A DNA stretch of 64,000 nucleotides from Streptomyces clavuligerus (GTDB taxonomy: Bacteria; Actinomycetota; Actinomycetes; Streptomycetales; Streptomycetaceae): NCBI RefSeq assembly GCF_005519465.1, contig NZ_CP027859.1, positions 620,001 to 684,000 on the forward strand, written 5' to 3'. Shown one piece after another: positions 1-64,000 of the stretch (the first letter of the stretch is position 1; each line of letters starts with the position of its first letter). A program made the translations under genes and the position numbers. The notes under the pieces are model-generated. The model did not search any database. It saw nothing but the letters and a program-made list of their open reading frames with translations, and was not told where the DNA came from.

Positions 1-260
1 GTCTGGGTGGTCTGGATGAAGGAGCCGAGGAAACCGAGGACGGCCCGTGCTTCGGGCGACTGTTCCTGGACGACCTTCGCCCGGGAGGAAGCCCCGTGGA
101 TACCGTTGGGGAAGAGGCTTGTGCTCGTGTCGTCGTATGTGGCGTCGTCGGCGTCCTCGAAGTCGACGCCCGCCCCCGGTTGCGGCTTGGTGCCGTCGGT
201 GGTCACCGAGAAGAGGCCCGCGCCCGTGCTCGCGAAGCCGAAGATGTTGTCGAACACCAT
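1..260 (-). CDS. Partial protein of unknown function in toxin-like locus
   Basis: This is the N-terminal 86 residues of a protein whose C-terminus lies beyond the left edge. It starts at ATG 260 behind an AGGAGTG ribosome site. The sequence begins MVFDNIFGFAST and is acidic, with a run of Asp residues around 33-44. No signal peptide, membrane segment or known domain can be seen. It lies 46 bases downstream of, and on the same strand as, the putative pore-forming protein, so the two are probably co-transcribed. A role as partner or immunity protein of that toxin is only a guess from position. Confidence 0.7.
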   Translation of the reverse strand, partial: MVFDNIFGFASTGAGLFSVTTDGTKPQPGAGVDFEDADDATYDDTSTSLFPNGIHGASSRAKVVQEQSPEARAVLGFLGSFIQTTQ

Positions 261-306
261 GGTCGTCACTCCTGATCGTCGTCGTCGTGGCGGCGGCGCC
301 GCCCGG

Positions 307-1428
307 TCAGGGCTGCTTGTGCAGCTCCCGTTCGCTGCCGGTCAGGCTCTCGCCGTCGAACATCGTGTGGTGGACCTCCAGGGCGGAGACCACCTCGGCC
401 AGTCCCTTCATCCGGAAGCCGCCGCCCGCAAGGCCGAGGTCGGCGATGTCCCGGGCGACCACCTCGTCGAGACCGGGGTACTCCCCGGGCTGCGGAGGGG
501 ACAGGACCGCCACCGGAACGTCGTACTTCACCGCGAGCAGTCCGGAGAAGGTCACCGGGATCTCATAGGTGTACTGCTTGACGGCGCGTCGCTGGGTGAC
601 GAGGGTCTCCACCCGGGAGCCCGGCTGGACCGTGCCGGAGATCTCCGACTTCGAGGCCCAGCTCGTGGTCAGGGTGCCGCTGACGGAGGCGGTGAGGCCC
701 AGGGCCAACTGGGCGCTGAGATCGGCCTTGCCGGTGGCGGTGCCCGTGGTCGTGAACGCCCCCGACGTGGTCACCGAGGTCGCCGCGGAGTTCGTCACAC
801 CGTTCGTCGTCGAGTTCGTCACACCGTTCTCGGTGGTGTTGTCGTTGTCGACCCCGATGTTGTCCTTGCTGTTCTTGTTGGTCACGCTGTTCTTGACCTT
901 GTTGTCCATCGTGTTCTGAAGCTGGTTCTGGAGCTGTGTCTGGAACTGCGCCTGGAGCTGGAGTTGCAGTTGGGCCGCCAACTGCAACTGGAGCTCCGCG
1001 CCGACACTGCCGCCGAAGGTGAGCTGGCTCGATCCCTGGAGCGACCAGGTGATCCCGTTCGACACGGTGAAATCGACCGAGTCGGTGAAGTTCATCGTGG
1101 AGGTCTGGCTGAGGTTGACATAGGCACGTGAGGAGAATGTGTCGGGCGGGGGCTGGTTGATATTGCGCCGCTCCTCGATCAGCGGCTCCCCGAGGTTCAT
1201 ATAGGCGAGCCAGCCCCGTTGGTATGCGGACCCGGAGAAGTTGCCGAAGCTCGATTTGTTCAAGGAGAATCCGACCGGCTTGTGCCGCACTCCGTAATCA
1301 TCGACATAGACCAGGTCAGGATGGTCCAGGATGGACCGCCAGGTCTGGTCGATGTTCAGTTCCCGCAGGTTCTTCTTGGTCAGCGGCCGACGCTTGGCCC
1401 GTTCCAGGTTGTACGCGTTGGAAGGCAT
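307..1428 (-). CDS. Aerolysin/ETX-MTX2-like pore-forming protein (putative)
   Basis: The 373-residue product starts at MPSNAYNLERAK behind GAGGACGGGGAA; an upstream in-frame ATG at 1494 lacks a ribosome site. Residues about 105-140 and 240-305 are rich in alternating polar and hydrophobic residues typical of long beta strands. The later part reads ISGTVQPGSRVETLV followed by KQYTYEIPVTFSG, which resembles the stem-to-strand region of ETX/MTX2 aerolysin-type toxins. Between them lie a Gln/Leu alternating stretch and a Ser/Thr/Asn-rich stretch, as expected for a membrane-inserting amphipathic hairpin. There is no signal peptide. The fold assignment rests on pattern only. A non-toxic structural protein is possible, but the divergent lectin genes fit a toxin locus. 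Confidence 0.6.
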   Translation of the reverse strand: MPSNAYNLERAKRRPLTKKNLRELNIDQTWRSILDHPDLVYVDDYGVRHKPVGFSLNKSSFGNFSGSAYQRGWLAYMNLGEPLIEERRNINQPPPDTFSSRAYVNLSQTSTMNFTDSVDFTVSNGITWSLQGSSQLTFGGSVGAELQLQLAAQLQLQLQAQFQTQLQNQLQNTMDNKVKNSVTNKNSKDNIGVDNDNTTENGVTNSTTNGVTNSAATSVTTSGAFTTTGTATGKADLSAQLALGLTASVSGTLTTSWASKSEISGTVQPGSRVETLVTQRRAVKQYTYEIPVTFSGLLAVKYDVPVAVLSPPQPGEYPGLDEVVARDIADLGLAGGGFRMKGLAEVVSALEVHHTMFDGESLTGSERELHKQP

Positions 1429-1735
1429 TTCCCCGTCCTCGACTAATTCCGGCCGAAACTGCGCTCGGTGAAGTGGAAACAGGCATCTGCGCACGTTCCG
1501 AGAGTGGAAGCTAACACGATCCCCATTGCCCGGGAAGACATCTCAGAGATTCTTGCCCTATCGAGTGACAATCGCTCGGGAGCCACCTCGACCCGCTTGC
1601 GACGACGGTAGGTTGAGCAACCGTCGATCAATCGGCCGAGGCCGATCGATTCCATGGCAACGCCGCATTTAACGACGGCTGAGCCGAGCGTCCGACGCAT
1701 TGTTCTCCACATCCAGAACAGGTGAGGTTTCCGCT
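1429..1735. promoter_or_regulatory. Divergent promoter region of toxin/lectin locus
   Basis: This 307-base non-coding stretch separates two divergent gene groups and must carry both promoters. It is less GC-rich than the flanking genes. Two inverted repeats stand out: GGTTG-AG-CAACC at 1611-1622 and ATCGGCC-GA-GGCCGAT at 1631-1646. They are close together and nearer the rightward gene, so they may be operator sites. No regulator gene is adjacent. The promoters themselves were not identified with confidence. Confidence 0.4.
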
Positions 1736-2455
1736 ATGTACACCCAAGAACGCACGGCGATGGCGAATTTGGTGGTCGGCGGCCCGGTGGCGGTGAACAG
1801 CTATGACAACGCGATCGTGGCGGCGCTGGTCGAGAACCGGCCGGTCATGCTCGTCCACGCCTTCAACGGCGGCTATCTGCGGCCCGTCGAACTGAAGGAG
1901 GAGAGCCACGACAAGGGGGTCAAACTGGCCACCGCGCTCGACCCGGCCACCAAGGACGCGCAGGGCCACCTCTGGCACATCACCCCCGGCGGCTTCTTCG
2001 GACAGCGGCCGCTGTACTTCATCGAGAGCGCCGCGGGCCAGGTGTCGCCCAAGCCCCCGGTCGCGGGCGGCGCCGACACGGGCCGCGGCGACGACGGCGC
2101 GCCGAAGCCGCAGCGCAGGCGGATCACGGTGCATCAGGAGGCGCCGAAGAGCACGGCCGACACCGTCCAGGTCGGCCTGCCCGGCAAGGTCGGCGACAAG
2201 TGGCGCGGAAAGAACGGCGCGGTCGAGGACACCCAGCTCTGGGTGGTCACGGTGACCCCGTGGGGCGGGATCACCTTCGTCCCGATCACCCACCCCGACG
2301 CCATCCTCGGCTTCAAGGACCACGCGGTGACGGCCGACAGCGAGGTGCGGCTCACCTACAACTGGGGAGGCGACTTCACCGGGACGGTCATCAACACGTT
2401 CTACCCGCGGCTGCCCAACGAGTGGAACGTCCCGTACCACCACATCTTCACGTGA
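1736..2455 (+). CDS. Beta-trefoil (ricin-like) lectin-type protein, putative
   Basis: The 239-residue protein starts at ATG 1736, eight bases after GGTGAGG; a TTG at 1700 in frame is less likely. QLW near the C-terminus and HLWHITPGG in the first half resemble the QxW motif that ends ricin-type trefoil repeats. The repeats are divergent and a charged linker (about 105-140) splits the protein in two. There is no signal peptide or membrane segment. It is followed after 67 bases by a protein with a clear ricin domain, so a carbohydrate-binding role is reasonable. Sequence alone does not prove the fold. Confidence 0.6.
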   Translation: MYTQERTAMANLVVGGPVAVNSYDNAIVAALVENRPVMLVHAFNGGYLRPVELKEESHDKGVKLATALDPATKDAQGHLWHITPGGFFGQRPLYFIESAAGQVSPKPPVAGGADTGRGDDGAPKPQRRRITVHQEAPKSTADTVQVGLPGKVGDKWRGKNGAVEDTQLWVVTVTPWGGITFVPITHPDAILGFKDHAVTADSEVRLTYNWGGDFTGTVINTFYPRLPNEWNVPYHHIFT

Positions 2456-2522
2456 TCAGCGGCCATGTCCGTGCCACACCCGTCCCGAACCCATGCCCGT
2501 ACCGCCTGGAAGAGGCACCACG

Positions 2523-4367
2523 ATGCCCGTGCCCACGGAAGAACTGAAACTGGAGATCGTCCACGCCGCCACCGGGAAGACCCTGGGCGCCCGGGCCGCG
2601 CCGAGCACGGACGCGGCGCTCGTCGTCCGTGACTTTCCCGACGGCGGCCCGGGCCCGGAGCGGTGGCAGCTCGTCCCCGTACCGGCCCCGCAGGGCGGGC
2701 AGGCACCGGACCAGCCGGCCTATGTGATCCGCAACGCGGTCAGCGGCAAGGTGCTCGACAACCCCGCCGCCGCGGACCGGGGCATCCGCCAGGGCGACGC
2801 CGCCGCGGGCAAGAAGAGCCAGCAGTGGCACATCGTCCCCGTCGAGGGCGAGGCGGGCCTCTACTGCATCGAGGGCGCGGGCGACCGCGCCGTTCTCGAC
2901 CTCGCCGACCCCGGCCCGGACGACACCCGGATCGTTCTGCGTGAGTACGACGACGGCGCGAAGAGCCAGCGGTGGCGGTTCACCACCGCCGCACCCGAGC
3001 GCGTCAGCGACCCCGTGCTGCGCTGGGCGTCCCTGGACCACTGGAACGGCCGCCGGTCCTGGCGGCTGGACCGCTCGGCCGCGCTGCGGCCCGTACCGGA
3101 CGCGACGCCCTCCTTCAGCGACATGCTGCTGGTCCTCGAACGGTTCGGGAGCGACCAGGAGGCCGGGGCGTGGAAGGTCGAAGGGGCCACCCGCTCCCCC
3201 GGCGGACAGCCGGACCGGTGGGCCGGGACCGGTGCGCGGTTCCTCGCCGACACCGCGGGAACAGGGCGCGTGGACATCGTCGGGCTCACCCCCGCGAAGG
3301 GGGCGGTGACCTCGGCCGGCCGGGGCGACGGCACCTTCGAGGACGAGCGCGCCCTGCTTCAGTCCACGCCGCCCCCGACCCCGGCGGACCTGTGGACCCT
3401 CGCGGACACGACGGGGAACGGCAAGCCGGACGTGGTCGTGCTGGCCGCCGACGGGGTCCGGGTCTCCCGTCAGGACCAGGGCGGGGCGTTCGCGCCCACG
3501 GGCGGTGAGCTGGTCCTCAAGGCGTTCGGACACGGCAAGCCGGGCGGCGGGTGGCTTGCCGACAAGCACCCGCGCTTTCTCGCCGACACCACGGGTGACG
3601 GACGGCTCGACCTCGTCGGCTGCCACGACGACGGTGTCCGGATCTCGCTCCAGGACGAGGAGGGGAAGTTCGCGCCGCTCGCCGATGAGCCGGTGCTCCG
3701 GGCGTTCGGGCACGACGGGAGCGCGGGTGGCTGGCTCGTCGGCAAGCACCCCCGCTTTCTCGCCGACACCACGGGTGACGGACGGCTCGACATCGTCGGC
3801 TGCCACGACGACGGCGTCTGGGTGTCGCTCCAGGACGAGGAGGGGGCGTTCGCCGATCCCCTGTACATCCTCGACGACTTCGGGGTCGACCAGGGGTGGA
3901 GCTCGGTCGACGAGCACCCCCGCTTCCTGGTCGGGACCACCGGTGGCGGAGCACCGGACCTCGTGGGGTTCGGTCCGCAGGGCGTTGTCGTGGCGCGCGG
4001 GCTCGGCGACGGCACGTTCGGGCCCGCGAAGCTCGTTCTGAACGACTTCGGACTCGCCCAGGGATGGACGGGCGGGAAGCACCTCAGGTTCCTCGCCGAT
4101 GTCACCGGCGACGGCGGCCCGGACATCGTGGGCTTCGGCGACGAGGGGGTCTGGGTCTCGCACAGCCTCGGCGACGGCCGGTTCGAGCAGGCTCAACTGG
4201 TGTGCCGCGGCTTCGGGTACAACGAGGACGCGGGCGGCTGGCGGGTCGACCGCCATCCCCGTTTCGTCACCGACATCACCGGGGACGGACGGGTCGACAT
4301 CGTCGGGTTCGGGGGCCCGGGAGTGTATGTCGCCCGGAATCTCTTCCGCCGGTTCAGGACCCGATAG
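2523..4367 (+). CDS. Ricin-type lectin domain fused to FG-GAP/VCBS beta-propeller
   Basis: The 614-residue protein starts at ATG 2523 behind GGAAGAGG, not at the ATG ten codons upstream. Residues about 8-165 form a ricin-type beta-trefoil with three QxW-type motifs (ERWQLV, QQWHIV, QRWRFT). From about 180 to the end, seven or so propeller repeats carry the calcium-loop signature DxTGDGxxD, for example FLADTTGDGRLDLVG. Both modules are typical sugar- or surface-binding folds. No catalytic domain and no signal peptide are visible, so export would need a non-Sec route or cell lysis. With its neighbours it looks like the targeting part of a toxin set (inference). Confidence 0.8.
   Translation: MPVPTEELKLEIVHAATGKTLGARAAPSTDAALVVRDFPDGGPGPERWQLVPVPAPQGGQAPDQPAYVIRNAVSGKVLDNPAAADRGIRQGDAAAGKKSQQWHIVPVEGEAGLYCIEGAGDRAVLDLADPGPDDTRIVLREYDDGAKSQRWRFTTAAPERVSDPVLRWASLDHWNGRRSWRLDRSAALRPVPDATPSFSDMLLVLERFGSDQEAGAWKVEGATRSPGGQPDRWAGTGARFLADTAGTGRVDIVGLTPAKGAVTSAGRGDGTFEDERALLQSTPPPTPADLWTLADTTGNGKPDVVVLAADGVRVSRQDQGGAFAPTGGELVLKAFGHGKPGGGWLADKHPRFLADTTGDGRLDLVGCHDDGVRISLQDEEGKFAPLADEPVLRAFGHDGSAGGWLVGKHPRFLADTTGDGRLDIVGCHDDGVWVSLQDEEGAFADPLYILDDFGVDQGWSSVDEHPRFLVGTTGGGAPDLVGFGPQGVVVARGLGDGTFGPAKLVLNDFGLAQGWTGGKHLRFLADVTGDGGPDIVGFGDEGVWVSHSLGDGRFEQAQLVCRGFGYNEDAGGWRVDRHPRFVTDITGDGRVDIVGFGGPGVYVARNLFRRFRTR
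3565..3820 (+). repeat. 180-bp near-identical propeller-blade duplication
   Basis: The stretch near 3565-3640 and that at 3745-3820 are almost identical at the DNA level with a period of exactly 180 bases (60 codons). This points to a recent in-frame duplication of one propeller blade within the lectin/FG-GAP gene. Confidence 0.75.
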
Positions 4368-4481
4368 CGGGACCGACAGCAGGACCCGGCAGCCGGGCGC
4401 CGACAGCGGGCCCGGCGGCGGGTGGAGAGGCAGCCCTCGGATCGGCGGATCTCGACGGCCGTACGGCGACGGCGCGCTCCT

Positions 4482-4521
4482 GGCGTGCCGGAACCGCCCG
4501 GGGTGGCGGTTCCGGCACGCC
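4482..4521. terminator. Bidirectional terminator hairpin
   Basis: A perfect 17-base-pair stem (4482-4498 with 4505-4521) with a 6-base loop lies between the convergent lectin/FG-GAP gene and arsR. Confidence 0.8.
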
Positions 4522-4556
4522 TTCTTGCACCGGGCCGCCACCGCGGCTGTCCGGTG

Positions 4557-4934
4557 TCAGGCCGGTGCCGGAGCGCTGACGAGGATCTTGCCGAGCGCGC
4601 CGAGGACGGCGGGCTCGACGCGGTAGTAGACCCAGGTGCCGCGCCGCTCGGAGGTAAGGAGTCCGGCCTCCTTGAGCTTTTTGAGGTGGTGGGAGACGGT
4701 GGGCTGGGAGACGCCGACGTCGGAGATGTCGCACACGCACGCCTCACCGCTCTCGTGGGAGGCCACGGCGGAGAAGAGGCGGAGCCGGACCGGGTCGCCG
4801 AGCGCCTTGAACACCCGGGCGGCGATCTCGGCCTCCCGGGCCGTCAGGGGGCGCTCGGTCAGCGGCGGGCAGCTCGGGGCCGCCGCGCCCGGTCCGTTGG
4901 TCCCGGCCCGCGGCGGCGCCTTCGCATTCGACAT
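4557..4934 (-). CDS. arsR: ArsR/SmtB-family metalloregulator
   Basis: The 125-residue repressor has the ArsR winged helix. ACVCDISDVGVSQPTVSHHL contains the CVCD metal-binding pair at the start of the recognition region, as in arsenite- and antimonite-sensing ArsR proteins. The start ATG 4934 has no ribosome site and sits directly beside an operator-like repeat, so the message may be leaderless and autoregulated. No intact arsenic efflux or reductase gene is in the window. Only a truncated arsO-like stub remains upstream on the same strand. The protein is probably functional but may now be orphaned. Confidence 0.88.
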   Translation of the reverse strand: MSNAKAPPRAGTNGPGAAAPSCPPLTERPLTAREAEIAARVFKALGDPVRLRLFSAVASHESGEACVCDISDVGVSQPTVSHHLKKLKEAGLLTSERRGTWVYYRVEPAVLGALGKILVSAPAPA

Positions 4935-4936
4935 AC

Positions 4937-4962
4937 GGCTATGTTGACATATATCGAATCAA
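4937..4962. promoter_or_regulatory. ArsR-type operator overlapping the arsR promoter
   Basis: On the minus strand the sequence TGATTCGATATATGTCAACA directly precedes the arsR start. A near copy, TGATTCGATGAGTGTCGACA, occurs at 5237-5256 in front of the arsO-like stub. The conserved core and its position over the promoter suggest an ArsR binding site. Confidence 0.6.
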
Positions 4963-5029
4963 GGGGCGAGGTGTCACTCCCGCCCGGGCCGCCGGACGGC
5001 GGGCGGCGCGCGCGGCGGCGCGGCCCGCG

Positions 5030-5208
5030 CCGCGCGGGGAGTTCGGGGTGAGGCTGTCGCAGGAGCGCGGCCAGGACCCCACGGCCCGGCCGGACGCCTC
5101 CGGCACCACCGGCCCGGGTTCCCGTCCGGGCAGGGCGCGGGCGGTGGCCGGCCGGGACTGCCCGCCCCCGGTCACGGCGGCGTCCACGGCGACATCGACG
5201 CGCTCCAT
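5030..5208 (-). pseudogene. Truncated arsO-like flavin monooxygenase
   Basis: The reading frame begins MERVDVAV and contains TGGGQSRPATARAL, VVPEASGRAVGSWP and CDSLTPNSP. These match the N-terminal dinucleotide-binding region of the flavin monooxygenases found in Streptomyces ars clusters (typically GGGQSGLATA...VVLEAS...GSW...DSLxLFSP). Similarity stops after about 60 residues and the rest of a roughly 350-400 residue enzyme is missing. Small insertions and substitutions, including the second Rossmann glycine changed to Arg, show decay. It is preceded by an ArsR-type operator copy. The assignment is from memory of the family pattern. Confidence 0.55.
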
Positions 5209-5218
5209 CAGTCAAGCC

Positions 5219-5302
5219 CCTGTTTCGACACACATCTATGTCGACACTCATCGAATCAGACGGCGGCCGACCTCGCAAGCCATCGACAGATGTCGAAACA
5301 GG
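5219..5302. promoter_or_regulatory. Inverted pair of ArsR-type operators
   Basis: CCTGTTTCGACA at 5219-5230 is repeated exactly in inverted orientation as TGTCGAAACAGG at 5291-5302. The second arm includes the palindrome TCGACA-GA-TGTCGA (5283-5296). TGTCGA-type half sites also occur at 5239-5245. This resembles a divergent ars promoter: one side faces the arsO stub, while the other faces a region now lacking any ars gene. Confidence 0.6.
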
Positions 5303-5492
5303 CAGGGAAAGCGCCCGGAACCGGCCGTGCGGTGCCCGGACGGCGCCCGGCGCGGCGGGGCGCGCGCCGGGCCGCCGTTGAGCGGATGTACGCGCGGTCG
5401 TTGAGCCGCCGTTGAGTGGGGGCGGGCATCGTCGTTGCCGCGGGACGAGAACTCATCCCCCCTCGTAGCGAACGAATCGAAGGAGCGCTCCC

Positions 5493-6044
5493 ATGCGCAG
5501 AATGCTCGCTGTGCTCGCCACCTCCGCCGCCCTCGCGCTGAGCACCGCCCTGCCGGCGGGTGCCACCACGGGCGCCGCCCCCGGTCCCTCCGGAAGCGGC
5601 AACGAGTGTGTCGCCGACGTCGACACCAAGAAGGTGACCTGCTTCGACACCTTCCGCGAGGCCGCGAAGGCAGGCTCGGATGGCGCGATCACCGACGCCG
5701 ACAACCCCAAGGAGCTGAACGCCGCCCTCGCCTCCTACCGCGAGGACTGGGGCACCGGCCGCACCTGGCTCGGCACCGCCACCTGGGACTCCCAGTGGCA
5801 GGGCGACGCCCTGTACTTCTGGGGCGACCACGCCTGCGCCACCGGCAACGGCGAGGACTACGCCTGGGACCTCAGCGGCAGCCGCTGGGACGACCAGCTC
5901 AGCTCCCTGACCCCCAGCAGCGTCTGCTGGATCGAGCTGTTCCAGTTCCCCGCGAGGGGCGGCGCCAAGAGCGAGCCGTTCAAGTCCCCGGCCGGTGACC
6001 TCGGCTGGTGGAACGACCGCACCTCGACCATCACCTTCGTCTGA
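5493..6044 (+). CDS. Secreted beta/gamma-crystallin-like protein
   Basis: The 183-residue protein has a Sec signal peptide (MRRMLAVLATSAALALS, cleavage near ALPAGA). The mature part is Trp-rich with four Cys. WDDQLSS matches the calcium-binding motif (N/D)(N/D)xx(S/T)S of beta/gamma-crystallin Greek keys, and WNDRTST near the end is a weaker second copy. Streptomyces secretes several such small crystallin folds, some of them inhibitors or toxins, but no specific activity can be read here. AAGGAGCGCTCCC precedes the ATG. It stands alone between the ars remnant and a terminator. Confidence 0.7.
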   Translation: MRRMLAVLATSAALALSTALPAGATTGAAPGPSGSGNECVADVDTKKVTCFDTFREAAKAGSDGAITDADNPKELNAALASYREDWGTGRTWLGTATWDSQWQGDALYFWGDHACATGNGEDYAWDLSGSRWDDQLSSLTPSSVCWIELFQFPARGGAKSEPFKSPAGDLGWWNDRTSTITFV

Positions 6045-6050
6045 GCGCCG

Positions 6051-6086
6051 GGGGCCGGACCGCACATCCCCCGGCGGTCCGGCCCC
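6051..6086. terminator. Bidirectional terminator hairpin
   Basis: A perfect 13-base-pair stem (6051-6063 with 6074-6086) lies between the ends of the crystallin-like gene and the SARP gene. Confidence 0.8.
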
Positions 6087-6092
6087 ACCGCC

Positions 6093-9032
6093 TCATCCCG
6101 TCGCCACCACGGCGGAACATCCCTGCTCCGCGCTCCTCAGCACCGCGTCGGCCTGTTCCGCGAACGGCTCCTCCCCCCAGCGCCGGAACGCCTCACGGCA
6201 CCGCCCCGCCAGCACCCGCGCCACGTCCGTGCGCCCCAGGGCCAACTGCGCCTGCGCCAGCCGCAGCCGGGTCGCCTCCTGCCACAGCCGCAGCCGCCGG
6301 GCGCGGAACATCTCCAGCGCCGCCTGCAACTGCCCGGTCGCCTCCTGCGGCCGCCCCGCGCCGGTGAGCACCAGGCCCAGCAGATAGCGGGCGGTCGCCG
6401 TCGTGCCCTCGCCCCCGGCCCCTTCCAGCCCTTCCTTGATCCGGACGTTCTCCCGCGCCGCTGCCACGGCCTCCTCCGTCCGGCCGAGATCCAGCAGCGA
6501 CCGCGCCAGATTGCCCAGGGTGCTCCCCTGCGGGAAGCGGTCGCCGCGCTCGTACCAGATCGCCAGCGACGCCTGGAAGTACGGCACGGACTCCTCGGGC
6601 CGCCCGGCCGTACGGGCGGTGATGCCGAGCCGGTTCAGCGTCCGTCCCAGCGTGACCGCGTCCCCGCTCTCCCCGCTCGCGTTCCAGGCGAGCAGGAACT
6701 CGCCCAGGGCCGCGTCCAGTTCCCCCCTGCGGTAGTGCGCGTAGCCGAGCAGATAGCGGGCCCACCCCTCGGCCCGCCGCTCCCCGCGGGCCACCGCCGT
6801 CTCCACCAGCAGCCGTACGGTGGTCCGATAGGGGACGAGGTCACCGCCGGACTCCGTCAGATACTCCAGGCAGGTCAGGATCTCGGCAACGGAGACGAGG
6901 TCGACCGGTGCCGACGGAGAGGAACCGGACAGGGACCGCCGCAGCAGCCGCAGGATGCCGTCCGACTCCGCGAGCAGCCGGTCCACGGCGGTGTCCACGT
7001 CCTGGGGGCGGAACAGCGGATGGACGGTGGGGGCGAGGCCGTCGGGCACCGAGTCCCCCGGGTACAGGAAGCGGTCCAGGCCGCGGGCGGTCGCGACCCA
7101 CAGATCGAGCAGCCGCTCCAGGGCCTCGTCCCGTTCCCCCGCGGACTCCCGTTCCGCGCAGCGCTGCCGGGCGAAGTCGCGCATCAGGTCGTGGTAGCGG
7201 TAGCGGCCGGGCTCGGGGGACGAGAGCAGCGAGCCGTCCACCAGTCCCTCGCAGATCTCCTCCGTCTCGTCCGCGGGGAGGGCGAGCACCGCCGTGGCGG
7301 CGGCCAGCGTGAAGGTCTCGCCGTCCAGCAGCGACAGCAGCCGGAACGCCCGGCTCCGCGCCGGGTCCACCCGGTCCAGCCGGTCGTGGGAGAGGGCGAA
7401 GACGGACTCGACGGAGAGATCTCCCAGCCGGAGCTGCGCCAGTCGGCCCCGTTCGTCGGCGAGGCGGTGGCGCAGTCGCTCCAGGGGCCACCGGGGCCGG
7501 GAGCAGAGCCGGGACGCGGCGATCCGCACGGCCAGCGGGAGATGGCCGCAGAGTTCCACGATCGCGGCTGCTTCGGCGCGTTCGGCCCGGGTGCGCCGCT
7601 CTCCGGCGATGCGGGCGAAGAGCGCCAGCGACTCCCGCGGGTCCATCGCGGACAGGGCGTGGGTCCGTCCGTCGGCGAACCCGCCCAGCCAGGAGCGGCT
7701 GGTGACGATGACCGCGCAGCCGGGGGCCCCGGGCAGCAGCGGACGGATCTGGGCGAAGTCCCGGGCGTTGTCCAGGACGATCAGCACCCGCCGCCCGGCG
7801 AGCAGGGAGCGGAAGGCCGCCGCCCGGTCCGGGGTGGCCTCCGGGACGGCGGACGCGGCGGCTCCGAGGGCCCGCAGGAACGCGTACAGCGCCGTGCCGG
7901 GCGGCACCGGTTCGCTCCCGGCGCCACGCAGGTCGACGAAGAGCTGTCCGTCGGGGTAGTGGTGCCGGACCCGGTGGGCGACGTGCACCGCGAGCGCGGT
8001 CTTGCCGACTCCGCCGAGGCCCGCGAGCGCCACGGCGGAGGCCGTGGAGCCGGGTGTGGCGGCGGCGGTGAGGTCGCGGACGATCTCGTCGCGGCCGGTG
8101 AAGTGGTGGACGTCGGCGGGGAGTTGCGCGGGCGGGGCGGCGGCGGTCCCGGCAGCGCCTTCGCCCCCCGCGTCGTCACCCTCGTCACCCTCTTCGGGCT
8201 CTTCGCCGTCCTGTCGCGGTAACTCCCCGGGGTGCGGGCCGCCGTTCTCCGGGACGGGGGCGGGGCGCGCGCCCGGCTCCTGGCCCGAGATGATCCGGCG
8301 GTAGAGCGAGGCCAGCTCGGCCGTGGGCCGCACCCCCAGCTCTTCGTCGAGCCGCTGCCGCAGGGCGGTGTAGACCTCGATCGCCCGCGCCTGCCGCCCC
8401 TGGGCGTACAGCGCCCGCATCAGCAGGCCGTGCAGCCGTTCGTGCAGGGGGCGCTCGGCGCACAGGGCCGCCAGCTCGGTCCCGGCGCCCGCCGCGTCGC
8501 CGTCGTGGAGGCGCTGCTCCAGATGTGCTTCGACGGTGTTCTCCACCAGCCCCGTGATCCGGGCCCGCTCGGCCTCGGCCCACCGTCCGGTCAGCCCGAG
8601 CAGGGCGTCCCCCTGCCAGAGGTCGAGGGCCTCGGCCCGTCTTCCGCTCGCGCACAGGGCGCGGAACTCGGCCAGGTCCGTGGGGTGCGCGGGCATCGCG
8701 TAGCCGTCGCCGACCCACCGTACGGTCTCCGCTCCGAACAGCCGCCGGAGCTGGGAGACATAGGTCTGGAGCGTGCGTACGGCCGTGACCGGCGGGCTCT
8801 CCTCCCACAGGGCCCGGATCAGCCGCTCCCGTCCCACCGTCCGGCCCTCGGCCAGCACCAGCACCGCCAGGACGAGACGCTGCTGCGGGGTGCCCAGGGG
8901 CACGGCATCGCCCCCGCGCCAGGCCCGTACGGCACCCAGCAGCCCGAAGCGGAGCCCGCCTCCGCGGCCCGCCGCGTTCGCCGCTCTCCCGTCCTCCCGG
9001 CACGCCACGGCGCCCTGTGAATCCCCCGACAC
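6093..9032 (-). CDS. AfsR-type SARP regulator with NB-ARC and TPR domains
   Basis: The 979-residue regulator starts at GTG 9032, just after GGGGAAGAGG. Residues about 27-115 form the OmpR-like winged helix and about 120-265 the BTAD domain, together the DNA-binding SARP unit. An acidic, low-complexity linker (about 270-310) leads to an NB-ARC ATPase with P-loop GLGGVGKT near 338-345 and a kinase-2-like VLIVLDNARD. The C-terminal 300 residues are TPR-like. This is the layout of AfsR-type activators of antibiotic gene clusters. No biosynthetic cluster adjoins it, so its targets are unknown. Confidence 0.88.
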   Translation of the reverse strand: MSGDSQGAVACREDGRAANAAGRGGGLRFGLLGAVRAWRGGDAVPLGTPQQRLVLAVLVLAEGRTVGRERLIRALWEESPPVTAVRTLQTYVSQLRRLFGAETVRWVGDGYAMPAHPTDLAEFRALCASGRRAEALDLWQGDALLGLTGRWAEAERARITGLVENTVEAHLEQRLHDGDAAGAGTELAALCAERPLHERLHGLLMRALYAQGRQARAIEVYTALRQRLDEELGVRPTAELASLYRRIISGQEPGARPAPVPENGGPHPGELPRQDGEEPEEGDEGDDAGGEGAAGTAAAPPAQLPADVHHFTGRDEIVRDLTAAATPGSTASAVALAGLGGVGKTALAVHVAHRVRHHYPDGQLFVDLRGAGSEPVPPGTALYAFLRALGAAASAVPEATPDRAAAFRSLLAGRRVLIVLDNARDFAQIRPLLPGAPGCAVIVTSRSWLGGFADGRTHALSAMDPRESLALFARIAGERRTRAERAEAAAIVELCGHLPLAVRIAASRLCSRPRWPLERLRHRLADERGRLAQLRLGDLSVESVFALSHDRLDRVDPARSRAFRLLSLLDGETFTLAAATAVLALPADETEEICEGLVDGSLLSSPEPGRYRYHDLMRDFARQRCAERESAGERDEALERLLDLWVATARGLDRFLYPGDSVPDGLAPTVHPLFRPQDVDTAVDRLLAESDGILRLLRRSLSGSSPSAPVDLVSVAEILTCLEYLTESGGDLVPYRTTVRLLVETAVARGERRAEGWARYLLGYAHYRRGELDAALGEFLLAWNASGESGDAVTLGRTLNRLGITARTAGRPEESVPYFQASLAIWYERGDRFPQGSTLGNLARSLLDLGRTEEAVAAARENVRIKEGLEGAGGEGTTATARYLLGLVLTGAGRPQEATGQLQAALEMFRARRLRLWQEATRLRLAQAQLALGRTDVARVLAGRCREAFRRWGEEPFAEQADAVLRSAEQGCSAVVATG

Positions 9033-9560
9033 GTGACCTCTTCCCCTGTCCTTGACCGTGAGCATGGTGCAACGTGAGGTGTACCTGTCGACCAAGGCCG
9101 GAGTCACGTGGTTGCCCGGCGTATCGGCCACCTGACATCCGCGGTCGCGGCCGGGGGCCAAGCCTTCGTGGGGGAGGGAGAGGCGGGCCCGGCGAGCGAA
9201 GACGATCATGGCACAGGGGTCGCGACCGGCCGGGTCCGAGCGCTTTGGATGACCGAGAATGGTCCCTGCGGGGCCATAACGGCCGACGCGGCTCGCACCG
9301 TTGGAACGCCGTTGGAACGGATCGGCCGGGACTCCGCCGGGCGGGAGCACGGGCCGCACGGGAACGCGGCGAGAACGCACCGCTCCCGGGCCCGCTCGGT
9401 CGGGGGCCCGGGAACGGGTGGGGGCGGGTCGGTCAGCAGGAGAGACCCGGGAAGCGGACGACTCCCTCCGGTGCGGTGTACGGGCCGCGGGCGGCGAGTG
9501 TTTCCAGCCACAGCGGGGAGTGGCCCGGGGTGCGCACGGCCCAGGCCGGTGTCCCGGGCA
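9033..9560. other. Intergenic region upstream of the SARP gene
   Basis: This 528-base stretch must hold the SARP promoter near 9033-9100. Beyond that it is GC-rich and I see no ORF with a ribosome site, RNA gene or convincing repeat in it. Confidence 0.4.
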
Positions 9561-9833
9561 TCACCCGGCCCGCGAGGCGCAGCCGGGGGCCGGGGCCCTC
9601 CGGGCCGTGCGGCGCATCGGTTCACCGGCGCCCGCGAAGAGCGCGCGGGCCGTCGGACGGCCGAGGCCGGCCAGGGCGGTGGCGCAGCCTGCGATGCCGC
9701 CCGTCGCGCCGTCCACCACGGCATACGGCGCCGACCGGTCGAAGGCGCGTTTGACGGCCCTGTGGATCTCGCGGTCCCGAGGGTGGCCGTCGGCTGTCCG
9801 GTACCGCCGCCGGCACACTTCCACATCGTCCTC

Positions 9834-9847
9834 GGCCATCGGCCATC
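9834..9847. repeat. 7-bp tandem duplication (frameshifting)
   Basis: GGCCATC occurs twice in tandem inside the GNAT pseudogene and shifts its reading frame. Confidence 0.7.
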
Positions 9848-9911
9848 GGCCGGACCTCGAAGCCCGCCACGGTCGCGGGGGTCGGCGGGGCGTATCCCTC
9901 GAAGGCGGTGA

Positions 9912-9957
9912 GCTGCTCGTGCGGGACGGATCCGGCTGCTCGTGCGGGACGGACCCG
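9912..9957. repeat. 23-bp tandem duplication (frameshifting)
   Basis: Two adjacent 23-base units beginning GCTGCTCGTGCGGGACGGA differ at one base only. The duplication breaks the reading frame of the GNAT pseudogene. Confidence 0.8.
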
Positions 9958-10529
9958 ATGGAGGAGTACAGCCGGTAGGCGCCGAGGTTGGCCGATACCC
10001 GTACCCCGCGCACGGATTCCTGGCCGAGCCGTTCGGCCCTGGCGATCAGCGATTCCCTCAGCCGCCGTCCCACCCCCCGAGTTCCGGGCCGACGGGTCCA
10101 CGCTCAGCGGGCCGATTCCGGCGACCGCCCCGCCGAGGGCGAGGAAGCCGGAGCCGATCACCGTGCCGTCCGGGTCCACCGCGACCCGGCCGGAGCAGCC
10201 CGGGGAGGCCGGCCGGTCGCGCGTCATCTCCATGGCCTCGTCGGCGTCGGTCCACTCGGGCGGCAGATCCAGCTTCGTGTCCCCGACCTCGAAGGCGTCG
10301 AAGGCGTCGAAGCAGATCAGATACGGGCCGTCGTCCACCCGGTGGACGGGCACCGGCGGTCCCCGGTCCCGGGCGATCGTGACGCTCTGCTCCGCCACCG
10401 GCTTCGTCTCCCGGCACCCGGAGGACAGCGCCCCGGCCGGTCCCGGCGGCGGGGACGACGGCCGCGTCGAGCGTCACCTCCGCGGCGAAGTCCTGTGCCT
10501 CCTCGGCGTCGTCCCGCGCGGCTCTTCCT

Positions 10530-11396
10530 TCACTCCCCGGTGGCGGCGGGGCCCAGCTCCCACACGGTGACGCACGGGGGACCCGGCCGGACCGGGTCGG
10601 TGAAGGTGTGGACGAAGGCCGTGGTGCCGGGTCCGGTGGCCGGGGTCAGCAGGCGGGTGGTGATGCGGCAGGTGTCGAAGAGGTACATCGCACGGTGGAA
10701 GACCGCTCCGACGGCGCGGAGGGGGTGGGCGGCGCCGGCGCGCCGGACCGGGGCGGGTACCGCGGGGTCCGTGAAGAGGCGTTCGCGGGCGGTCGTGGCC
10801 ACTTCGACGACCTCGCTGAACGACCACTGGTCGGCGAGCTCGCAGTGGCTGCGGCAGAGCGTGACCTCGTGGCCGGGGGCCCGGAACAGCTCCGTCCCCT
10901 CGGGCAGGGCGGCTGCCCGCGCGATCGCCGCGCGGTCCGGCGCGTAGATCTCGTCCGGGCGGAAGGCGCGGAACAGCGGACCGGGCAGGGCGCCCGGCTC
11001 CGCGCTCAGGGCCTCGGTCTCCGCGACGGTGACGACCCTCAGGGCCGCGTGGAGCGACCCCACCGGCCGCACCTCGTCCGGGTGGCCGTACCGGAGGGAG
11101 GTGATCTCGGCCGTCACCCGGAGGTACGTGGCCGATTCGCTCACCGCGACCGCGCCGGTGATCTGCAAGGAGTCGGCGTCGGCGAAGCGCACGGACGGCT
11201 CCGCGTAGGTGAGGTGGACGGTGCTGAAGACGAACGCCGTGCGGTGCTCGTACATCAGGCGGGAGTAGGGCACCAGATGCTCGGCGAGCCACCGGGCGAG
11301 GGTGGTCATGACCATTCCCAGCAGCACTCGGGGGCGCAACTGCTCCGGTCCGAACTGGGTGGGGTCGGTGGGGTGGTGGAAGGTGACCGTGCGCAC
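10530..11396 (-). CDS. Hotdog-like protein of unknown function
   Basis: The 288-residue protein starts at GTG 11396. Its ribosome site GGGAGG overlaps the stop region of the upstream sulfur-carrier gene, so the two are translationally coupled. Segments such as VHLTYAEPSVRFADADSL and ATYLRVTAEITSLRYG resemble strands of hotdog-fold acyl-thioester enzymes. The length would allow a double hotdog as in LnmK-type biosynthetic proteins. No catalytic residue can be assigned and the family is not securely recognised. The operon context (acyl-CoA dehydrogenase, sulfur carrier) supports an acyl-thioester substrate. Confidence 0.6.
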   Translation of the reverse strand: MRTVTFHHPTDPTQFGPEQLRPRVLLGMVMTTLARWLAEHLVPYSRLMYEHRTAFVFSTVHLTYAEPSVRFADADSLQITGAVAVSESATYLRVTAEITSLRYGHPDEVRPVGSLHAALRVVTVAETEALSAEPGALPGPLFRAFRPDEIYAPDRAAIARAAALPEGTELFRAPGHEVTLCRSHCELADQWSFSEVVEVATTARERLFTDPAVPAPVRRAGAAHPLRAVGAVFHRAMYLFDTCRITTRLLTPATGPGTTAFVHTFTDPVRPGPPCVTVWELGPAATGE

Positions 11397-11400
11397 CGCG

Positions 11401-11667
11401 TCAGCCTCCCGCGATGGCTGTCAGGAACTCGACGCTGTCGCTGTCGGCGAGGGGCGTGGCCAGGTCGGCCGCCCCGACCAGCTCCCCGTTGACGAAGACG
11501 CGGTGGGACCGCCGGATGCCGCCCTCTCCGTCGCGCAGGACGGTGCGCAGCCTCGGGTGACGGCCCTCGACCTGGTCGAGGGCCTCCCCCAGGGTGGCGG
11601 CGTCCACTTCGATGGTCCGCTGGTAGTCGACGAGCCGGAGCAGCAGCCCGGAGAAACAGAGGGTCAT
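11401..11667 (-). CDS. CysO/MoaD/ThiS-like ubiquitin-fold sulfur carrier
   Basis: The 88-residue protein has the beta-grasp pattern of small sulfur carriers and ends DSVEFLTAIAGG, with the C-terminal Gly-Gly that is adenylated and converted to a thiocarboxylate. VFVNGELV before the last strand resembles CysO and MoaD. The start MTLCFSG (11667) was chosen by alignment to such proteins. An ATG seven codons upstream (11688) is possible, and neither has an ideal ribosome site. It lies between an acyl-CoA dehydrogenase and a hotdog-like protein, not beside moa, thi or cysM genes, so a dedicated role in specialised metabolism is likely (inference). Confidence 0.8.
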   Translation of the reverse strand: MTLCFSGLLLRLVDYQRTIEVDAATLGEALDQVEGRHPRLRTVLRDGEGGIRRSHRVFVNGELVGAADLATPLADSDSVEFLTAIAGG

Positions 11668-11784
11668 GGTGTGGTGCCGTCCTTCCATGGGTCTTCGCCG
11701 GTCCTCACTTCGACGGGACGCGGCGGGTACGGGCAGCCTGGCGGCGGAGCGGAGCGGTGCAGAGCGGTGCGGTGCGGTACGGAG

Positions 11785-12978
11785 TCAGGGGGACGGGGCG
11801 GAGTCGGGCGACGGGGTGGAGCGGGCGCAGTGGGCGGCGGTGAGGGTACCCAGGTTGACGGCCAGCAGATCCTGGGTCCCCGCCACGGCCACCAGCCCGG
11901 CGAAGTCCCTCAGACAGGTGCCGAAGTAGGGCTCGCCGTAGTAGAAGTGCCCCCCCAGGGTCTGGAGGGCCTCCTCCAGGACGGACCGTACGCGGTCGAC
12001 GACGAGGTGCTTGGCCGCCGAGACCAGGGGGTCGAACATGGGGTCGGCCTGCCCGTCGGCGACCCGGGCGGCGGCCCGGTAGAGCAGGGCGCGCGCGGCT
12101 TCGACCGCGATGTACATCCGGCCGAGCGCCGCCTGGACATTGGGCAGGTCGCTCAGTGGCCGGCCGTGGCGGTGCGCGGCGTTCACCCGCGCCGCGGCGT
12201 GTTCGACGAGGGCGCGGGCCCGGCCGATCGGGGCGCCGCACACGGTCAGCCGACGGGCGTTGAGGAGGCGTTGGGCATGGCTGAGGCCGTCGGTCGGCAC
12301 GACGACGCGCTCCGGTACCAGGGGGACGGACCGCAGCTCCAGGGCCGCCGCTCCGGAGGTACGGGTGCCGACGGGGTCGAGGGCGCGGACGGTGACACCG
12401 GGGTCGGTGCGGTGGACGAGGCAGCCCGCCAGGTCGTCCGTCGCCCCGTCGCGGGCGTAGACGAGGAAGACATCGGCGTGTGTGCCGCCGGTGACGAAGT
12501 CCTTGAGCCCGTCGAGCACATACCCGCCGGGGGTCCGGCGCAGGGTGGTGCGGAACGAGAAGGCGTCGGCGTCCTCGCTGTAGGCGAGGGCCGTGCCCAG
12601 CTCGCCCCGGGCGGCCGGACGGACATAGCGTTCGACCACGTCGGGGCGGCCCGTCTCCCACAGCGCCCGGACGACGGCGGCCCGGATGCCCAGGATGAGC
12701 GAGAACCCGGTGTCCTGACAGCGGTATCCGATCTCCTCCAGGATCAGTGACCAGGTCAGCGGGTCCGCTCCCGAGCCGCCGGCCTCCGGGGGCAGCGGCA
12801 TGGCCTGAAGGCCCAGGGCACCGGCCCGGCCGAGGAACCGGGAGGGCACCGGCCGACCGGTGGCGTCCCGCTCCGCCGCGCCGGTGTCGACCTCGGCCAG
12901 CAGCTCCCCCCAGCGGGCCTCGACCTCGTGTGCCACCTTCCGTTCCGCCCCGGTCGTGGACCACAGCAGATCGGTCAT
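11785..12978 (-). CDS. Acyl-CoA dehydrogenase family flavoenzyme
   Basis: The 397-residue protein starts at ATG 12978 behind GAGGGG. It has the full acyl-CoA dehydrogenase layout: helical N-domain, central beta domain with YVLDGLKDFVTGGTHADVFLV, and C-terminal helical domain with LQTLGGHFYYGEPYFGTCLRDF. The last corresponds to the conserved LGGxGYxxxxPxxRxxRD segment, here altered to YYGEPYFGTCLRD. The altered motif suggests a specialised substrate, perhaps a carrier-bound acyl group, rather than fatty-acid beta-oxidation. It is the first gene of an operon with the sulfur carrier and hotdog-like protein. Confidence 0.87.
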   Translation of the reverse strand: MTDLLWSTTGAERKVAHEVEARWGELLAEVDTGAAERDATGRPVPSRFLGRAGALGLQAMPLPPEAGGSGADPLTWSLILEEIGYRCQDTGFSLILGIRAAVVRALWETGRPDVVERYVRPAARGELGTALAYSEDADAFSFRTTLRRTPGGYVLDGLKDFVTGGTHADVFLVYARDGATDDLAGCLVHRTDPGVTVRALDPVGTRTSGAAALELRSVPLVPERVVVPTDGLSHAQRLLNARRLTVCGAPIGRARALVEHAAARVNAAHRHGRPLSDLPNVQAALGRMYIAVEAARALLYRAAARVADGQADPMFDPLVSAAKHLVVDRVRSVLEEALQTLGGHFYYGEPYFGTCLRDFAGLVAVAGTQDLLAVNLGTLTAAHCARSTPSPDSAPSP

Positions 12979-13053
12979 GAACACCCCTCATACCGGTAGC
13001 GGTGCGCGAGGGCAGTGCGCGACGACATGCCCGCTGACGTACACGGACGGGCC

Positions 13054-13081
13054 CCCGCGCACGTTCACGTCCGTGCGCGGG
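13054..13081 (-). terminator. Terminator hairpin of ABC-F gene
   Basis: CCCGCGCACG (13054-13063) pairs perfectly with CGTGCGCGGG (13072-13081) just downstream of the ABC-F stop codon. Confidence 0.7.
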
Positions 13082-13129
13082 TTCCACCATCTGAACGGAA
13101 CGCGCCGTCGGGTCCGCGGCGCGCCCGGC

Positions 13130-14764
13130 TCAGCGCCGCGGTGCCCCGGTCTCCGTCAGCGCGCCGTCGGCCAGCCGCAGCCACCGGTTGACGCCGATCT
13201 CCCGGAGGAAGCGCTCGTCGTGGCTGACGATGACGAAGGCGCCCCGGTAGGCGTTGAGGGCGCTCTCCAACTGCCCGGTGCTGACGAGGTCGAGGTTGTT
13301 CGTCGGCTCGTCGAGCAGGAGCAGTTGCGGGGCGGGGTCGGCGTACAGGACACAGGCCAGGGTGGCCCGCAGCCGTTCGCCGCCGGACAGCACCCGCACG
13401 GGCAGATGGGCGCGGGCGCCGCGGAAGAGGAAGCGGGCGAGGAGATTCATCCGCTCGGCCTCGGTGCGGTGGGGTGCGGCGTCGGCGAAGTTCTCGGCGA
13501 CGGTGCGGTCCGGGTCGAGCAGGTCCAGCCGCTGGGAGAGATGGGCGGGCCGCCCGTCGGCGCGCCTGATCCCTCCGCTGTCCGGGGCGAGGTCGCCGGT
13601 GATCAGCCGCAGCAGGGTGCTCTTGCCCGCCCCGTTGGGGCCGGTCAGGGCGATGCGTTCGGGGCCCCGGACGGTGAGGCCGACGCCCTCCTCCCCGAAG
13701 ACGGGCCGGTCGCCGAGCCGGACCCGCAGCTCCTCGCCGATGAAGAGGGTGCGGCCCGCGGGTACGTCGGTGTCCGGCAGGTCGAGCGTGAGGCGCTGCT
13801 CGTCCCGCAGGGCACGCCCGGCCTCGTCGAGGCGTGCCCGGGCCTCGCCGACCCGGCCCGCGTGCGTCTGCCCGGCCCGGCCCGCCGACTCCTGGGCCCC
13901 GCGCTTCATGTTCCCGGCGAAGATCCGGGGCAGACCGGCGTTCTTGAGGGTGCGGGCGGCGTTGCTCTGGCGGCGTTCGGCGCGTTCGCGGGCCTGCTGC
14001 ATCTCCCGTTTCTCCCGCTTCAGCTCCTGTTCGGCGTTGCGGACGTTCTTCTCGGCGACGTCCTGCTCGGCGCGCACGGTCGCTTCGTACGCGGTGAAGT
14101 CGCCCCCGTAGAAGCGCAGTTCACGGCGTTCGAGTTCGACGATGCGCTCCATGCGGTCGAGCAGCGCCCGGTCGTGGCTGACCAGCAGCAGACAGCCGGT
14201 GAACTCCGTCAGGACGTCGTAGAGGCGGTGCCGGGCCGCCAGGTCGAGATTGTTGGTGGGTTCGTCGAGCAGCAGCACGGCGGGGCGTTTCAGGAGCTGG
14301 GCGGCGAGGCCGAGGGAGACGATCCGGCCGCCGCTGAGCGTGCCGAGGCGGCGGTCGAGGGCGAGGCCGCCGAGGCCGAGGCGGTCGAGCTGGGCGCGGG
14401 TGCGTTCCTCGATGTCCCAGTCGTCGCCGATGGTGGTGAAGTGCTCCTCGGCCACGTCGCCCGACTCGACGGCGTCGATGGCCCGGACGACCGCGGCGAT
14501 CCCCAGGACTTCGGCCACCGTGAGGTCGCTGGTCAGCGGCAGGTTCTGCGGAAGGTGGCCGAGGGCTCCGGCCACCTGGACGGAGCCCGCGCGGGGGCGC
14601 AGCTCACCGGCGATCAGCCGGAGCAGGGTGCTCTTGCCGGAGCCGTTGGGGGCCACCAGGCCGGTGCGTCCCTCCCCCAGGGAGAAGGACAGATTCTCGA
14701 AGACGGGGGTGCCGTCCGGCCAGGAGAAGGAGAGGTTCGAGCAGACGACGGAAGCGTTGGACAT
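13130..14764 (-). CDS. ABC-F family ATPase, probable ribosome-protection type
   Basis: The 544-residue protein starts at MSNASVVCSNLSFSW (ATG 14764, ribosome site GCGAGG). Two ABC ATPase domains lie in tandem without membrane segments: Walker A APNGSGKST and GPNGAGKST, signatures LSGGR and LSGGE, and Walker B LLLDEPTNNLDL in both. A long, charged, coiled-coil linker of about 100 residues (Glu/Lys/Arg-rich, from about 250) separates them, as in ABC-F proteins that enter the ribosomal E site. Family members confer macrolide, lincosamide, pleuromutilin or streptogramin resistance, or act as translation factors. The upstream leader peptide and hairpins favour drug-induced resistance. Confidence 0.85.
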   Translation of the reverse strand: MSNASVVCSNLSFSWPDGTPVFENLSFSLGEGRTGLVAPNGSGKSTLLRLIAGELRPRAGSVQVAGALGHLPQNLPLTSDLTVAEVLGIAAVVRAIDAVESGDVAEEHFTTIGDDWDIEERTRAQLDRLGLGGLALDRRLGTLSGGRIVSLGLAAQLLKRPAVLLLDEPTNNLDLAARHRLYDVLTEFTGCLLLVSHDRALLDRMERIVELERRELRFYGGDFTAYEATVRAEQDVAEKNVRNAEQELKREKREMQQARERAERRQSNAARTLKNAGLPRIFAGNMKRGAQESAGRAGQTHAGRVGEARARLDEAGRALRDEQRLTLDLPDTDVPAGRTLFIGEELRVRLGDRPVFGEEGVGLTVRGPERIALTGPNGAGKSTLLRLITGDLAPDSGGIRRADGRPAHLSQRLDLLDPDRTVAENFADAAPHRTEAERMNLLARFLFRGARAHLPVRVLSGGERLRATLACVLYADPAPQLLLLDEPTNNLDLVSTGQLESALNAYRGAFVIVSHDERFLREIGVNRWLRLADGALTETGAPRR

Positions 14765-14923
14765 GGCGGAGTACCTCGCGCGGGAGGAGGGCAGGGGAGA
14801 CGGCACTGCCCTGGAGGACAGGGGGAAGGGGACGACGAACAGACCACGACGGCCGCGCCCATGCGCGGACCGGTGGTCGCTCACATCCGGGTATCACCCG
14901 GAGATGTCGTCGTCACCCGCCAT
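14765..14923 (-). promoter_or_regulatory. Putative translation-attenuation leader of ABC-F gene
   Basis: The transcript leader holds a 9-codon ORF, then a hairpin CCGGGT-GAT-ACCCGG (14887-14901) whose loop contains that ORF's stop codon. A second hairpin AGGGCAG/CTGCCCT (14788-14812) follows, and CCTC/GAGG can pair over the ribosome site of the ABC-F gene. This arrangement resembles attenuators where a stalled ribosome on a leader peptide opens the resistance gene. Confidence 0.5.
14894..14923 (-). CDS. Leader peptide MAGDDDISG upstream of ABC-F gene
   Basis: The 9-residue ORF has a strong GGAGGAG ribosome site eight bases before ATG 14923. It ends 130 bases before the ABC-F start. Its stop codon lies in the loop of a perfect 6-base-pair hairpin. 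It is probably a regulatory leader rather than a functional peptide. Confidence 0.5.
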   Translation of the reverse strand: MAGDDDISG

Positions 14924-15060
14924 GTCGGTCACTCCTCCATACATGATCAACGTCAGCCGCAGCGTATCAGCCCGCGCCGTCCGCAGGGGGGCGGCGCACT
15001 CCGCCGTCGAGGCGCGCCCGGCCGGGCGCACGGCCGCCAGGGCGCGCCCGGCACCCCCGG

Positions 15061-15132
15061 CGTACTCGGCCGTTCAGGCGTACCCGGCCGTCGAGGCCCG
15101 TTCGGCGGTCGCGGCGCGCTCAGCCGTAGGGG
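15061..15132. repeat. 18-bp tandem repeat, four degenerate units
   Basis: Units at 15061, 15079, 15097 and 15115 follow the pattern CGTACtCGGCCGTtcAGG with several mismatches each. The array runs into the last codons of the neighbouring minus-strand gene. A related unit occurs near 14995-15012. Confidence 0.55.
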
Positions 15133-15725
15133 CTCCACCGCCCGAAGCGGGCCAGCAGCTCGCGCGCCGTGTCCTCGCTCAGACCAAGGGCGGCGGCGGC
15201 CTGGGCGGATGTCGCGTCCTGCCGGGCCTCGCGCGCCGCCCAGTAGCCGACCTCCACGGCGATCACCTCCAGCCTGCGGACCGCCCGCAGGGCCGCGAGC
15301 GGTGAGCTCTTCGACAGCCTCTCGATCTCCTGCTGCACCTGGGTCAGCAGCTCGGTGAGCGTCTCCGGCAGCGGCAGGGCCGACTCCTCCACCTCGTCGA
15401 TATGGCTGAACCAGTCCCGCTCGGACGCGTCCGCCGCGTCGTCACCCCCCTCCCACAGGGCCCGTTCACCGATCTCGTCCCAGTCCAGCGGGTGTTCCGT
15501 ACCGGTCCATCCGCAGGAGCACAGACCGCGGAGCGCGGCGGCCTTCGGCACCCGCGCGAACCGGCCGTCGTAGACGCTCCACTGCGAGACGGACTGCCCG
15601 CCCGGACCGGAGGACAGCCCGAAGTACACGGGCTGCGGAACGGTGCCGTCGGCCAGCAGCACCCCGATCGCGCCCTCGTGCGCGGCACCGAACTCCTCCA
15701 CCGTCCATGTCTCCCGCTCAGCCAT
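15120..15725 (-). CDS. Conserved hypothetical with Cys motif and C-terminal HTH-like region
   Basis: The 201-residue protein starts at MAERETWTVEEFGAA (ATG 15725, GGAGGG). An upstream ATG lacks support. The N-terminal half has beta-rich sequence with CSCGWTG followed by H, a possible zinc site. The C-terminal 60 residues are helical. They contain an Ala-rich stretch with ALGLSEDTARELLARFG, which looks like a small helix-turn-helix or sigma-like helix pair. No family is recognised with certainty. It is monocistronic. Confidence 0.7.
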   Translation of the reverse strand: MAERETWTVEEFGAAHEGAIGVLLADGTVPQPVYFGLSSGPGGQSVSQWSVYDGRFARVPKAAALRGLCSCGWTGTEHPLDWDEIGERALWEGGDDAADASERDWFSHIDEVEESALPLPETLTELLTQVQQEIERLSKSSPLAALRAVRRLEVIAVEVGYWAAREARQDATSAQAAAALGLSEDTARELLARFGRWSPYG

Positions 15726-15934
15726 GACGCCCTCCAGCCCCTCTCGCCTCTGCCCGGGCACGCCCCGGGCGGCGGGGGCTCCACCATGGCGCAGCGCGGG
15801 CGGGCCGTACCAGCGGAATCCCCGAAGGGACGAACGTTTTCCCGCCGCGAGGGTCCCAAGGGCCGAGGGGGGCTGCGCGGCTTGAGGGCTCCGCGATGGT
15901 CCGGACGGCGTCCGGGCCCCGCCGTGACACCCGT

Positions 15935-17485
15935 TCAGTCCGCCGTCGTCAGATGGCGGGCGATGGCGGCGAGGACGGTGCCGCCGTCCGTCTCGGGGGT
16001 GTCCGTGGCCCAGCAGACATGGCCGTCGGGGCGGATGAGGAGCGCGGCGGCGTCCGGAGCGGCCAGAACGCCCGGGCCGTCGTCGGTGCGGGTGGCGCGG
16101 ACGAGGTCGACGCGGGGCGGGAGCCGAAGGCCCGTCGGGACCGTGCCGGTCAGGTCGAGCAGGAGGGCGTGACCCGAGTGGAACAGTGTGGACAGGCGGG
16201 TGGGACCGGTCCCGGTGAGCAGGTCGGCGTCGGGCACGCGCCGGCCGACGAGCGGATGCGCGCCGTGCCCGCTGGACCCACTCGGCTCACCGGGTGGTTC
16301 GTAGCGCAGGGAGAGGCCCGACATCAGCCCCGCGATACGGCGGTTGGCGTCGGGCAGCCGCAGCAGTTCGATGAAGAGGTCGCGCAGGGCCGCGAGGTCC
16401 CCTCCCGGCTCGGGTTCCGCCAGCGCGCGCTGTGCCGAGGTGTGGTGCAGGACCTGGGCGGCGGCCGGATGCCGTTCGGTGTGGTAGGTGTCCAGGAGGC
16501 CGCCCGGTGCCCGGTTCCGCACGGTCGCGGCCAGTTTCCAGCCGAGGTTGAAGGCGTCCTGGATGCCGAGGTTGACGCCCTGGCCGCCCAGGGGCGGGTG
16601 GATGTGCGCGGCGTCGCCCGCGAAGAGGACGCGGCCCACGCGGTAGTGCTCCAGTTGCCGGGTGGCGTCGCCGAACCGGGAGGCGTTGTCCACGGCGCCG
16701 AGGGTGGTCCCGTCCCCGTACACGGCCCGCAGCGCGGTGGCGATCTCCTCGTGGGTGACGGGGGTGTCCTGGTCGGCGCCCGTCCGGTCGGCGCGTCCGA
16801 AGGTGATCCGGTACCGGTCGCCGCCGAGCGGGACGAGCATGGACCAGTGGCCGCCCGCACGGCGGGTCAGGGTGCTGATGTGCCCCATCCGCCTCGGTAC
16901 CAGCGGCGACACGGCGGAGAGCCGGATGTCGGCGAGCACCGCCCGATGGGTTCCGGGCCTGCCGGGGAAGGGCAGCCCGAGCAGCTTCCGCACCGTGCTG
17001 TGGGCGCCGTCGCACGCCACCAGCCAGCGGGCCCGCACCCGTGGGCCGTCCGTCGTCACGGTCACCCCGTCGCCGTCCGGCTCGACCTCGCGGACGGCGG
17101 CGCCGCGCAGCACCCGCGCACCGGCGGCACCCGCCCGCTCTTCGAGCACGTCCTCGATCTCCCCCTGGGGGATCGCGATCGGGAAGGGGTGCCGGGTCTG
17201 CCAGGGGGTGCAGTCCAGCGGCACGGGCAGGGCCGCGAAGTGCCCGGCCACGCCGCCGCCCGGCAGGGCCCGCCGCCGCAGCGGCTCCAGCAGCCCGCGC
17301 AGTTCCAGCAGTTCGGCGGTACGGGGCTGGAGCCCGCCGCCCTTCACCTGTTCGACCCGCCGCTCCAGCTTCTCCAGGACCAGGCAATCGACCCCGGCCA
17401 GGGCCAGTTCGTACGCCAGCGTCAGTCCGGTCGGACCGGCGCCCGCGATGACGACCTCGGCCTGCTGCTCCGTCGGCACCGTCAC
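15935..17485 (-). CDS. FAD-dependent aromatic hydroxylase (PF01494 type)
   Basis: The 516-residue monooxygenase starts at GTG 17485 behind GAGAGGGAG. It has the Rossmann motif GAGPTG near residue 15, the CDGAHSTVR motif that binds NAD(P)H and FAD, and FAGDAAHIHPPLGGQGVN, the GD motif of class A flavin monooxygenases. Similar proteins hydroxylate polyketides or inactivate drugs such as rifampicin or tetracyclines. The gene is divergent from a TetR regulator and no polyketide synthase is near, so a detoxification role under TetR control is plausible but unproven. Confidence 0.86.
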   Translation of the reverse strand: MTVPTEQQAEVVIAGAGPTGLTLAYELALAGVDCLVLEKLERRVEQVKGGGLQPRTAELLELRGLLEPLRRRALPGGGVAGHFAALPVPLDCTPWQTRHPFPIAIPQGEIEDVLEERAGAAGARVLRGAAVREVEPDGDGVTVTTDGPRVRARWLVACDGAHSTVRKLLGLPFPGRPGTHRAVLADIRLSAVSPLVPRRMGHISTLTRRAGGHWSMLVPLGGDRYRITFGRADRTGADQDTPVTHEEIATALRAVYGDGTTLGAVDNASRFGDATRQLEHYRVGRVLFAGDAAHIHPPLGGQGVNLGIQDAFNLGWKLAATVRNRAPGGLLDTYHTERHPAAAQVLHHTSAQRALAEPEPGGDLAALRDLFIELLRLPDANRRIAGLMSGLSLRYEPPGEPSGSSGHGAHPLVGRRVPDADLLTGTGPTRLSTLFHSGHALLLDLTGTVPTGLRLPPRVDLVRATRTDDGPGVLAAPDAAALLIRPDGHVCWATDTPETDGGTVLAAIARHLTTAD

Positions 17486-17512
17486 TCACTCCCTCTCGGG
17501 TCTCACCCCGGC

Positions 17513-17550
17513 CATGACTCACCTCGGAGTACATGACTCACCTCGGGGTA
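17513..17550. promoter_or_regulatory. 19-bp tandem duplication, probable TetR operator
   Basis: CATGACTCACCTCGGAGTA and CATGACTCACCTCGGGGTA lie head to tail between the divergent monooxygenase and TetR genes. GAGT-ACATG-ACTC across their junction is an inverted repeat of the size bound by TetR dimers. Confidence 0.55.
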
Positions 17551-17597
17551 AATGTATACCGGGTGCAGAAATATCCCAAGGGCAGTGAACTGCTACG

Positions 17598-18257
17598 GTG
17601 GATGCCGTGGACAGCAAGCCAGGGCTGCGGGAACGGAAGAAGCTGCGGACGCGCGCCGCGATCTCCGAGGCGGCGATCGCGCTCTTTCTCGAACACGGCT
17701 TCCAGCAGGTCCCGGTGGCGCGGGTGGCCGAGGCCGCCGAGGTCTCCAAGCGCACGCTCTTCGCCTACTTCCCGACGAAGGAAGACCTCGTGGTGCACCG
17801 CCTCGCCGACCACGAGACCGAGATCGCCCGCGTGGTCCGGTCCCGTCCGCCCGGCACCGCGCCCCTGGCCGCCGTGCGCGGGAACTTCCTCGGCGGACTG
17901 CGTGAGCGGGACCCGTTCACCGGGCTCAACGACCGTCCCGAGGTGCGCAGACTCCATCGGATGATCGTCGAAGCGCCCTCGCTGGTGGCCCGGATGGAAC
18001 GGTTCCGGACCGGCGCCGAGCATGCGCTCGCCCAGGCCCTGCGGGAGACGGCGGACACGAGCGGACTCACCGCGCGGCTGGCCGCCGTCCAGATCGTCGC
18101 GGTGCACTGGGCGCTGGCGCAGGACAACGCGGCGCGCATGGCGGACGGGGAGAGCGCCGACGAGCGTCTCGCGGGCGCGGTGGCCGACGCGGAACACGCG
18201 TTCGCGCTGCTGGAGAATGGCTTGAACGGACCGCAGGGCCTGCCTCCCGGGCGGTGA
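17598..18257 (+). CDS. TetR-family regulator (divergent from FAD monooxygenase)
   Basis: The 219-residue protein has an N-terminal TetR helix-turn-helix: TRAAISEAAIALFLEHGF, then VARVAEAAEVSKRTLFAYFPTKEDLV. The C-terminal ligand domain (about 70-200) is helical. The start is GTG 17598, and GTG 17607 is also possible. Neither has a ribosome site, which suggests a leaderless transcript. Its position facing the FAD monooxygenase, with a repeat-containing 112-base gap, suggests it represses both genes and responds to the enzyme's substrate. Confidence 0.85.
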   Translation: MDAVDSKPGLRERKKLRTRAAISEAAIALFLEHGFQQVPVARVAEAAEVSKRTLFAYFPTKEDLVVHRLADHETEIARVVRSRPPGTAPLAAVRGNFLGGLRERDPFTGLNDRPEVRRLHRMIVEAPSLVARMERFRTGAEHALAQALRETADTSGLTARLAAVQIVAVHWALAQDNAARMADGESADERLAGAVADAEHAFALLENGLNGPQGLPPGR

Positions 18258-18274
18258 CCCCGTTCTCCGGTGGA

Positions 18275-19189
18275 TCAGCGCGAGCGCGATGGCGGGTGCG
18301 TGGTCAGCCAGTGGCGCGCGATCTGCTCACGGGTGGTGATCCAGGCCCCGCCGCGCTGGGCGACATGGTCCAGGAAGCCGTCGAGCGCGCGGATGCGGCC
18401 GGGGCGGCCGATGATCCGGCAGTGCAGGCCGACGCTCATCATGCGCGGGCGGTCGGCGCCCTCGGCGTGGAGGGTGTCGAACGTGTCGTTGAGATAGGCG
18501 AGCATGTCACCGGCGGTCGTGAAGCCGTGGACGAGCAGGAACCTGGCGTCGTTCGTGTCGAGGCCGTACGGCACCACGAGATGCGGACGGCCCGCCGCCA
18601 CCGTATAGAACGGCAGGTCGTCCGCGTAGTCGTCGGAGTCGTAGAGGAAGCCGCCCTCCTCGGCGACGAGGCGCCGGGTGTTCGGGCCCGTCCGGCCGGT
18701 GTACCAGCCGACGGGGCGGCGTCCCACCAGCCGCTCGATGGTCGCGACCGTCCGCGCGACATCGGCGCGCTCGGTCTCCTCGGGCACCTCCCGGTAGTCG
18801 ATCCAGCGCCAGCCGTGGCCCGCCACCTCCCACCCGGCGGCGCCCATCGCCCGCGCCGCCTCCGGGTTGCGTTCGAGGGCCTGCCCCACCGCGTACACGG
18901 TGAGCGGCGCGCCATGTGCCGCGAGCGTACGGTGGACGCGCCAGAATCCGGCGCGCGAGCCGTAGGCGAACATCGACTCGGCGTTCAGGTCGCGCCCGCC
19001 CACCACGGGCGGCGCGCCGACGAGTTCATGCAGGAAACCCTCGGAGGCGGGGTCTCCCTCCAGGACGTTCCGCTCGCCGCCCTCCTCGTAGTTGAGCACC
19101 AGGCTGACGGCGACACGGGCACCGCCGGGCCAGGCGGCGTGCGGCGGCTCGGCGCCATGGCCGACGAGGTCGCGCTGATGCTCGGGCAC
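18275..19189 (-). CDS. puuE: Polysaccharide deacetylase/allantoinase (PuuE-type)
   Basis: The protein has about 304 residues in the NodB/PuuE amidohydrolase fold: VSLVLNYEEGGE, the AGWEVAGHGWRWIDY block with metal-type His, GRTGPNTRRLV and SVGLHCRIIGRPGR. PuuE-type allantoinases open the allantoin ring without the usual metal triad, and family members also include peptidoglycan or chitin deacetylases. There is no signal peptide, so a cytoplasmic allantoinase is favoured. GTG 19189 was preferred for spacing from GGTAGGG; GTG 19198 is possible. No other purine-catabolism genes adjoin. Confidence 0.8.
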   Translation of the reverse strand: MPEHQRDLVGHGAEPPHAAWPGGARVAVSLVLNYEEGGERNVLEGDPASEGFLHELVGAPPVVGGRDLNAESMFAYGSRAGFWRVHRTLAAHGAPLTVYAVGQALERNPEAARAMGAAGWEVAGHGWRWIDYREVPEETERADVARTVATIERLVGRRPVGWYTGRTGPNTRRLVAEEGGFLYDSDDYADDLPFYTVAAGRPHLVVPYGLDTNDARFLLVHGFTTAGDMLAYLNDTFDTLHAEGADRPRMMSVGLHCRIIGRPGRIRALDGFLDHVAQRGGAWITTREQIARHWLTTHPPSRSR

Positions 19190-19304
19190 GGGCGGCACCC
19201 TACCGCCGGATGCCCCGCCACGTCGCGGTGACGGGGCCGCAGGCGGCGTCCGCCTTCCCGGAGTCCGGGGGTGACGGCGAGGGGCCCCGGGGAGCCCGCG
19301 GACC

Positions 19305-20774
19305 TCAGCCGATCGAGCGGGCGCTGGTCAGGGCGGCGCCGAAGCGGCCCTCCTGGGAGAGGGTCAGGCCGACCCGGCTGCCGCAGATCCCGGCGGAGCC
19401 GTTGACGGCCGGGCCGACGGAGGTGCCCCGGGCGGCCCACACACAGCCGTCCTCGTTCTCCCCGGGGACACCGACGACCAGCTCGGCCCGCTTGTCCTTG
19501 GTGAGGTCGGCAAGATGGACGGTGACGCCGAACTCGTCGTACCCCTCGGCGCCGCCCGGCACCCCCGTGGTGTTCTGCGTGTACACGGCCGCCTTCGCCG
19601 TGGTCAGCCCCTTGGCCGAGCCCCGCAGCACCGTCACCGCGCCTGCGCCGTCCTGGCCGCCGACCCGCTCGTTGGGGGCGCCCACGGCCACATCGGCGTA
19701 CGCGTCCCCGTCGAGGTGACCGACGCTCAGCGCCGCGCCGAAGAGATCGGCGTCCGCCGCCGTGCCGGGCACACCCGGGGTGTCCTGGTGGAGGACGGTG
19801 GGCCGCTGCTGCGGGGTGATCCCGCGCGGGCCGCCGTACAGCACCTGGATCTCGCCGCCCCGGCGGGCGGCACCGGGGCCGTCGAGGGAGCTGTCCTGCG
19901 CGATGCCCGTGACGAGATCCCCGTAGCCGTCGCCGTTCACGTCGCCGATCCGCCCCGTGTGCCCGTCGGCGTGCGGCAGCCGGGCGGCCATGCCGGTCAG
20001 CGGGTCGATGGCGTCGAGGAGCACCGGTCCGCGCATGTCGCCCCCGGTCGGGCCGGGCAGCCAGAACCGGTCCGCCCTGCCGTCGCGGTTCACGTCCCCC
20101 ATCGCCACGCCGCGCATGGTGCCCAGACGAGTCATGAGCTCGCCCTCACGGGCCTTGCCCGAGCGGGTGAACGGGCCCGTGTAGGAGACGCCCTCGCAGG
20201 CCGTGGAGACGCTCACCTCGGGCGCGCCGTCCCCGTTCATGTCGCCCGTCGCCATGCCCTCCCCGAAGCGGCAGTGGGTCAGGCCGTCCCCGAACCCCGG
20301 CGGCGGCGCGATGTTCGCGCCGTCCTTCAGCCCCTTGGGCCCGCCCCAGACCACGGTCAGCGAACCGCGCGAGTCCCCCGGACGCACATCCTCCGAAGGT
20401 GCGCCCACCAGCAGATCCGCATATCCGTCACGGTCCACGTCGGCGCTCGCCACGAACTGCCCGAAGCCGTCGTCCCGCTCCGGCCCGCCGGGTATGCCCG
20501 CCGTGGCCTGAGTGATCACCAACCGCCGCCCCGGCTCCACCGAGGACGCCGCCCCGTACAGAACGACCACGGCACCGGCCCCGGAAACCGTGCCGTTGTC
20601 CGCCCCGGGAGCACCGACGGCGAGATCGCGGTAGCCGTCCCCGTTGAAGTCGTCCTGGACGGCGGCGGTGTTGGCCCCCCGGTAGGGGACGGGGGCGGCG
20701 GTGGCCGTGGGTGTCACCGAGACGGAGAGCACCACCGCGGGAAGAACGGCGGCGGCGACAGCAGGCAGGCGCAA
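19305..20774 (-). CDS. Secreted FG-GAP/integrin-alpha-type beta-propeller protein
   Basis: The 489-residue protein starts at TTG 20774, five bases after AGAGGAG. This start gives a clear signal peptide (RLPAVAAAVLPAVVLSVSV, cleavage near TATAAP). Upstream in-frame codons lack a ribosome site. The mature protein is a seven-blade propeller of FG-GAP repeats with calcium loops such as DFNGDGYRDLAVGAPGADNG, DVDRDGYADLLVGAP and DVNGDGYGDLVTG. No enzyme domain is present. Such Streptomyces proteins are extracellular and of unknown ligand. The gene stands alone. Confidence 0.87.
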   Translation of the reverse strand: MRLPAVAAAVLPAVVLSVSVTPTATAAPVPYRGANTAAVQDDFNGDGYRDLAVGAPGADNGTVSGAGAVVVLYGAASSVEPGRRLVITQATAGIPGGPERDDGFGQFVASADVDRDGYADLLVGAPSEDVRPGDSRGSLTVVWGGPKGLKDGANIAPPPGFGDGLTHCRFGEGMATGDMNGDGAPEVSVSTACEGVSYTGPFTRSGKAREGELMTRLGTMRGVAMGDVNRDGRADRFWLPGPTGGDMRGPVLLDAIDPLTGMAARLPHADGHTGRIGDVNGDGYGDLVTGIAQDSSLDGPGAARRGGEIQVLYGGPRGITPQQRPTVLHQDTPGVPGTAADADLFGAALSVGHLDGDAYADVAVGAPNERVGGQDGAGAVTVLRGSAKGLTTAKAAVYTQNTTGVPGGAEGYDEFGVTVHLADLTKDKRAELVVGVPGENEDGCVWAARGTSVGPAVNGSAGICGSRVGLTLSQEGRFGAALTSARSIG

Positions 20775-21244
20775 GAGGACTCCTCTGATTCGGTCATGGG
20801 CCGGTCGGTGGCCGGGGCAGGGCGGGGCGGCGGTCGGCGTGCCGAAGGCCGGAAGTGCCTTTCCTGGACAGCGGGTTCCGGACACCTGACGGGTAGTAGA
20901 CCATCTGTCACAGGGAACACGCACCCCGGGTCGCCTGAGCGATGGCGCCGGACGGGTCGCGGTCGCGCGGGGGAAACGCCCGGGGTCCGCGGCCCGTGGC
21001 GACGACCGCCTTCCCGGAGCCCGTGGTGAACGGCCACTTCTCCGGAGCCCGCGGTGAACGGGTCACTTCCCCGGAACCGGCAGTGACGGCCGCCTTCCCC
21101 GAGTCCGCGGTGAACGGCCGCCTCCGCGCGGTCGCGGCGCCATGGCCGAGCCGCGACAACCGGCGTACGCCACAGGGGCGGTGCCGCTCGCACGGCACCG
21201 CCCCTGCTTCCCGCTCTCTCCTGCGCCGCTGTCCGCCGCCGCGC
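20775..21244. other. Intergenic region with repeat array
   Basis: This 470-base stretch contains the upstream region of the secreted FG-GAP gene and a degenerate four-unit tandem repeat at 21010-21121. No protein- or RNA-coding gene could be supported in it. Confidence 0.5.
21010..21121. repeat. 27-29 bp tandem repeat, four units, with a dispersed copy
   Basis: Units start at 21010, 21037, 21066 and 21094 and follow CTTCCCCGGAgCCcGcGGTG with an AACGGCC-type tail. A fifth, isolated copy lies at about 19248-19279, on the other side of the secreted FG-GAP gene. Confidence 0.6.
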
Positions 21245-21415
21245 CTACTGCTCTTCCCGGGCCTGGAGGCCCAGGTCGCCACGGCCCAGACGGCGCTTGC
21301 GGCCCAGCTTCCGCAGGACCGGCCACGGGTCACGGACCGAGCGTCCGTACCCCCGCAGCTTGTGCGGATTGCACACCCCGCAGCCCTTGCGGCGGCGGTG
21401 AGGTGAGTGAGCCAT
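21245..21415 (-). CDS. Small basic CxxC protein of unknown function
   Basis: The 56-residue protein starts MAHSPHRRRKGCGVCNPHKL at ATG 21415, preceded by GGAAGGAAGAG. CGVCNPH is a CxxC-xxH cluster that could bind zinc. The protein is about one quarter Arg/Lys and resembles small RNA-binding or ribosome-associated proteins. I believe similar short proteins occur across Streptomyces, but I cannot name the family. It stands alone and its function is unknown. Confidence 0.75.
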   Translation of the reverse strand: MAHSPHRRRKGCGVCNPHKLRGYGRSVRDPWPVLRKLGRKRRLGRGDLGLQAREEQ

Positions 21416-21555
21416 CTCTTCCTTCCCTACGCGCCCCGCCCTGGGGCCGGCGTAGGGAACACCACGTGATCATCCGACCGATTCTAGTCGGCCGGGATCC
21501 CGGCGCGACGTGCGCCCGCCCGCGGCCGTGCGGAGCGCTCCGCACGGGGGCGCGG

Positions 21556-22200
21556 TCAGGTGCGCCAGCTCTCCGCCACCGCCGGGCGGAGCTGGTCCAG
21601 GCAGTCGGCGGCGATGGCGCGGATGGCCTCTCGGCTGTGGTCGCCGCGGGCGTTCCAGATACGGTCCGCGACCTGCATCGCGCTGCCGAACGCGGCCACC
21701 GCGATCCTGGGGCGGGGGTCCGTGTCGAGGTCGAGGCCCTCACGGGCGGCGAGGATGCGGGCGATCTTCTCCTCGGTCTCCAGGGAGCGGCGGATACGGA
21801 CGGCGAGCAGCGCCGGGGTGGACTCGATCACCTGGTAGGTCCGCATGTGCAGCTCGACCGGGACGACCTCGCCGACCGCCTCCTCGATCGTGTCCCAGGC
21901 GGCCAGCATCGCGTTCCGCATCGCCTCGAAGGGGGCCTCGTGGGCGGGGCGGGCGCGCAGGGCCTCGACGAAGTGGTCCTCGGAGATCGCCTGCACCGCG
22001 AAGGCCACGTCCTCCTTGGCGGGGTAGTAGCGGTAGAAGGTGCGCTGGGAGACGTCCACCGCCTCGGCGATCTCGTCGACGGTGGTCGCCTCGAAGCCCT
22101 TCGTGGTGAACAGTTCCAGCGCGGCGCGCGCCAGCGCGTCGCGTGTCCGCTGCTTCTTGCGCTCGCGCCGCCCGGGGGCGTCCGCGGCATCGACTGTCAC
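21556..22200 (-). CDS. TetR-family regulator of adjacent efflux pump
   Basis: The 214-residue regulator starts at GTG 22200 (GAGG seven bases before), giving VTVDAADAPGRRERKKQRTR. The helix-turn-helix is TVDEIAEAVDVSQRTFYRYYPAKEDV, followed by a helical ligand domain. Longer in-frame starts would place coding sequence over the operator region and were rejected. It is divergent from a 14-helix efflux pump, with palindromic operators in between. Repression of the pump and induction by its substrate is the standard arrangement. Confidence 0.87.
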   Translation of the reverse strand: MTVDAADAPGRRERKKQRTRDALARAALELFTTKGFEATTVDEIAEAVDVSQRTFYRYYPAKEDVAFAVQAISEDHFVEALRARPAHEAPFEAMRNAMLAAWDTIEEAVGEVVPVELHMRTYQVIESTPALLAVRIRRSLETEEKIARILAAREGLDLDTDPRPRIAVAAFGSAMQVADRIWNARGDHSREAIRAIAADCLDQLRPAVAESWRT

Positions 22201-22296
22201 TGCATGGCCTCGTTTCCTGGGTCGGGGTGCTCCGGCGGGGCCTCCCTGGCGCGGACCCCGTCCGGCCTGCGGGTCTGCCCCACCGCCTACCGATAG

Positions 22297-22345
22297 TGAC
22301 AGTCTGTGAATAATGGCGTGATTTGTCAACTGTCAGTCTCTGACA
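22297..22345. promoter_or_regulatory. TetR operators between regulator and efflux gene
   Basis: TGTCAG-TCT-CTGACA (22331-22345) is a perfect palindrome. TGACAG-T-CTGTGA (22297-22309) is a related imperfect one. Both lie in the divergent promoter, 14-50 bases before the pump start. Confidence 0.65.
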
Positions 22346-22358
22346 TTAATCTCTCCGC

Positions 22359-23972
22359 ATGACCGATCAGACGACCATCAGCACAGCGCCGAAGGCTCTC
22401 GACAACGCTCCCCCGGCCCCGGCCAGAGGGCTCCGCGGCCACCCCTGGCTGACCCTCTTCGCCGTCGCGATCGGCGTGATGATGGTCGCCCTGGACGGCA
22501 CGATCGTCGCGATCGCGAACCCGGCCATCGCGAACGATCTCGACGCGACCTTCGCCGAGGTCCAGTGGATCACCAACGGATACTTTCTCGCGCTCGCGGT
22601 GACCCTGATCACCGCGGGCAAGCTCGGCGACCGCTTCGGCCACCGGCAGACCTTCCTCATAGGTGTCGCGGGCTTCGCCGTCACCTCCGCCGCCATCGGC
22701 TTCTCCGACAGCATCGCCATGGTGATCACCTTCCGGGTGGGCCAGGGCCTGTTCGGCGCGCTGATGATGCCCGCCGCGCTGGGGCTGCTGCGCGCCACCT
22801 TCCCGGCCGCGAAGCTGAATATGGCCATCGGCATCTGGGGCATGGTCATCGGCGCCTCCACCGCGGGCGGCCCGATCCTCGGCGGTCTGCTGGTCGAGCA
22901 TGTGAGCTGGCAGTCCGTCTTCTTCATCAATGTGCCCGTCGGTGTCCTCGCCCTCGGTCTCGGCCTGGTCATCCTCAAGGACCACCGCGCCGACAACGCC
23001 CCGCGCTCCTTCGACCTCGTCGGCATCCTGCTGCTGTCGGCGGCGATGTTCTGCCTGGTGTGGGCGTTCATCAAGGCCCCCGAGCCGCACTGGGGCTGGG
23101 GCGGCGGCAGGACCTGGGGGTTCATCGCCGCCGCGGTGATCGGCTTCGTGGTCTTCGCCCTGTGGGAGAAGCGGGTCGCCGAGCCGCTGATCCCGCTGAA
23201 GCTGTTCCGTTCCGTGGCGCTGTCCGCCGGTGTGGTGCTGATGGTGCTGATGGCGATCGCCTTCATGGGCGGTCTGTTCTTCGTGACGTTCTACCTCCAG
23301 AACGTGCACGGTCTGAGCCCGGTCGACGCCGGTCTCCATCTGCTGCCGCTCACCGGCATGATGATCGTCGGTTCCCCGCTCGCCGGTGCCCTGATCACCA
23401 AGGCCGGTCCGCGAATACCGCTGGCCGGTGGCATGATCCTCACCTCGATCGCCATGTTCGGCATGTCGACGCTGGACAAGGGGACCGGCAGCGGACTGAT
23501 GTCCCTCTGGTTCGCCCTGCTCGGCCTCGGCCTCGCGCCGGTCATGGTGGGTGCCACCGAGGTCATCGTCGGCAACGCCCCGATCGAGCTGTCCGGTGTC
23601 GCGGGCGGTCTTCAGCAGTCGGCGATGCAGATCGGCGGCGCGCTCGGCACGGCCGTGCTCGGCGCGGTGATGGCGTCCCGCGTCGACAGCGAGCTGCCGG
23701 GCAACTGGGCCGGTGCCGGGCTCCCGCCGATGACGCCGGAGCAGATGGACAAGGCCGCCGAAGCCGTCCAGGTCGGTCTGCCGCCGGTCACCGACAGCAC
23801 GCCGCCGGAGCTGGCCGCGCGGATGGCGGACGTCGCCCACGACACCTTCCTGTCGGGCATGGGCCTGGCCTCCCTGGTCGCCGCCGGTGTCGCCGCCTTC
23901 GCCGTGCTCGTCGCCCTGCTGACCAAGCGCGGTCAGAACGCGGAGGCCGGGGCGGGCGTGGCCCACATCTGA
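22359..23972 (+). CDS. DHA2-family MFS drug efflux transporter (EmrB/QacA type)
   Basis: The 537-residue protein has 14 predicted membrane segments. MMVALDGTIVAIANPAIAND is the family motif in helix 1, GKLGDRFGHRQ is motif A after helix 2, and RVGQGLFGALMMPAALGLL and GPILGGLLVEHVSWQSVFFI correspond to motifs B and C of drug-proton antiporters. The start ATG 22359 lies directly after the operator palindrome. Substrates of this family include antibiotics and dyes. Control by the divergent TetR protein is very likely. Confidence 0.9.
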   Translation: MTDQTTISTAPKALDNAPPAPARGLRGHPWLTLFAVAIGVMMVALDGTIVAIANPAIANDLDATFAEVQWITNGYFLALAVTLITAGKLGDRFGHRQTFLIGVAGFAVTSAAIGFSDSIAMVITFRVGQGLFGALMMPAALGLLRATFPAAKLNMAIGIWGMVIGASTAGGPILGGLLVEHVSWQSVFFINVPVGVLALGLGLVILKDHRADNAPRSFDLVGILLLSAAMFCLVWAFIKAPEPHWGWGGGRTWGFIAAAVIGFVVFALWEKRVAEPLIPLKLFRSVALSAGVVLMVLMAIAFMGGLFFVTFYLQNVHGLSPVDAGLHLLPLTGMMIVGSPLAGALITKAGPRIPLAGGMILTSIAMFGMSTLDKGTGSGLMSLWFALLGLGLAPVMVGATEVIVGNAPIELSGVAGGLQQSAMQIGGALGTAVLGAVMASRVDSELPGNWAGAGLPPMTPEQMDKAAEAVQVGLPPVTDSTPPELAARMADVAHDTFLSGMGLASLVAAGVAAFAVLVALLTKRGQNAEAGAGVAHI

Positions 23973-24032
23973 CCCAGTGCCCCACTGCCCCACTGATCGA
24001 CTGACCCACTGATCGACGCCGTGGGTGCCGAC

Positions 24033-24060
24033 GCCCCGCCGGGTTCCCGCCCGGCGGGGC
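24033..24060. terminator. Bidirectional terminator hairpin
   Basis: GCCCCGCCGGG (24033-24043) pairs with CCCGGCGGGGC (24050-24060) between the convergent efflux and lysyl-oxidase genes. Confidence 0.8.
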
Positions 24061-24069
24061 GCCGTCGCG

Positions 24070-25821
24070 TCAGCCCGCGTTCACCAGACCGTGCGGCGGC
24101 ACCTTCACCGTGCGCTTGCCGGGGGTCCCGCCGAGGACGACTTTGCGGAACGAGGTGTTGTTCCTGAGGCTGGTCTCGTGGAGCGCCTTGTTCGGGTTGG
24201 CCACGACCTGGATCCAGTAGGTGCCGTTCGGGACGGTGGTGATGTCGAAGGACTGGCCCGCCGTCTCCTTGGTGTAGGTGTCGCCGGAGCCGGGCTCGAT
24301 CGACTGGCGCACGGCCAGCGCGTCCGGTTCACCGAGGCCGCAGGTGCTCGTCATGGCGTCCTCGGGGCGCATATTGGCGTTCTTCACGGTGTAGTCGACC
24401 GGCGCGTTGTTCATGAGGCAGAACGCCTCCTTGTCACTGCGCACGACCTCCTTCTTGTCCGCCTTCAGCAGCCGGTAGGCGGCGTAGTCCGTGAAGTGCC
24501 AGTGGTCGTGGCTGGGGCGCGGGTCCCACTCCATGGTGCCCGTCCTCGCGTATCCGGCCTGCTTGCCCCGGGCGTCGTAGAAGTACTGGTAGGCGTCCAT
24601 CAGCCCCTCCTTGCCGGGGGTGCGGAAGCCGTCGACGAGCATACGGCCCGGACCCGCGTTCCAGGTGGTGCTGGCGAAGCCGAGGTGGTCCTGGCCCTCG
24701 GGGTGGCCGTCCTGTGCGGTCTGGATGGCGATGTCCCAGGCGGGCACGGCACGCAGATCGGGCTTGAGGCCCGCCGCGGACCGGACGGCGGGACCCGTCG
24801 GGCGCTTGGCCGCGGGCTTCAGCGGCGGAGCGAACCGGGAGCCGTCGCTGTAGCCGGGGCCGTCGCCCGGGGACGTGGGCAGCGCGCGGCCCGTCGTCCT
24901 CAGCGCGTGCGGGACGCTGGGGAGTTCGGCGCGGTAGACGCTGTCGCTGTCGCCCGCGAGGTGGTCGAGGGCCGCGCCGGGGGCGGCGGCGTCCGGGCCG
25001 TGGCCGTCCCCCCGTGCCATGGCTCCGTGCCCGCTGTGGTCCGCGCCGTGCCCGGTGTGGTCCGCGCCATGCCGGGTGTGCCGGGCCGCCGGGGGCTCGC
25101 CCTCCTCCGGGGGCAGGACGGTCACCTTCACCTTCAGCGGCCGGTCCGCGACCGCGAGGAGGTCGCGGTACCTCTTGGTCACGGAGATCTTCGCCGTATA
25201 GGTGCCGACCGGGAGGTCGAGACGGGAGATGTGCTCGCTGTCGACGGCGTCGGTGGCCCAGCCCCGGTGGACTCCCCAGACCGAGCCCAGGGTGAAGGGG
25301 TCGGACGGGCAGCCGTCCGGGTAGGTCCGTTCGGGCTCGCCTCCGGGTTCGACCCGCGCGGAGGCGTTGTTGGGGCAGAAGGGCGCCTTCTGGGAGGCGA
25401 CGACCCGGCCCTTGGCGTCGGTGAACGTGGTCTCGGTGAAGTCCGGCAGCCCCAGGAAGTTCTTCACCAGCCCCTGCGGCAGGGTCTTGACGGTCACCTT
25501 CCCGCCGGTACGGATGATCTGCCGCACGGTGATGGGCCGCTGGTAGTCGGGGGTGCGCTGCGCCCGGAACTCCAGGGGCGCGCCCCTGACGGTGAGGAAG
25601 GCGCCGAGTTCGTCGATCGAGATACCGGGGGGTTCGCCCGGCTCCCCCTCGTACCGGGTGAGTTCGACGGACGGGGCCGCCGCCATCAGGCGGATCTCCG
25701 GCTGTGTCGCGGCGGCCCGCTCCGGGCCGGGCGCCGCGACGGTGACGCCCGTGGTGACGGCGAGGACCGAGGCCGCGCAGAGCCCCCCGGTCCACAGCCG
25801 CTTCCGGCTGATGCTGTTCAT
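24070..25821 (-). CDS. Secreted lysyl oxidase-family protein with His-rich linker
   Basis: The 583-residue protein starts at MNSISRKRLWTGG (ATG 25821, GGGGGAAG) and has a signal peptide with cleavage near VAAPGPERAAA. The C-terminal 200 residues carry the lysyl oxidase copper motif HDHWHFTDYAAYRLL (about 438-452) and the terminal fold with Cys pairs; lysyl oxidases deaminate lysine side chains. The N-terminal half is beta-rich and unassigned. A linker near 250-290 holds repeated HTRHGADHTGHGADHSGHG, a likely copper-binding patch. Bacterial homologues are extracellular and poorly understood. It is monocistronic apart from a short upstream ORF. Confidence 0.83.
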   Translation of the reverse strand: MNSISRKRLWTGGLCAASVLAVTTGVTVAAPGPERAAATQPEIRLMAAAPSVELTRYEGEPGEPPGISIDELGAFLTVRGAPLEFRAQRTPDYQRPITVRQIIRTGGKVTVKTLPQGLVKNFLGLPDFTETTFTDAKGRVVASQKAPFCPNNASARVEPGGEPERTYPDGCPSDPFTLGSVWGVHRGWATDAVDSEHISRLDLPVGTYTAKISVTKRYRDLLAVADRPLKVKVTVLPPEEGEPPAARHTRHGADHTGHGADHSGHGAMARGDGHGPDAAAPGAALDHLAGDSDSVYRAELPSVPHALRTTGRALPTSPGDGPGYSDGSRFAPPLKPAAKRPTGPAVRSAAGLKPDLRAVPAWDIAIQTAQDGHPEGQDHLGFASTTWNAGPGRMLVDGFRTPGKEGLMDAYQYFYDARGKQAGYARTGTMEWDPRPSHDHWHFTDYAAYRLLKADKKEVVRSDKEAFCLMNNAPVDYTVKNANMRPEDAMTSTCGLGEPDALAVRQSIEPGSGDTYTKETAGQSFDITTVPNGTYWIQVVANPNKALHETSLRNNTSFRKVVLGGTPGKRTVKVPPHGLVNAG

Positions 25822-25848
25822 GTCTTCCCCCTTCGTCGACACAGGTCA

Positions 25849-25910
25849 TATGTCGCGGGTCAGGTGTCGCGGGACGCCTGTCACGGGACGGGTGTCACGG
25901 GACGCGTCCC
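25849..25910. repeat. 14-16 bp tandem repeat upstream of lysyl oxidase
   Basis: About four units of the form (A/G)TGTCRCGGGACGc follow each other in the leader of the lysyl-oxidase gene. Confidence 0.5.
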
Positions 25911-25913
25911 GCC

Positions 25914-26012
25914 TCACGGCGGGTCGGGCCCACCGGAGAGGCGCTGTCCGGCGGAACCGTCACCGACCGGTGAGAGGGGAAGGGGGCCCTGCATGGTTGT
26001 CCCGGTATCCAT
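25914..26012 (-). CDS. Short ORF (32 aa) upstream of lysyl oxidase
   Basis: The ORF begins MDTGTTMQGPLPLSPVG at ATG 26012 with a strong GGTGAGGAG ribosome site and ends 92 bases before the lysyl-oxidase start. It is Pro/Gly-rich, with no signal peptide or Cys. No family is known. It could be a leader ORF or a small secreted-factor precursor. The ribosome site is the main evidence that it is translated. Confidence 0.4.
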   Translation of the reverse strand: MDTGTTMQGPLPLSPVGDGSAGQRLSGGPDPP

Positions 26013-26059
26013 GATCTCCTCACCTTTAGCCGAAAAGAGACGGTAGGGCTGATTCCGGA

Positions 26060-26190
26060 CGCCACGCCCGCGAGGGCCGCCCCGGGCCCAGTCGTCGCGG
26101 GCCCGGCCGTCGCGGACCCAGCCGCCCCGGGCCCGGCCGTCGCGGTGGGCGGCCGTCGCGATGGGCGGCCGGGCCCGGCGCGAGCACGCC
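26060..26190. repeat. GC-rich degenerate repeat (GGGCCCGGCCGTCGCGG)
   Basis: Six or so irregular copies of a 14-17 base unit of the type GGCCCGGCCGTCGCGG fill this non-coding stretch. No gene is supported here. Confidence 0.5.
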
Positions 26191-26220
26191 TTTGACCAGC
26201 GGCGCCGCCCGTCCATGTGC

Positions 26221-26242
26221 ACTGGTCATACCAGTTGGTATG
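26221..26242. promoter_or_regulatory. Overlapping palindromes, GntR-type operator candidate
   Basis: ACTGGT-CAT-ACCAGT (26221-26235) is a perfect inverted repeat. CATACCA-GT-TGGTATG (26227-26242) is a second, overlapping one. TGGT/ACCA half sites are typical of GntR-family regulators of the HutC group. The site is 266 bases upstream of the lectin/PI-PLC gene. Confidence 0.55.
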
Positions 26243-26402
26243 TATGCTGATCATGGGTACTCGGGGCGCGGATCGCGGCTTTTCTGGGGCCTGTTCGAGT
26301 TTTCCCCTCCCCCCATGAGGCCGATGGCGGCCAGCCGTCCCCGGACCCCACCACAGGAAAGACAGGTACCAGCGCCCCCGGGCTGCTTTGTCATGCCCTT
26401 GA

Positions 26403-26504
26403 CTACTGCCCAGTAGCCCTGCATCGGCAGCCTCCTGCCTCTTTTTCTGGCATTTATCACTCTTTTTCACTTTTCTATTTTCTCTTGCCTGAAGGAGCTT
26501 CCTT
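26403..26504 (+). promoter_or_regulatory. Structured leader with terminator-like stem and masked ribosome site
   Basis: CTACTG-CC-CAGTAG (26403-26416) is followed by GGCAG-CCTC-CTGCC and then TCTTTTTCT (26426-26448), which looks like an intrinsic terminator, rare in this genome type. The following 45 bases are pyrimidine-rich. The ribosome site sits inside AAGGA-GCT-TCCTT (26492-26504), a hairpin that would hide it. Together these suggest control of the downstream gene by attenuation or RNA structure. Confidence 0.5.
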
Positions 26505-26507
26505 TTC

Positions 26508-29500
26508 ATGCACAAGCGAGATCGCCGCTTCCTGCGGCTGGTCTGCGTGGCGATGGGCGCCTTGATGATCGCCCTGTCCGTCACCGCGGTACCCGGGGAA
26601 GCCCGCGCGGCGGTCGGACCGCCCAACCGGCTCGGTCCGGTGCAGCTCCAGAATGTGATGAACGGCCTGGCGATCGACGCCGAGGGCGAGCACATGGCCG
26701 AGGGTCAGAAGATCCTCCAGTACACCTATGGCGCACGGCGCGGCCAGCAGTGGTGGTTCGAGGCGGCTTCCGGCTCGTCGTACCGGCTGAAGAGCAATGT
26801 CAACGGGGCCTACTGCATCGGTCTGAACGGCACCCTCGCCGTGCTGAAGAAGTGCGAGGCCGAAGAGACCACCTGGGAGTTCGACGAGGTCGCGGCCGAC
26901 CAGTACCTGGTGAAGGCGCCCGGGAGCGAGCGCTATCTCATCGCGCCCACCGAACTGGGCGGCTCCAGCAACCGGGGCGGACAGCTCACGCTCGGCACCC
27001 GCGAGGAGGCCCACAAGGGGCGTGGCCGCTGGTATCTGACCGATCTGCGGCTGGAGGCGTTCATGCCCCCGCAGGATCCCCGGCTCGACCAGGTCACCTT
27101 CCTCACCACGCACAACGCGTTCAACAACCCCAAGGACGGCTTCCCGCTCGCCGTCAATCAGAGCAACTCCATGGCGCAGCAGCTCAGCGACGGTGTGCGG
27201 GGGCTGATGCTCGACATCCACGAGCGGGACGGCGCGGTCCTGATGTGCCACGGCACCTGTGAGATCGGCAGCAAGCCGCTGAAGGACGGTCTGCGGGACG
27301 TGGTGGCGTTCCTGGAGACGAACAAGAACGCGGTCGTCACCATCTTCATGGAGGACTACGCCAAGGACCGCGAGAAGCTGGCCCAGCAGTTCGTCGACGT
27401 TCCGGGCCTGCTGGACCTGGTGTTCAACCCGGCCGCCCAGGAGGTGATGAGCAAGGGCTGGCCCCGGCTGTCCGAGATGCGCGCCAAGAACAAGCGGCTG
27501 CTGATCTTCTCCGACCACGGCGACCTCACCAGGGCCGGCGTGGTCGGCTCCCGGCCCTGGACCGTGGAGAACTACTGGAGCCTCGGCCACGACGGGCGCA
27601 ACTGGGACTGCTACTCCCGCTGGGACGGCACCCCGCTCACCCACCGGGAGCCCTCGTTCAGCCCGCTGTTCGTGATGAACCAGTTCCGGAGCATCCCCGA
27701 GTCGCTCAACGCGCCGTTCGACAACGGTGACAAGCTGGTCGACCGGGCGGTGAACTTCTGCGGCCCCGCGGCCCGCAAGATGCCCAACTATGTGTCCATC
27801 GACTTCTACGAGCTGGGCGACAACCTCCGGGCCGTCGACACCATCAACCGGTACCGCTACGTCGAGCGGGCGGAGACGCTCGCCCCGTCCGTCCCGTCGT
27901 CCGCGCTGCTGACCTCGGAGAACCGGCGCGGCGCGCTGCCCGGTCTGCCGGACTGGTCGGGCGCGGGCTACCGCGGCGGCGGCCCGCTGCCCGGGAACCA
28001 GCAGATCAGCGCCGACGCGGCCTGCCGTGTCACACCGGAGGAGCTGGACCGCGCGTACGGAGTGCGGCCCAACGACAGCGCGGACGACTCCGCGGGGCTC
28101 CAGCGCGCGATCGACGACATCCGCGCCGACTGCTCCGGCACGGCCGGTTTTGACCGGAACTCGCTGATCTCCCTGCCCGCGGGCCGGATCGACATCAGCA
28201 AGCAGATCTCGGTGGACGCCAGCCATCTGGTGATCCGCGGCCAGGGCAGCGACCCGGCGGGCGGGACCCGGATCGTCTTCCGCCCGGACGCCGACACGCG
28301 GTACGACACGCTGACCGCCGACGGCAGCCGCTGGGACCAGGACACGATGACCGCCGGGACCGCCCCCGACCAGGCCAAGGGCGGCTGGGTCTGGCCGGGC
28401 CGCGGCCTGTTCCGGGTGCAGACCCGCGAGGTGGCGCCCCGTTACGCCGACGACTGGAAGGCGGCTCCCGCCAACCGCAAGGACCTCTACGAGGGCTCCG
28501 TCAACCAGCACTGGGCCTCGGGGATGAAGCTGCGCGGCTCGACGGCCGACCCCGGCTACGCGGCGAAGGAGGGCGGCCGGGTGGTCCCGCTGGACCCCAA
28601 GGCGTCCATCGCCCTGTTCCAGCCGGGTCAGCATGTGTGGGTGGGGGCGGCCAACAGCCGTAAGTTCTACGAGCTCCAGACCGCCACGGCCACGGACCGC
28701 TACGAGAATCTGCACATGCGCCAGCAGGTCTTCAGAGTCGCATCCGTGGACACGGCGCAGCGCACCGTCACCCTCGACAAGCCGCTGGAGTTCGACCTGC
28801 CGGTGGATTCCACGTCGGACGGGTCGGCGCCGATCGGCGACAGCGCCTACCCCAGCAAGGTGATGCCGCTGAAGATGGTGGTCGGCGTCGGATTCGAGAA
28901 CTTCTCGTTCACGCAGGACATGACCGGTGTGCCTGCCGCGGGTGGTGGAACCCACCATCTGAACCCCGCGCAGGCGAAGAACAACTACGGCAATCTCGCC
29001 CCCGAGTACGCGCTGCACGGCCTTGTCTTCAAGTGGGCGGCGGACTCGTGGGCGCGCGGGGTCCGCGCGGACATGACCGGCTCGCACCCGATCGTGACGG
29101 AGGTCGCCAAGAACCTCCAGTTCGAGGGGAACCACCTCGACGGCGCCTGGAACAAGGGCAAGGGCGGCAACGGCTACTTCCGCGGCAGCCGGGTCTGGGA
29201 CTCCCTGTACGCCCAGAACACCACGCGTAACCTGCGCCACTTCACCTTCCAGTGGTCGGCGTCGAACAACGTGGTCTACGGGAACGACTTCGACTCCGAC
29301 CTCAACCTGCACGGCGGCTGGGAGCGGCGCAACCTGTTCGAGAACAACACCGTCCGGGTGCCGTACGAGCACCGTTCGGGCCATTGCACCGCCCGCTGCG
29401 GCGGCGAGGGCGGCGACACCGAGTCCGGTACCTGGTACCCGATCTGGTGGGCCGCCGGGGAGAAGGCGGTGAAGTGGGCCGGTGCGTCCGGTCCGCAGAA

Positions 29501-29777
29501 CGTCTTCCACCGGAACGTCCTGGCCAAGCAGCTCACGCCCGGCGGTCCGTATGTGGACTATCTGCCGTACGGGAAGCCCGGGACCGGGCCGCAGCCGGTG
29601 TACCAGTTCGGCTCCGGAGCGGCCGACCCCGGCACGTTCCGTCATCTGACGCGGGGCGGGAAGCCGATCGCGGACTGGAACGGGCATGAGCTGGCGGACT
29701 ACCTCACCGGCGACGCCGGGGTGAACGCCTCGCGCACGGAGGCAGGGCCGTCGCTCTTCCTCAAGAGCGTCCCGTAG
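26508..29777 (+). CDS. Secreted ricin-lectin / PI-PLC X / beta-helix fusion protein
   Basis: The 1,089-residue protein has a signal peptide with cleavage near PGEARA. Residues about 40-180 form a ricin-type trefoil (QQWWFEA, TTWEFDE). Residues about 190-470 match the phosphatidylinositol-specific phospholipase C X domain: LTTHNAFNN with catalytic-type His202, then LMLDIHE and LMCHGTC with His248. From about 510 to the end, a pectate-lyase-like right-handed beta-helix is suggested by GVRPNDSADDSAGLQRAIDD, LPAGRIDISKQI and many Asn-ladder segments such as SNNVVYGNDFDSDLNLHGG. Phospholipid or glycolipid cleavage plus polysaccharide binding or lysis is inferred. The three-part fusion is unusual. 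Confidence 0.82.
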   Translation: MHKRDRRFLRLVCVAMGALMIALSVTAVPGEARAAVGPPNRLGPVQLQNVMNGLAIDAEGEHMAEGQKILQYTYGARRGQQWWFEAASGSSYRLKSNVNGAYCIGLNGTLAVLKKCEAEETTWEFDEVAADQYLVKAPGSERYLIAPTELGGSSNRGGQLTLGTREEAHKGRGRWYLTDLRLEAFMPPQDPRLDQVTFLTTHNAFNNPKDGFPLAVNQSNSMAQQLSDGVRGLMLDIHERDGAVLMCHGTCEIGSKPLKDGLRDVVAFLETNKNAVVTIFMEDYAKDREKLAQQFVDVPGLLDLVFNPAAQEVMSKGWPRLSEMRAKNKRLLIFSDHGDLTRAGVVGSRPWTVENYWSLGHDGRNWDCYSRWDGTPLTHREPSFSPLFVMNQFRSIPESLNAPFDNGDKLVDRAVNFCGPAARKMPNYVSIDFYELGDNLRAVDTINRYRYVERAETLAPSVPSSALLTSENRRGALPGLPDWSGAGYRGGGPLPGNQQISADAACRVTPEELDRAYGVRPNDSADDSAGLQRAIDDIRADCSGTAGFDRNSLISLPAGRIDISKQISVDASHLVIRGQGSDPAGGTRIVFRPDADTRYDTLTADGSRWDQDTMTAGTAPDQAKGGWVWPGRGLFRVQTREVAPRYADDWKAAPANRKDLYEGSVNQHWASGMKLRGSTADPGYAAKEGGRVVPLDPKASIALFQPGQHVWVGAANSRKFYELQTATATDRYENLHMRQQVFRVASVDTAQRTVTLDKPLEFDLPVDSTSDGSAPIGDSAYPSKVMPLKMVVGVGFENFSFTQDMTGVPAAGGGTHHLNPAQAKNNYGNLAPEYALHGLVFKWAADSWARGVRADMTGSHPIVTEVAKNLQFEGNHLDGAWNKGKGGNGYFRGSRVWDSLYAQNTTRNLRHFTFQWSASNNVVYGNDFDSDLNLHGGWERRNLFENNTVRVPYEHRSGHCTARCGGEGGDTESGTWYPIWWAAGEKAVKWAGASGPQNVFHRNVLAKQLTPGGPYVDYLPYGKPGTGPQPVYQFGSGAADPGTFRHLTRGGKPIADWNGHELADYLTGDAGVNASRTEAGPSLFLKSVP

Positions 29778-29825
29778 CCGCCCCGCGGGGAAACGGACGG
29801 GCAAAGCAGCGGAGTGACACGGAAT

Positions 29826-29861
29826 GGGTGGCCCCCGGCGGATGTCCGCCGGGGGCCACCC
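29826..29861. terminator. Strong bidirectional terminator
   Basis: A perfect 17-base-pair stem (29826-29842 with 29845-29861) and 2-base loop lie between the convergent PI-PLC fusion gene and MFS gene. Confidence 0.85.
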
Positions 29862-29977
29862 GCCGGTGGGCCCGGTGTCGGCCGTCAGGGCCTTTCACGC
29901 CGGTCCGGGCGGCAGCGTTCCGTACGACCGCGGGCGGAGTCCGCACGGCCGCGGGCAGCCGGAGCGCTCCGCGCGTC

Positions 29978-31252
29978 TCACGCGGCCTTGGACAGGGTGG
30001 AACGGTCCGCCGGACGGGTGTGCCGGACGGCTGCCGCCGGGGCGGTCACGGTCCCCCGGCCCTCGTGGCGCGGCCACAGGAGGAGGGCGCCGACGGCTCC
30101 CGTCGCGGCGAGGGCCGCGAGGACGGACCAGGTGAGGACGTAGCCTCCGGTCGTACCGAGCCAGCCCGCGATGGGGTAGGTGATCAGCCAGGCCAGGTGC
30201 GACAGGGAGAACTGGGCCGCGAAGACCTCGGGAATCGCGTTCCGTCCGGCGGCGGAGCGCAGGACCTTGCCGGTCGGTGTGATGACCATGGCCATGCCGA
30301 CGCCGATCACGGTCCAGACGAGCGCCGTACCGGTCCAGGTGGTGAGACCGGCCGCGACGAGGGTCACCGCGGCGGCCGTGCCGCCGACGAGGACCCCGGC
30401 GCCGCTCGTCATGACGGTGCGGGCGGACATCCGGTCGAGCGCGCGGGGCAGTGCGAGGGCGGCCAGGAGGGTTCCGGTGCCGGAGGCGGCGAGCATCCAG
30501 GCGACGTCCGACTGCGTGCCGCCGAGTTCGTCGCGGACGTAGTTGACGGTGTTGACGACGACGATCGAGCCCGCCGCCGCGACCACGAGGTTGAGCGCCA
30601 GCACGCCACGCAGCCGCGGTGTCCGCAGGAAGGTCCTGACGCCCGCCGCCGCCTTGTCCCAGGCCCTGGTGTGGGTACTGGGGCGGGCGTCGGGGATGCG
30701 TGTCGACAGGACGAGCAGGGCGGAGGCGAGGAATCCGGCGGAGGTGCCGAGGAACAGCCGGTCGAAGCTCATGAACGTCAGGGCGACGGCCGCCAGTACG
30801 GGGCTGAGCAGGCTCTCCATGGTGGAGGCGACCTGGGAGGCGGAGAGGGCCCGGGTGTAGTCGGACTCGTCGGTGACGATGTCGGGGATGACGGCCTGGA
30901 ACGTCGGGGTGAACGCCGCGGAGGCGGCCTGGAGCAGCGCGATCAGGACGTAGATGTGCCAGACCTCGGTGACCAGCGGCAGTGCCAGGACCACCGCGCC
31001 CCGGATCACGTCGAGGAGGGTCAGGAACGTTCTTCTGGGGAGCCGGTCGACGTACGCGGCGGCCAGTGGGGCGATGACCACGTACAGGACCATCTTGATG
31101 GTCAGGGCTGTGCCGAGGACCATGGCGGCGCGCGGGCCCGCGAGGTCGTAGGCGACCAGCCCGAGGGCCACGGTGGTCAGCCCGGTGCCGAACAGGGCGA
31201 TGACCTGGGCGGCGAACAGACGCCGGTAGTCGCGGACGGCGAACAGACGCAT
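29978..31252 (-). CDS. MFS transporter, macrolide-efflux-like (12 TMS)
   Basis: The 424-residue protein starts at MRLFAVRDYRRLF (ATG 31252, GGAAGGA). It has 12 hydrophobic segments and the MFS motif-A-like loop AAYVDRLPRRTF after helix 2. The opening FAVRDYRRLFAAQVIALFGTGLTTVAL resembles MefA-type and enterobactin-type exporters. It lies 55 bases downstream of the His-rich protein behind a CsoR-like site, so copper-linked expression and perhaps export of a metallophore or metal-stress compound are possible. The substrate cannot be deduced. Confidence 0.82.
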   Translation of the reverse strand: MRLFAVRDYRRLFAAQVIALFGTGLTTVALGLVAYDLAGPRAAMVLGTALTIKMVLYVVIAPLAAAYVDRLPRRTFLTLLDVIRGAVVLALPLVTEVWHIYVLIALLQAASAAFTPTFQAVIPDIVTDESDYTRALSASQVASTMESLLSPVLAAVALTFMSFDRLFLGTSAGFLASALLVLSTRIPDARPSTHTRAWDKAAAGVRTFLRTPRLRGVLALNLVVAAAGSIVVVNTVNYVRDELGGTQSDVAWMLAASGTGTLLAALALPRALDRMSARTVMTSGAGVLVGGTAAAVTLVAAGLTTWTGTALVWTVIGVGMAMVITPTGKVLRSAAGRNAIPEVFAAQFSLSHLAWLITYPIAGWLGTTGGYVLTWSVLAALAATGAVGALLLWPRHEGRGTVTAPAAAVRHTRPADRSTLSKAA

Positions 31253-31307
31253 GGCGGTTTCCTTCCGTGTCCATGCGGCGGGGCTCGGCCCCGCAGCGGA
31301 GGCCGGA

Positions 31308-32258
31308 TCAGTGGTGCGCGTGGCCGGAGCGACGGTGGCCAGGGTGTGCGGCCGGGGGCTCCGCGGCCGGGCGGGGGGTGGCCGCGGCGGTACCGGTCCG
31401 TACCGTGAACCCGGCGGTCCGGACGGTGTCCTCGTGCTGGAAGTCCAGGTAGAGGCGGTAGGTCCCGGCCGAGGGCGCGGCTGCCGTGAAGACGATGCCG
31501 GGTCCCGGCGCGGTGGTGCCGTCACCGGGCTCCCCGGCCGGGTGGACATGGAGATAGCCCAGGTCGCCGACGCGGAGTGCCACCAGATGTCCATACGCGG
31601 CCAGATAGGGCTGCAAGTCGGTGACGGGGCGGCCGTCCCGGCTGACGGTGAGGGTCAGCTCGCTCGCCTCGCCGGGCAGGAGGCCGCCGTCGAGTGTCAC
31701 GGTGTACGCGCCGACGCGAGCGGTCCCGGTGGCCTCGGGAAGCGGTCGCGGGTCGTACGGCCCGGCGACCGCGACATCGATCCCCAGGGTCAGGGTCCCG
31801 TCGTGCCCGGCCGGGTGGATGTCGGCGAAGAACCGCCAGTCCCCCGGCTCCAGGGCCAGTCCGACGCTCCAGGTGCCCTCCCCGTCCCGTACCGGGTGCA
31901 CATGCTGGAATCCGGCCGTGTCCCGCCGGACGGCGATGAAGTGCAGTTCCTTCTCGTGCTCGGGGGTGAACGCGGTCACCGCCCGCCCGTCGGGGCCGGT
32001 CACGCGGAAGGTGACCGTCTGTACACCGGCGGTGAGGATCGTCGAGTCGAGTTCGAGGGTGTATCCGTGCTCGGAGACCGACAGACCGCCGGGCCGGGCT
32101 CCGCCGTGGCCCGCGTGGCCTCCATGGCCCGCGTGACCTTCGTGACCTCCATGGGTGCCGTGACCTCCATGGGTGCCGTGGCCCGTGTGACTCGTGTGGT
32201 CAACATGGCCGGCGCGGCCGGCGTGGTCGGCGTGGTCGTGGCCGGTGTGAACGCTCAT
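31308..32258 (-). CDS. His-rich copper-associated protein
   Basis: The 316-residue protein opens with about 55 residues made largely of Gly-His repeats (GHGTHGGHGTHGGHEGHAGH) and ends with PGHRRSGHAHH. The body has two beta-domain repeats, each with a conserved GFQHVHP or LGYLHVHP motif and ADIHPAGHDG. It starts at ATG 32258 behind GAGGGAG. No signal peptide precedes the His repeats, so it is either cytoplasmic or exported by another route. A CsoR-type operator 64 bases upstream ties it to copper. It probably binds or buffers copper. Its family name is not recalled. Confidence 0.78.
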   Translation of the reverse strand: MSVHTGHDHADHAGRAGHVDHTSHTGHGTHGGHGTHGGHEGHAGHGGHAGHGGARPGGLSVSEHGYTLELDSTILTAGVQTVTFRVTGPDGRAVTAFTPEHEKELHFIAVRRDTAGFQHVHPVRDGEGTWSVGLALEPGDWRFFADIHPAGHDGTLTLGIDVAVAGPYDPRPLPEATGTARVGAYTVTLDGGLLPGEASELTLTVSRDGRPVTDLQPYLAAYGHLVALRVGDLGYLHVHPAGEPGDGTTAPGPGIVFTAAAPSAGTYRLYLDFQHEDTVRTAGFTVRTGTAAATPRPAAEPPAAHPGHRRSGHAHH

Positions 32259-32321
32259 GACAGCTCCCTCGGTGTGCTGTGCCTTCCGGCGCTGTCCGCC
32301 GGTGGCAACGATCAGAACGAT

Positions 32322-32338
32322 ATACCCCCCGGGGGTAT
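32322..32338. promoter_or_regulatory. CsoR-type copper operator
   Basis: ATACCCCC-C-GGGGGTAT is a perfect 8+1+8 palindrome and matches the TACCCC...GGGGTA pattern of actinobacterial CsoR sites. It lies in the promoter of the His-rich protein. Confidence 0.8.
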
Positions 32339-32500
32339 TCCGGAAGCCTGTGGCGGATCTTCCACGGACGTCGGCACCGGGGCCCCGCGGCGAGCCGGAT
32401 CAACCGATCGGCCGATGCCCCTTCGAGCGTGATGGGCATCGGGGAGGCCCGCCGCCCCGCCGCGGGTGGCCGGGAACCGGCCACCCGCGAAGCCCTCCGC

Positions 32501-32815
32501 ATGACCGCGGCGGGCATCCCCAGGGCGGGCCGAGGGCCCATCGTCGAGGTCGGCGGCCTCCGTGAGGCGTACGGCGGCAGGACCGCCGTCGAGGACGTCC
32601 CGTTCACCGTCGAGGAGGGCGAGATCTTCGGTGTCCTCGGCCTGAACGGCGCGGGCAGGACCACCACGGTCGAGTGCGTCGCGGGTCTGCGCGTCCCCGA
32701 CGCCGGCCGGGTCCGGGTCGCGGGACTCGACCCGGTCGCCGACCGCGCCGACGCCACCGGGGTCCTCGGCGTCCAGCTCCAGGAGAGTGCCCTCCAAACC
32801 AAGCTCACCACGCCC
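32501..32815 (+). pseudogene. Remnant of DrrA-type ABC transporter ATPase
   Basis: The N-terminal 105 residues of an ABC-2-type drug exporter ATPase remain: VEVGGLREAYGGRTAVEDV, then FGVLGLNGAGRTTTVECV and GVQLQESALQTKLT. The Walker A lysine is changed to Arg (GAGRTT). The sequence stops before the signature and Walker B motifs, and no permease follows. Immediately afterwards similarity jumps to a histidine kinase in another frame, so a deletion joined two neighbouring genes. Confidence 0.75.
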
Positions 32816-33120
32816 AACTCCTCCTCCAGGCAAGGGAGGCGGGCGTCGTCGAGGAGCGCGGACGGCCGGCGGCGGAGATCCACGACACCATCGCCCAGGG
32901 CATGACCGGCGTCATCGCCCAGCTCCAGGCCGTGTCCGGCACCTCCGACCCGGCGACGGCGCACGCACACATCGACCGCGCCACCGCCCTGGCCCGCCAC
33001 AACCTGGGCGAGGCCACGGTGAAGACGCATCTGACGCACATCTACGGCAGGTCGGGCGCGAAGGACCGGGCCGCGGCGGTCACGATGGGTCACGAGAGGG
33101 GCATCCTCGGCCGGACCTGA
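32816..33120 (+). pseudogene. Fused remnant of histidine kinase and LuxR regulator
   Basis: LLLQAREAGVVEERGRPAAE and IHDTIAQGMTGVIAQLQAV form the phosphoacceptor helix of a NarX/DesK-type kinase. After ATALARHNLGEA the sequence becomes TVKTHLTHIYGRSGAKDRAA, the recognition end of a LuxR/NarL helix-turn-helix. The join falls on LGEA, present in both families (kinase RHNLxEA and regulator LGEATVKTHL). So the kinase ATPase domain and the receiver domain have been deleted between short homologies. The stop is at 33118-33120. Confidence 0.75.
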
Positions 33121-33278
33121 CGGCCGCCGGGACGGATCGGCTCACGGCGTCACGGTGGCGCGCTCCGCTCCGTACCGCCGGGACGAAACGTCAACCGTCG
33201 TCGTGCGCCATCCCCCGCGACGGCTGTTTCCCGCCGACGGCTGTGAGGGGTCCGGGACCGCCGACATAGGCTCCGGAC

Positions 33279-34391
33279 ATGAATCCCCGGATGACACAGC
33301 CCGCCTTCCATATGCCGTTCACCGCCCGGACCAACCCCCATCTGGAGCGGACCCGCCGCTGGCTGAGGCAGTGGGCCCACCGGATCGGGTTGTTGGACCC
33401 CGAGTACACCACCCCCTGGCCCGAGCAGTGGAGCGAACGGAAGTTCGAGGAGGCGGACTTCGCGCTGTGGACGGCGATGACGCACCCCGACATCGACGCG
33501 GACGAACTGAACCTGGTCACCGGCTGGCATGTGGCCCTGTGGTTCGTCGACGATCTCGCCCTCCCGCTGTTCGGGCGGATCGACGACCGCGCCGCCGCCC
33601 AGCGGCAGGTGGACCGTCTGCTGGAGTTCCTGCCGGTCGACGCCCTGCCCCGACCGCTGCTGGTGCCGCGGAACCCGGTGGAGCGGGCGTTCGCCGAGTT
33701 ATGGCCCCGGACGGCGCCCTCGATGACACCGGTCTGGCGGCTGCGCTTCCGGGGTGACGTCGAGCGCTTCCTCAGGGGCGTGCTCCGGGAGATCGACCGG
33801 CCCGCGCACGAGAACGGGGAGGGGGCGGGGGGCCGGGCCGCCGACCCGATCGAGTATGTCCAGGACCGCCGGGAGTTCGGCGGGTTGCCCATGACCAGCA
33901 CGCTCATGGAGCACGGACAGCAGGAGATCCCGGAGCACATCTACCGTCTGCGTTCCTTCCAGAGCGCCCTGCGCGCCTTCGCCGATGTCATCAGCCTGCA
34001 CAACGACATCGTCTCCTACGAGCGCGAGATCGCCGAGGGCACCGTGGACAACAACGGCGTCGAGGTGCTGCGCAGGGCCCTGGGATGCGATCTCCAGCAG
34101 GCGACCACCGCCCTGAACGCCATGCTCACCGGTCGCGTCGACACCCTGCGGCACATGGTCGGCACCGAACTGCCCCGTGTTCTGGGGGACGAGCACCTGC
34201 CCGAGCGGCTCGCCGCCCGGATCACCGGATATCTGGAGACACTGACGACGGCCACCGCCGGGTCCTACGCCTGGCACGATCTGACCGGCCGCTTCCGTCA
34301 GTCCGCCGCCCCCGCGCGGACCCTCGTTCCGCACGGCCCCACCGGCTTCGGCACCTCGGCCGCCCGCCTCGCGCGGACCGCGTCCGGATAG
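33279..34391 (+). CDS. Class I terpene synthase with TTA codon
   Basis: The 370-residue protein has the bacterial sesquiterpene-synthase fold. FHMPFTARTNPHLERTRRW matches the start of geosmin-type enzymes. The Asp-rich motif is WFVDDLALPLF and the NSE triad is NDIVSYEREIAEG, both Mg-diphosphate ligands. The Asp-rich motif lacks the usual third acidic residue. Codon 141 (33699-33701) is TTA, so translation should need the bldA tRNA. The ATG at 33279 follows TAGGCT by six bases, suggesting a leaderless transcript; ATG 33291 is possible. The product cannot be predicted and no tailoring enzyme adjoins. Confidence 0.87.
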   Translation: MNPRMTQPAFHMPFTARTNPHLERTRRWLRQWAHRIGLLDPEYTTPWPEQWSERKFEEADFALWTAMTHPDIDADELNLVTGWHVALWFVDDLALPLFGRIDDRAAAQRQVDRLLEFLPVDALPRPLLVPRNPVERAFAELWPRTAPSMTPVWRLRFRGDVERFLRGVLREIDRPAHENGEGAGGRAADPIEYVQDRREFGGLPMTSTLMEHGQQEIPEHIYRLRSFQSALRAFADVISLHNDIVSYEREIAEGTVDNNGVEVLRRALGCDLQQATTALNAMLTGRVDTLRHMVGTELPRVLGDEHLPERLAARITGYLETLTTATAGSYAWHDLTGRFRQSAAPARTLVPHGPTGFGTSAARLARTASG

Positions 34392-34435
34392 CCGCCCGTG
34401 CCCTCCCGCTGTCGGCGGGCCCTCGTGACCGGTCG

Positions 34436-35272
34436 TCAGCGGCCCCGCCTCACGGCGGCGGTCCGCTGCCGGGACGCCTCGTAGAGGACGGCGGTCGCGG
34501 CGGTCGCCGCGTTCAGGGAGCTGGCCGCGCCGGTCATGGGGATGCCGACCATGGCATCGCACCGTTCCCGCCAGGCGCTGGACAGCCCTGATGTCTCGTT
34601 CCCCACCAGCAGCAGCACCGGCTGGGTGAGGTCGAAGTCGTAGACGTCCGCGTCGCCCTTCTCGTCGGTACCCACCAGGACGAGCGGCAGACCCGCGGCG
34701 CGCTGCCGTTCCACCCAGGTCATGACCTCGTCGGGGGCGGGCACCCGGACGGCGGGCAGGGAGAACAGCGAACCCGTTGTCGCCCGGACGCTCTTCGGGT
34801 CGTACAGATCGGCCGCGTGGCCCGTGACGATCATGCCGTGGGCGCCGAAGGCGTCCGCCGAGCGGATGACGCTGCCGATGTTGCCGGGGCTGGTGGGGCG
34901 GTCGAAGAGCACGCCCAGGAAGTCCGGCCCGACCTCGATCCGGTCCAGGCCGTCCGCGGGCATGCCGACGACGGCGATCAGCTCGGGTGCGCCCTCGGTC
35001 TTCCCGCCCAGGTCGGCGAGCAACTCGGGGGCCAGGGCGAACCGTTCGGCCCTGACGGTGCGCAGCAGTTCGCGTGCCCAGTCGGACAGCTTCCGGCGGT
35101 CGTCGTGGAGCAGCGCGTCGATGGGCCAGCCGTGTTCGACCGCGAGCGAGATCGGCCGTACGCCCTGGACCAGGAACGCGCGGAGGCTGCCCCGTTTCCT
35201 CCGATTGCCGAGCAGGGCCTCCCACTGCTGGAACCGGGCGTTGCGGGAGGTTATCCGCTGCACGGCCGACAT
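34436..35272 (-). CDS. aviRb: AviRb-like 23S rRNA 2'-O-ribose methyltransferase
   Basis: The 278-residue SpoU/TrmH-fold protein has all three knot motifs: DRPTSPGNIGSVIRSADAFG, LLLVGNETSGLS and IPMTGAASSLNAATAATAVL. Its N-terminal RITSRNARFQQWEALLGNRR and EFLV-type domain match AviRb from the avilamycin producer as I recall it. AviRb methylates a uridine ribose in domain V of 23S rRNA and gives orthosomycin resistance. Thiostrepton-type Tsr enzymes share the fold but differ in the N-terminal part. GGAGGACAC precedes ATG 35272. No avilamycin biosynthesis genes are present, so it is resistance without production. Confidence 0.85.
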   Translation of the reverse strand: MSAVQRITSRNARFQQWEALLGNRRKRGSLRAFLVQGVRPISLAVEHGWPIDALLHDDRRKLSDWARELLRTVRAERFALAPELLADLGGKTEGAPELIAVVGMPADGLDRIEVGPDFLGVLFDRPTSPGNIGSVIRSADAFGAHGMIVTGHAADLYDPKSVRATTGSLFSLPAVRVPAPDEVMTWVERQRAAGLPLVLVGTDEKGDADVYDFDLTQPVLLLVGNETSGLSSAWRERCDAMVGIPMTGAASSLNAATAATAVLYEASRQRTAAVRRGR

Positions 35273-35413
35273 GTGTCCTCCAAGGTGAGCCGATAGCCAC
35301 GACGCGTTCCGGCCACAGCCGAAGTCCGTACCGGCGCCGCTCGAAGCCTAGCCGAGCACTCCGGCGGAGCACGTCAAGTGGCCTGTGAGGGAAGGGGGGG
35401 TGACGCGGACCGG

Positions 35414-35509
35414 GGCGGGCGGCGGTGCCGTGTGCGGGGTGTGTCCGGCGCGGGCGGCGGTGCGGCGTGAGGGGTGTGTCCGGCGGGGGCGGCGGCGCCG
35501 TGTGCGGGC
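35414..35509. repeat. 35-bp tandem repeat, about three units
   Basis: Units start at 35414, 35449 and 35484, each with a GGGCGGCGG core and a GGGGTGTGTCCGG end. The array lies downstream of the glycosyltransferase gene. Confidence 0.6.
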
Positions 35510-35542
35510 CGCCGCCCCTGCTGCGTACCTGGTGGGCGGGGG

Positions 35543-36781
35543 TCAGTCCAGCAGGTCCTCGATGAGGTCGGCGGCGCGCGGGGTGCCGCCCTCGGCCCGT
35601 GCCCGGGCGCTCAGCAGTGCCGAGCGACGGGCGACCTCTCCATCGGTGACCAGGTCGTTCAGGGCCGTCCGCAGGGTTTCGGCGGTGGCTTCGGCGGTGT
35701 CGACGCGGCGGGCCACGCCCAGTTCCACGAGCCGGTCGGCGTTCAGGAACTGTTCGGCGGCCTGGGGCACGGCGATCATCGGGACGCCCGCGAGCAGTCC
35801 TTCGCCGCAGCCGCCCATACCGGCGTGGGTGACGAAGGCGTCCGCCTGCTCCAGGATCGCCCGCTGCGGGACCCAGGAGTGGATCTCGACGTTGGCGGGG
35901 ACGGCGCCGAGTTCCCGGGGGTCGGTGTACCTGCCGATCTGGAGGACGACATGCCAGCCGGGCAGATCGCCGTAGGCCGCGAGGCACTGGCGGTAGAACT
36001 CCGGCCGGCGGGTGAACGCCGAGCCCAGGGAGATCAGCAGCACGTTCTCGGCGTCCGCCGGGCGGGTCCAGCCCGCGCCGCCGCCCGCGGTGCCCTCCCA
36101 GACGCCGTCGGCCGTCACATGCCCCGCGGTGTCCGCCGCCGCCTCGAAGCAGGGGCCGACGAAGGTCACCGTGTCGGTGTCGACCCGGTCGGCGTGCGGC
36201 TGCATCGCCCGGGTGATCAGGGCCAGGGCCCGCGACGGACGGCCGGGGAAGGCGTCCGGGTCGGTGGTGGACGCCCCGCAGTCGGCGAGCCACCGGGCGA
36301 ACCTGGCCCGGTGGGCGTCGGCGCCCGGCAGCCGCCGGAGCGGGGCCGCCACCTCCTGGTCGTAGCCGTCCCAGGCCACGAACGTCGGGGACAGTTGCAG
36401 CAGGGGCCGGTCCTGCGTCTCGGCGAGGGCGCGCGCGGCGTAGCCGCCGATGTCGTACAGATACAGGTCCGCCGGGTCGTCCCGGTAGGCGGCCCGCAGT
36501 TGGGGCAGTGCCCGGACGGCGTTGTCGAGGAAGAGATCCATCACGGCGACGGGGTCCTCGGGCCAGTTGTTGTCGGCGACCGGCAGTACGGAGACGCACT
36601 CGACGAACTCGGCGCCGGTGGGCGCGATCAGCCCGGCCACCGCCGGGTCGTTGGCGTAGCTGACCCGGTGGCCGCGGGCCACCAGCTCGCGGATGACCGC
36701 GAGGCCCGGCAGGACATGGCTGACGGCGGGGATGCCGACCATCGCGATATGGGCACGGCGACGGGAACGGGAACGGGACAT
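35543..36781 (-). CDS. mgt: Macrolide glycosyltransferase (OleD/Mgt type)
   Basis: The 412-residue GT1-family enzyme closely follows the OleD/OleI/Mgt sequence. VIRELVARGHRVSYA, DLYLYDIGGYAARALA (catalytic-type Asp), RALALITRAMQPHADRVD, LLISLGSAFTRRPEFYRQCL and HSWVPQRAILEQADAFVTHA (UDP-sugar site) are conserved. The catalytic His lies in SHVLPGL (His22), where OleD has GHVNPSL. These enzymes inactivate macrolides by adding glucose to desosamine. It sits between an rRNA methyltransferase and a Vat-type acetylase. A leader ORF and alternative stems upstream suggest induction by the drug. Confidence 0.9.
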   Translation of the reverse strand: MSRSRSRRRAHIAMVGIPAVSHVLPGLAVIRELVARGHRVSYANDPAVAGLIAPTGAEFVECVSVLPVADNNWPEDPVAVMDLFLDNAVRALPQLRAAYRDDPADLYLYDIGGYAARALAETQDRPLLQLSPTFVAWDGYDQEVAAPLRRLPGADAHRARFARWLADCGASTTDPDAFPGRPSRALALITRAMQPHADRVDTDTVTFVGPCFEAAADTAGHVTADGVWEGTAGGGAGWTRPADAENVLLISLGSAFTRRPEFYRQCLAAYGDLPGWHVVLQIGRYTDPRELGAVPANVEIHSWVPQRAILEQADAFVTHAGMGGCGEGLLAGVPMIAVPQAAEQFLNADRLVELGVARRVDTAEATAETLRTALNDLVTDGEVARRSALLSARARAEGGTPRAADLIEDLLD

Positions 36782-36966
36782 GGTCGATCAACTCACTTCG
36801 GCTCTGCGGCGAAAAGGGGACACGGCGGACCGGTGCGCCGCGCCCGGCTCCGCGAGAGCCGTGGACGCGGTCCGTGCACCGGGGTCCGCGGGAGGCGGGG
36901 CGCTGCCCCGGCCGTGTCAGCCGTAGAGCTGGTGGAAGATGAACATGTCCGGGACCCTAACCGCCC
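36782..36966 (-). promoter_or_regulatory. Promoter and attenuator-like leader of the mgt gene
   Basis: TAGGGT lies seven bases before the ATG of a 9-codon ORF, as in leaderless Streptomyces promoters. The leader can form two stems. 36876-36889 pairs with 36825-36836 (12 pairs with a 2-base bulge). 36850-36860 pairs with 36800-36809 (10 pairs, one bulge), ending just before the mgt ribosome site. The stems are nested or compete, as in macrolide-inducible leaders. Confidence 0.5.
36917..36946 (-). CDS. Leader peptide MFIFHQLYG upstream of mgt
   Basis: The 9-codon ORF starts exactly seven bases after a TAGGGT -10 box and ends 135 bases before the glycosyltransferase start. The Phe-Ile-Phe stretch recalls the hydrophobic stalling motifs of Erm leader peptides. 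No ribosome site precedes it, which fits a leaderless message. A regulatory, macrolide-sensing role is inferred. Confidence 0.5.
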   Translation of the reverse strand: MFIFHQLYG

Positions 36967-37076
36967 CCGGGCCCCGGGGCATCCCCTTTTCCGTCGGCGG
37001 CTGTACGGGCGCCGCCCGCGCGGGGCGTCCCGGTACGGGGGTCACCCCCGCACGGGGCGTCGTCCCGGTACGGGTG

Positions 37077-37727
37077 TCATCCGCGCGGGGCGGCCGGGGC
37101 CGCGGCCTCCAGTTCGTCGATGCTGCCCGACATGATCGTCCGTACCTGGTCGGTGATGTGCTCCGCGGGCCAGTCCCACCAGGCCACGGCGAGCAGCCGG
37201 GCGACGTCCTCCGCGCTGTACCGGGTCCGGATGAGCCGGGCCGGGTTGCCGCCGACGATCCCGTAGTCGGGCACGTCCGAGGTGACCACGGAGCCGGTGC
37301 CGATGATCGCGCCGTGGCCGATCCGCACGCCGGGCAGGACCGTCGTGCCGTGGCCGAACCAGACGTCGTTGCCGACGACGGTGTCCCCTCGGCCGGGCAG
37401 GCCGGTGAGCAGGTCGAAGTGGTCCGACCAGGAGCCGCCCATGGCGGGGAAGGGGAAGGTGGAGGGGCCGTCCATCCGGTGGTTGGCACCGTTCATGATG
37501 AACCGGACCCCGGTGCCCAGCGCGCAGAACTTGCCGATGATCAGCTTCTCGGGCCCGTAGTGGTAGAGCACATTGCGGGTCTCGAACGCGGTCGGGTCGT
37601 CCGGGTCGTCGTAGTAGGAGTACTCCCCGACCTCGATCAGCGGGGAGGTCACCAGCGGTCTGAGCAGCACCACCCGCGGTTGCTCGGGCATGGGGTGCAG
37701 GGCCGTCGGGTCGGCGGGCACAGGCAT
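37077..37727 (-). CDS. Vat-type streptogramin A (xenobiotic) acetyltransferase
   Basis: The 216-residue protein has the length and left-handed beta-helix pattern of the XAT family. ANHRMDGPSTFPF carries the catalytic His as in Vat proteins. IGNDVWFGHGTTVLPGVRIGHGA-type hexapeptide repeats (GNDVWFGHGTTVLPG, IGHGAIIGTG) and the VGGNPARLIRTRYS tail are also typical. ATG 37727 follows AGGGAAACG; longer in-frame extensions run through a microsatellite and are unlikely. Family members acetylate group A streptogramins, and some chloramphenicol. It is the third resistance-like gene in a row on this strand. Confidence 0.87.
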   Translation of the reverse strand: MPVPADPTALHPMPEQPRVVLLRPLVTSPLIEVGEYSYYDDPDDPTAFETRNVLYHYGPEKLIIGKFCALGTGVRFIMNGANHRMDGPSTFPFPAMGGSWSDHFDLLTGLPGRGDTVVGNDVWFGHGTTVLPGVRIGHGAIIGTGSVVTSDVPDYGIVGGNPARLIRTRYSAEDVARLLAVAWWDWPAEHITDQVRTIMSGSIDELEAAAPAAPRG

Positions 37728-38139
37728 GGGGCGTTTCCCTCGTTTCCTCGTCGCTGTCCGGCACCGGGCCCGGTCCGCTCCGGGTCCGGTGTCCGGTGTC
37801 CGGTCCAGTCCGCTCCGGGTCCGGGTCCGGTCCGCTCCGGGTCCGGGTCCGGTCCGGTCCGGTCCGGTCCGGTCCGGTCCGGTCCGGTCCGGTCCATGAT
37901 CGTCGCACTGCGCCCTCCGGGTACAGGCGTTTTCACCGGACCGCCGACCGGGGCGGCCCCCTGCCCCGCGTCCCGGTGTCCGCGCGCCGATACCCGCGCC
38001 GGGGCGCGGTCCCCGAGGGCCGGAACAGGCCCGTGCGCTCGCCGGATCAGGTGAGTTCCAAGCGGATGACTTTTGGTGTGCCCATGTCATAGGGCATGGT
38101 CTCATCAGCGGGTTCTCCCCACCGTTGAGAGGGACACGC
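37728..38139. other. Divergent intergenic region between acetyltransferase and lanL
   Basis: This 412-base stretch carries promoters for both genes, the GGTCC microsatellite and, around it (from 37774), degenerate GGGTCC/GGTGTCC repeats. No gene is supported here. Confidence 0.5.
37846..37895. repeat. GGTCC pentanucleotide microsatellite, 10 perfect units
   Basis: Ten uninterrupted GGTCC units lie 119 bases upstream of the acetyltransferase start, flanked by imperfect copies from 37774. Five-base repeats slip easily and are rare at this length in Streptomyces. Confidence 0.9.
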
Positions 38140-40905
38140 ATGACAAGCGACACCACCGAAGCCGAGTTGGAAGACCTTCTTCGACAGGCGCTGGACACCA
38201 CGGGCACGGGCGCGAGCTGGACGACCGAAACGGACGAGATGTGGTGCCAGGTCACGCCCCGGTCCGGGAACCGGCGCGCACAGGGGTGGAAACTGCACGT
38301 GTCCGCCACGGTCACCTCCGCGCCGACGGTCCTCGCCCGAGCCCTGGACGTCCTGCTGCGGGAGAAGTCCGCGTTCAAGTTCGCCCGCTCGCTCGACCAG
38401 GTCGGCACACTCAACTCCCGCGCCACCCCCCGGGGGAACTCGGGCAAGTTCATCACCGTCTACCCCTGTTCGGACACCGGAGCGGCCCGGCTGGCACAGG
38501 AGCTGCACCGGGTCACGGCAGGGCTGCCGGGACCCCGCATCCTGTCCGACCAGCCCTACGCCGTACGCAGCCTGGTGCACTACCGCTACGGGTCCTTCGT
38601 CGGCCGGCGGCGGCTGTCGGAACAGGGCCTGCTGGTGTGGTTCATCGAGGACCCCGACGGCAATCCCGTCGAGGACAAGCGCACCGGCCAGTACTCCCCG
38701 CCGTCCTGGGCGGTCTCCCCGTTCCCCGCCCTCGTGCCCGCCCCGCCGCGCCCGGCGGACGCCGCGAGCGGCCCGGTGCTGCTCGGCGGTCGCTTCTCGG
38801 TACGGGAGGCGATCCGGCACACCAACAAGGGCGGTGTCTACCGGGGCACGGACGTCCACACGGGCGCCCCTGTGGTGATCAAGGAGACCCGGCCGCATGT
38901 GGAGGCCGACGCCTCCGGCGGCGATGTCCGCGACTGGCTGCGTGCCGAGGCCCGCACGCTGGAGAAGCTCAGGGGCACCGGGCTGGCTCCGGAGCCGCTG
39001 GCGCTCTTCGAGCACGGCGGGCATCTGTTCCTGGCGCAGGAGGAGGTGCCGGGCGTCCCGCTGCGCACCTGGGTCGCCGAGCACTTCCGCGACGCCGGGG
39101 GCGAGCGGTACGGCGCCGACGCGCCGGAGCAGGCCGTACGGCTGGTGGAGCTGGTCGCGGCGGCCCATGCCCACGGCTGTGTCCTGCGGGACTTCACCCC
39201 GGGCAATGTCATGGTCCGCCCGGACGGCGAACTGCGCCTCATCGATCTGGAACTCGCCGCTCTGACGGATGGAACGGCCCTGCCGACCCGGGTGGGCACA
39301 CCCTGTTTCAGCGCCCCCGAACGCCTGGTCGACGCCCCCGTCTCGCCGACGGCCGACTACTACAGCCTCGGCGCCACCATCTGTTTCGTCCTGGCCGGGA
39401 AGGTGCCGAACCTGCTGCCCGAGAAGCCCGCCGACCGCAGCGCGGAGCGGCGGCTCGCCGACTGGCTGGCCGCGTGTACCGGGCCGCTCCGGCTGCCGGA
39501 CGCGGTGGTGGACATGGTCCTCGGACTGATGAGGGACGATCCCGCAGAGCGCTGGGACCCGGGCCGGGCCCGCGCGGCCCTGCGCGAGGCGTACCCGGCG
39601 CGGGACGGCGAAGGGCAGGATCACGGACCGCCGCATCGCGCGGCGCCGGAGCACGGAGCGCCGTCGCCCAGTACACCCGTCCCCGGCACACCCGTCCGCC
39701 AAGCGCCCGTCCGCCAAGCGCCCTTCCACGAGGTGCGGGACGACGAGCTGCGGGACACCATCGCCGGGATCGTGGACCACCTCGTCGACTCGATGACCCC
39801 GGAGGACGACCGGCGGCTGTGGCCCGTGTCCACCATGGCGGGGGAGACCGACCCCTGTACCGTGCAGCAGGGCGCGGCCGGTGTCCTGGCCGTCCTGACG
39901 CGGTACGGCGAACTCACCGGAGATCCCCGCCTGCCCGACCTGATCTCCACCGCGGGCCACTGGATCGCGGACCGCACCGACACCCGTTCCGTCCGCCCCG
40001 GGCTGCACTTCGGCGGCCGGGGAACCGCCTGGGCCCTGTACGACGCCGGACGGGCCGTCGGCGACCGGGGGCTCGTCGAACACGCGCTGGCCCTGGCGCT
40101 GGCACCGCAGCACGCCACACCCAGCCATGACATCACCCACGGCACCGCGGGCAGCGGACTCGCCGCCCTCCATCTCTGGTCCCGCACCGGCGATCCGCGC
40201 CTCGCCGAACGGGTCGTCGACGCGGCCGGCCGGCTGGCCGCCGCCGCGCAGCACGGCCCGTTCGGGGTGAGCTGGCCGGTTCCCGCCGAAGCCGTCTCCG
40301 AGGAGACCGGCAAGCGCTATCTCGGCTTCGCCCACGGGCTCGCGGGCATCGGCTGCTTCCTCCTCGGCGCCTCGGCCCTCTCGGGCTGCGGCGAACACCG
40401 GGAGCTGGCCGTGCGGGCCGGGGAGCACCTGCTCTCGGAGGTGGTCCTCGTCGGTGGGGAGGCCCAGTGGCCCACGCAGGCCGGGGACGCGCCCACGGCT
40501 GCGTACTGGTGCCACGGCACGGCGGGCATCGGCGCCTTCCTCATCCGGCTGTGGCAGGTCACCGGCGACGACAGATTCGGTGACCTCGCCCGCCGCGGGA
40601 CGCGCGCCGTCACGGAACGCGCCTCCCGCGCCCCTGTCAGCCAGTGCCACGGCCTGGCGGGCAACGGCGACTTCCTGCTGGACGTCGCCGACGCCACGGG
40701 CGAGCCCGTCCACCGCGCCAGGGCCGGGCAGCTCGCCCGCCTCATTCTCGCCGAACGAGCCCACCGCGACGGCCATGTCGTCTTCCCCAACGAGTACGGG
40801 GAGACATCGACGGGCTGGAGCGACGGGGCCGCCGGAATCCTGGCCTTCCTGCTCAGGTTCCGCCACGCAGACCCCCGGCACTGGATGGTCCAGTTGCCGG
40901 TTTGA
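38140..40905 (+). CDS. lanL: Class IV lanthipeptide synthetase LanL (VenL-like)
   Basis: The 921-residue enzyme starts at ATG 38140 (GAGAGGGA), five codons into the longest frame. Residues about 1-200 form the phospho-Ser/Thr lyase domain. A Ser/Thr kinase domain (about 210-490) has VVIKE, CVLRDFTPGN and LIDLE. The LanC-like cyclase (about 530-921) has ITHGTAGSG, YWCHGTAGIG and SQCHGLAGNG. The zinc ligands Cys791, Cys836 and His837 are intact, which separates class IV LanL from class III LanKC. It dehydrates and cyclises the peptide encoded 44 bases downstream. Confidence 0.95.
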   Translation: MTSDTTEAELEDLLRQALDTTGTGASWTTETDEMWCQVTPRSGNRRAQGWKLHVSATVTSAPTVLARALDVLLREKSAFKFARSLDQVGTLNSRATPRGNSGKFITVYPCSDTGAARLAQELHRVTAGLPGPRILSDQPYAVRSLVHYRYGSFVGRRRLSEQGLLVWFIEDPDGNPVEDKRTGQYSPPSWAVSPFPALVPAPPRPADAASGPVLLGGRFSVREAIRHTNKGGVYRGTDVHTGAPVVIKETRPHVEADASGGDVRDWLRAEARTLEKLRGTGLAPEPLALFEHGGHLFLAQEEVPGVPLRTWVAEHFRDAGGERYGADAPEQAVRLVELVAAAHAHGCVLRDFTPGNVMVRPDGELRLIDLELAALTDGTALPTRVGTPCFSAPERLVDAPVSPTADYYSLGATICFVLAGKVPNLLPEKPADRSAERRLADWLAACTGPLRLPDAVVDMVLGLMRDDPAERWDPGRARAALREAYPARDGEGQDHGPPHRAAPEHGAPSPSTPVPGTPVRQAPVRQAPFHEVRDDELRDTIAGIVDHLVDSMTPEDDRRLWPVSTMAGETDPCTVQQGAAGVLAVLTRYGELTGDPRLPDLISTAGHWIADRTDTRSVRPGLHFGGRGTAWALYDAGRAVGDRGLVEHALALALAPQHATPSHDITHGTAGSGLAALHLWSRTGDPRLAERVVDAAGRLAAAAQHGPFGVSWPVPAEAVSEETGKRYLGFAHGLAGIGCFLLGASALSGCGEHRELAVRAGEHLLSEVVLVGGEAQWPTQAGDAPTAAYWCHGTAGIGAFLIRLWQVTGDDRFGDLARRGTRAVTERASRAPVSQCHGLAGNGDFLLDVADATGEPVHRARAGQLARLILAERAHRDGHVVFPNEYGETSTGWSDGAAGILAFLLRFRHADPRHWMVQLPV

Positions 40906-40949
40906 GCGGCGGGAATCCCTGCCGCTCGTATCAAGAGAAGGAGAGAACC

Positions 40950-41102
40950 ATGGAGAACCACGACCTCGACCTGCTGGCCCGCCTGCACGCCCTGCCGGAG
41001 ACGGACCCGGTCGGTGTCGACGGCGAGGCGTTCGCCAACACCTGCGCCTGCGTCGGTCTGCTGACCCTCCTCAACAGCGTCTGCATCGGCATCACCTGCT
41101 GA
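40950..41102 (+). CDS. lanA: Class IV lanthipeptide precursor (VenA-like)
   Basis: The 50-residue peptide begins MENHDLDLLARLHALPETDP, the leader of venezuelin-type precursors, behind AAGGAG. The core after about residue 26 holds Thr31, Thr39, Ser43 and Thr49 and Cys32, 34, 45 and 50, enough for four thioether rings. It ends NSVCIGITC. Compared with VenA as I recall it, the core differs by a few residues (Ser for Thr, Thr for Ser) and lacks the terminal Ala. It is the substrate of LanL and the presumed cargo of LanT/LanH. Confidence 0.95.
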   Translation: MENHDLDLLARLHALPETDPVGVDGEAFANTCACVGLLTLLNSVCIGITC

Positions 41103-41111
41103 AGGTAGACA

Positions 41112-41154
41112 CCATCCGGTCGGCAGCTCCCCTGGACAGCCGCCGGCCGGATGG
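41112..41154 (+). terminator. Partial terminator hairpin after lanA
   Basis: A 16-base stem (41112-41127 with 41139-41154; 14 perfect pairs, one G-U, one mismatch) lies ten bases after the lanA stop. It would let precursor RNA exceed transporter RNA. Confidence 0.7.
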
Positions 41155-41190
41155 CCCACCCCGTTCCCACCCCGCTCGCCCGCTCGCGCC

Positions 41191-41255
41191 CCGTCCCACG
41201 CCTCTGTCCCCGGCCCCCCGCTCCTGCCCCGTCCCGCGCCTCTGTCCCCGGCCCC
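41191..41255. repeat. 38-bp period direct repeat between lanA and lanT
   Basis: A 27-base segment (41191-41217) recurs at 41229-41255 with one mismatch, within a C-rich 285-base spacer. No gene is supported in this spacer. Confidence 0.6.
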
Positions 41256-41387
41256 GTGCTCGTGCCCGGTCCCGGGCCCGTGTCCGCCGCCGATCCCCTG
41301 CCCGCTCCCGAGCCCATCCCCGGCCGCGCTCCTGAACGGGGGCGGGCGTCGCAGATACCGCAGACATCGCAGACGAGGACCAGACCC

Positions 41388-42656
41388 ATGCAGCCACCCG
41401 CCGGTGACGACGTGCCCACCCGAACGTCCCGCACACCGCGAGCGCCCCGCCCGCCGACCGCCCGCGCCGCCCCGCACCCCCCGGCGCACCCCGCTCCCGA
41501 GCAGGCGCCCGCCATCTGCGCGCGCGGTCTGGTCAAGAGCTACCCGGGCCCCGAGGGCACCACCACGTACGCCGTGCACGGCCTGGACCTGGATGTGTAC
41601 CAGGGGGAGACCTTCGCCTTCCTCGGCCCGAACGGCGCCGGGAAGTCCACCACCATCGCCCTGCTGTGCGCCCTGGCCCGCCCCACCGCCGGGCGGGCCA
41701 CGGTGGCGGGCGCCGATGTGCTCACCCGGTCCCGGAGGGTCAGGGAGCAGGTCGGCCTGCTCTTCCAGCACAGCGCCCTGGACCCGGACCTGACCGTCGA
41801 ACAGAACCTCCACATCCACGCGCGTCTCTACGGGATGCGACGGGGCCGCGCCCGGCTGCGCGCGGCGGAGGTGCTGGAGACCGCCGGGCTGACCGACCGC
41901 CGCCACGCCCCCGTACGCACCCTGTCGGGCGGTATGCGGCGCCGTCTGGAGATCGCCCGCGGACTGCTGCACGCCCCCCGTGTGCTGTTCCTGGACGAGC
42001 CCACCACCGGGCTCGACCCGCATGCCCGCGCCCAGGTCTGGGAGCACCTGCGCACCCTGCGCGACCGCGACGGCAGCACGCTCTTCGTCACCACCCACTA
42101 TCTGGAGGAGGCGGAGAACTGCGACCGCATCGCCATCATCGACCGCGGCCGTCTGGTGGCGCAGGGCACGCCCCGCGCGCTGAAGGCCGCCATCGGGGAC
42201 GACCGGGTCACGCTGCGCACCAGCGACGACATGACGGCGCGGCAGGTCGTGCACCGGAGGGCACCGACGGCCCGCGCCGTCGCGGTGGACACCGGCGGGA
42301 TCTGTCTGCGGGTGCCCGACGGCAGTGTCTGGGTCCCCCGTCTCTGCGCGGCGCTGGAGGGCCACGGCATCGCCGTGCACGCCGCTTCCGCGACCCCGCC
42401 CACACTCGACGACGTCTTCTTCCACCACACCGGCCGCAGCCTCCACACCGTCCGCCCGCCCGGCCGGGCAGCGGCGGCCGACCCGCCCCCGTTCACCACC
42501 GGAACCGGAGCCGGAACCGGAGCCGGAGCCGGGAACGGAACCGGGAACGGGAACGGCGGCGGAGCCGGAGCCGGAGCCGGAGCCGGTAAGGGCGGTGGCC
42601 CGGGGAACGACGGCAGTGGCAGCGGAACGATGGCGGAGACCGGCGGCGGACGATGA
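41388..42656 (+). CDS. lanT: ABC transporter ATPase of lanthipeptide cluster
   Basis: The 422-residue ATPase starts at ATG 41388 (GACGAGGA). It has FLGPNGAGKSTT (Walker A), RTLSGGMRRRLE (signature), LFLDEPTTGLD (Walker B) and a DrrA-type C-terminal part ending LDDVFFHHTGR. The last 60 residues are an unusual Gly/Ala/Thr/Asn tail (GTGAGTGAGAG type) encoded by GGAACC/GGAGCC hexamer repeats. Its stop overlaps the permease start (ATGA), so the two are coupled and form an ABC-2 exporter for the lanthipeptide. Confidence 0.92.
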   Translation: MQPPAGDDVPTRTSRTPRAPRPPTARAAPHPPAHPAPEQAPAICARGLVKSYPGPEGTTTYAVHGLDLDVYQGETFAFLGPNGAGKSTTIALLCALARPTAGRATVAGADVLTRSRRVREQVGLLFQHSALDPDLTVEQNLHIHARLYGMRRGRARLRAAEVLETAGLTDRRHAPVRTLSGGMRRRLEIARGLLHAPRVLFLDEPTTGLDPHARAQVWEHLRTLRDRDGSTLFVTTHYLEEAENCDRIAIIDRGRLVAQGTPRALKAAIGDDRVTLRTSDDMTARQVVHRRAPTARAVAVDTGGICLRVPDGSVWVPRLCAALEGHGIAVHAASATPPTLDDVFFHHTGRSLHTVRPPGRAAAADPPPFTTGTGAGTGAGAGNGTGNGNGGGAGAGAGAGKGGGPGNDGSGSGTMAETGGGR

Positions 42657-43507
42657 CCGCGCCCGCCCACCCGGCCCGGGGCGGCTCCCCCGGTGAACGG
42701 CCGACCCGGCTGCGGCACGAACTGCGCGCGATCCACGCCCTGGTCCACCGCGATCTGCTGCGCCTGGCGGGCCAGCGCGTCCACACCGCGCTGACGCTGC
42801 TCCACCCCGTGCTCTACCTCCTCATCCTCGGCGGCGGGCTGGCCTCCCTCATCCCCGCCGCCTCCCTGGGCGTCGGCTACCAGACCTATCTCTTCCCGGG
42901 CATGCTGATGATGACGGTGCAGACCCCGGCCATCCTGGTCGGCATCCGTCTGATCACCGACCGGGAGAGCGGCTATCTGCGGGAACTGCTGATGGCCCCG
43001 GTCAGCCGCTCCACCCTGCTGCTGGGGAGCTGCGCCGGGGGCACCCTGGTCGCCGCCGCGCAGGGCGCCGTCCTGCTCGCCCTCGTCGGAGCGGTCGGCC
43101 TGCCCTACGACCCGCTGCTGCTCGGGCTGCTGCTCGCGGGCATGCTCCTGACCTCGTTCACCATCACCGCCCTGGCCCTGGCCGTGGCCGTGGGCCTGCG
43201 CAGGGCCGAGACATTCCATGTACTCCTCGGCATGGTCATGATGCCGCTGCTCTTTCTCTCCGGCGGCTTCTTCCCGCTGGACGCCCTGCCCGGGTGGGCC
43301 CAGCCGCTCGCCGCCGTCAATCCGCTCGCCCACGGGGTGGACCTGCTCCACCGCTGCATCGCCCTGCGGGTGCCGGAGCATCTGGCCGTCGGCGGCATCA
43401 CCTGGGGCGGCTGGCGGCCACCCGCGCTCCTCGAAGCCGCCCTGCTCCTGACCGCCGGTGCGGTGGCGCTGCTGTGGGCGGCCCGGCGCTTCGGCCGCCC
43501 GGAGTGA
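42653..43507 (+). CDS. lanH: ABC-2 type permease of lanthipeptide cluster
   Basis: The 284-residue protein has about six membrane segments. The conserved ABC-2 end MVMMPLLFLSGGFFPLDALPGW and NPLAHGVDLL is typical of DrrB-type permeases. It overlaps the ATPase gene by four bases. Together they correspond to VenT/VenH, the export and self-protection half of venezuelin-type clusters. It is the last gene before a strong hairpin. Confidence 0.92.
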   Translation: MTAPAHPARGGSPGERPTRLRHELRAIHALVHRDLLRLAGQRVHTALTLLHPVLYLLILGGGLASLIPAASLGVGYQTYLFPGMLMMTVQTPAILVGIRLITDRESGYLRELLMAPVSRSTLLLGSCAGGTLVAAAQGAVLLALVGAVGLPYDPLLLGLLLAGMLLTSFTITALALAVAVGLRRAETFHVLLGMVMMPLLFLSGGFFPLDALPGWAQPLAAVNPLAHGVDLLHRCIALRVPEHLAVGGITWGGWRPPALLEAALLLTAGAVALLWAARRFGRPE

Positions 43508-43514
43508 CGGGGCG

Positions 43515-43539
43515 GCCCGGCGCGGGGCCCGCGCCGGGC
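43515..43539. terminator. Terminator of the lanthipeptide operon
   Basis: GCCCGGCGCGG and CCGCGCCGGGC form an 11-base-pair stem with a 3-base loop, eight bases after the permease stop. Confidence 0.75.
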
Positions 43540-43689
43540 GGGCCGGTGCGTGCTCCAGGTGGCTGATCGGGCGGCACCCCTTGAGTGAGGTTCACCGCGC
43601 TGGCCCCGGCCGTCCGCGTGGTCGCGGTGGCTGTGCGGTATGTGTGTGCCGCTGGGGGGCCGTGAACCGACAAAGGAGTACCTGTCGAC

Positions 43690-46600
43690 ATGCGTGGTTC
43701 CCCCCGAAGAGGGCGCCGCCTCGGCGCCCTCTTCTCCACGGGCCTCGTTCTCGGGGCCCACCTGGTGGCCCTGGGCGTCGCCCTCCCGCCGGCGGGCACC
43801 GCCCACGCGGCGGCGGCGCCCGGAGCGCCCGGTCTGCCGCAGGGCCCGTCCGCCGTCTACTCCGAGGACTTCGAGAACGGGACCGGGCAGACGCCGATCC
43901 TGCTGAGCGCCTATACCGGCGCGCCGCCGGTCAACGCCAAGTACACGGCGGCACCCGCGTGGATCGACGCCGCGCACTGCAACGGGATCATCCTCGACCA
44001 GTCGGGGTCGAACAACGCCGCCTGCCAGAACCAGAACGCCACCGCGATGGCCGAGCTGAAGTACATGGCCAATGTGCTGGGCCGGGTGGTGGGCTCGGCG
44101 ACACCCGCGAACAACCACGCGGTCTCCGCCTACACCGACGGGGCGAACCCGGGGGCGAACAAGGTCGAGATCCAGACGGTCAACGCGATCCCGCTCTCCA
44201 CCTCCGACCGTTTCATCACCTTCTCGGTTGATGTGGCCGCTGTGAACTGCGGGGTGTCGGCTCCGCTGCTGAACTTCTTCCTCACCGGCGCGGGCCCCGA
44301 CATCCCCGCCAGCGACCAGGCGATCAACCCGTGCACCGACCCGCGTTCCAGTACGTACAACGTGGGGCCGCGCCCCATCCAGGCGGGTTCGTTCGCCTCG
44401 GACTCGTCGGTGTTCTTCACCGGGTCGGCCGTCGGCGTGAAGATGACCAACGCCAACGGCAGCGGGCTCGGCAATGACCACGCCTATGACAACCTCCGGA
44501 TTCTCGATGTCACCCCGCAGCTCGACAAGGGCTTCAGCCCCGCCTCGATCCCGCAGGGCGGTGTCTCGACGCTGACGTTCACCGTCACCAACACCTCCGA
44601 GCTGGCGGAGAAGAACGGCTTCTCGTTCTCCGACAACCTGCCCTCGGGTGTGACCGTCGCCGCCACCCCGAACGCGGCCACGACCTGCGGCTCCGCCTCG
44701 CTCACCGCCGTAGCGGGCACCGGGGTGGTCGGGCTGTCCGGCGGGGTCCTCGCGGCCGGGGCGACATCCTGCACGTTCACCGTCGATGTCACGTCGAACA
44801 CGCCGGGCACCTATGTGAACGAGCCCGCCGACATCACCGTGTCGGGTGTCGACCCGCCGGACCCGGCCACCCTGACCGTCACCGTCCCGGGCTCGCCGAC
44901 CATCGTCAAGTCGGCGGACGCGGCGACCTTCGCGACCGGCGATGTGATCACGTACTCCTTCGTGGTGACGAACACCGCCCCCGCCACGCTCGACGCGATC
45001 GCCGTCACCGACACCGGTCCGGGCAGCCCCGCGGTCTCCTGCCCCTCGACCTCACTCGCGGCGGGCGCGTCGATGACGTGCATGGCGACCTACACGGCGC
45101 GGGCCACGGACGCGGCGAACGGCGTGATCACGGACACCGCGTCCGTGACCGGCACGGTCAACGGCAACGAGGTCAGCGGAACCAGCAACGAGGTGGACAT
45201 TCCACTCCGCTCCCTGACGGTCACCAAATCCGCCGACCAGGACAGCTTCAGCGGGGCCGGTGAGACCATCGTCTATGTCTTCCGGGTGACCAACAACGGG
45301 CAGGTGCCGCTCACCAACCTCCAGGTGACCGACAACGGCCCCGGCACCCCGGAGGTGAGCTGCCCGAACACTCCTCTGGCCCCCGGCGCCACGGTGAACT
45401 GCACCGCCACCTACACGACCACGACGGCCGATGTGACGGCGGGCAGCATCACGGACACGGGCCAGGCCACAGGTACCGCTCCCGACGGCGAGCTGGCCCA
45501 GGACACCAGCAACACGGTGACGATCCCGTATGTCGCGCCGCAGGCCGACCTCGCGCTGACGAAGGACGGCCCGGCGGCCGTCAACCCCGGCGGGGAGATC
45601 GCCTATGAGCTGACGATCACCAACAACGGGCCGGACGACTCCACCGGCTGGACGGTGACCGACCCCATCCCGGCCGGACTCAACAACGCGGCCACCACCA
45701 CCCCCGGCTGTGCCATCAGCGCCGGGACGCTGACCTGCGTCGGCGGCGCACTCCCCGTCGGCGACAGCACCACCGTCGAGCTGACCGGCACGGCCGCCCC
45801 CGGTGCCACGAGCGTCACCAACACGGCGACGGTCACCGGCGACGACCCCGACCCCGACCCGGACAACAACACCGACACCACCACCACGGACATCACCACG
45901 GCGGCGGTGGACCTGGCGCTGACGAAGACCGGTCCGGCGGCCGTCGGCCCCGGGGACACGGTGACGTACACCATCACCGTCACCAACAACGGGCCGGACG
46001 ACTCCACCGGCTGGACGGTGACCGACCCCATCCCGGCCGGGCTGACCGGCGCGACCACCTCCACGCCCGGCTGTTCGATCACGGGCGGAACGCTCACCTG
46101 CACCGGCGGTGCCCTGGCGGTCGGTGACAGCACCACCATCACCCTCACGGGCACAGCGGCACCGGGCACCGCCGCCATCGAGAACACGGCGACCGTGGAA
46201 GGCGACGACCCCGACCCGAACCCCGACAACAACACCGACACCACCACCACGGACGTCACCCCCTCGGCGGACCTGGCGATCGTCAAGACCGGCCCCGCGA
46301 CGGTGACGGCCGATGGGCAGGTCTCGTACACGATCACGGTGACGAACAACGGACCGTCGGACTCCACCGGCTGGACCGTCACCGACCCCATCCCCGCCGG
46401 ACTCAACAACGCGGCCACCACCACCCCCGGCTGTGCCATCAGCGGAGGAACGCTCACCTGCACCGGCGGCGCACTCGACGTCGGCGACAGCACCAGCATC
46501 ACCTTCACGGGCACAGCGGCGCCGAACGCCACCCGCGTCGTCAACACCGTGACGGTGGAGGGGAACGACCCCGACCCGGACCCCGACAACAACGAGTCCA

Positions 46601-48534
46601 CCACCACCACGGATGTCACCCGCTCGGTCGACCTCTCCCTGACCAAGGCCGGACCCTCGGCGGTGACCGTGGGGGACGGAGTCTCCTACGCGATCACGGT
46701 GACGAACAACGGACCGTCGGACTCCACCGGCTGGACCGTCACCGACCCCATCCCGGCCGGACTCAACAACGCCGCGACCACCACCCCCGGCTGCACGATC
46801 AGCGGCGGAACGCTGACCTGCACCGGCGGCGCACTCGCCGTCGGCGACAGTGTGGAGATCAGCCTCACCGGCACGGCGACGGCCGTCGGCACGATCACCA
46901 ACACCGCCGAGGTGACGGGCGACGACCCCGACCCGGACCCGGACAACAACGAGGACACCACCACGACCACGGTGTCCCCGCTCCCGGTGGCGGAAGTGGA
47001 CCTGGCCCTCACCAAGACCGGCCCGGCGGCCGTCTCCCCCGGGGGCACGGTGACGTACACCATCACCGTCACCAACAACGGGCCCGACCCCTCCACCGGC
47101 TGGACGGTGACCGACCCGATCCCGGCCGGGCTGAGCGACGCGGCCACCACCACCCCCGGCTGTTCGATCACGGGCGGAACGCTCACCTGCACCGGCGGTG
47201 CCCTGGCGGTCGGTGACAGCACCACCATCACCCTGACCGGCACGGCCTCGGCGAGCGTCAGCCGGATCGTCAACACCGCCACGGTGGAGGGCGACGACTC
47301 CGATCCCGACCCCGACAACAACGAGGACACCACCACGACGAACGTGGGCCGGTCGGCCGACCTCGCCGTGGCCAAGACCGGACCCGCGTCCGTGGACGCG
47401 GGCGGCACCGTCTCCTACACCATCACCGTCACCAACAACGGACCCTCCGACTCCACCGGCTGGACACTGACCGACCTGCTCCCCGCCGGACTGAACAACG
47501 CCGCGACCACCACCCCCGGCTGTGCCATCAGCGGCGGAACGCTGACCTGCACCGGCGGCGCACTCGCCGTCGGCGACAGCGTGCGGATCGGCCTCACCGG
47601 CACGGCGGCGCCGAACGCGACCCGGATCGTCAACACCGTGGAGGTCACCGGCGACGACCCCGACCCGGACCCCGACAACAACACCGACACCACGACCACG
47701 GACGTCACCCCGCCGCCACCGGTGGAAGCGGACCTGGCGGTGTCCAAGACGGGACCGGCGTCGGTGGACCCCGGCGGCCGGATCAGCTATACGATCACCG
47801 TGACGAACAACGGCCCCGGCGACTCCTCCGGGTGGACGCTGACCGACGCGATTCCCGCCCAGATCCAGAACCCGGTCACGACCAGTGCCGGATGCGGGAT
47901 CGGCTCCGGGAGGCTCACCTGCGTCGGCGGGCCACTGCCCGTCGGGGAGAGCGTCAGGGTGACGGTGTCCGGCACGGTCGCCGACGACGCCACCGGCACC
48001 ATCGTCAACACCGTACGGGTGACGGGCGATGACCCCGACCCCGACCCGGGGAACAACGAGGACACCTCCGACACGCCCGTCAACGGCCGCCCGGGGCTGA
48101 CCATCGTCAAGAAGCAGAACGGCCCCGCCACCGTGAAGGCGGGAGAGGCGGTCGAGTACACCATCACGGTGACCAACACCGGCGGCACCAGCTACACCGC
48201 CGCCGACCCCGCCTCGTTCACCGACGATCTGACCGGTCTGCTGGACGACGCCCGTTACAACGGGGACGCCGCCGCCACCCGCGGCACCGTCAGCTACGAC
48301 GAGCCGGTCCTGAGCTGGAGCGGGGCCCTCGCACCCGGTGAGAGCGCGATGATCACCTTCTCGGTCACCACATACAGCCGGGCCTTCGGGGATCTGAAGC
48401 TGCTCAACACCGTGGTCTCCGACACCCCCGGCACCAACTGTCCGCCGCGCGGTGACGACCCCCGTTGCACCACGAGCGGAACGGTCAAGCCCAAGGACAA
48501 GGAGAAGAGGGCGAAGGAGGAGCGCGCCGCCTGA
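43690..48534 (+). CDS. Giant secreted DUF11-repeat surface protein
   Basis: The 1,614-residue protein has a signal peptide (cleavage near GTAHAAAA). An N-terminal domain (about 45-275) begins YSEDFENGTGQTP and looks like a beta-sandwich. About ten DUF11-type immunoglobulin-like repeats follow. The later ones share ITVTNNGPDDSTGWTVTDPI and end in DDPDPDPDNNTDTTTT linkers. The C-terminus (KPKDKEKRAKEERAA) is charged and lacks an LPxTG anchor, so attachment would be by charge or not at all. An adhesin or stalk role is inferred. AAAGGAG precedes ATG 43690. It is a single-gene unit. Confidence 0.87.
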   Translation: MRGSPRRGRRLGALFSTGLVLGAHLVALGVALPPAGTAHAAAAPGAPGLPQGPSAVYSEDFENGTGQTPILLSAYTGAPPVNAKYTAAPAWIDAAHCNGIILDQSGSNNAACQNQNATAMAELKYMANVLGRVVGSATPANNHAVSAYTDGANPGANKVEIQTVNAIPLSTSDRFITFSVDVAAVNCGVSAPLLNFFLTGAGPDIPASDQAINPCTDPRSSTYNVGPRPIQAGSFASDSSVFFTGSAVGVKMTNANGSGLGNDHAYDNLRILDVTPQLDKGFSPASIPQGGVSTLTFTVTNTSELAEKNGFSFSDNLPSGVTVAATPNAATTCGSASLTAVAGTGVVGLSGGVLAAGATSCTFTVDVTSNTPGTYVNEPADITVSGVDPPDPATLTVTVPGSPTIVKSADAATFATGDVITYSFVVTNTAPATLDAIAVTDTGPGSPAVSCPSTSLAAGASMTCMATYTARATDAANGVITDTASVTGTVNGNEVSGTSNEVDIPLRSLTVTKSADQDSFSGAGETIVYVFRVTNNGQVPLTNLQVTDNGPGTPEVSCPNTPLAPGATVNCTATYTTTTADVTAGSITDTGQATGTAPDGELAQDTSNTVTIPYVAPQADLALTKDGPAAVNPGGEIAYELTITNNGPDDSTGWTVTDPIPAGLNNAATTTPGCAISAGTLTCVGGALPVGDSTTVELTGTAAPGATSVTNTATVTGDDPDPDPDNNTDTTTTDITTAAVDLALTKTGPAAVGPGDTVTYTITVTNNGPDDSTGWTVTDPIPAGLTGATTSTPGCSITGGTLTCTGGALAVGDSTTITLTGTAAPGTAAIENTATVEGDDPDPNPDNNTDTTTTDVTPSADLAIVKTGPATVTADGQVSYTITVTNNGPSDSTGWTVTDPIPAGLNNAATTTPGCAISGGTLTCTGGALDVGDSTSITFTGTAAPNATRVVNTVTVEGNDPDPDPDNNESTTTTDVTRSVDLSLTKAGPSAVTVGDGVSYAITVTNNGPSDSTGWTVTDPIPAGLNNAATTTPGCTISGGTLTCTGGALAVGDSVEISLTGTATAVGTITNTAEVTGDDPDPDPDNNEDTTTTTVSPLPVAEVDLALTKTGPAAVSPGGTVTYTITVTNNGPDPSTGWTVTDPIPAGLSDAATTTPGCSITGGTLTCTGGALAVGDSTTITLTGTASASVSRIVNTATVEGDDSDPDPDNNEDTTTTNVGRSADLAVAKTGPASVDAGGTVSYTITVTNNGPSDSTGWTLTDLLPAGLNNAATTTPGCAISGGTLTCTGGALAVGDSVRIGLTGTAAPNATRIVNTVEVTGDDPDPDPDNNTDTTTTDVTPPPPVEADLAVSKTGPASVDPGGRISYTITVTNNGPGDSSGWTLTDAIPAQIQNPVTTSAGCGIGSGRLTCVGGPLPVGESVRVTVSGTVADDATGTIVNTVRVTGDDPDPDPGNNEDTSDTPVNGRPGLTIVKKQNGPATVKAGEAVEYTITVTNTGGTSYTAADPASFTDDLTGLLDDARYNGDAAATRGTVSYDEPVLSWSGALAPGESAMITFSVTTYSRAFGDLKLLNTVVSDTPGTNCPPRGDDPRCTTSGTVKPKDKEKRAKEERAA
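45541..48060 (+). repeat. Array of about seven ~360-bp DUF11 repeats
   Basis: Units of roughly 360 bases recur, with the segment encoding NNGPxxSTGWTVTDPIPAGL near 45620, 45982, 46342, 46702, 47072, 47432 and 47804. Several neighbouring units are nearly identical in DNA. Unit number could change by recombination. Confidence 0.85.
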
Positions 48535-48542
48535 TCATTCCG

Positions 48543-48578
48543 GGTGGTGCCCGGCGCCCACGGGTGCCGGGCACCACC
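48543..48578. terminator. Terminator after DUF11 gene
   Basis: GGTGGTGCCCGGC (48543-48555) pairs perfectly with GCCGGGCACCACC (48566-48578), nine bases after the stop codon. Confidence 0.85.
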
Positions 48579-49005
48579 GCTGTCCGGACCCGAACGCGGG
48601 GCGGGCCCGCCCCGCGTTCGGGTGATCCCCGCCCGGCGCTCCGCGCTGTCGGCCGCCCGCCGTGTGCCTTCTCTCCTGGGCCCGGCTGCCGTCAGGGATC
48701 GGCCGGGGGACCTGCCGATGGCTCCGGGGGGGGGAAGGGAACAGGGACGGGGAGAAGCATGGAGTCCGGTCCGGCGGTGAGTCCGGAAGGGCGCGAACTG
48801 CGCGTCATCCCCCTCACCCGGCCGCAGCCGTCGCAGCCGTCATCCGGGCGGGAGGACAGCCGGGAGGGCAGCGGGGAGGAGCCTCCGGGCGCGGCGTCCG
48901 AGCAGGTCGGGCTGCCGGTGTCCGCCACCGTCTCCCGCTGGCCGCCCCCGCGGCGCGCGGCGGCGTGCAGGACAGGGGCCAGGGCCAGGGCCGGCAACGG
49001 GACCG
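48579..49005. other. Intergenic region without supported gene
   Basis: This stretch lies between two converging genes. It contains a run of nine G (48726-48734). A 112-codon rightward ORF (48759-49097) has a GGGGAG ribosome site but overlaps the L,D-transpeptidase and has no protein-like pattern. Confidence 0.4.
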
Positions 49006-49725
49006 TCAGTCGCCGGTCCGTGTCCCCCACACATACACCCGGTCGCCGATCCCCAGGCCGCTCCACAGCGCTCGCGCGTCGTCGTAACGGAGATTGACAC
49101 AGCCGTGGGAGCCGGGGTCCTCGAAGATGGGCCGGTAGCTGGCGTGCAGGGCCTGTCCGCCGCTGAAGAACTGGGCGAACGGCATCGGCCCCTCGAACTG
49201 GGTCGACCAGAACTCCCGCTCCCGCCGGAAGATCTCGAACCAGCCCGTCCGTGTCCCGTATCCGGGCATCCCCGTACGGGCCGGTACCGGCCGGAAGACC
49301 ACCCGGCCCGCTTCCTCCACCCACAGGATCTGCCGGTTCTTGTCGATGCACACCACGATCCCGCCGGTGTCCGGGCACCCCTCGATGGCGTCCCCCTCGG
49401 CGAGCGCCCGCTGCCACATCACCGCCCGGTGGGTGAACAGCCCCGCGTACCCCCGGGCGGGCTCGATGCCGTGCCTCCGCTGGAACGCGGCGATCGCCGC
49501 GCAGTCCCCGGCCGACTGCCTCCCGTCCACCACCAGCCCGAGGTGCTCCTCCACCTGGCGCTGGTACGGCCCCGTCGCCGGGTCGCACTCCTCCGCCGCT
49601 CCGGCCACGGCCGGGGGTGGTTCCTCGGCCGCCACCGCCTCGGGCGCGGACAGGGGGGACAGCCCGAGAACGGTCAGCGCCACCAGCAGCCCGGCCCCCC
49701 GCGGAACCGGCCGACCCGACACCAT
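49006..49725 (-). CDS. Secreted L,D-transpeptidase (YkuD) with peptidoglycan-binding domain
   Basis: The 239-residue protein starts at MVSGRPVPRGAG (ATG 49725, GAGGAGGG) and has a signal peptide with cleavage near EAVAAE. Residues about 45-95 resemble a peptidoglycan-binding domain (HLGLVVDGRQSAGDCAAIAA). The YkuD catalytic motif is HASYRPIFEDPGSHGCVNLR, with the nucleophile Cys in SHGC. It would form 3-3 crosslinks in the cell wall or attach proteins to it. It is monocistronic. Confidence 0.9.
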   Translation of the reverse strand: MVSGRPVPRGAGLLVALTVLGLSPLSAPEAVAAEEPPPAVAGAAEECDPATGPYQRQVEEHLGLVVDGRQSAGDCAAIAAFQRRHGIEPARGYAGLFTHRAVMWQRALAEGDAIEGCPDTGGIVVCIDKNRQILWVEEAGRVVFRPVPARTGMPGYGTRTGWFEIFRREREFWSTQFEGPMPFAQFFSGGQALHASYRPIFEDPGSHGCVNLRYDDARALWSGLGIGDRVYVWGTRTGD

Positions 49726-49976
49726 CACGCCCTCCTCACCTCCCCGGCCCGACCCGGACCCCGTGTCTCCCCTTTCACCACCGCCCGGCGCCCTCAAGCG
49801 GACCCGGCCGAGAAGGGCACCCTTGGCCGCATACGACCACCCGGATGGCACCCGCGGGGGGACGGGCGGCACAAGAGGTCCACCCGCCGGGCCGACGGGG
49901 CCGGGCAGCGGTTTCCGCCCCGTCGCTCCGGTGCGACGGGATCACGGCCCGCTGTGGGCCGCGTCCCCGTCCGCCC

Positions 49977-50828
49977 TCACCCTGCCCTCCCGGGACGGTC
50001 CGGGGCACGGCGGACTCCGGCGACCCGGTCGCTCAGCCGGACGACCCTGATGTCCACCTGGCCGTGCCCGTCCTCCCAGCCGATGACCTGTTCGCAGCCC
50101 TCGGCCTTGAGGCCGCCCGCCCTGTCGTCGTCGAACACGGGCATCAGCCCCTCCTCGCCGTCGGTGCAGAAGTGGCCGAGGTGGGCGCGGAGTCCGGGGT
50201 GTTCGATCGCGGCCAGCCTCTCCGCCCACTCCTCGTCGGGTTCCGCCGTGAGGGACAGCAGGTCATCGGGGCCGTGGCCGAGGTCGAGCGCGGCCCTCAG
50301 GGCGTCGAGGAGAGTGCCGTCGGAGACAAGCCGGGGGAAGAAGACGGTCCAGTTCCCGGCGAGGGCGGGGTCGGTGAGATCGACGCCGTACCGGTCCAGC
50401 AGCGGGACGAGGTCGGCGCCCCGGAGCAGCCGCCGCCCGAAGCAGACGGCGTCGAGCGCGGCGACGAAGTCCTCCGGGAGCGCCGTCGCCTCCCCCTCCG
50501 GTGCCAGGATCTCGAAGACCGACCCGCTCGCGTCGAAGTGCGGGACCCGTTCGGCCTCGTCGAACACGGGGCAGTCCCAGACGACCGGTTCGGCACCGCT
50601 CAGGGCCTCGGGGCGGACCCAGGCGGGGTCCTGCCGGAATCCGGTCTCGTACAGGAGGTTGCCGTCGATCGAGGCGGCGTGGACCGCGTCGGGGCCGTAC
50701 TCCCGCAGGGGGCGGCCGAGCAGCACGGCGAAGGCGTCGGCGAGCCGCCGGTTCCAGTCGCCGTCCGGGGCGGTCCGGGGCTCCGGAGCGGCAACGGAGC
50801 CCCGGGGCAGGGATGGTTCGGATGTCAT
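49977..50828 (-). CDS. Hypothetical acidic protein
   Basis: The 283-residue protein is acidic and soluble, with no signal peptide or membrane segment. Recognisable stretches (WNRRLADAFAVLLGRPL, AGNWTVFFPRLVSDGTLLDAL, IGWEDGHGQVDIRVVRLSDRV) do not match a family I can name. It is divergent from the 50987 gene across 158 bases. Function unknown. Confidence 0.7.
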   Translation of the reverse strand: MTSEPSLPRGSVAAPEPRTAPDGDWNRRLADAFAVLLGRPLREYGPDAVHAASIDGNLLYETGFRQDPAWVRPEALSGAEPVVWDCPVFDEAERVPHFDASGSVFEILAPEGEATALPEDFVAALDAVCFGRRLLRGADLVPLLDRYGVDLTDPALAGNWTVFFPRLVSDGTLLDALRAALDLGHGPDDLLSLTAEPDEEWAERLAAIEHPGLRAHLGHFCTDGEEGLMPVFDDDRAGGLKAEGCEQVIGWEDGHGQVDIRVVRLSDRVAGVRRAPDRPGRAG

Positions 50829-50986
50829 GTCAGAACGGTAGTGGCCCCCTCTGACATCCCGGTCCGGCCTGGGGGGATGCCAAGGGTCCCGCTCCTGGAG
50901 TTCCGCCGCCGCGTGGCGCGGGGCACCATGGGAGGAGCCGGTGTCGGCGGGGCGCGGGCGGACGGACGCGGCACGGGGAGGCGGTC

Positions 50987-51757
50987 ATGGCGTCGAGGCG
51001 GCTGCCCTGGCACAGGGCGGGCGGGAGCGGGTCGGGGATCAGCCGGGCCGGGAAGGGGTCGGCGCCGGTTCCGGCCACCGGGGAACCGGGCGCTGTGGCC
51101 CGTCGCACCGGGGTGGAGGCTCCGGTCCACGGCGCCGAGCCGCTGGGTTTCGTCCGGCGCCCGGGGCGCGAGCACTGGTGGGAAGAGCTGAGTCCGCAGG
51201 TCAGAGAGCGGATGGTGGCGCGGGCCGGGCCGATCGTCGAGTGGTGGGCGTACTGCCACCCGTCCGACGAACGCCGCCCGTACGCGGTGGTGTTCGGTGA
51301 ACGCGGTCTGGCGGTGTGCACCCCGACGATCAACGACCGGGGCGGCCCGGCGCAGCGGATCGCGGTCGTCCCCTTCGTACCCGCGTCACTGCGGCACGCG
51401 GTCGTCGTCCAGCGGCCCGGACGCCCGCCGTCCGGCGGCCCGGCCCTGCCGGGTGGTACCGACCCGTCGGAGCGGGCCGTCGGACCGGTGCCGCTGACGG
51501 AGCGGACGCGTGGATTCCTTGGCCATCTGCCGCCGGAGGCCCAGACCCGGTTGCAGTGGCCCTTCGTCAACGGCGACACACTCGACCGGAGCGACCACTA
51601 CTACACCGGCGGCGAGGACGCGTTGGACATCTGGTGCTATCTGGCCGGGCGCCGGTGGGTGACCTTCGTATCGGGCCGTGGGACGGGTCTTTCGGGTCCG
51701 GCGCACCGCGCCTCGTGGCGGCTGGTCTGCCGACGGGCCGAGGTGGCGGTGCGATGA
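50987..51757 (+). CDS. Hypothetical protein coupled to a J-domain protein
   Basis: The 256-residue protein starts at ATG 50987 behind GGGGAGG. The middle is Trp-rich (EHWWEELSPQVRERMV, IVEWWAYCHPSDERRPYAVV) and the end has DALDIWCYLAGRRWVTFVSG. No known domain, signal or membrane segment was found. The stop overlaps the start of the J-domain gene (ATGA), so the two are translated together and this protein may be its partner or client. Confidence 0.7.
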   Translation: MASRRLPWHRAGGSGSGISRAGKGSAPVPATGEPGAVARRTGVEAPVHGAEPLGFVRRPGREHWWEELSPQVRERMVARAGPIVEWWAYCHPSDERRPYAVVFGERGLAVCTPTINDRGGPAQRIAVVPFVPASLRHAVVVQRPGRPPSGGPALPGGTDPSERAVGPVPLTERTRGFLGHLPPEAQTRLQWPFVNGDTLDRSDHYYTGGEDALDIWCYLAGRRWVTFVSGRGTGLSGPAHRASWRLVCRRAEVAVR

Positions 51758-52284
51758 GCCCGGCCGCCGGTGAGCCGGACCTCTACACGGTGCTCGGTGT
51801 GGCGGGGGACGCCACGGAGGCCCAGATCCTGTTCGCCTTCCGGCGCCGGGCGCTCGTCGCGCACCCCGACCGGGGCGGCGACGCCGAGACCTTCCGGAGG
51901 CTGTACCGGGCCCGGGCGACGCTGGTGGACCCGGTCCGGCGCGCCGCGTACGACCGCGAGCGCGCTCCGCGACCCGCCGCCGGTCCGGGAATGGGAACGG
52001 GGACGGGAGCGGGGACGGAGGCAAGGACGGGAGCGGGCGCCCGTTCCGGAACCGGTTCCGGCCCCCCGGCGCCCGACCCGTTCGCCTGGGAGTCCGGGCC
52101 GGGCCCGGCGGCCGGTCCGGGGCCTGGGGCCACGCCGGGCCGGAGCGGCGGCCCCTGGGCGGACGCCGCTGCCGTCCCCGTTGCCGGGCCGGGGTTCTCC
52201 TGGCGGCGCGCCGACCGGTTCGGCTGGTGGGACCCCGGTGTCGGGCAGCCCCCGCCCAAGCGGCGCGGGCGCCGACGGGACTGA
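51754..52284 (+). CDS. J-domain (DnaJ-like) protein
   Basis: The 176-residue protein opens with a J-domain (about 8-70): LYTVLGVAGDATEAQILFAF, then RRALVAHPDRGGD with the HPD motif that stimulates DnaK. The rest is a Gly/Ala/Pro/Thr-rich linker ending in a Trp-containing, basic tail (WWDPGVGQPPPKRRGRRRD). It lacks zinc fingers and the C-terminal client domain, so it is a class C-type co-chaperone. It overlaps the upstream gene by four bases. Confidence 0.85.
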   Translation: MSPAAGEPDLYTVLGVAGDATEAQILFAFRRRALVAHPDRGGDAETFRRLYRARATLVDPVRRAAYDRERAPRPAAGPGMGTGTGAGTEARTGAGARSGTGSGPPAPDPFAWESGPGPAAGPGPGATPGRSGGPWADAAAVPVAGPGFSWRRADRFGWWDPGVGQPPPKRRGRRRD

Positions 52285-52325
52285 CGTGACCGACGTGACC
52301 GAGGGGCTTCCGGGGACCGGCCCGG

Positions 52326-54533
52326 TCAGCCGCAGCCCGCCTCGGTGAGGAGTTGTGGGGAGCGCGGCACGGTCAGCACCGCGCCGACCCGCAGAACGTC
52401 CCGTTCGTCCAGCTCGTTCTCCGTCCGGAGCCATGCGACGGTGGTGCCGTACCGGCAGGCGATGCCGTGCAGGGTGTCACCCGGCCGCACCGGGACGCGG
52501 CGGGGGAACAGATCGCCGTACCGCAGCGCCGGGGAGCGCCAGGAGGGCGCGCGGTCGGCCGAGGTCGAGGGCCCTGGCAGCGGCACCCGCCCGGTGAGAC
52601 CCGGTAGGGAAGTGGCGTCCGGTACCGGTGTGGTCCCCGGGGCGGGGAAGGCACCCGTCCAGGGGCCCCCGCTCGGCGGCGCCCACGGCAGCACCGGGCA
52701 GCCCACCGCGCCGCCCGTCCGGCCCGACGGATAGGGGTCCGACCAGTCGGCCCTGACCAGCATCACCCCCCACAGCGCGAACAGGACGAGCAGCGTGCCG
52801 AAGGTGAACCGGCCCACGCTCTTCTGACGGCGCAACTCCTCGGCCACGAACTCCGGTACCCGCCGTGCGGGCCGCCCGCCCATGGTGCGCCCCGCCGGGG
52901 CGGACACCGTACGCAGCGCCAGCGGAACGGGAGCCTCGACCTCCAGGCCGAGCCGGGCCAGCTCACGGCGGAGGCCGCGCACCCCCGCCGGGGTCCGGGC
53001 GGCGGCCCGCGTCAGTTCCTCCAGCACCCGGCCCGAACCCCGGTGGCAGTCGAGCCGGTACCCCTCGGTCCAACTCAGCGACCAGCGCGCCAGACCGGCC
53101 CCCGCCAGCGCCTGCCCGGTCAGCGCGTACAGCGCCTCCGCCACCTGCTCCCCGGGGTCGGGCGCGTCCGTGAACCGCCGGATCAACTCCCCCCGTTCAT
53201 CACGCTCTCCGCGTCCATCACGTTCACCACGTTCACCGGGGGCTATGCGTTCCAGCAGGTCCAGCACTGTGCCGAGGGTCGGCAGCGCGGTCACGCCGAC
53301 GCCGCGCGCCGCGTCCAGCAGCAGGCTCGCCGGTTCGATCGCGAACGCCTCGGCGGCCAGGTCGGCCCATCGCTCCCGGGGCAGCGCGGTCGACCCGGTC
53401 CGCGACTCGGCGAGCAGCCGCCGTTCCACCCGGGCCACCGGCGCCGGGCCGGCCACCGGCGGCGGACCGCAGGTGGCGGCGGACCGCGGCGGACCGCCGG
53501 TCCGCGCCTCGATCAGGGCCAGCCGCCGGACCAGCGGCGGATGGGAGTCCAGCGGGGAGCCGCCCGACTCGACCGGGTGCGCGCGCCGCTCGGCCAGCCG
53601 CTCCCCGACCTCCGGGTCCTCCAGCATCGCGGTGAACGTCCCGAAGACGTCCTCGGGGACGAATCCGAGCCCCTGGACGGGCCGCAGAAAGCGGTCGAGG
53701 AAACCGTTCCAGGCGAGGTCGAGCGCGTGCACGGTGCGCAGCGCCCCGGCGGTGGCCGCCGGGCCCGCCACGGCGACGGCCTCGGCGTCCGCCTCCAGTT
53801 CCTGACGGCGCCGGACCGCGAGGGTCAGCCGCAGGTAGAGCGCGGCGTAGACGGCGATCACCCCGTGGAAGAGCCCGGCGTAGCCGAGGACGCCCCGCCC
53901 GCCCGCCTCGGTCATCCGGAGCCGGAAGAGGGTGGAGCGCAGCGACTCCGCCCCCCGGTAGGAGATCGCTCCGAAGCGGGTGTGGCGGCCCGCGTAGTGG
54001 CCCAGTTCATGGGCGAGCACCGCGCGCAGCTCGGCCGGTTCCACTCCGTTCAGCAGCGGCACGCCGAGATACATCGTCCGCTCGCCGACGATCAGTCCGA
54101 GCATGCTCGACTCCTCCGACACCGAGGCGTTGACCTCGGACGTCAGCAGGATGCGGCCCGGCGGCCGGGTGCCCAGGCGTTCGGCCAGCTCCTCGACCAG
54201 CCGCCACAGGCCGGGCGCGTCGGCACGGCGCAGGAGTACCGCGCCGGGGGGCGCGTCGGCGACCCGGCTGACCGTCATCAGCCCGTACCCGAGCGCGAAT
54301 CCGGCCGGGACGCAGCCGCCGACGACGAGCGCCCAGCTTCCGACGCGGGTGGGGGTCTCCACCATGCCCCACAGGGTGACCGCGACGAATCCCGCGTCGA
54401 TGAGGAGCAGGGTGCAGACCATGACATAGAAACCGGCCAGCAGGGTCACGGCCAGCAGTCCGCGCACTCCGCCCAGGAGCGCGCGCACGGCCGCTCCGCC
54501 GCTCCCCGCCGCCGCTTCCTCCCTCACGGTCAC
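52326..54533 (-). CDS. Membrane M48 metalloprotease with C-terminal LysM domain
   Basis: The 735-residue protein starts at GTG 54533, overlapping the sigma-factor stop (GTGA). Membrane helices lie at about 25-85 and another near 600 (LLVLFALWGVMLV). AVLAHELGHYAGRH carries the zinc HExxH motif near residue 172. The third ligand region is RRRQELEADAEAVAVA, as in HtpX/Ste24-type M48 peptidases. After a Pro-rich spacer, VRPGDTLHGIACRYGTTVAW forms a LysM domain that would bind peptidoglycan outside. It is co-expressed with an ECF sigma factor, so it may be part of an envelope-stress response. Confidence 0.87.
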   Translation of the reverse strand: MTVREEAAAGSGGAAVRALLGGVRGLLAVTLLAGFYVMVCTLLLIDAGFVAVTLWGMVETPTRVGSWALVVGGCVPAGFALGYGLMTVSRVADAPPGAVLLRRADAPGLWRLVEELAERLGTRPPGRILLTSEVNASVSEESSMLGLIVGERTMYLGVPLLNGVEPAELRAVLAHELGHYAGRHTRFGAISYRGAESLRSTLFRLRMTEAGGRGVLGYAGLFHGVIAVYAALYLRLTLAVRRRQELEADAEAVAVAGPAATAGALRTVHALDLAWNGFLDRFLRPVQGLGFVPEDVFGTFTAMLEDPEVGERLAERRAHPVESGGSPLDSHPPLVRRLALIEARTGGPPRSAATCGPPPVAGPAPVARVERRLLAESRTGSTALPRERWADLAAEAFAIEPASLLLDAARGVGVTALPTLGTVLDLLERIAPGERGERDGRGERDERGELIRRFTDAPDPGEQVAEALYALTGQALAGAGLARWSLSWTEGYRLDCHRGSGRVLEELTRAAARTPAGVRGLRRELARLGLEVEAPVPLALRTVSAPAGRTMGGRPARRVPEFVAEELRRQKSVGRFTFGTLLVLFALWGVMLVRADWSDPYPSGRTGGAVGCPVLPWAPPSGGPWTGAFPAPGTTPVPDATSLPGLTGRVPLPGPSTSADRAPSWRSPALRYGDLFPRRVPVRPGDTLHGIACRYGTTVAWLRTENELDERDVLRVGAVLTVPRSPQLLTEAGCG

Positions 54534-55294
54534 GGCCGCTCCCCGAGCCGCCGGGCGAGCGCGGCGCGGGCGCGCGCCGGTTCCCCCGGGTCCGTGAGGA
54601 GGGCCGCCCGCAGCCATGCCTCGGTGTCCCTGAGCGCCTCGTCGACGGGGTCGGCCGCGCCCCGGCCCGGCCCGTTCAGCCCTTTCACCCCCGCCAGACC
54701 GTCGAGGCCGTTCAGGCCGTTCAGGCCGTTCAGCCGGATTCGGTCGCGTTCGCCCCGGCCCGGCCCCACCATGAACGCCTCCCGACCACTCAGCTCCACG
54801 TCGGTCATGCCCAGCGCCTCCTTGAGGGTCCGGCGCGCCTTCGACACATTCGCGGCGACGCCGCCCCGCGTCATCCGCAGCGCCTCGGCGATGTCCTGCT
54901 GCGACCACCCGTGCAGACAGAACAGCACCATGGTGACCCGCTGCCGGGGCGGCAGGGCGGCGAGCAGCCGTAACACCTCGCGCGCTTCGGCGGCCCGCTC
55001 GGGGCCCGCCTGCACCGGCACCGGCAGATCGGGCAGCCGGTCCTGACCGGCCCGGCGCCGGCGGTACGTCTTCCACAGCCGCTGGACGGCGATCCGGTAC
55101 ACCCATGCCTCGGGGAGTTCATAGCCGGAGATCCGGTCCCAGGCCCGGTACGCCTCGGCGAATCCTTCCTGCACCGCGTCCTCGGCGTCCTCGCGATGGC
55201 CGCACAGCATGATCGCCTGGGCCAGGAGGCGCGGTTGGGCACCGGCGAAGAAGGTCTCGAAGTCGCGTGCCCGCCCGACCGGTTCCGGGTTCAT
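54530..55294 (-). CDS. ECF-type RNA polymerase sigma factor
   Basis: The 254-residue protein starts at MNPEPVGRARDFETFFAG (ATG 55294, GGGAGG). Sigma region 2 is AIMLCGHREDAEDAVQEGFAEAYRAWDRI, and region 4 contains LPPRQRVTMVLFCLHGWSQQDIAEAL. The SigE-like core is followed by a 75-residue C-terminal extension. This holds a repeated LNGLNGLNGLDGL stretch encoded by 9-base repeats, and a helical end. No separate anti-sigma gene is obvious. The small membrane protein that overlaps its start may serve that role. Confidence 0.9.
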   Translation of the reverse strand: MNPEPVGRARDFETFFAGAQPRLLAQAIMLCGHREDAEDAVQEGFAEAYRAWDRISGYELPEAWVYRIAVQRLWKTYRRRRAGQDRLPDLPVPVQAGPERAAEAREVLRLLAALPPRQRVTMVLFCLHGWSQQDIAEALRMTRGGVAANVSKARRTLKEALGMTDVELSGREAFMVGPGRGERDRIRLNGLNGLNGLDGLAGVKGLNGPGRGAADPVDEALRDTEAWLRAALLTDPGEPARARAALARRLGERP

Positions 55295-55539
55295 GAACGG
55301 GCCTCCCGCCCCGCCGCGGCGAGCCGGTCCCGCTCGGCGGCCGACGCCGTCCGCGCGGTGACCCCGCCGCCCTCGCGACGGGTGGCCTCCACCGTGCCCC
55401 CCGGCCCGGCCGCCCTCAGCACCGTGGCCATGGCGTGCGCCCACGCGCGCTCCCGCGCGGGCCGCGTCCAGAGTTCCGTCAGCGCGTACAGCAGCCGGGC
55501 GCCCACCACCACCACGACCAGTACCACAGGGTCCAGCAT
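55291..55539 (-). CDS. Small membrane protein preceding the ECF sigma factor
   Basis: The 82-residue protein starts at MLDPVVLVVVVVGARLLYAL (ATG 55539, AGAGGA). It has one N-terminal membrane helix followed by a charged cytoplasmic tail. Its stop codon overlaps the sigma-factor start, so the two are translationally coupled. It could tether or restrain the sigma factor (inference); no zinc anti-sigma motif is present. Confidence 0.7.
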   Translation of the reverse strand: MLDPVVLVVVVVGARLLYALTELWTRPARERAWAHAMATVLRAAGPGGTVEATRREGGGVTARTASAAERDRLAAAGREARS

Positions 55540-55949
55540 CCTCGGTGTCCTCTCTCCGGCAACCGTTGTCGACACCCGGATACAGCCGCCGACGGCCCCC
55601 GCGTTTACCCGCTGCCGGACATCCATCATGGCCGCGCCCGGCCCCGGCGGCGCCGGTTCCGCTGTGTGCCGTGTCCTGTACGCCTCCCGTCGGTCCTCTC
55701 GCGTACGTTCTCCGGCGTATACCGACTCGGCCGGGGGCCCGGACGGACAACTGCGCCCTGTATTCAGGCCGTTCGGCGCTCCGGCGCACTCCGACGCTCA
55801 CACCGCCCGGCGTTTGTCCAGCGCCGTTCGCCTGAAGAGGTGAATACCCGGCCCACGCGTAGTGGATCGTCGCATTGTCTTCTTAACCTCTCGAAGAACA
55901 ATCCGACAGCTCCATGTCCACCGCCGCAGAGAAGAAGAGGGAAGCAAGG
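55540..55949. other. Divergent intergenic region
   Basis: This 410-base stretch must hold promoters for the sigma-factor operon (leftward) and the EF-hand gene (rightward). No gene, strong palindrome or repeat was recognised in it. Confidence 0.4.
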
Positions 55950-56504
55950 ATGTCCACCGAGGTAAAGCACCGGAAGTTCAACAAGCTCTTCGACTGGTTC
56001 GACCAGAGCCATGACGGACTGCTCACACGGGCGGACTTCCGGGCGATGAGCGGCCTCTTCAGCGCGCTGGCCCCGGAGGGCGACCAGGAGAATGTCTCCG
56101 CTTTCGAGGAGGCGTTCGACAAGTGGTGGCAACTCCTGGTCGCCCACACCGGCGTCCAGGAGGACGGGGAGGTCACCCGGCAGGAGTTCTTCGGCGTCAT
56201 GGAGACCGGCGTCACATCCCCCGAGCCGTTCGAGGACACGGTGATGGCCATCGTGAACGCCCTGATGCGCACCCTCGACACCAATGGCGACGGGGTGTTG
56301 TCGCAGGACGAGTACGTCCGTATGTACGACGCTCTCGGCATTCCCCCCGAGCACTCCGGCGCGGCGTTCAGGCTGCTCGACCGGGACGGGGACGGAAGCA
56401 TCAGCCATGAGGAATTCAGGCTGGCCATCCACGAGTTCTATCTGAGCACGGACGAGAACGCACCGGGGAACTGGCTCATCGGCCCCTTCGACCAGCCCGC
56501 CTGA
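55950..56504 (+). CDS. EF-hand calcium-binding protein (calerythrin-like)
   Basis: The 184-residue protein starts at MSTEVKHRKFNKLF (ATG 55950, AGAGGGA). Three canonical EF-hand loops are visible: DQSHDGLLTRAD (18-29), DTNGDGVLSQDE (110-121) and DRDGDGSISHEE (144-155). A degenerate fourth is near 71-82 (EDGEVTRQEF). The four-hand layout and length match calerythrin-type sarcoplasmic calcium-binding proteins of actinomycetes. It has no signal peptide and probably buffers calcium in the cytoplasm. Confidence 0.9.
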   Translation: MSTEVKHRKFNKLFDWFDQSHDGLLTRADFRAMSGLFSALAPEGDQENVSAFEEAFDKWWQLLVAHTGVQEDGEVTRQEFFGVMETGVTSPEPFEDTVMAIVNALMRTLDTNGDGVLSQDEYVRMYDALGIPPEHSGAAFRLLDRDGDGSISHEEFRLAIHEFYLSTDENAPGNWLIGPFDQPA

Positions 56505-56534
56505 TTCCGCGCCGTTCCGCACCCTGCACACGAA

Positions 56535-56583
56535 GGAGCCCGCCGGGTTCCGGGGAGTCGTTCCCCGGCACCCGGCGGGCTCC
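56535..56583. terminator. Terminator after EF-hand gene
   Basis: A perfect 14-base-pair outer stem (56535-56548 with 56570-56583) encloses a further stem CCGGGGA/TCCCCGG. Confidence 0.85.
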
Positions 56584-56641
56584 GTTGTCAGTGGTGTCAT
56601 GGATGATCGGCGCATCAGGTCTTCCACCGGGACGGAGCGCC

Positions 56642-56983
56642 ATGCCGATCACCAACCAGCGGGCAGCGGCCCACGCGTTTCTGGGGGAGCTGTACGCGGA
56701 CACGTACTTCCCCGATCACGTCCTCGACCGGGGCAGGGCGATCCTGCTGCGCCTGTGCGAGCGGATAGAGGCCGAGCGGCCGGTGGATCTGGCGGCCCTG
56801 TATGTGCTCACCCGGGCCGCGACGGAGGAGTTCAACCTGCTGGAGGCGGAGTTCGAGGCGGCCGGGAGCGAGATCGAGACGGTGGCCCGCGAGGAGATCG
56901 GCGCGGACTTCTGGTTCGTCGCGTCGGCCTACGGGTTCCCGGACGCGGACATGGAGGAGCTGATCGCCACACGGGACTGGTGA
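56642..56983 (+). CDS. DUF5713-family protein
   Basis: The 113-residue acidic, helical protein starts at MPITNQRAAAHAFLGELYAD (ATG 56642). VLDRGRAILLRLCERIEAER, ATEEFNLLEAEFEAAGSEIE and WFVASAYGFPDADMEELIA match the DUF5713 pattern as I recall it. It is cytoplasmic, common in Streptomyces, and of unknown function. It is separated from the following operon by 258 bases. Confidence 0.8.
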   Translation: MPITNQRAAAHAFLGELYADTYFPDHVLDRGRAILLRLCERIEAERPVDLAALYVLTRAATEEFNLLEAEFEAAGSEIETVAREEIGADFWFVASAYGFPDADMEELIATRDW

Positions 56984-57003
56984 ACGGGACTGATGAGAGG
57001 CCC

Positions 57004-57121
57004 GGCGGGCCCGCTCCGGAGTCCCGGCGGGCGACGCGGCGGTATGTCCGGGGGCTGTGCGACGGGTCCGGGCGGGCGAGGTGACGGGCCCGCTCCCGAG
57101 TCCGGGCGGACGACCCGGTGG
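57004..57121. repeat. 40-bp direct repeat, 78-bp spacing, upstream of conflict operon
   Basis: Segments at 57004-57042 and 57082-57121 share about 80 percent identity around GGGCCCGCTCC(G/C)GAGTCC. They lie in the promoter region of the Trypco1 operon and could be a duplicated regulatory element. Confidence 0.55.
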
Positions 57122-57241
57122 GTCCAGGGGGCGGGGACGATACGGAAGGCCGCCTGCGCGTCGGGCCGCCGCCCGGCCGGGAGCGCCCGAGGTTCCCCGT
57201 TCGACCGGCGGATTCGCCTGCCCCGTGGGAGACTTCGGCCC

Positions 57242-57757
57242 ATGGGGGACGTGACACTCATCTTCGACGACGGCTCGACGGTACGCCTGCACCTCGCGCC
57301 CGAGACCGACACCGCGTCCGGCGCCGGGAACGGAAGCGGAAGCGGGAGGGGCGGCGGGACCGCTCACCCGGAAGCGGACGGCACCGCCGGGACCGCCGGG
57401 ACCGCCGACGAGCTGGACCTGCCGGAGGGGTTCGGTTCCGCCCGGCCGGTCAGCGTCGACGGCCGCGCCGCGCAGGCCCTGACCCGGAGCGGTGACGCGC
57501 TCGCCCAGGCGCTCCGCCCGCTGGGCGGTGTACTGGACGGCATCCACCGCAGCTTCACCGGGTTCGCCCAGCGCCCCGACGAGGTGACCGTCCAGTTCGG
57601 CGTCACCCTGGGCAGCGATCTGAGCCTCGGGGTGTTCTCGGGCAGCGGCCAGGCCAGCTTCACGGTCTCCGCCACCTGGAATCTCGCGAACGGCACCCCG
57701 CCGGGGAACCGGCCCGGCGAACGGCCGCCCCCTCCCCCTCGGGCGAACGGCTCCTGA
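57242..57757 (+). CDS. Trypco1 (CU044_2847-type) protein of conflict system
   Basis: The 171-residue protein opens MGDVTLIFDDGSTVRLHLAP, has a Gly/Ala/Thr-rich linker (about 22-60) and a helical part LTRSGDALAQALRPLGGVLD. It ends with RPDEVTVQFGVTLGSDLSLG and ASFTVSATWNL. This strand-helix-strand pattern (PDEVxVxFGVxL...F.V.xxW) is that of the Trypsin-co-occurring domain 1 described in predicted immunity systems. It is four bases upstream of a trypsin-like protease gene and may be an adaptor or the protease substrate. Confidence 0.8.
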   Translation: MGDVTLIFDDGSTVRLHLAPETDTASGAGNGSGSGRGGGTAHPEADGTAGTAGTADELDLPEGFGSARPVSVDGRAAQALTRSGDALAQALRPLGGVLDGIHRSFTGFAQRPDEVTVQFGVTLGSDLSLGVFSGSGQASFTVSATWNLANGTPPGNRPGERPPPPPRANGS

Positions 57758-57761
57758 CCGT

Positions 57762-59942
57762 ATGCGGGCGCAGGTGAACGACGCGCTGGCCGATGTCCCG
57801 CTGCACCGGGCGTTCGTCACCGTGCTGGGCCGGGACCGGCCCGTCGGAGCCGCCGTGCTGCTGGCCCCACGGCTGGTGCTCACCTGCGCGCACGTCGTCA
57901 ACAGCGCGCTGGGACGGGACCGTTTCGGCACCGCCCCGCCCCACCGGGGCGACCGGGTCGAGCTGCGGATGCCGCACATCGACCGGGAGCGCCCCCTGGT
58001 GGGACGGGTCGTCCCGGAGTCCTGGCGGCCACCGCGCTCACGGTCGGAAGCCGGGCGTCCGGCGCCGCCCGCGACGGGATCGCTGCCGTACTACGGGGAC
58101 CTAGCCGTACTCGAACTGGACACGGACGCGCCGCCCGGCGCCGAACCCGCGCCCTTCCTGCCGCACCGGGACGGCTGCGAAGTGGTGGCGCAGTGGGCCA
58201 GCGGCCACGCCCTCCCCACGCTGCGCGCCATGCCCCGGGTCTCCGCCCACCCCTGGATCGCCCTCGATGTCCTGGGCGGCAGAGTGGCGGACGGCTTCAG
58301 CGGAGGGCCGCTCTGGGACCGCGAGCGGCAGGGCGTCGTCGGACTGGTGGTCGCCTCCCACGAGCACCGGGACCCCCCGGGCCGCCCGGCGCCGACCGGC
58401 CCGCACGCCGACCGCGGCGCCCCGCCCGCCGCCCTGTACGCGATCGGCCTGCACTCCATCGAGGCCGAGCTGCCGGACCTGCCGCCGGTCGCGGTACCGG
58501 CCGCGGCCCGGGGCGGCCAGCAGCTCATCGGTGTGCTGGAGCAGCTCCTGCCGTCCCGGCAGTCCCTCCTGGCCTGCGAGGAACAGCTCTGCGCCCGGTT
58601 GCGCCGCCGCCCGGCAGGGCCCGCCGCCGATGTCGAACGGCTCGTCGGCCTGGCCATGGGCGTCCGCCGGGGCGTACCCGAACTCCTCGACATCGTCCAC
58701 GACCATCTCGCCGAACAGCGGAGCGACGGCCCGAACGGCCCCGCCGGTACGCCCGGCTGGCAGCGGGTGCTGGGCATCGCCCGCGTCGTCAGCCCGCGCG
58801 AACGCCTCTCCCTGGCCCGCAGACGCAGCCTCACCGCGCTGCTCGCCCAGTGCCGGGCCGTCGACCCGGCCGCGCTGCTGCGCACGGTACTGCCCTACGC
58901 GCACGACACACCGACGGCCGTCGACCTCGCCGACGCCACCGAAGCCCTGGAGGGCTACGACCCGCCGCCCGGCCAGCCCATGCCGCCGCTGCTCCAGGGC
59001 GTCGTCCACATCGGCGTCCATGAGCGCGCCGCCGGGAACGAACTCGCCGACGACCTGGACGCCTGGGTCCACAGGACGGCGCCCCGGCTGGGGGTGGCAC
59101 CCGCCGCGGTCGACCAGTTCCGGGCCGACACCCTGGCGCTGCACTCCGCGCGGGCGGCCGCGCCCGGAGGTCCCCGCCCGCCCCGGGTGCAGGTGGAACT
59201 CCTGCCCGTGCCGCCCGGGCAGCTCTTCACCTACCAGATCTGGGTGTGCGACGAGGACGGCCGCCACGAGATCGTCCTCACCCAGGACACCGAGGTCCCC
59301 AGCCACCAGGTGGCGAAGGCCATCCGGCAGGTGCTGCGCACCGAGGTCCGGGAGCACCGGGACACCGCGCTGCTGGAGTTCTTCGTCTCACCCGCGTGGC
59401 TGCGTCTCGACGTCGACACCTGGGAGCTGCCGGGCGACGCCGAGGACGGCGGGTTCTACCCCGGCATCACCTGCCATGTGGTGCTGCGCAGCTCGGAGCG
59501 GACCCGGGAGACCTACGCGGCGTGGAAGCGCCGCAGCAGCGCGCTGCCGCACGCGCCCCGGCTGCTCATCGACGGGCGCTACGCGGAACCGGCCGTCGCC
59601 CGGGCCCGGCTGGAGGTGTGCCCCGAGGCCGGGATCGTGGTGGTGGGCTGTCACCAGCGGCACCAGGGACATGTCCTGCGGCAGTGCATCGAGGCGGGTG
59701 TGCACACGGTGCTCTGGCACCGGGAGAGTCACGACGGCCGGGCGTCGACGGATCTGCTGGCGCTGGTCGAGAGCGCCGACCCCACCCAGATCCCCGAAGT
59801 GGTGCGGCTGGAACGGGCGAAGGCGATCGCCGAGCCGGACCGCACCGACCACCACGGCCACCGGCTCTCACTGCTGCACGACGGCCCCGACCACAGACCG
59901 CCGCCGCTCGCGCCCGACCCCTGGGTACTCGGCCGACCATGA
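57762..59942 (+). CDS. Trypsin-like protease with VMAP-C-like domain
   Basis: The 726-residue protein has an N-terminal trypsin-like serine protease domain (about 10-230) with a complete triad: TCAHVV (His44), GDLAVLEL (Asp113) and DGFSGGPLW (Ser180). A helical middle (about 240-420, two repeats resembling effector-associated domains) follows. The C-terminal half has VQVELLPVPPGQLFTYQIWV, LEFFVSPAWLRLDVDTWEL and VVVGCHQRHQG, the pattern of vWA-MoxR-associated protein C-terminal (VMAP-C) domains. No signal peptide is present, so it works inside the cell. It is probably the protease effector of the operon. Confidence 0.85.
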   Translation: MRAQVNDALADVPLHRAFVTVLGRDRPVGAAVLLAPRLVLTCAHVVNSALGRDRFGTAPPHRGDRVELRMPHIDRERPLVGRVVPESWRPPRSRSEAGRPAPPATGSLPYYGDLAVLELDTDAPPGAEPAPFLPHRDGCEVVAQWASGHALPTLRAMPRVSAHPWIALDVLGGRVADGFSGGPLWDRERQGVVGLVVASHEHRDPPGRPAPTGPHADRGAPPAALYAIGLHSIEAELPDLPPVAVPAAARGGQQLIGVLEQLLPSRQSLLACEEQLCARLRRRPAGPAADVERLVGLAMGVRRGVPELLDIVHDHLAEQRSDGPNGPAGTPGWQRVLGIARVVSPRERLSLARRRSLTALLAQCRAVDPAALLRTVLPYAHDTPTAVDLADATEALEGYDPPPGQPMPPLLQGVVHIGVHERAAGNELADDLDAWVHRTAPRLGVAPAAVDQFRADTLALHSARAAAPGGPRPPRVQVELLPVPPGQLFTYQIWVCDEDGRHEIVLTQDTEVPSHQVAKAIRQVLRTEVREHRDTALLEFFVSPAWLRLDVDTWELPGDAEDGGFYPGITCHVVLRSSERTRETYAAWKRRSSALPHAPRLLIDGRYAEPAVARARLEVCPEAGIVVVGCHQRHQGHVLRQCIEAGVHTVLWHRESHDGRASTDLLALVESADPTQIPEVVRLERAKAIAEPDRTDHHGHRLSLLHDGPDHRPPPLAPDPWVLGRP

Positions 59943-60067
59943 ACCCGCCCGCGAACCCGCCCGTGCGTCCGGCCCGACCCCGAACCCGCGCGTGCATCCG
60001 AACCCGATCCGAACCCGCCCGTGCAACCGGACCGAATCCGCCCGTACCCCGACGAGGAGCCTCTCCC

Positions 60068-61078
60068 ATGGCCCACCCGCCCGCCACCGCGACCGGCGAC
60101 AGCGATTCGGCTCCCGAGGGCTGGTGGGTGTTCCGCGGGCCCGCCGAGCTGCCCGAGCCGCCGCCCTGGCGCCGCTTCCCCGTCTCCCGCCGCGGTCCGC
60201 ACGCCCAGCGCCATCTGATGAGCCCCGAGGAGATCTCCGTCGTCAACGCCGCGATCCATCTGCGCCGCCCCCTCCTCGTCACGGGACGGCCCGGTACCGG
60301 CAAGAGTTCCCTGGCCCGCGCGCTCGCGGCCGATCTCGGCCTCGGCGATGTGCTGCGCTGGTCCGTCAACAGCCGCTCCACCCTGGCGGACGCGCTCTAC
60401 CGCTACGACGCCGTCGGCCGACTGCGCGAGGCGTCGCTCCAGCGGGAACGCGAACCGCTCCGGGGCGCGGCGCGCCGACTGCGCCGCCGTACCGGACAGG
60501 GCTCGGACATCGGCACCTATCTGCGTCTGGGGCCGCTCGGCACCGCGCTCGCCGCCACCGGCGGACCGCGTGTGCTGCTCATCGACGAGCTGGACAAGTC
60601 GGATATCGACCTCCCCAACGATCTGCTGGTGGTCCTGGAGGAGGGCGAGTTCGAGATCCCCGAGCTGGCCCGGCTGCCCGAGCGCCGGCGGACCGCCGAC
60701 GTCCTCGCCACCGGCAGTCTGGACCGGGTGCGGGTCCACCGCGGGACGGTGTCCTGCGCCCACTTCCCGGTCGTCGTGATGACCAGCAACGGTGAACGGG
60801 AGTTCCCGCCCGCCTTCCTCCGCCGCTGTGTCCGGCTCGACCTGCGCGACCCCGACGAGGCGAGGCTGCGCGACATCGTGCGGCAGAACCTCGGCGAGGA
60901 CGCCCTCGCGCAGGCCGAGGATCTGATCGATGTGTTCCTGCGCCGGGCCGCGGCGCAGACCCTGGCGACCGATCAGCTCCTCGCCGCGGTCCATCTCCGG
61001 GTCACCGGCGCCGACCTGAGCCGCGAGGAGCTGCTGAACGCCGTTCTGCACCGGCTGGACGAAGCCTTCCCCGCATGA
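60068..61078 (+). CDS. MoxR-type AAA+ ATPase
   Basis: The 336-residue ATPase starts at ATG 60068 behind ACGAGGAG. An in-frame ATG overlapping the upstream stop (59939) would add 43 low-complexity residues. It has VTGRPGTGKSSLARAL (Walker A, near 76-90), VLLIDELDKSDIDLPNDLL (Walker B) and PVVVMTSNGEREFPPAFLRR (sensor 1 and arginine finger). The KSD-PND signature is typical of the MoxR branch used in vWA-MoxR-VMAP systems, where it energises the switch between sensor and effector. Its stop overlaps the next start (ATGA). Confidence 0.9.
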   Translation: MAHPPATATGDSDSAPEGWWVFRGPAELPEPPPWRRFPVSRRGPHAQRHLMSPEEISVVNAAIHLRRPLLVTGRPGTGKSSLARALAADLGLGDVLRWSVNSRSTLADALYRYDAVGRLREASLQREREPLRGAARRLRRRTGQGSDIGTYLRLGPLGTALAATGGPRVLLIDELDKSDIDLPNDLLVVLEEGEFEIPELARLPERRRTADVLATGSLDRVRVHRGTVSCAHFPVVVMTSNGEREFPPAFLRRCVRLDLRDPDEARLRDIVRQNLGEDALAQAEDLIDVFLRRAAAQTLATDQLLAAVHLRVTGADLSREELLNAVLHRLDEAFPA

Positions 61079-64000
61079 TCGAGCGGCTGCGTCAGGCCCT
61101 GGGCGGGATGGGGTACGACCTCGGTGCCGCCGAACTCCTCGACGTCCTGTGGCTGGCACGGGTGCTGAACGATGCCGCCGCGACCGCCGCCACCGCCGAC
61201 GGCACAGCACCCGGTACCGCCGCGACCGGCCCCGGACAGCCCTCGGACGACGCGCTGGAGCCGCGCCCTTCCGGCAGCGGCGAGCGGACGGGCGCCGACC
61301 CGCTGTCCGGCACCCCGGCACCGTCCGGGGCGCCGGACGGTACCGGGGACGCGCCCGCCGCCGAGCGGCGGCACAGCCTGTTCGCCGCGCACACCGCCCC
61401 CGCCGGGGCGGCCGGTGCCCCGGCCCGTGCCGTCCGCTCCCCCGGGCCGCGCGCCCTTCCGGGGCTGCACGCCCTGGCCAGGTCGCTGCGTCCGCTGCGC
61501 GGCCACCGCGACCACCGCCACCGTACGGTCGCGGACATCGAGGCCACCGTCCGGCTGACGGCGGAGTCGGGTCTGTTCGACATCGTCGACCGCCCCGAGC
61601 AGGAGCTGCGGCACAGCGCCGTCCTGCTCGTCGACGCCTCGGCCTCCCTGCGGGTGTGGCAGCCGCTCGTCCGGGACGTCCGGCGGCTGCTGGAACGCGG
61701 CGGGGTCTTCCGGGCGGTCCACGTCCACCGCTTCGACCCGCGGGGCGCGAGCCGGGCCGGTTCCGTGGCCCGGTCGGAGTCCCCCGTCGTCCTCGTGCTG
61801 ACCGACGGCGTCGACGGGGCATGGCAGGGGCGGGCGGCGCGCCGGTTCCTCGGGGCGTGGGAGCGGTCGGGTCCGCTGGTCGTCCTTCCGCCCCTGCCGC
61901 GCCGGCTGTGGCGCGGCACGGCCTTCGACGCCGTGCCCCAGCTCCTCGTCGCGGAACGCAGATTCGCCCCGAACAGCGCGCTCGGCGTGATCGACCCCCT
62001 CGGCGGCGGCCCGGTGGAACAGGGCACGGGCCGGCTGCCGGTGCCCGTGGTGCCGCTCTCGCCCGCCGGTCTCTCGGCCTGGGCCAGGCTCCTCACCCGG
62101 CCCGGGGTGCCCCAGCTCCTCGACACCGTCCTGCTCGACGGCCACGGGGAGCCGGGCGCGCCCGGCACGGGCGCACTCTCCGTGGCCGTGCCGGAACCGT
62201 CGGCGGAGGAACGGCTGGACCGCTTCCGGGCCTCGTTCTCCCCGGACGCGTACCGGCTGGCCGTGCGGCTCTCCGCGATCCGTCCACTGAGCCTGCCCGT
62301 CATCCAGCTCCTGCGCATCGCGACCCTGCCCGCCGCCGCCCCCGCCGTCGTCGCCGAGGTGTTCCTCGGGGGCGTCCTCCAGCCGCTGCCGGACGGAGCA
62401 CCTGCCGCAGGGCTGCCGTCGGCCGTGGCCGGTGGCCCGGGTGAACCTCTGTACGACTTCGCGCCCGGGGTACGGGACCTGCTGGCGAGCGGCCTCGGCA
62501 CCGAGCAGTCCATCGAGGTCGTCGAGGCGGTCGGCCGGGCGCTCGAACCGTACATGGGCCGGCTGCCGGACTTCGCGGCGCTGCTCGCCGACCCCGGGGG
62601 CAGCGCCCGCCTGTCGTCTGCGGCGAGCGCGTTCGCGGTGCTCATCGGCCCGGCGCTGGACCGGCTGTACGGCGGGAGCAGGACGGCGGTCCCGGGCGGG
62701 GCCGAGGCGCCGGGGACGGTGGCCGGGCCGGGGCGGCGACCCCCGTCCGGCTCCCTGCGGTTCACCGTGTTCGGCCCTCATCTGGCCCGGCTGGGGGACG
62801 AACCGCTCGCGGTGGGCCCGCCCGAGCGGCGGGCCGTCCTGGCGGCGCTCCTGCTGCACGGGCGTCGGTCCGTGTCGGTCCTGGAGCTGCCGGACGCCGT
62901 GTGGGGCGAGGACGCGCCGGAGTCCGCCCCGCGCACGGTGTCGGCCCATGTCTCGGCGCTGAGCCGCGTTCTCGCTCCCTTCGGCTGCGTCGTCGAGGAG
63001 CAGCCGGACGGGTACCGCCTCCGCGCCGGAGCGGGCGGTGCCGCGGTCCCTCTCGACCTGGACACGGCCGAACGGCTCCATGCCGAGGCCAAGTCGGCCT
63101 ACGCGTCCGGCGACCCCGCGGCGGCGCGGCGGCTGCTCATCGAGGCGTGCGCCCCGCTGGACGGCACCCCGCTGGAGGGGGTCCCGGGGCCCTATGCCGA
63201 GGCCCAGCGTGCCCGGCTGGACGAGTGGCGGCTCCTGCTCGTCGAGAGCCGGGTGGATCTCGATCTGGCGCTCGGAGAGTACGGGGCGCTGCTGCCACGG
63301 CTGGGGCGTCTGGTATCGGTCCATCCGCTGCGGGAGCGTATGCGGGCCCAGTTGATGGTGGCGCTGTACCGGACCGGACAGGTGGCCGAGGCACTGGCCG
63401 CGTACGCCGATGTCCGGCGCCTCCTCGCCGAGGAGCTGGGCATCGAACCGGGGCGTGAACTCCGTTCCGTGCAGCGGTCCATCCTGCAAGGGCTTCCCGC
63501 CGACGCGCTGCGCACCGGCTACCACCCGGCCCTCGCGCCCCCGGTCGCACCGGACGAGCCGTCGTGGCCACCCGCCGAGGGCGTGTGCTTCGCCGTACTG
63601 GGCCCCGTCCGGACCTGGCGGTCGGGCGTGGCCCAGCCGAGCGGGTCACCCCAGCAACGGGCTCTCCTCGCCGCCCTGTTGCTGCGGCAAGGACGCACCG
63701 CCACCGCCTCGGAGCTGATCGACGCTGTCTGGGGCGACGACCCGCCGTCCCAGGCCCTCGCCGCCACCCGTACCTACGCGGCACGGCTGCGCAAGGCCCT
63801 CGGGTCAGGGGTGCTGGTGCGCGAGGCCGGTGGATACGCGCTCCGCTTCGCACCCGGCAGTCTGGATCTCAATGTGGCGGGCGACCTGGCGGCGGAGGCG
63901 GAGCGGGCGCGCACCGCGGACGATCTTCCCCGGGCCCGCGAACTGCTCGTCCGGTCCCTCGCCCTGTGGGACAGCGAACCCCTCGCCTCCGTACCCGGCC
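61075..64000 (+). CDS. vWA-like (SAV_2336-type) protein fused to tandem SARP modules, partial
   Basis: The open frame covers 975 residues and runs past the right edge. Residues about 1-45 (MIERLRQALGGMGYDLGAAE) match the start of SAV_2336-type proteins. A vWA-like domain (about 180-330) has LLVDASASL, a DxSxS metal-site motif (Asp187, Ser189, Ser191), and VLVLTDGVDG. A helical region follows to about 540. From residue 561 (LRFTVFGPHLARLG) come an OmpR-like winged helix and a BTAD domain ending near 810. From about 838 (CFAVLGPVRTWRSG) a second winged helix and BTAD begin. Two SARP DNA-binding modules on a vWA conflict protein are exceptional. Confidence 0.85.
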   Translation, partial: MIERLRQALGGMGYDLGAAELLDVLWLARVLNDAAATAATADGTAPGTAATGPGQPSDDALEPRPSGSGERTGADPLSGTPAPSGAPDGTGDAPAAERRHSLFAAHTAPAGAAGAPARAVRSPGPRALPGLHALARSLRPLRGHRDHRHRTVADIEATVRLTAESGLFDIVDRPEQELRHSAVLLVDASASLRVWQPLVRDVRRLLERGGVFRAVHVHRFDPRGASRAGSVARSESPVVLVLTDGVDGAWQGRAARRFLGAWERSGPLVVLPPLPRRLWRGTAFDAVPQLLVAERRFAPNSALGVIDPLGGGPVEQGTGRLPVPVVPLSPAGLSAWARLLTRPGVPQLLDTVLLDGHGEPGAPGTGALSVAVPEPSAEERLDRFRASFSPDAYRLAVRLSAIRPLSLPVIQLLRIATLPAAAPAVVAEVFLGGVLQPLPDGAPAAGLPSAVAGGPGEPLYDFAPGVRDLLASGLGTEQSIEVVEAVGRALEPYMGRLPDFAALLADPGGSARLSSAASAFAVLIGPALDRLYGGSRTAVPGGAEAPGTVAGPGRRPPSGSLRFTVFGPHLARLGDEPLAVGPPERRAVLAALLLHGRRSVSVLELPDAVWGEDAPESAPRTVSAHVSALSRVLAPFGCVVEEQPDGYRLRAGAGGAAVPLDLDTAERLHAEAKSAYASGDPAAARRLLIEACAPLDGTPLEGVPGPYAEAQRARLDEWRLLLVESRVDLDLALGEYGALLPRLGRLVSVHPLRERMRAQLMVALYRTGQVAEALAAYADVRRLLAEELGIEPGRELRSVQRSILQGLPADALRTGYHPALAPPVAPDEPSWPPAEGVCFAVLGPVRTWRSGVAQPSGSPQQRALLAALLLRQGRTATASELIDAVWGDDPPSQALAATRTYAARLRKALGSGVLVREAGGYALRFAPGSLDLNVAGDLAAEAERARTADDLPRARELLVRSLALWDSEPLASVPG

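What the first reader, a model, noticed from the sequence alone, without database searches (positions are those of the whole stretch)
57242..64000. Trypco1-protease/VMAP-MoxR-vWA operon: ternary conflict (immunity) system
Four genes with 4-base overlaps or gaps encode Trypco1, a trypsin-like protease with VMAP-C-like tail, MoxR ATPase and a vWA-like protein. Computational work by Aravind and co-workers proposed that vWA-MoxR-VMAP triads sense invaders and fire an effector. Here the effector is likely the intracellular serine protease. Experimental description of such systems is scarce.
Basis: partly seen in the sequence, partly recalled or inferred. Interest (0 to 1): 0.83.

Follow-up and report, generated by a model that had tools for sequence, protein, structure and literature searches.

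The report
Immune-type triad fused to AfsR regulator
On a giant Streptomyces clavuligerus plasmid, a four-gene set of a predicted bacterial immune type ends in a nearly complete copy of AfsR, a regulator that switches on antibiotic genes, so it may connect the sensing of an invader to gene activation; this reading has not been tested.

Summary
Trypco1 (57242-57757), a protease-VMAP (57762-59942), MoxR (60068-61078) and a vWA protein (61075 to beyond the window) form one operon of the VMAP ternary type predicted by Kaur et al. 2020 (PMC7159879). Pfam/NCBIfam matches, both VMAP-type MoxR motifs and the gene order are met; 13 of 13 fetched relatives show the same order (one cut inside vWA). The close subfamily is accessory: 14 of 246 Streptomyces genomes. 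Read from the genome it encodes 1828 aa: vWA core, two SARP (wHTH-BTAD) units, NB-ARC and TPRs. The last 990 residues alone pass NCBI's AfsR cut-off (1483 bits, cut-off 1430). Its DNA-binding, activation and NTPase parts are as close to the host's AfsR (75-80%) as two species' AfsRs are to each other (77-82%). So the likeliest output is a captured AfsR-type activator, with the protease as a gate rather than as the toxin. SARP unit 2 keeps 11 of 12 AfsR DNA contacts, unit 1 keeps 3. Related cores carry other tails. Neither immunity nor proteolytic release is shown here, and I found no experiment on such systems in my paper searches. Verdict: new variant of a known kind.

The parts
57242..57757 (+). 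Trypco1 (trypsin-co-occurring protein, 171 aa); predicted one long helix plus a long beta hairpin (low confidence)
   Evidence: PF19493 3.5e-18; NF041216 7.3e-12; model pLDDT 66; 0 of 68 Foldseek PDB matches at E<=0.001
57762..59942 (+). VMAP: trypsin/HtrA-like protease (about residues 1-243), helical middle region (about 250-466), VMAP-C (488-709)
   Evidence: PF20028 3.1e-36, Trypsin_2 3e-5 sub-threshold; H44/D113/S180 invariant in the 36 aligned relatives; model and fold match
59223..59888 (+). VMAP-C domain
   Evidence: genome search hit C2:679223-679888
60068..61078 (+). MoxR AAA+ ATPase, 336 aa (alternative ATG 59939 overlaps the VMAP stop by 4 bases)
   Evidence: AAA_5 8.3e-8; motifs WWVFRG and PPWRRF, Walker A/B; start discussed
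61075..64000 (+). vWA protein, first 975 of 1828 aa; gene continues to G000:C2:686561
   Evidence: 4-base ATGA overlap with MoxR
61126..62559 (+). vWA core with its extensions (SAV_2336 N-terminal region), MIDAS-like DASAS at residue 187
   Evidence: NF041121 3.5e-115
62785..63519 (+). SARP unit 1 (wHTH + BTAD, residues 571-815), most AfsR DNA contacts changed (3 of 12 kept)
63613..64000 (+). SARP unit 2 (residues 847-1082, cut by the window end), AfsR-grade DNA contacts (11 of 12); NB-ARC and TPRs follow outside the window

Best explanation
This is a VMAP-type MoxR-vWA ternary system whose effector module is a captured AfsR. Shown by sequence: the protein parts, the operon order, the intact catalytic triad, P-loops and MIDAS-like motif, and a tail that is a near-complete AfsR with an extra, eroded SARP unit in front. 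Inferred: VMAP (middle region, helped by Trypco1) senses an intruder signal; the MoxR ring remodels the vWA-VMAP complex; this exposes or cuts the vWA-tail linker, using the VMAP protease, or otherwise frees the AfsR-type tail. SARP unit 2 then recruits RNA polymerase and switches on AfsR-like target promoters (secondary metabolism, stress or defence genes). Unit 1 would act as a built-in partner or brake rather than as a second DNA reader.
For: Pfam/NCBIfam matches. The last 990 residues alone score 1483 bits against NCBI's AfsR model, cut-off 1430, profile positions 31-985 of 986. Residues 829-1801 match AfsR structures 8jke/8k60 end to end at about 1220 bits. ODB, BTA and NOD parts are 80, 79 and 75% identical to the host's AfsR, against 82, 77 and 81% between S. 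coelicolor and host AfsR; Walker A and B kept. SARP unit 2 keeps 9-12 of 12 AfsR DNA contacts in the 7 clade members checked, unit 1 keeps 3-7; 13 other SARPs of this genome keep 4-8 and its own AfsR 12. AfsR paper (abstract, passages, sections 7 and 9): the isolated SARP domain is more active than full AfsR, so freeing it from neighbouring domains can activate it, and SARP binds as a side-by-side dimer (PMC10936776). Tails change between related cores: 12 changes on a 97-protein tree. Phage infection induces actinorhodin in S. coelicolor, reason not known (PMC10276819, passages).
Against: I found no experiment on this locus. No family-wide cleavage motif: dibasic linker in 3 of 7 of the window's clade, shuffle mean 2.1. 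Among 49 one-SARP tails, R94 of AfsR is kept in 19 and T88 in 9, against R94 in 13 of 13 other SARPs of this genome, which fits inactive decoys, as Kaur et al. describe for many effectors. Kaur et al. argue that STAND NTPases in these systems act more like apoptotic ones than as transcription regulators. None of 14 neighbouring ORFs scanned matched a known defence family. In PADLOC only MoxR matched, to ATPase models (best 1.2e-5) and a few weaker ones, apart from a TPR match of the vWA part at E 0.5. No relative was found in viral contigs. The AfsR-type label needs 3 changes on the tree, but well-supported branches force only 1.
Confidence: 0.45

Rival explanations
1. The protease is the effector and the AfsR-type tail is the sensor: the STAND/TPR tail binds an invader molecule, the signal passes through vWA-MoxR, and the VMAP protease is let loose on cell or phage proteins (the first reader's view; the direction proposed for DGR-type systems in PMC10907252).
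For: STAND-TPR proteins are typical sensors (established knowledge); the TPR part is the most diverged part of the tail (49% to host AfsR, against 75-80% for the rest); protease triad invariant in the 36 aligned relatives; the alternative direction is printed in PMC10907252 (passages).
Against: TPRs are also the most diverged part between two AfsRs (58%). A pure sensor would not need an AfsR-grade DNA-reading helix and sigma-contact residues. Tails are swapped for enzyme domains in related cores.
Confidence: 0.25
2. Integrated decoy: the AfsR copy is bait for intruder proteins that attack or usurp the host's AfsR or its RNA polymerase contacts; binding of the bait trips the system, like integrated decoys in plant NLRs (the plant comparison is recalled, not from a call).
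For: The copy has stayed as close to host AfsR as an orthologue outside the TPRs and passes the AfsR cut-off; Kaur et al. stress captured, often inactive copies of cellular proteins as effectors.
Against: Unit 2 and the P-loop are intact, which a bait does not require. I did not search for intruder proteins that target AfsR.
Confidence: 0.1
3. Not immunity: a conditional switch for secondary metabolism or development that uses VMAP/MoxR machinery to gate an AfsR paralogue.
For: AfsR is a SARP activator of antibiotic biosynthesis (PMC10936776 abstract); [quoted passage not shown] one passage), with two P450 genes about 4 and 7 kb downstream.
Against: Sporadic distribution with unrelated neighbours around the window's locus and its nearest relatives and tail swapping look like a conflict system; a fixed developmental switch should be conserved in place.
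Confidence: 0.2

Closest known systems
VMAP ternary system (vWA-MoxR subsystem 1), Kaur et al. 2020, PMC7159879
   Same: Order VMAP-MoxR-vWA, Trypco1 beside a trypsin-type VMAP, VMAP-C, the two MoxR N-terminal motifs, variable vWA tail, multicellular actinobacterial host
   Different: Tail is a near-complete AfsR preceded by another SARP unit; the words BTAD, SARP, AfsR and NB-ARC have 0 occurrences in the main text held here (supplements not readable). The paper does list HTH domains, and AP-ATPases with TPRs, among effectors.
AfsR of Streptomyces (large SARP; 8jke, 8k60, 8hvr), PMC10936776
   Same: wHTH-BTAD-NB-ARC-TPR over its whole length, passes NCBI's AfsR cut-off, DNA and RNAP contacts, Walker A with T337
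   Different: Carried at the C-terminus of a 1828-aa vWA protein, behind an extra SARP unit; AfsR phosphosites T506 and S953 are A and H here
VMAP-type loci with diversified sensor domains (DGR targets) in Thiohalocapsa, PMC10907252 (passages)
   Same: Trypsin-type VMAP, MoxR and a vWA protein with a large tail (DGR 7 locus)
   Different: There the tail holds a hypermutated C-type lectin sensor and the VMAP's N-terminal domain is proposed as effector; I did not look for a DGR here
Paralogous VMAP system on the same genome's chromosome, C1 about 1,974-1,983 kb (locus L006)
   Same: Trypsin_2 + VMAP-C protein, MoxR, SAV_2336-type vWA protein
   Different: No Trypco1 relative found; vWA protein without a Pfam match at E<=0.01

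Membership tests
VMAP ternary system | VMAP-C domain at the C-terminus of the third component | tested here: met
   PF20028 3.1e-36, score 125.9, cut-off 27 bits
VMAP ternary system | Strict 5'-3' order VMAP, MoxR, vWA | tested here: met
   window and 13 of 13 fetched relatives, one cut by a contig end inside vWA
VMAP ternary system | MoxR N-terminal motifs WxhapG and PsWRxa | tested here: met
   WWVFRG and PPWRRF in the window; first motif in 14 of 14 loci, second in 10 of 14 by my regular expression
VMAP ternary system | vWA with helical flanks; [D/E]xxx[D/E]xxxa motif at the N-terminus | tested here: inconclusive
   SAV_2336_NTERM 3.5e-115 and a MIDAS-like motif found; the motif as printed was not found in the first 60 residues, where ELLDVLW stands
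VMAP ternary system | Trypsin-type VMAP accompanied by Trypco1 or Trypco2 | tested here: met
   PF19493 3.5e-18 in the gene just upstream
VMAP ternary system | vWA tail variable between close relatives | tested here: met
   12 changes of tail class on a 97-protein core tree (quick method); PNP, CHAT+VMAP-C and 2SARP-NB-ARC-TPR tails within one 8-protein clade of support 99
VMAP ternary system | Defence against invaders | not testable with these tools
   predicted only, here and in PMC7159879
AfsR (SARP-STAND activator) | wHTH-BTAD-NB-ARC-TPR along its length | tested here: met
   829-1801 of the vWA protein against 8jke_I 33-1009, 1219 bits
AfsR (SARP-STAND activator) | NCBIfam AfsR equivalog cut-off (1430 bits) | tested here: met
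   last 990 residues alone 1483 bits; whole protein 1712.5 bits over two stretches. The 975-aa part inside the window alone scores 436
AfsR (SARP-STAND activator) | DNA-contact residues of the SARP domain | tested here: met
   unit 2: 11 of 12; unit 1: 3 of 12
AfsR (SARP-STAND activator) | Free-standing protein with the SARP domain at its N-terminus | tested here: not met
   here the AfsR part is the C-terminal half of a vWA protein, so the gene is not filed as afsR; the host's afsR is elsewhere, C1:2806450-2809425

The most novel reading that the evidence does not exclude
A bacterial innate-immune alarm with a transcriptional output: an intruder-sensing VMAP-MoxR-vWA complex unleashes a built-in AfsR, so that infection directly switches on antibiotic or defence gene clusters in the hypha and its neighbours. 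This would be one molecular route from phage attack to secondary metabolism, with a pseudo-SARP unit as brake.
Probability: 0.27. Interest if true: 0.87.

Novelty: new variant of a known kind. Interest (0 to 1): 0.6.

Why it matters
VMAP-C proteins are common in Streptomyces (84 of 101 genomes sampled), yet the paper searches aimed at these systems listed no paper whose title, abstract start or passages that I saw report an experimental test of one. This member has an output with known biochemistry: AfsR has solved structures and an in vitro transcription assay (PMC10936776). That makes the logic of a VMAP system directly testable, including whether the protease or the tail is the effector. 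If the tail acts, it would offer a mechanism for the unexplained induction of antibiotics by phages (PMC10276819), and it would show that STAND modules in ternary systems can still be transcription regulators.

Tried and rejected
Conserved cleavage site between vWA core and tail: RR in 3 of 7 window-clade linkers (shuffle mean 2.1), 1 of 15 in a second two-SARP group, 0 of 2 in the beta-propeller group, 33 of 39 distinct linkers in the one-SARP group (shuffle mean 20.3, none of 1000 shuffles as high). Because related sequences inflate that last figure, I make no claim from it.

VMAP-C fold: the model has mean pLDDT 70; the VIA-align rows mostly span residues 2-243 (the protease) and the Foldseek rows shown are trypsin-like proteases, so VMAP-C was not tested. 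Trypco1: no usable fold match.

A single-sequence scan of genome contigs found nothing; the alignment scan, built on two short patterns, gave 26 loci, 25 of them Streptomyces. MoxR relatives were found in 23 of 26, vWA in 22 (some cut by contig ends), Trypco1 in 25, the AfsR-type tail in 4; the misses are contig ends or two weak relatives with only Trypco1 and the protease part. No relative in viral contigs.

Loss of DNA binding in SARP unit 1 as a general rule: rejected. Against 13 other SARPs of the genome (4-8 of 12 contacts) most clade members' unit 1 (3-7) is not clearly worse. The window's own stands out (3 of 12, and R94 changed to S while 13 of 13 controls keep R); P0007 also lacks R94.

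The protein set is limited to lengths of about 1005-3199 aa, so short tails are missed, only the 7982 candidates sharing most words were scored, and 120 of 177 were listed. For the tree I used P0002-P0100 and dropped two rows with partial tails (P0008, P0010), leaving 97. Tail classes come from the listed Pfam domains and my SARP-unit count, so they are coarse.

The neighbour comparison used an ORF filter that kept 92 ORFs, flanks of a few kb, and left out L036. No dN/dS was computed: divergence at 60-70% protein identity would saturate dS.
Full report

WHAT THE WINDOW HID. Read from the genome the last protein is 1828 aa: the SAV_2336-type vWA core (18-495), SARP unit 1 (571-815), SARP unit 2 (847-1082), NB-ARC (about 1130-1315) and TPRs. 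The last 990 residues alone score 1483 bits against NCBI's AfsR model, over its cut-off of 1430 and along profile positions 31-985 of 986. Residues 829-1801 align with S. coelicolor AfsR end to end, about 1220 bits. The host's own AfsR gene lies on the chromosome at C1:2806450-2809425. Part by part the tail is 80, 79 and 75% identical to the host AfsR in the ODB, BTA and NOD regions. S. coelicolor and host AfsR are 82, 77 and 81% identical there. In the TPR region the figures are 49 and 58%. So this is a full, well-kept copy and not a remote STAND protein.

IS THE COPY ABLE TO READ DNA? The AfsR structure paper names 12 DNA-contact residues (passages and section 7 read). SARP unit 2 keeps 11 of 12 and unit 1 keeps 3 of 12. 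In the seven proteins of the window's clade that I checked, unit 2 keeps 9-12 and unit 1 keeps 3-7. As a control, 13 other SARPs of the same genome keep 4-8 and the own AfsR keeps 12; one further control stretch gave no hit (L048). Unit 2 is thus AfsR-grade. Unit 1 in the window protein is worse than any control, and its Arg94 equivalent, kept in 13 of 13 controls, is Ser. Unit 1 still keeps most of the sigma-contact residues in its BTA part. Against a general transcription role: among 49 one-SARP tails of the wider family, R94 is kept in 19, T88 in 9 and K95 in none, though R92 in 44, so loss of AfsR-type DNA reading is common elsewhere in the family.

DISTRIBUTION AND SWAPPING. VMAP-C as a family is in 84 of 101 sampled Streptomyces genomes and in 0 of 14 control genomes; the window's genome has two. 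The close subfamily (E<=1e-80) is in 14 of 246, the window's genome included. Thirteen relatives were fetched and all 13 show Trypco1-VMAP-MoxR-vWA, one cut inside vWA. The AfsR-type tail is in 4 of them, so in at least 5 of 246 genomes with the window's; the cut one could not be judged. A second scan gave 26 loci, 25 Streptomyces and one weak Actinacidiphila, 4 with this tail. Seven loci (the window's, L025-L030) share no neighbouring genes by my ORF filter, apart from one 42% pair. Six others (L031-L035 and L037, the last with two SARP units) share one gene neighbourhood. So the window's type looks mobile, and a related type sits in a fixed place. On a tree of 97 vWA cores (quick method) the tail class changes 12 times (least possible 7, shuffled mean 45). 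The eight-protein clade around the window (support 99) holds AfsR-type tails (5), a nucleoside phosphorylase-NB-ARC-TPR tail (1) and VMAP-C+CHAT tails (2). For the AfsR-type label alone well-supported branches force only one change.

HOW IT MOST LIKELY WORKS. Kaur et al. (sections 9, 10 and 35 in their first parts, section 15, and passages read) propose that VMAP senses, MoxR-vWA switches, and the peptidase frees the vWA-linked effector. Applied here, the effector is an AfsR-type activator. In vitro, full AfsR is less active than its isolated SARP domain and ATP binding lifts that inhibition, so releasing or remodelling the tail could well switch it on. In the AfsR structure two SARP domains sit side by side on a direct repeat; here two units are covalently joined, one of them eroded. 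I infer that the built-in unit 1 is partner or brake. Steps shown: gene content, order, intact motifs, identity of the tail. Steps inferred: sensing, remodelling, cutting, DNA binding, targets, immunity. A shared cut site in the linkers was sought and not found in this clade.

RIVALS. The protease may be the effector and the tail the sensor (printed for related systems in PMC10907252, passages). The AfsR copy may be bait for intruder proteins. Or the whole may be a metabolic switch and not a defence. None is excluded. The AfsR-grade DNA-binding unit argues mildly against the first two.

NOVELTY. The kind is known since 2020, as a prediction. The AfsR-type tail is the variant: BTAD, SARP, AfsR and NB-ARC have zero occurrences in the held main text of PMC7159879, which does list HTH domains and AP-ATPases with TPRs. 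A SARP review (PMC10972967, passages) has zero occurrences of vWA and of phage in its main text. NCBI already names relatives 'SAV_2336 N-terminal domain-related protein' or 'BTAD domain-containing putative transcriptional regulator', so the fusion is visible in databases; the ten paper searches listed no paper that I recognised as describing it. They cover an open-licence library only, several listed papers were seen as listings only, and supplements were not read.

Noticed in passing
L006 (G000:C1:1970000-1986000), 4079-11612 minus strand: A second VMAP system on the chromosome: protease-VMAP, MoxR and a SAV_2336-type vWA protein without a Pfam match, and no Trypco1 relative found beside it.
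   Followed up: partly
P0009 (1285 aa) and P0011 (1201 aa): vWA proteins named as S. avermitilis and S. phaeochromogenes whose tail is a second VMAP-C domain and a CHAT (caspase-like) domain (positions checked for P0009 only): the VMAP-side domain has moved onto the vWA side.
   Followed up: partly
vWA proteins of the one-SARP group, linker after the core: A dibasic RR stands in 33 of 39 distinct Pro-rich linkers, and in the 9 TPR-only or tail-less proteins printed beside them; a possible protease site in that clade only.
   Followed up: partly
SARP domains of the 49 one-SARP tails: R94 kept in 19 of 49 and K95 in none (for example YARNA, DVRGR), suggesting inactive decoy SARPs; P0035, P0048, P0057, P0073, P0077, P0087 and P0088 keep RTRRR.
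   Followed up: partly
P0005 (1493 aa): A vWA core 64% identical to the window's carries a nucleoside phosphorylase, NB-ARC and TPR tail.
   Followed up: partly
window 60068-61078: The MoxR protein matches NCBIfam's MadB-family ATPase (an anti-phage system by recall of the name) at 4.6e-21, 75 bits, far below the 475-bit cut-off: a distant relative, not a member.
   Followed up: no
window 52326-55801 minus strand: An M48 peptidase with a LysM domain next to (and by ORF call overlapping) a sigma-70 region 2/region 4 (ECF-like) sigma factor gene.
   Followed up: no
window 55914-56504 and 56585-56983: A protein with three EF-hand stretches and a DUF5713 protein just upstream of Trypco1; neither had a match in the 13 relatives' stretches.
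   Followed up: partly
window 44047-48534: A 1495-aa protein made of DUF11-type repeats (9 stretches).
   Followed up: no
L005 10059-18437 (G000:C2 about 686,560-694,940): Downstream: a DUF4232 gene, two alpha/beta hydrolases, an HTH gene, a GNAT acetyltransferase and two cytochrome P450s, perhaps a metabolite cluster.
   Followed up: partly
L087, L088: Weak relatives (37%) with Trypco1 and the protease part only, no MoxR or vWA match nearby: Trypco1-protease pairs may exist without the triad.
   Followed up: no
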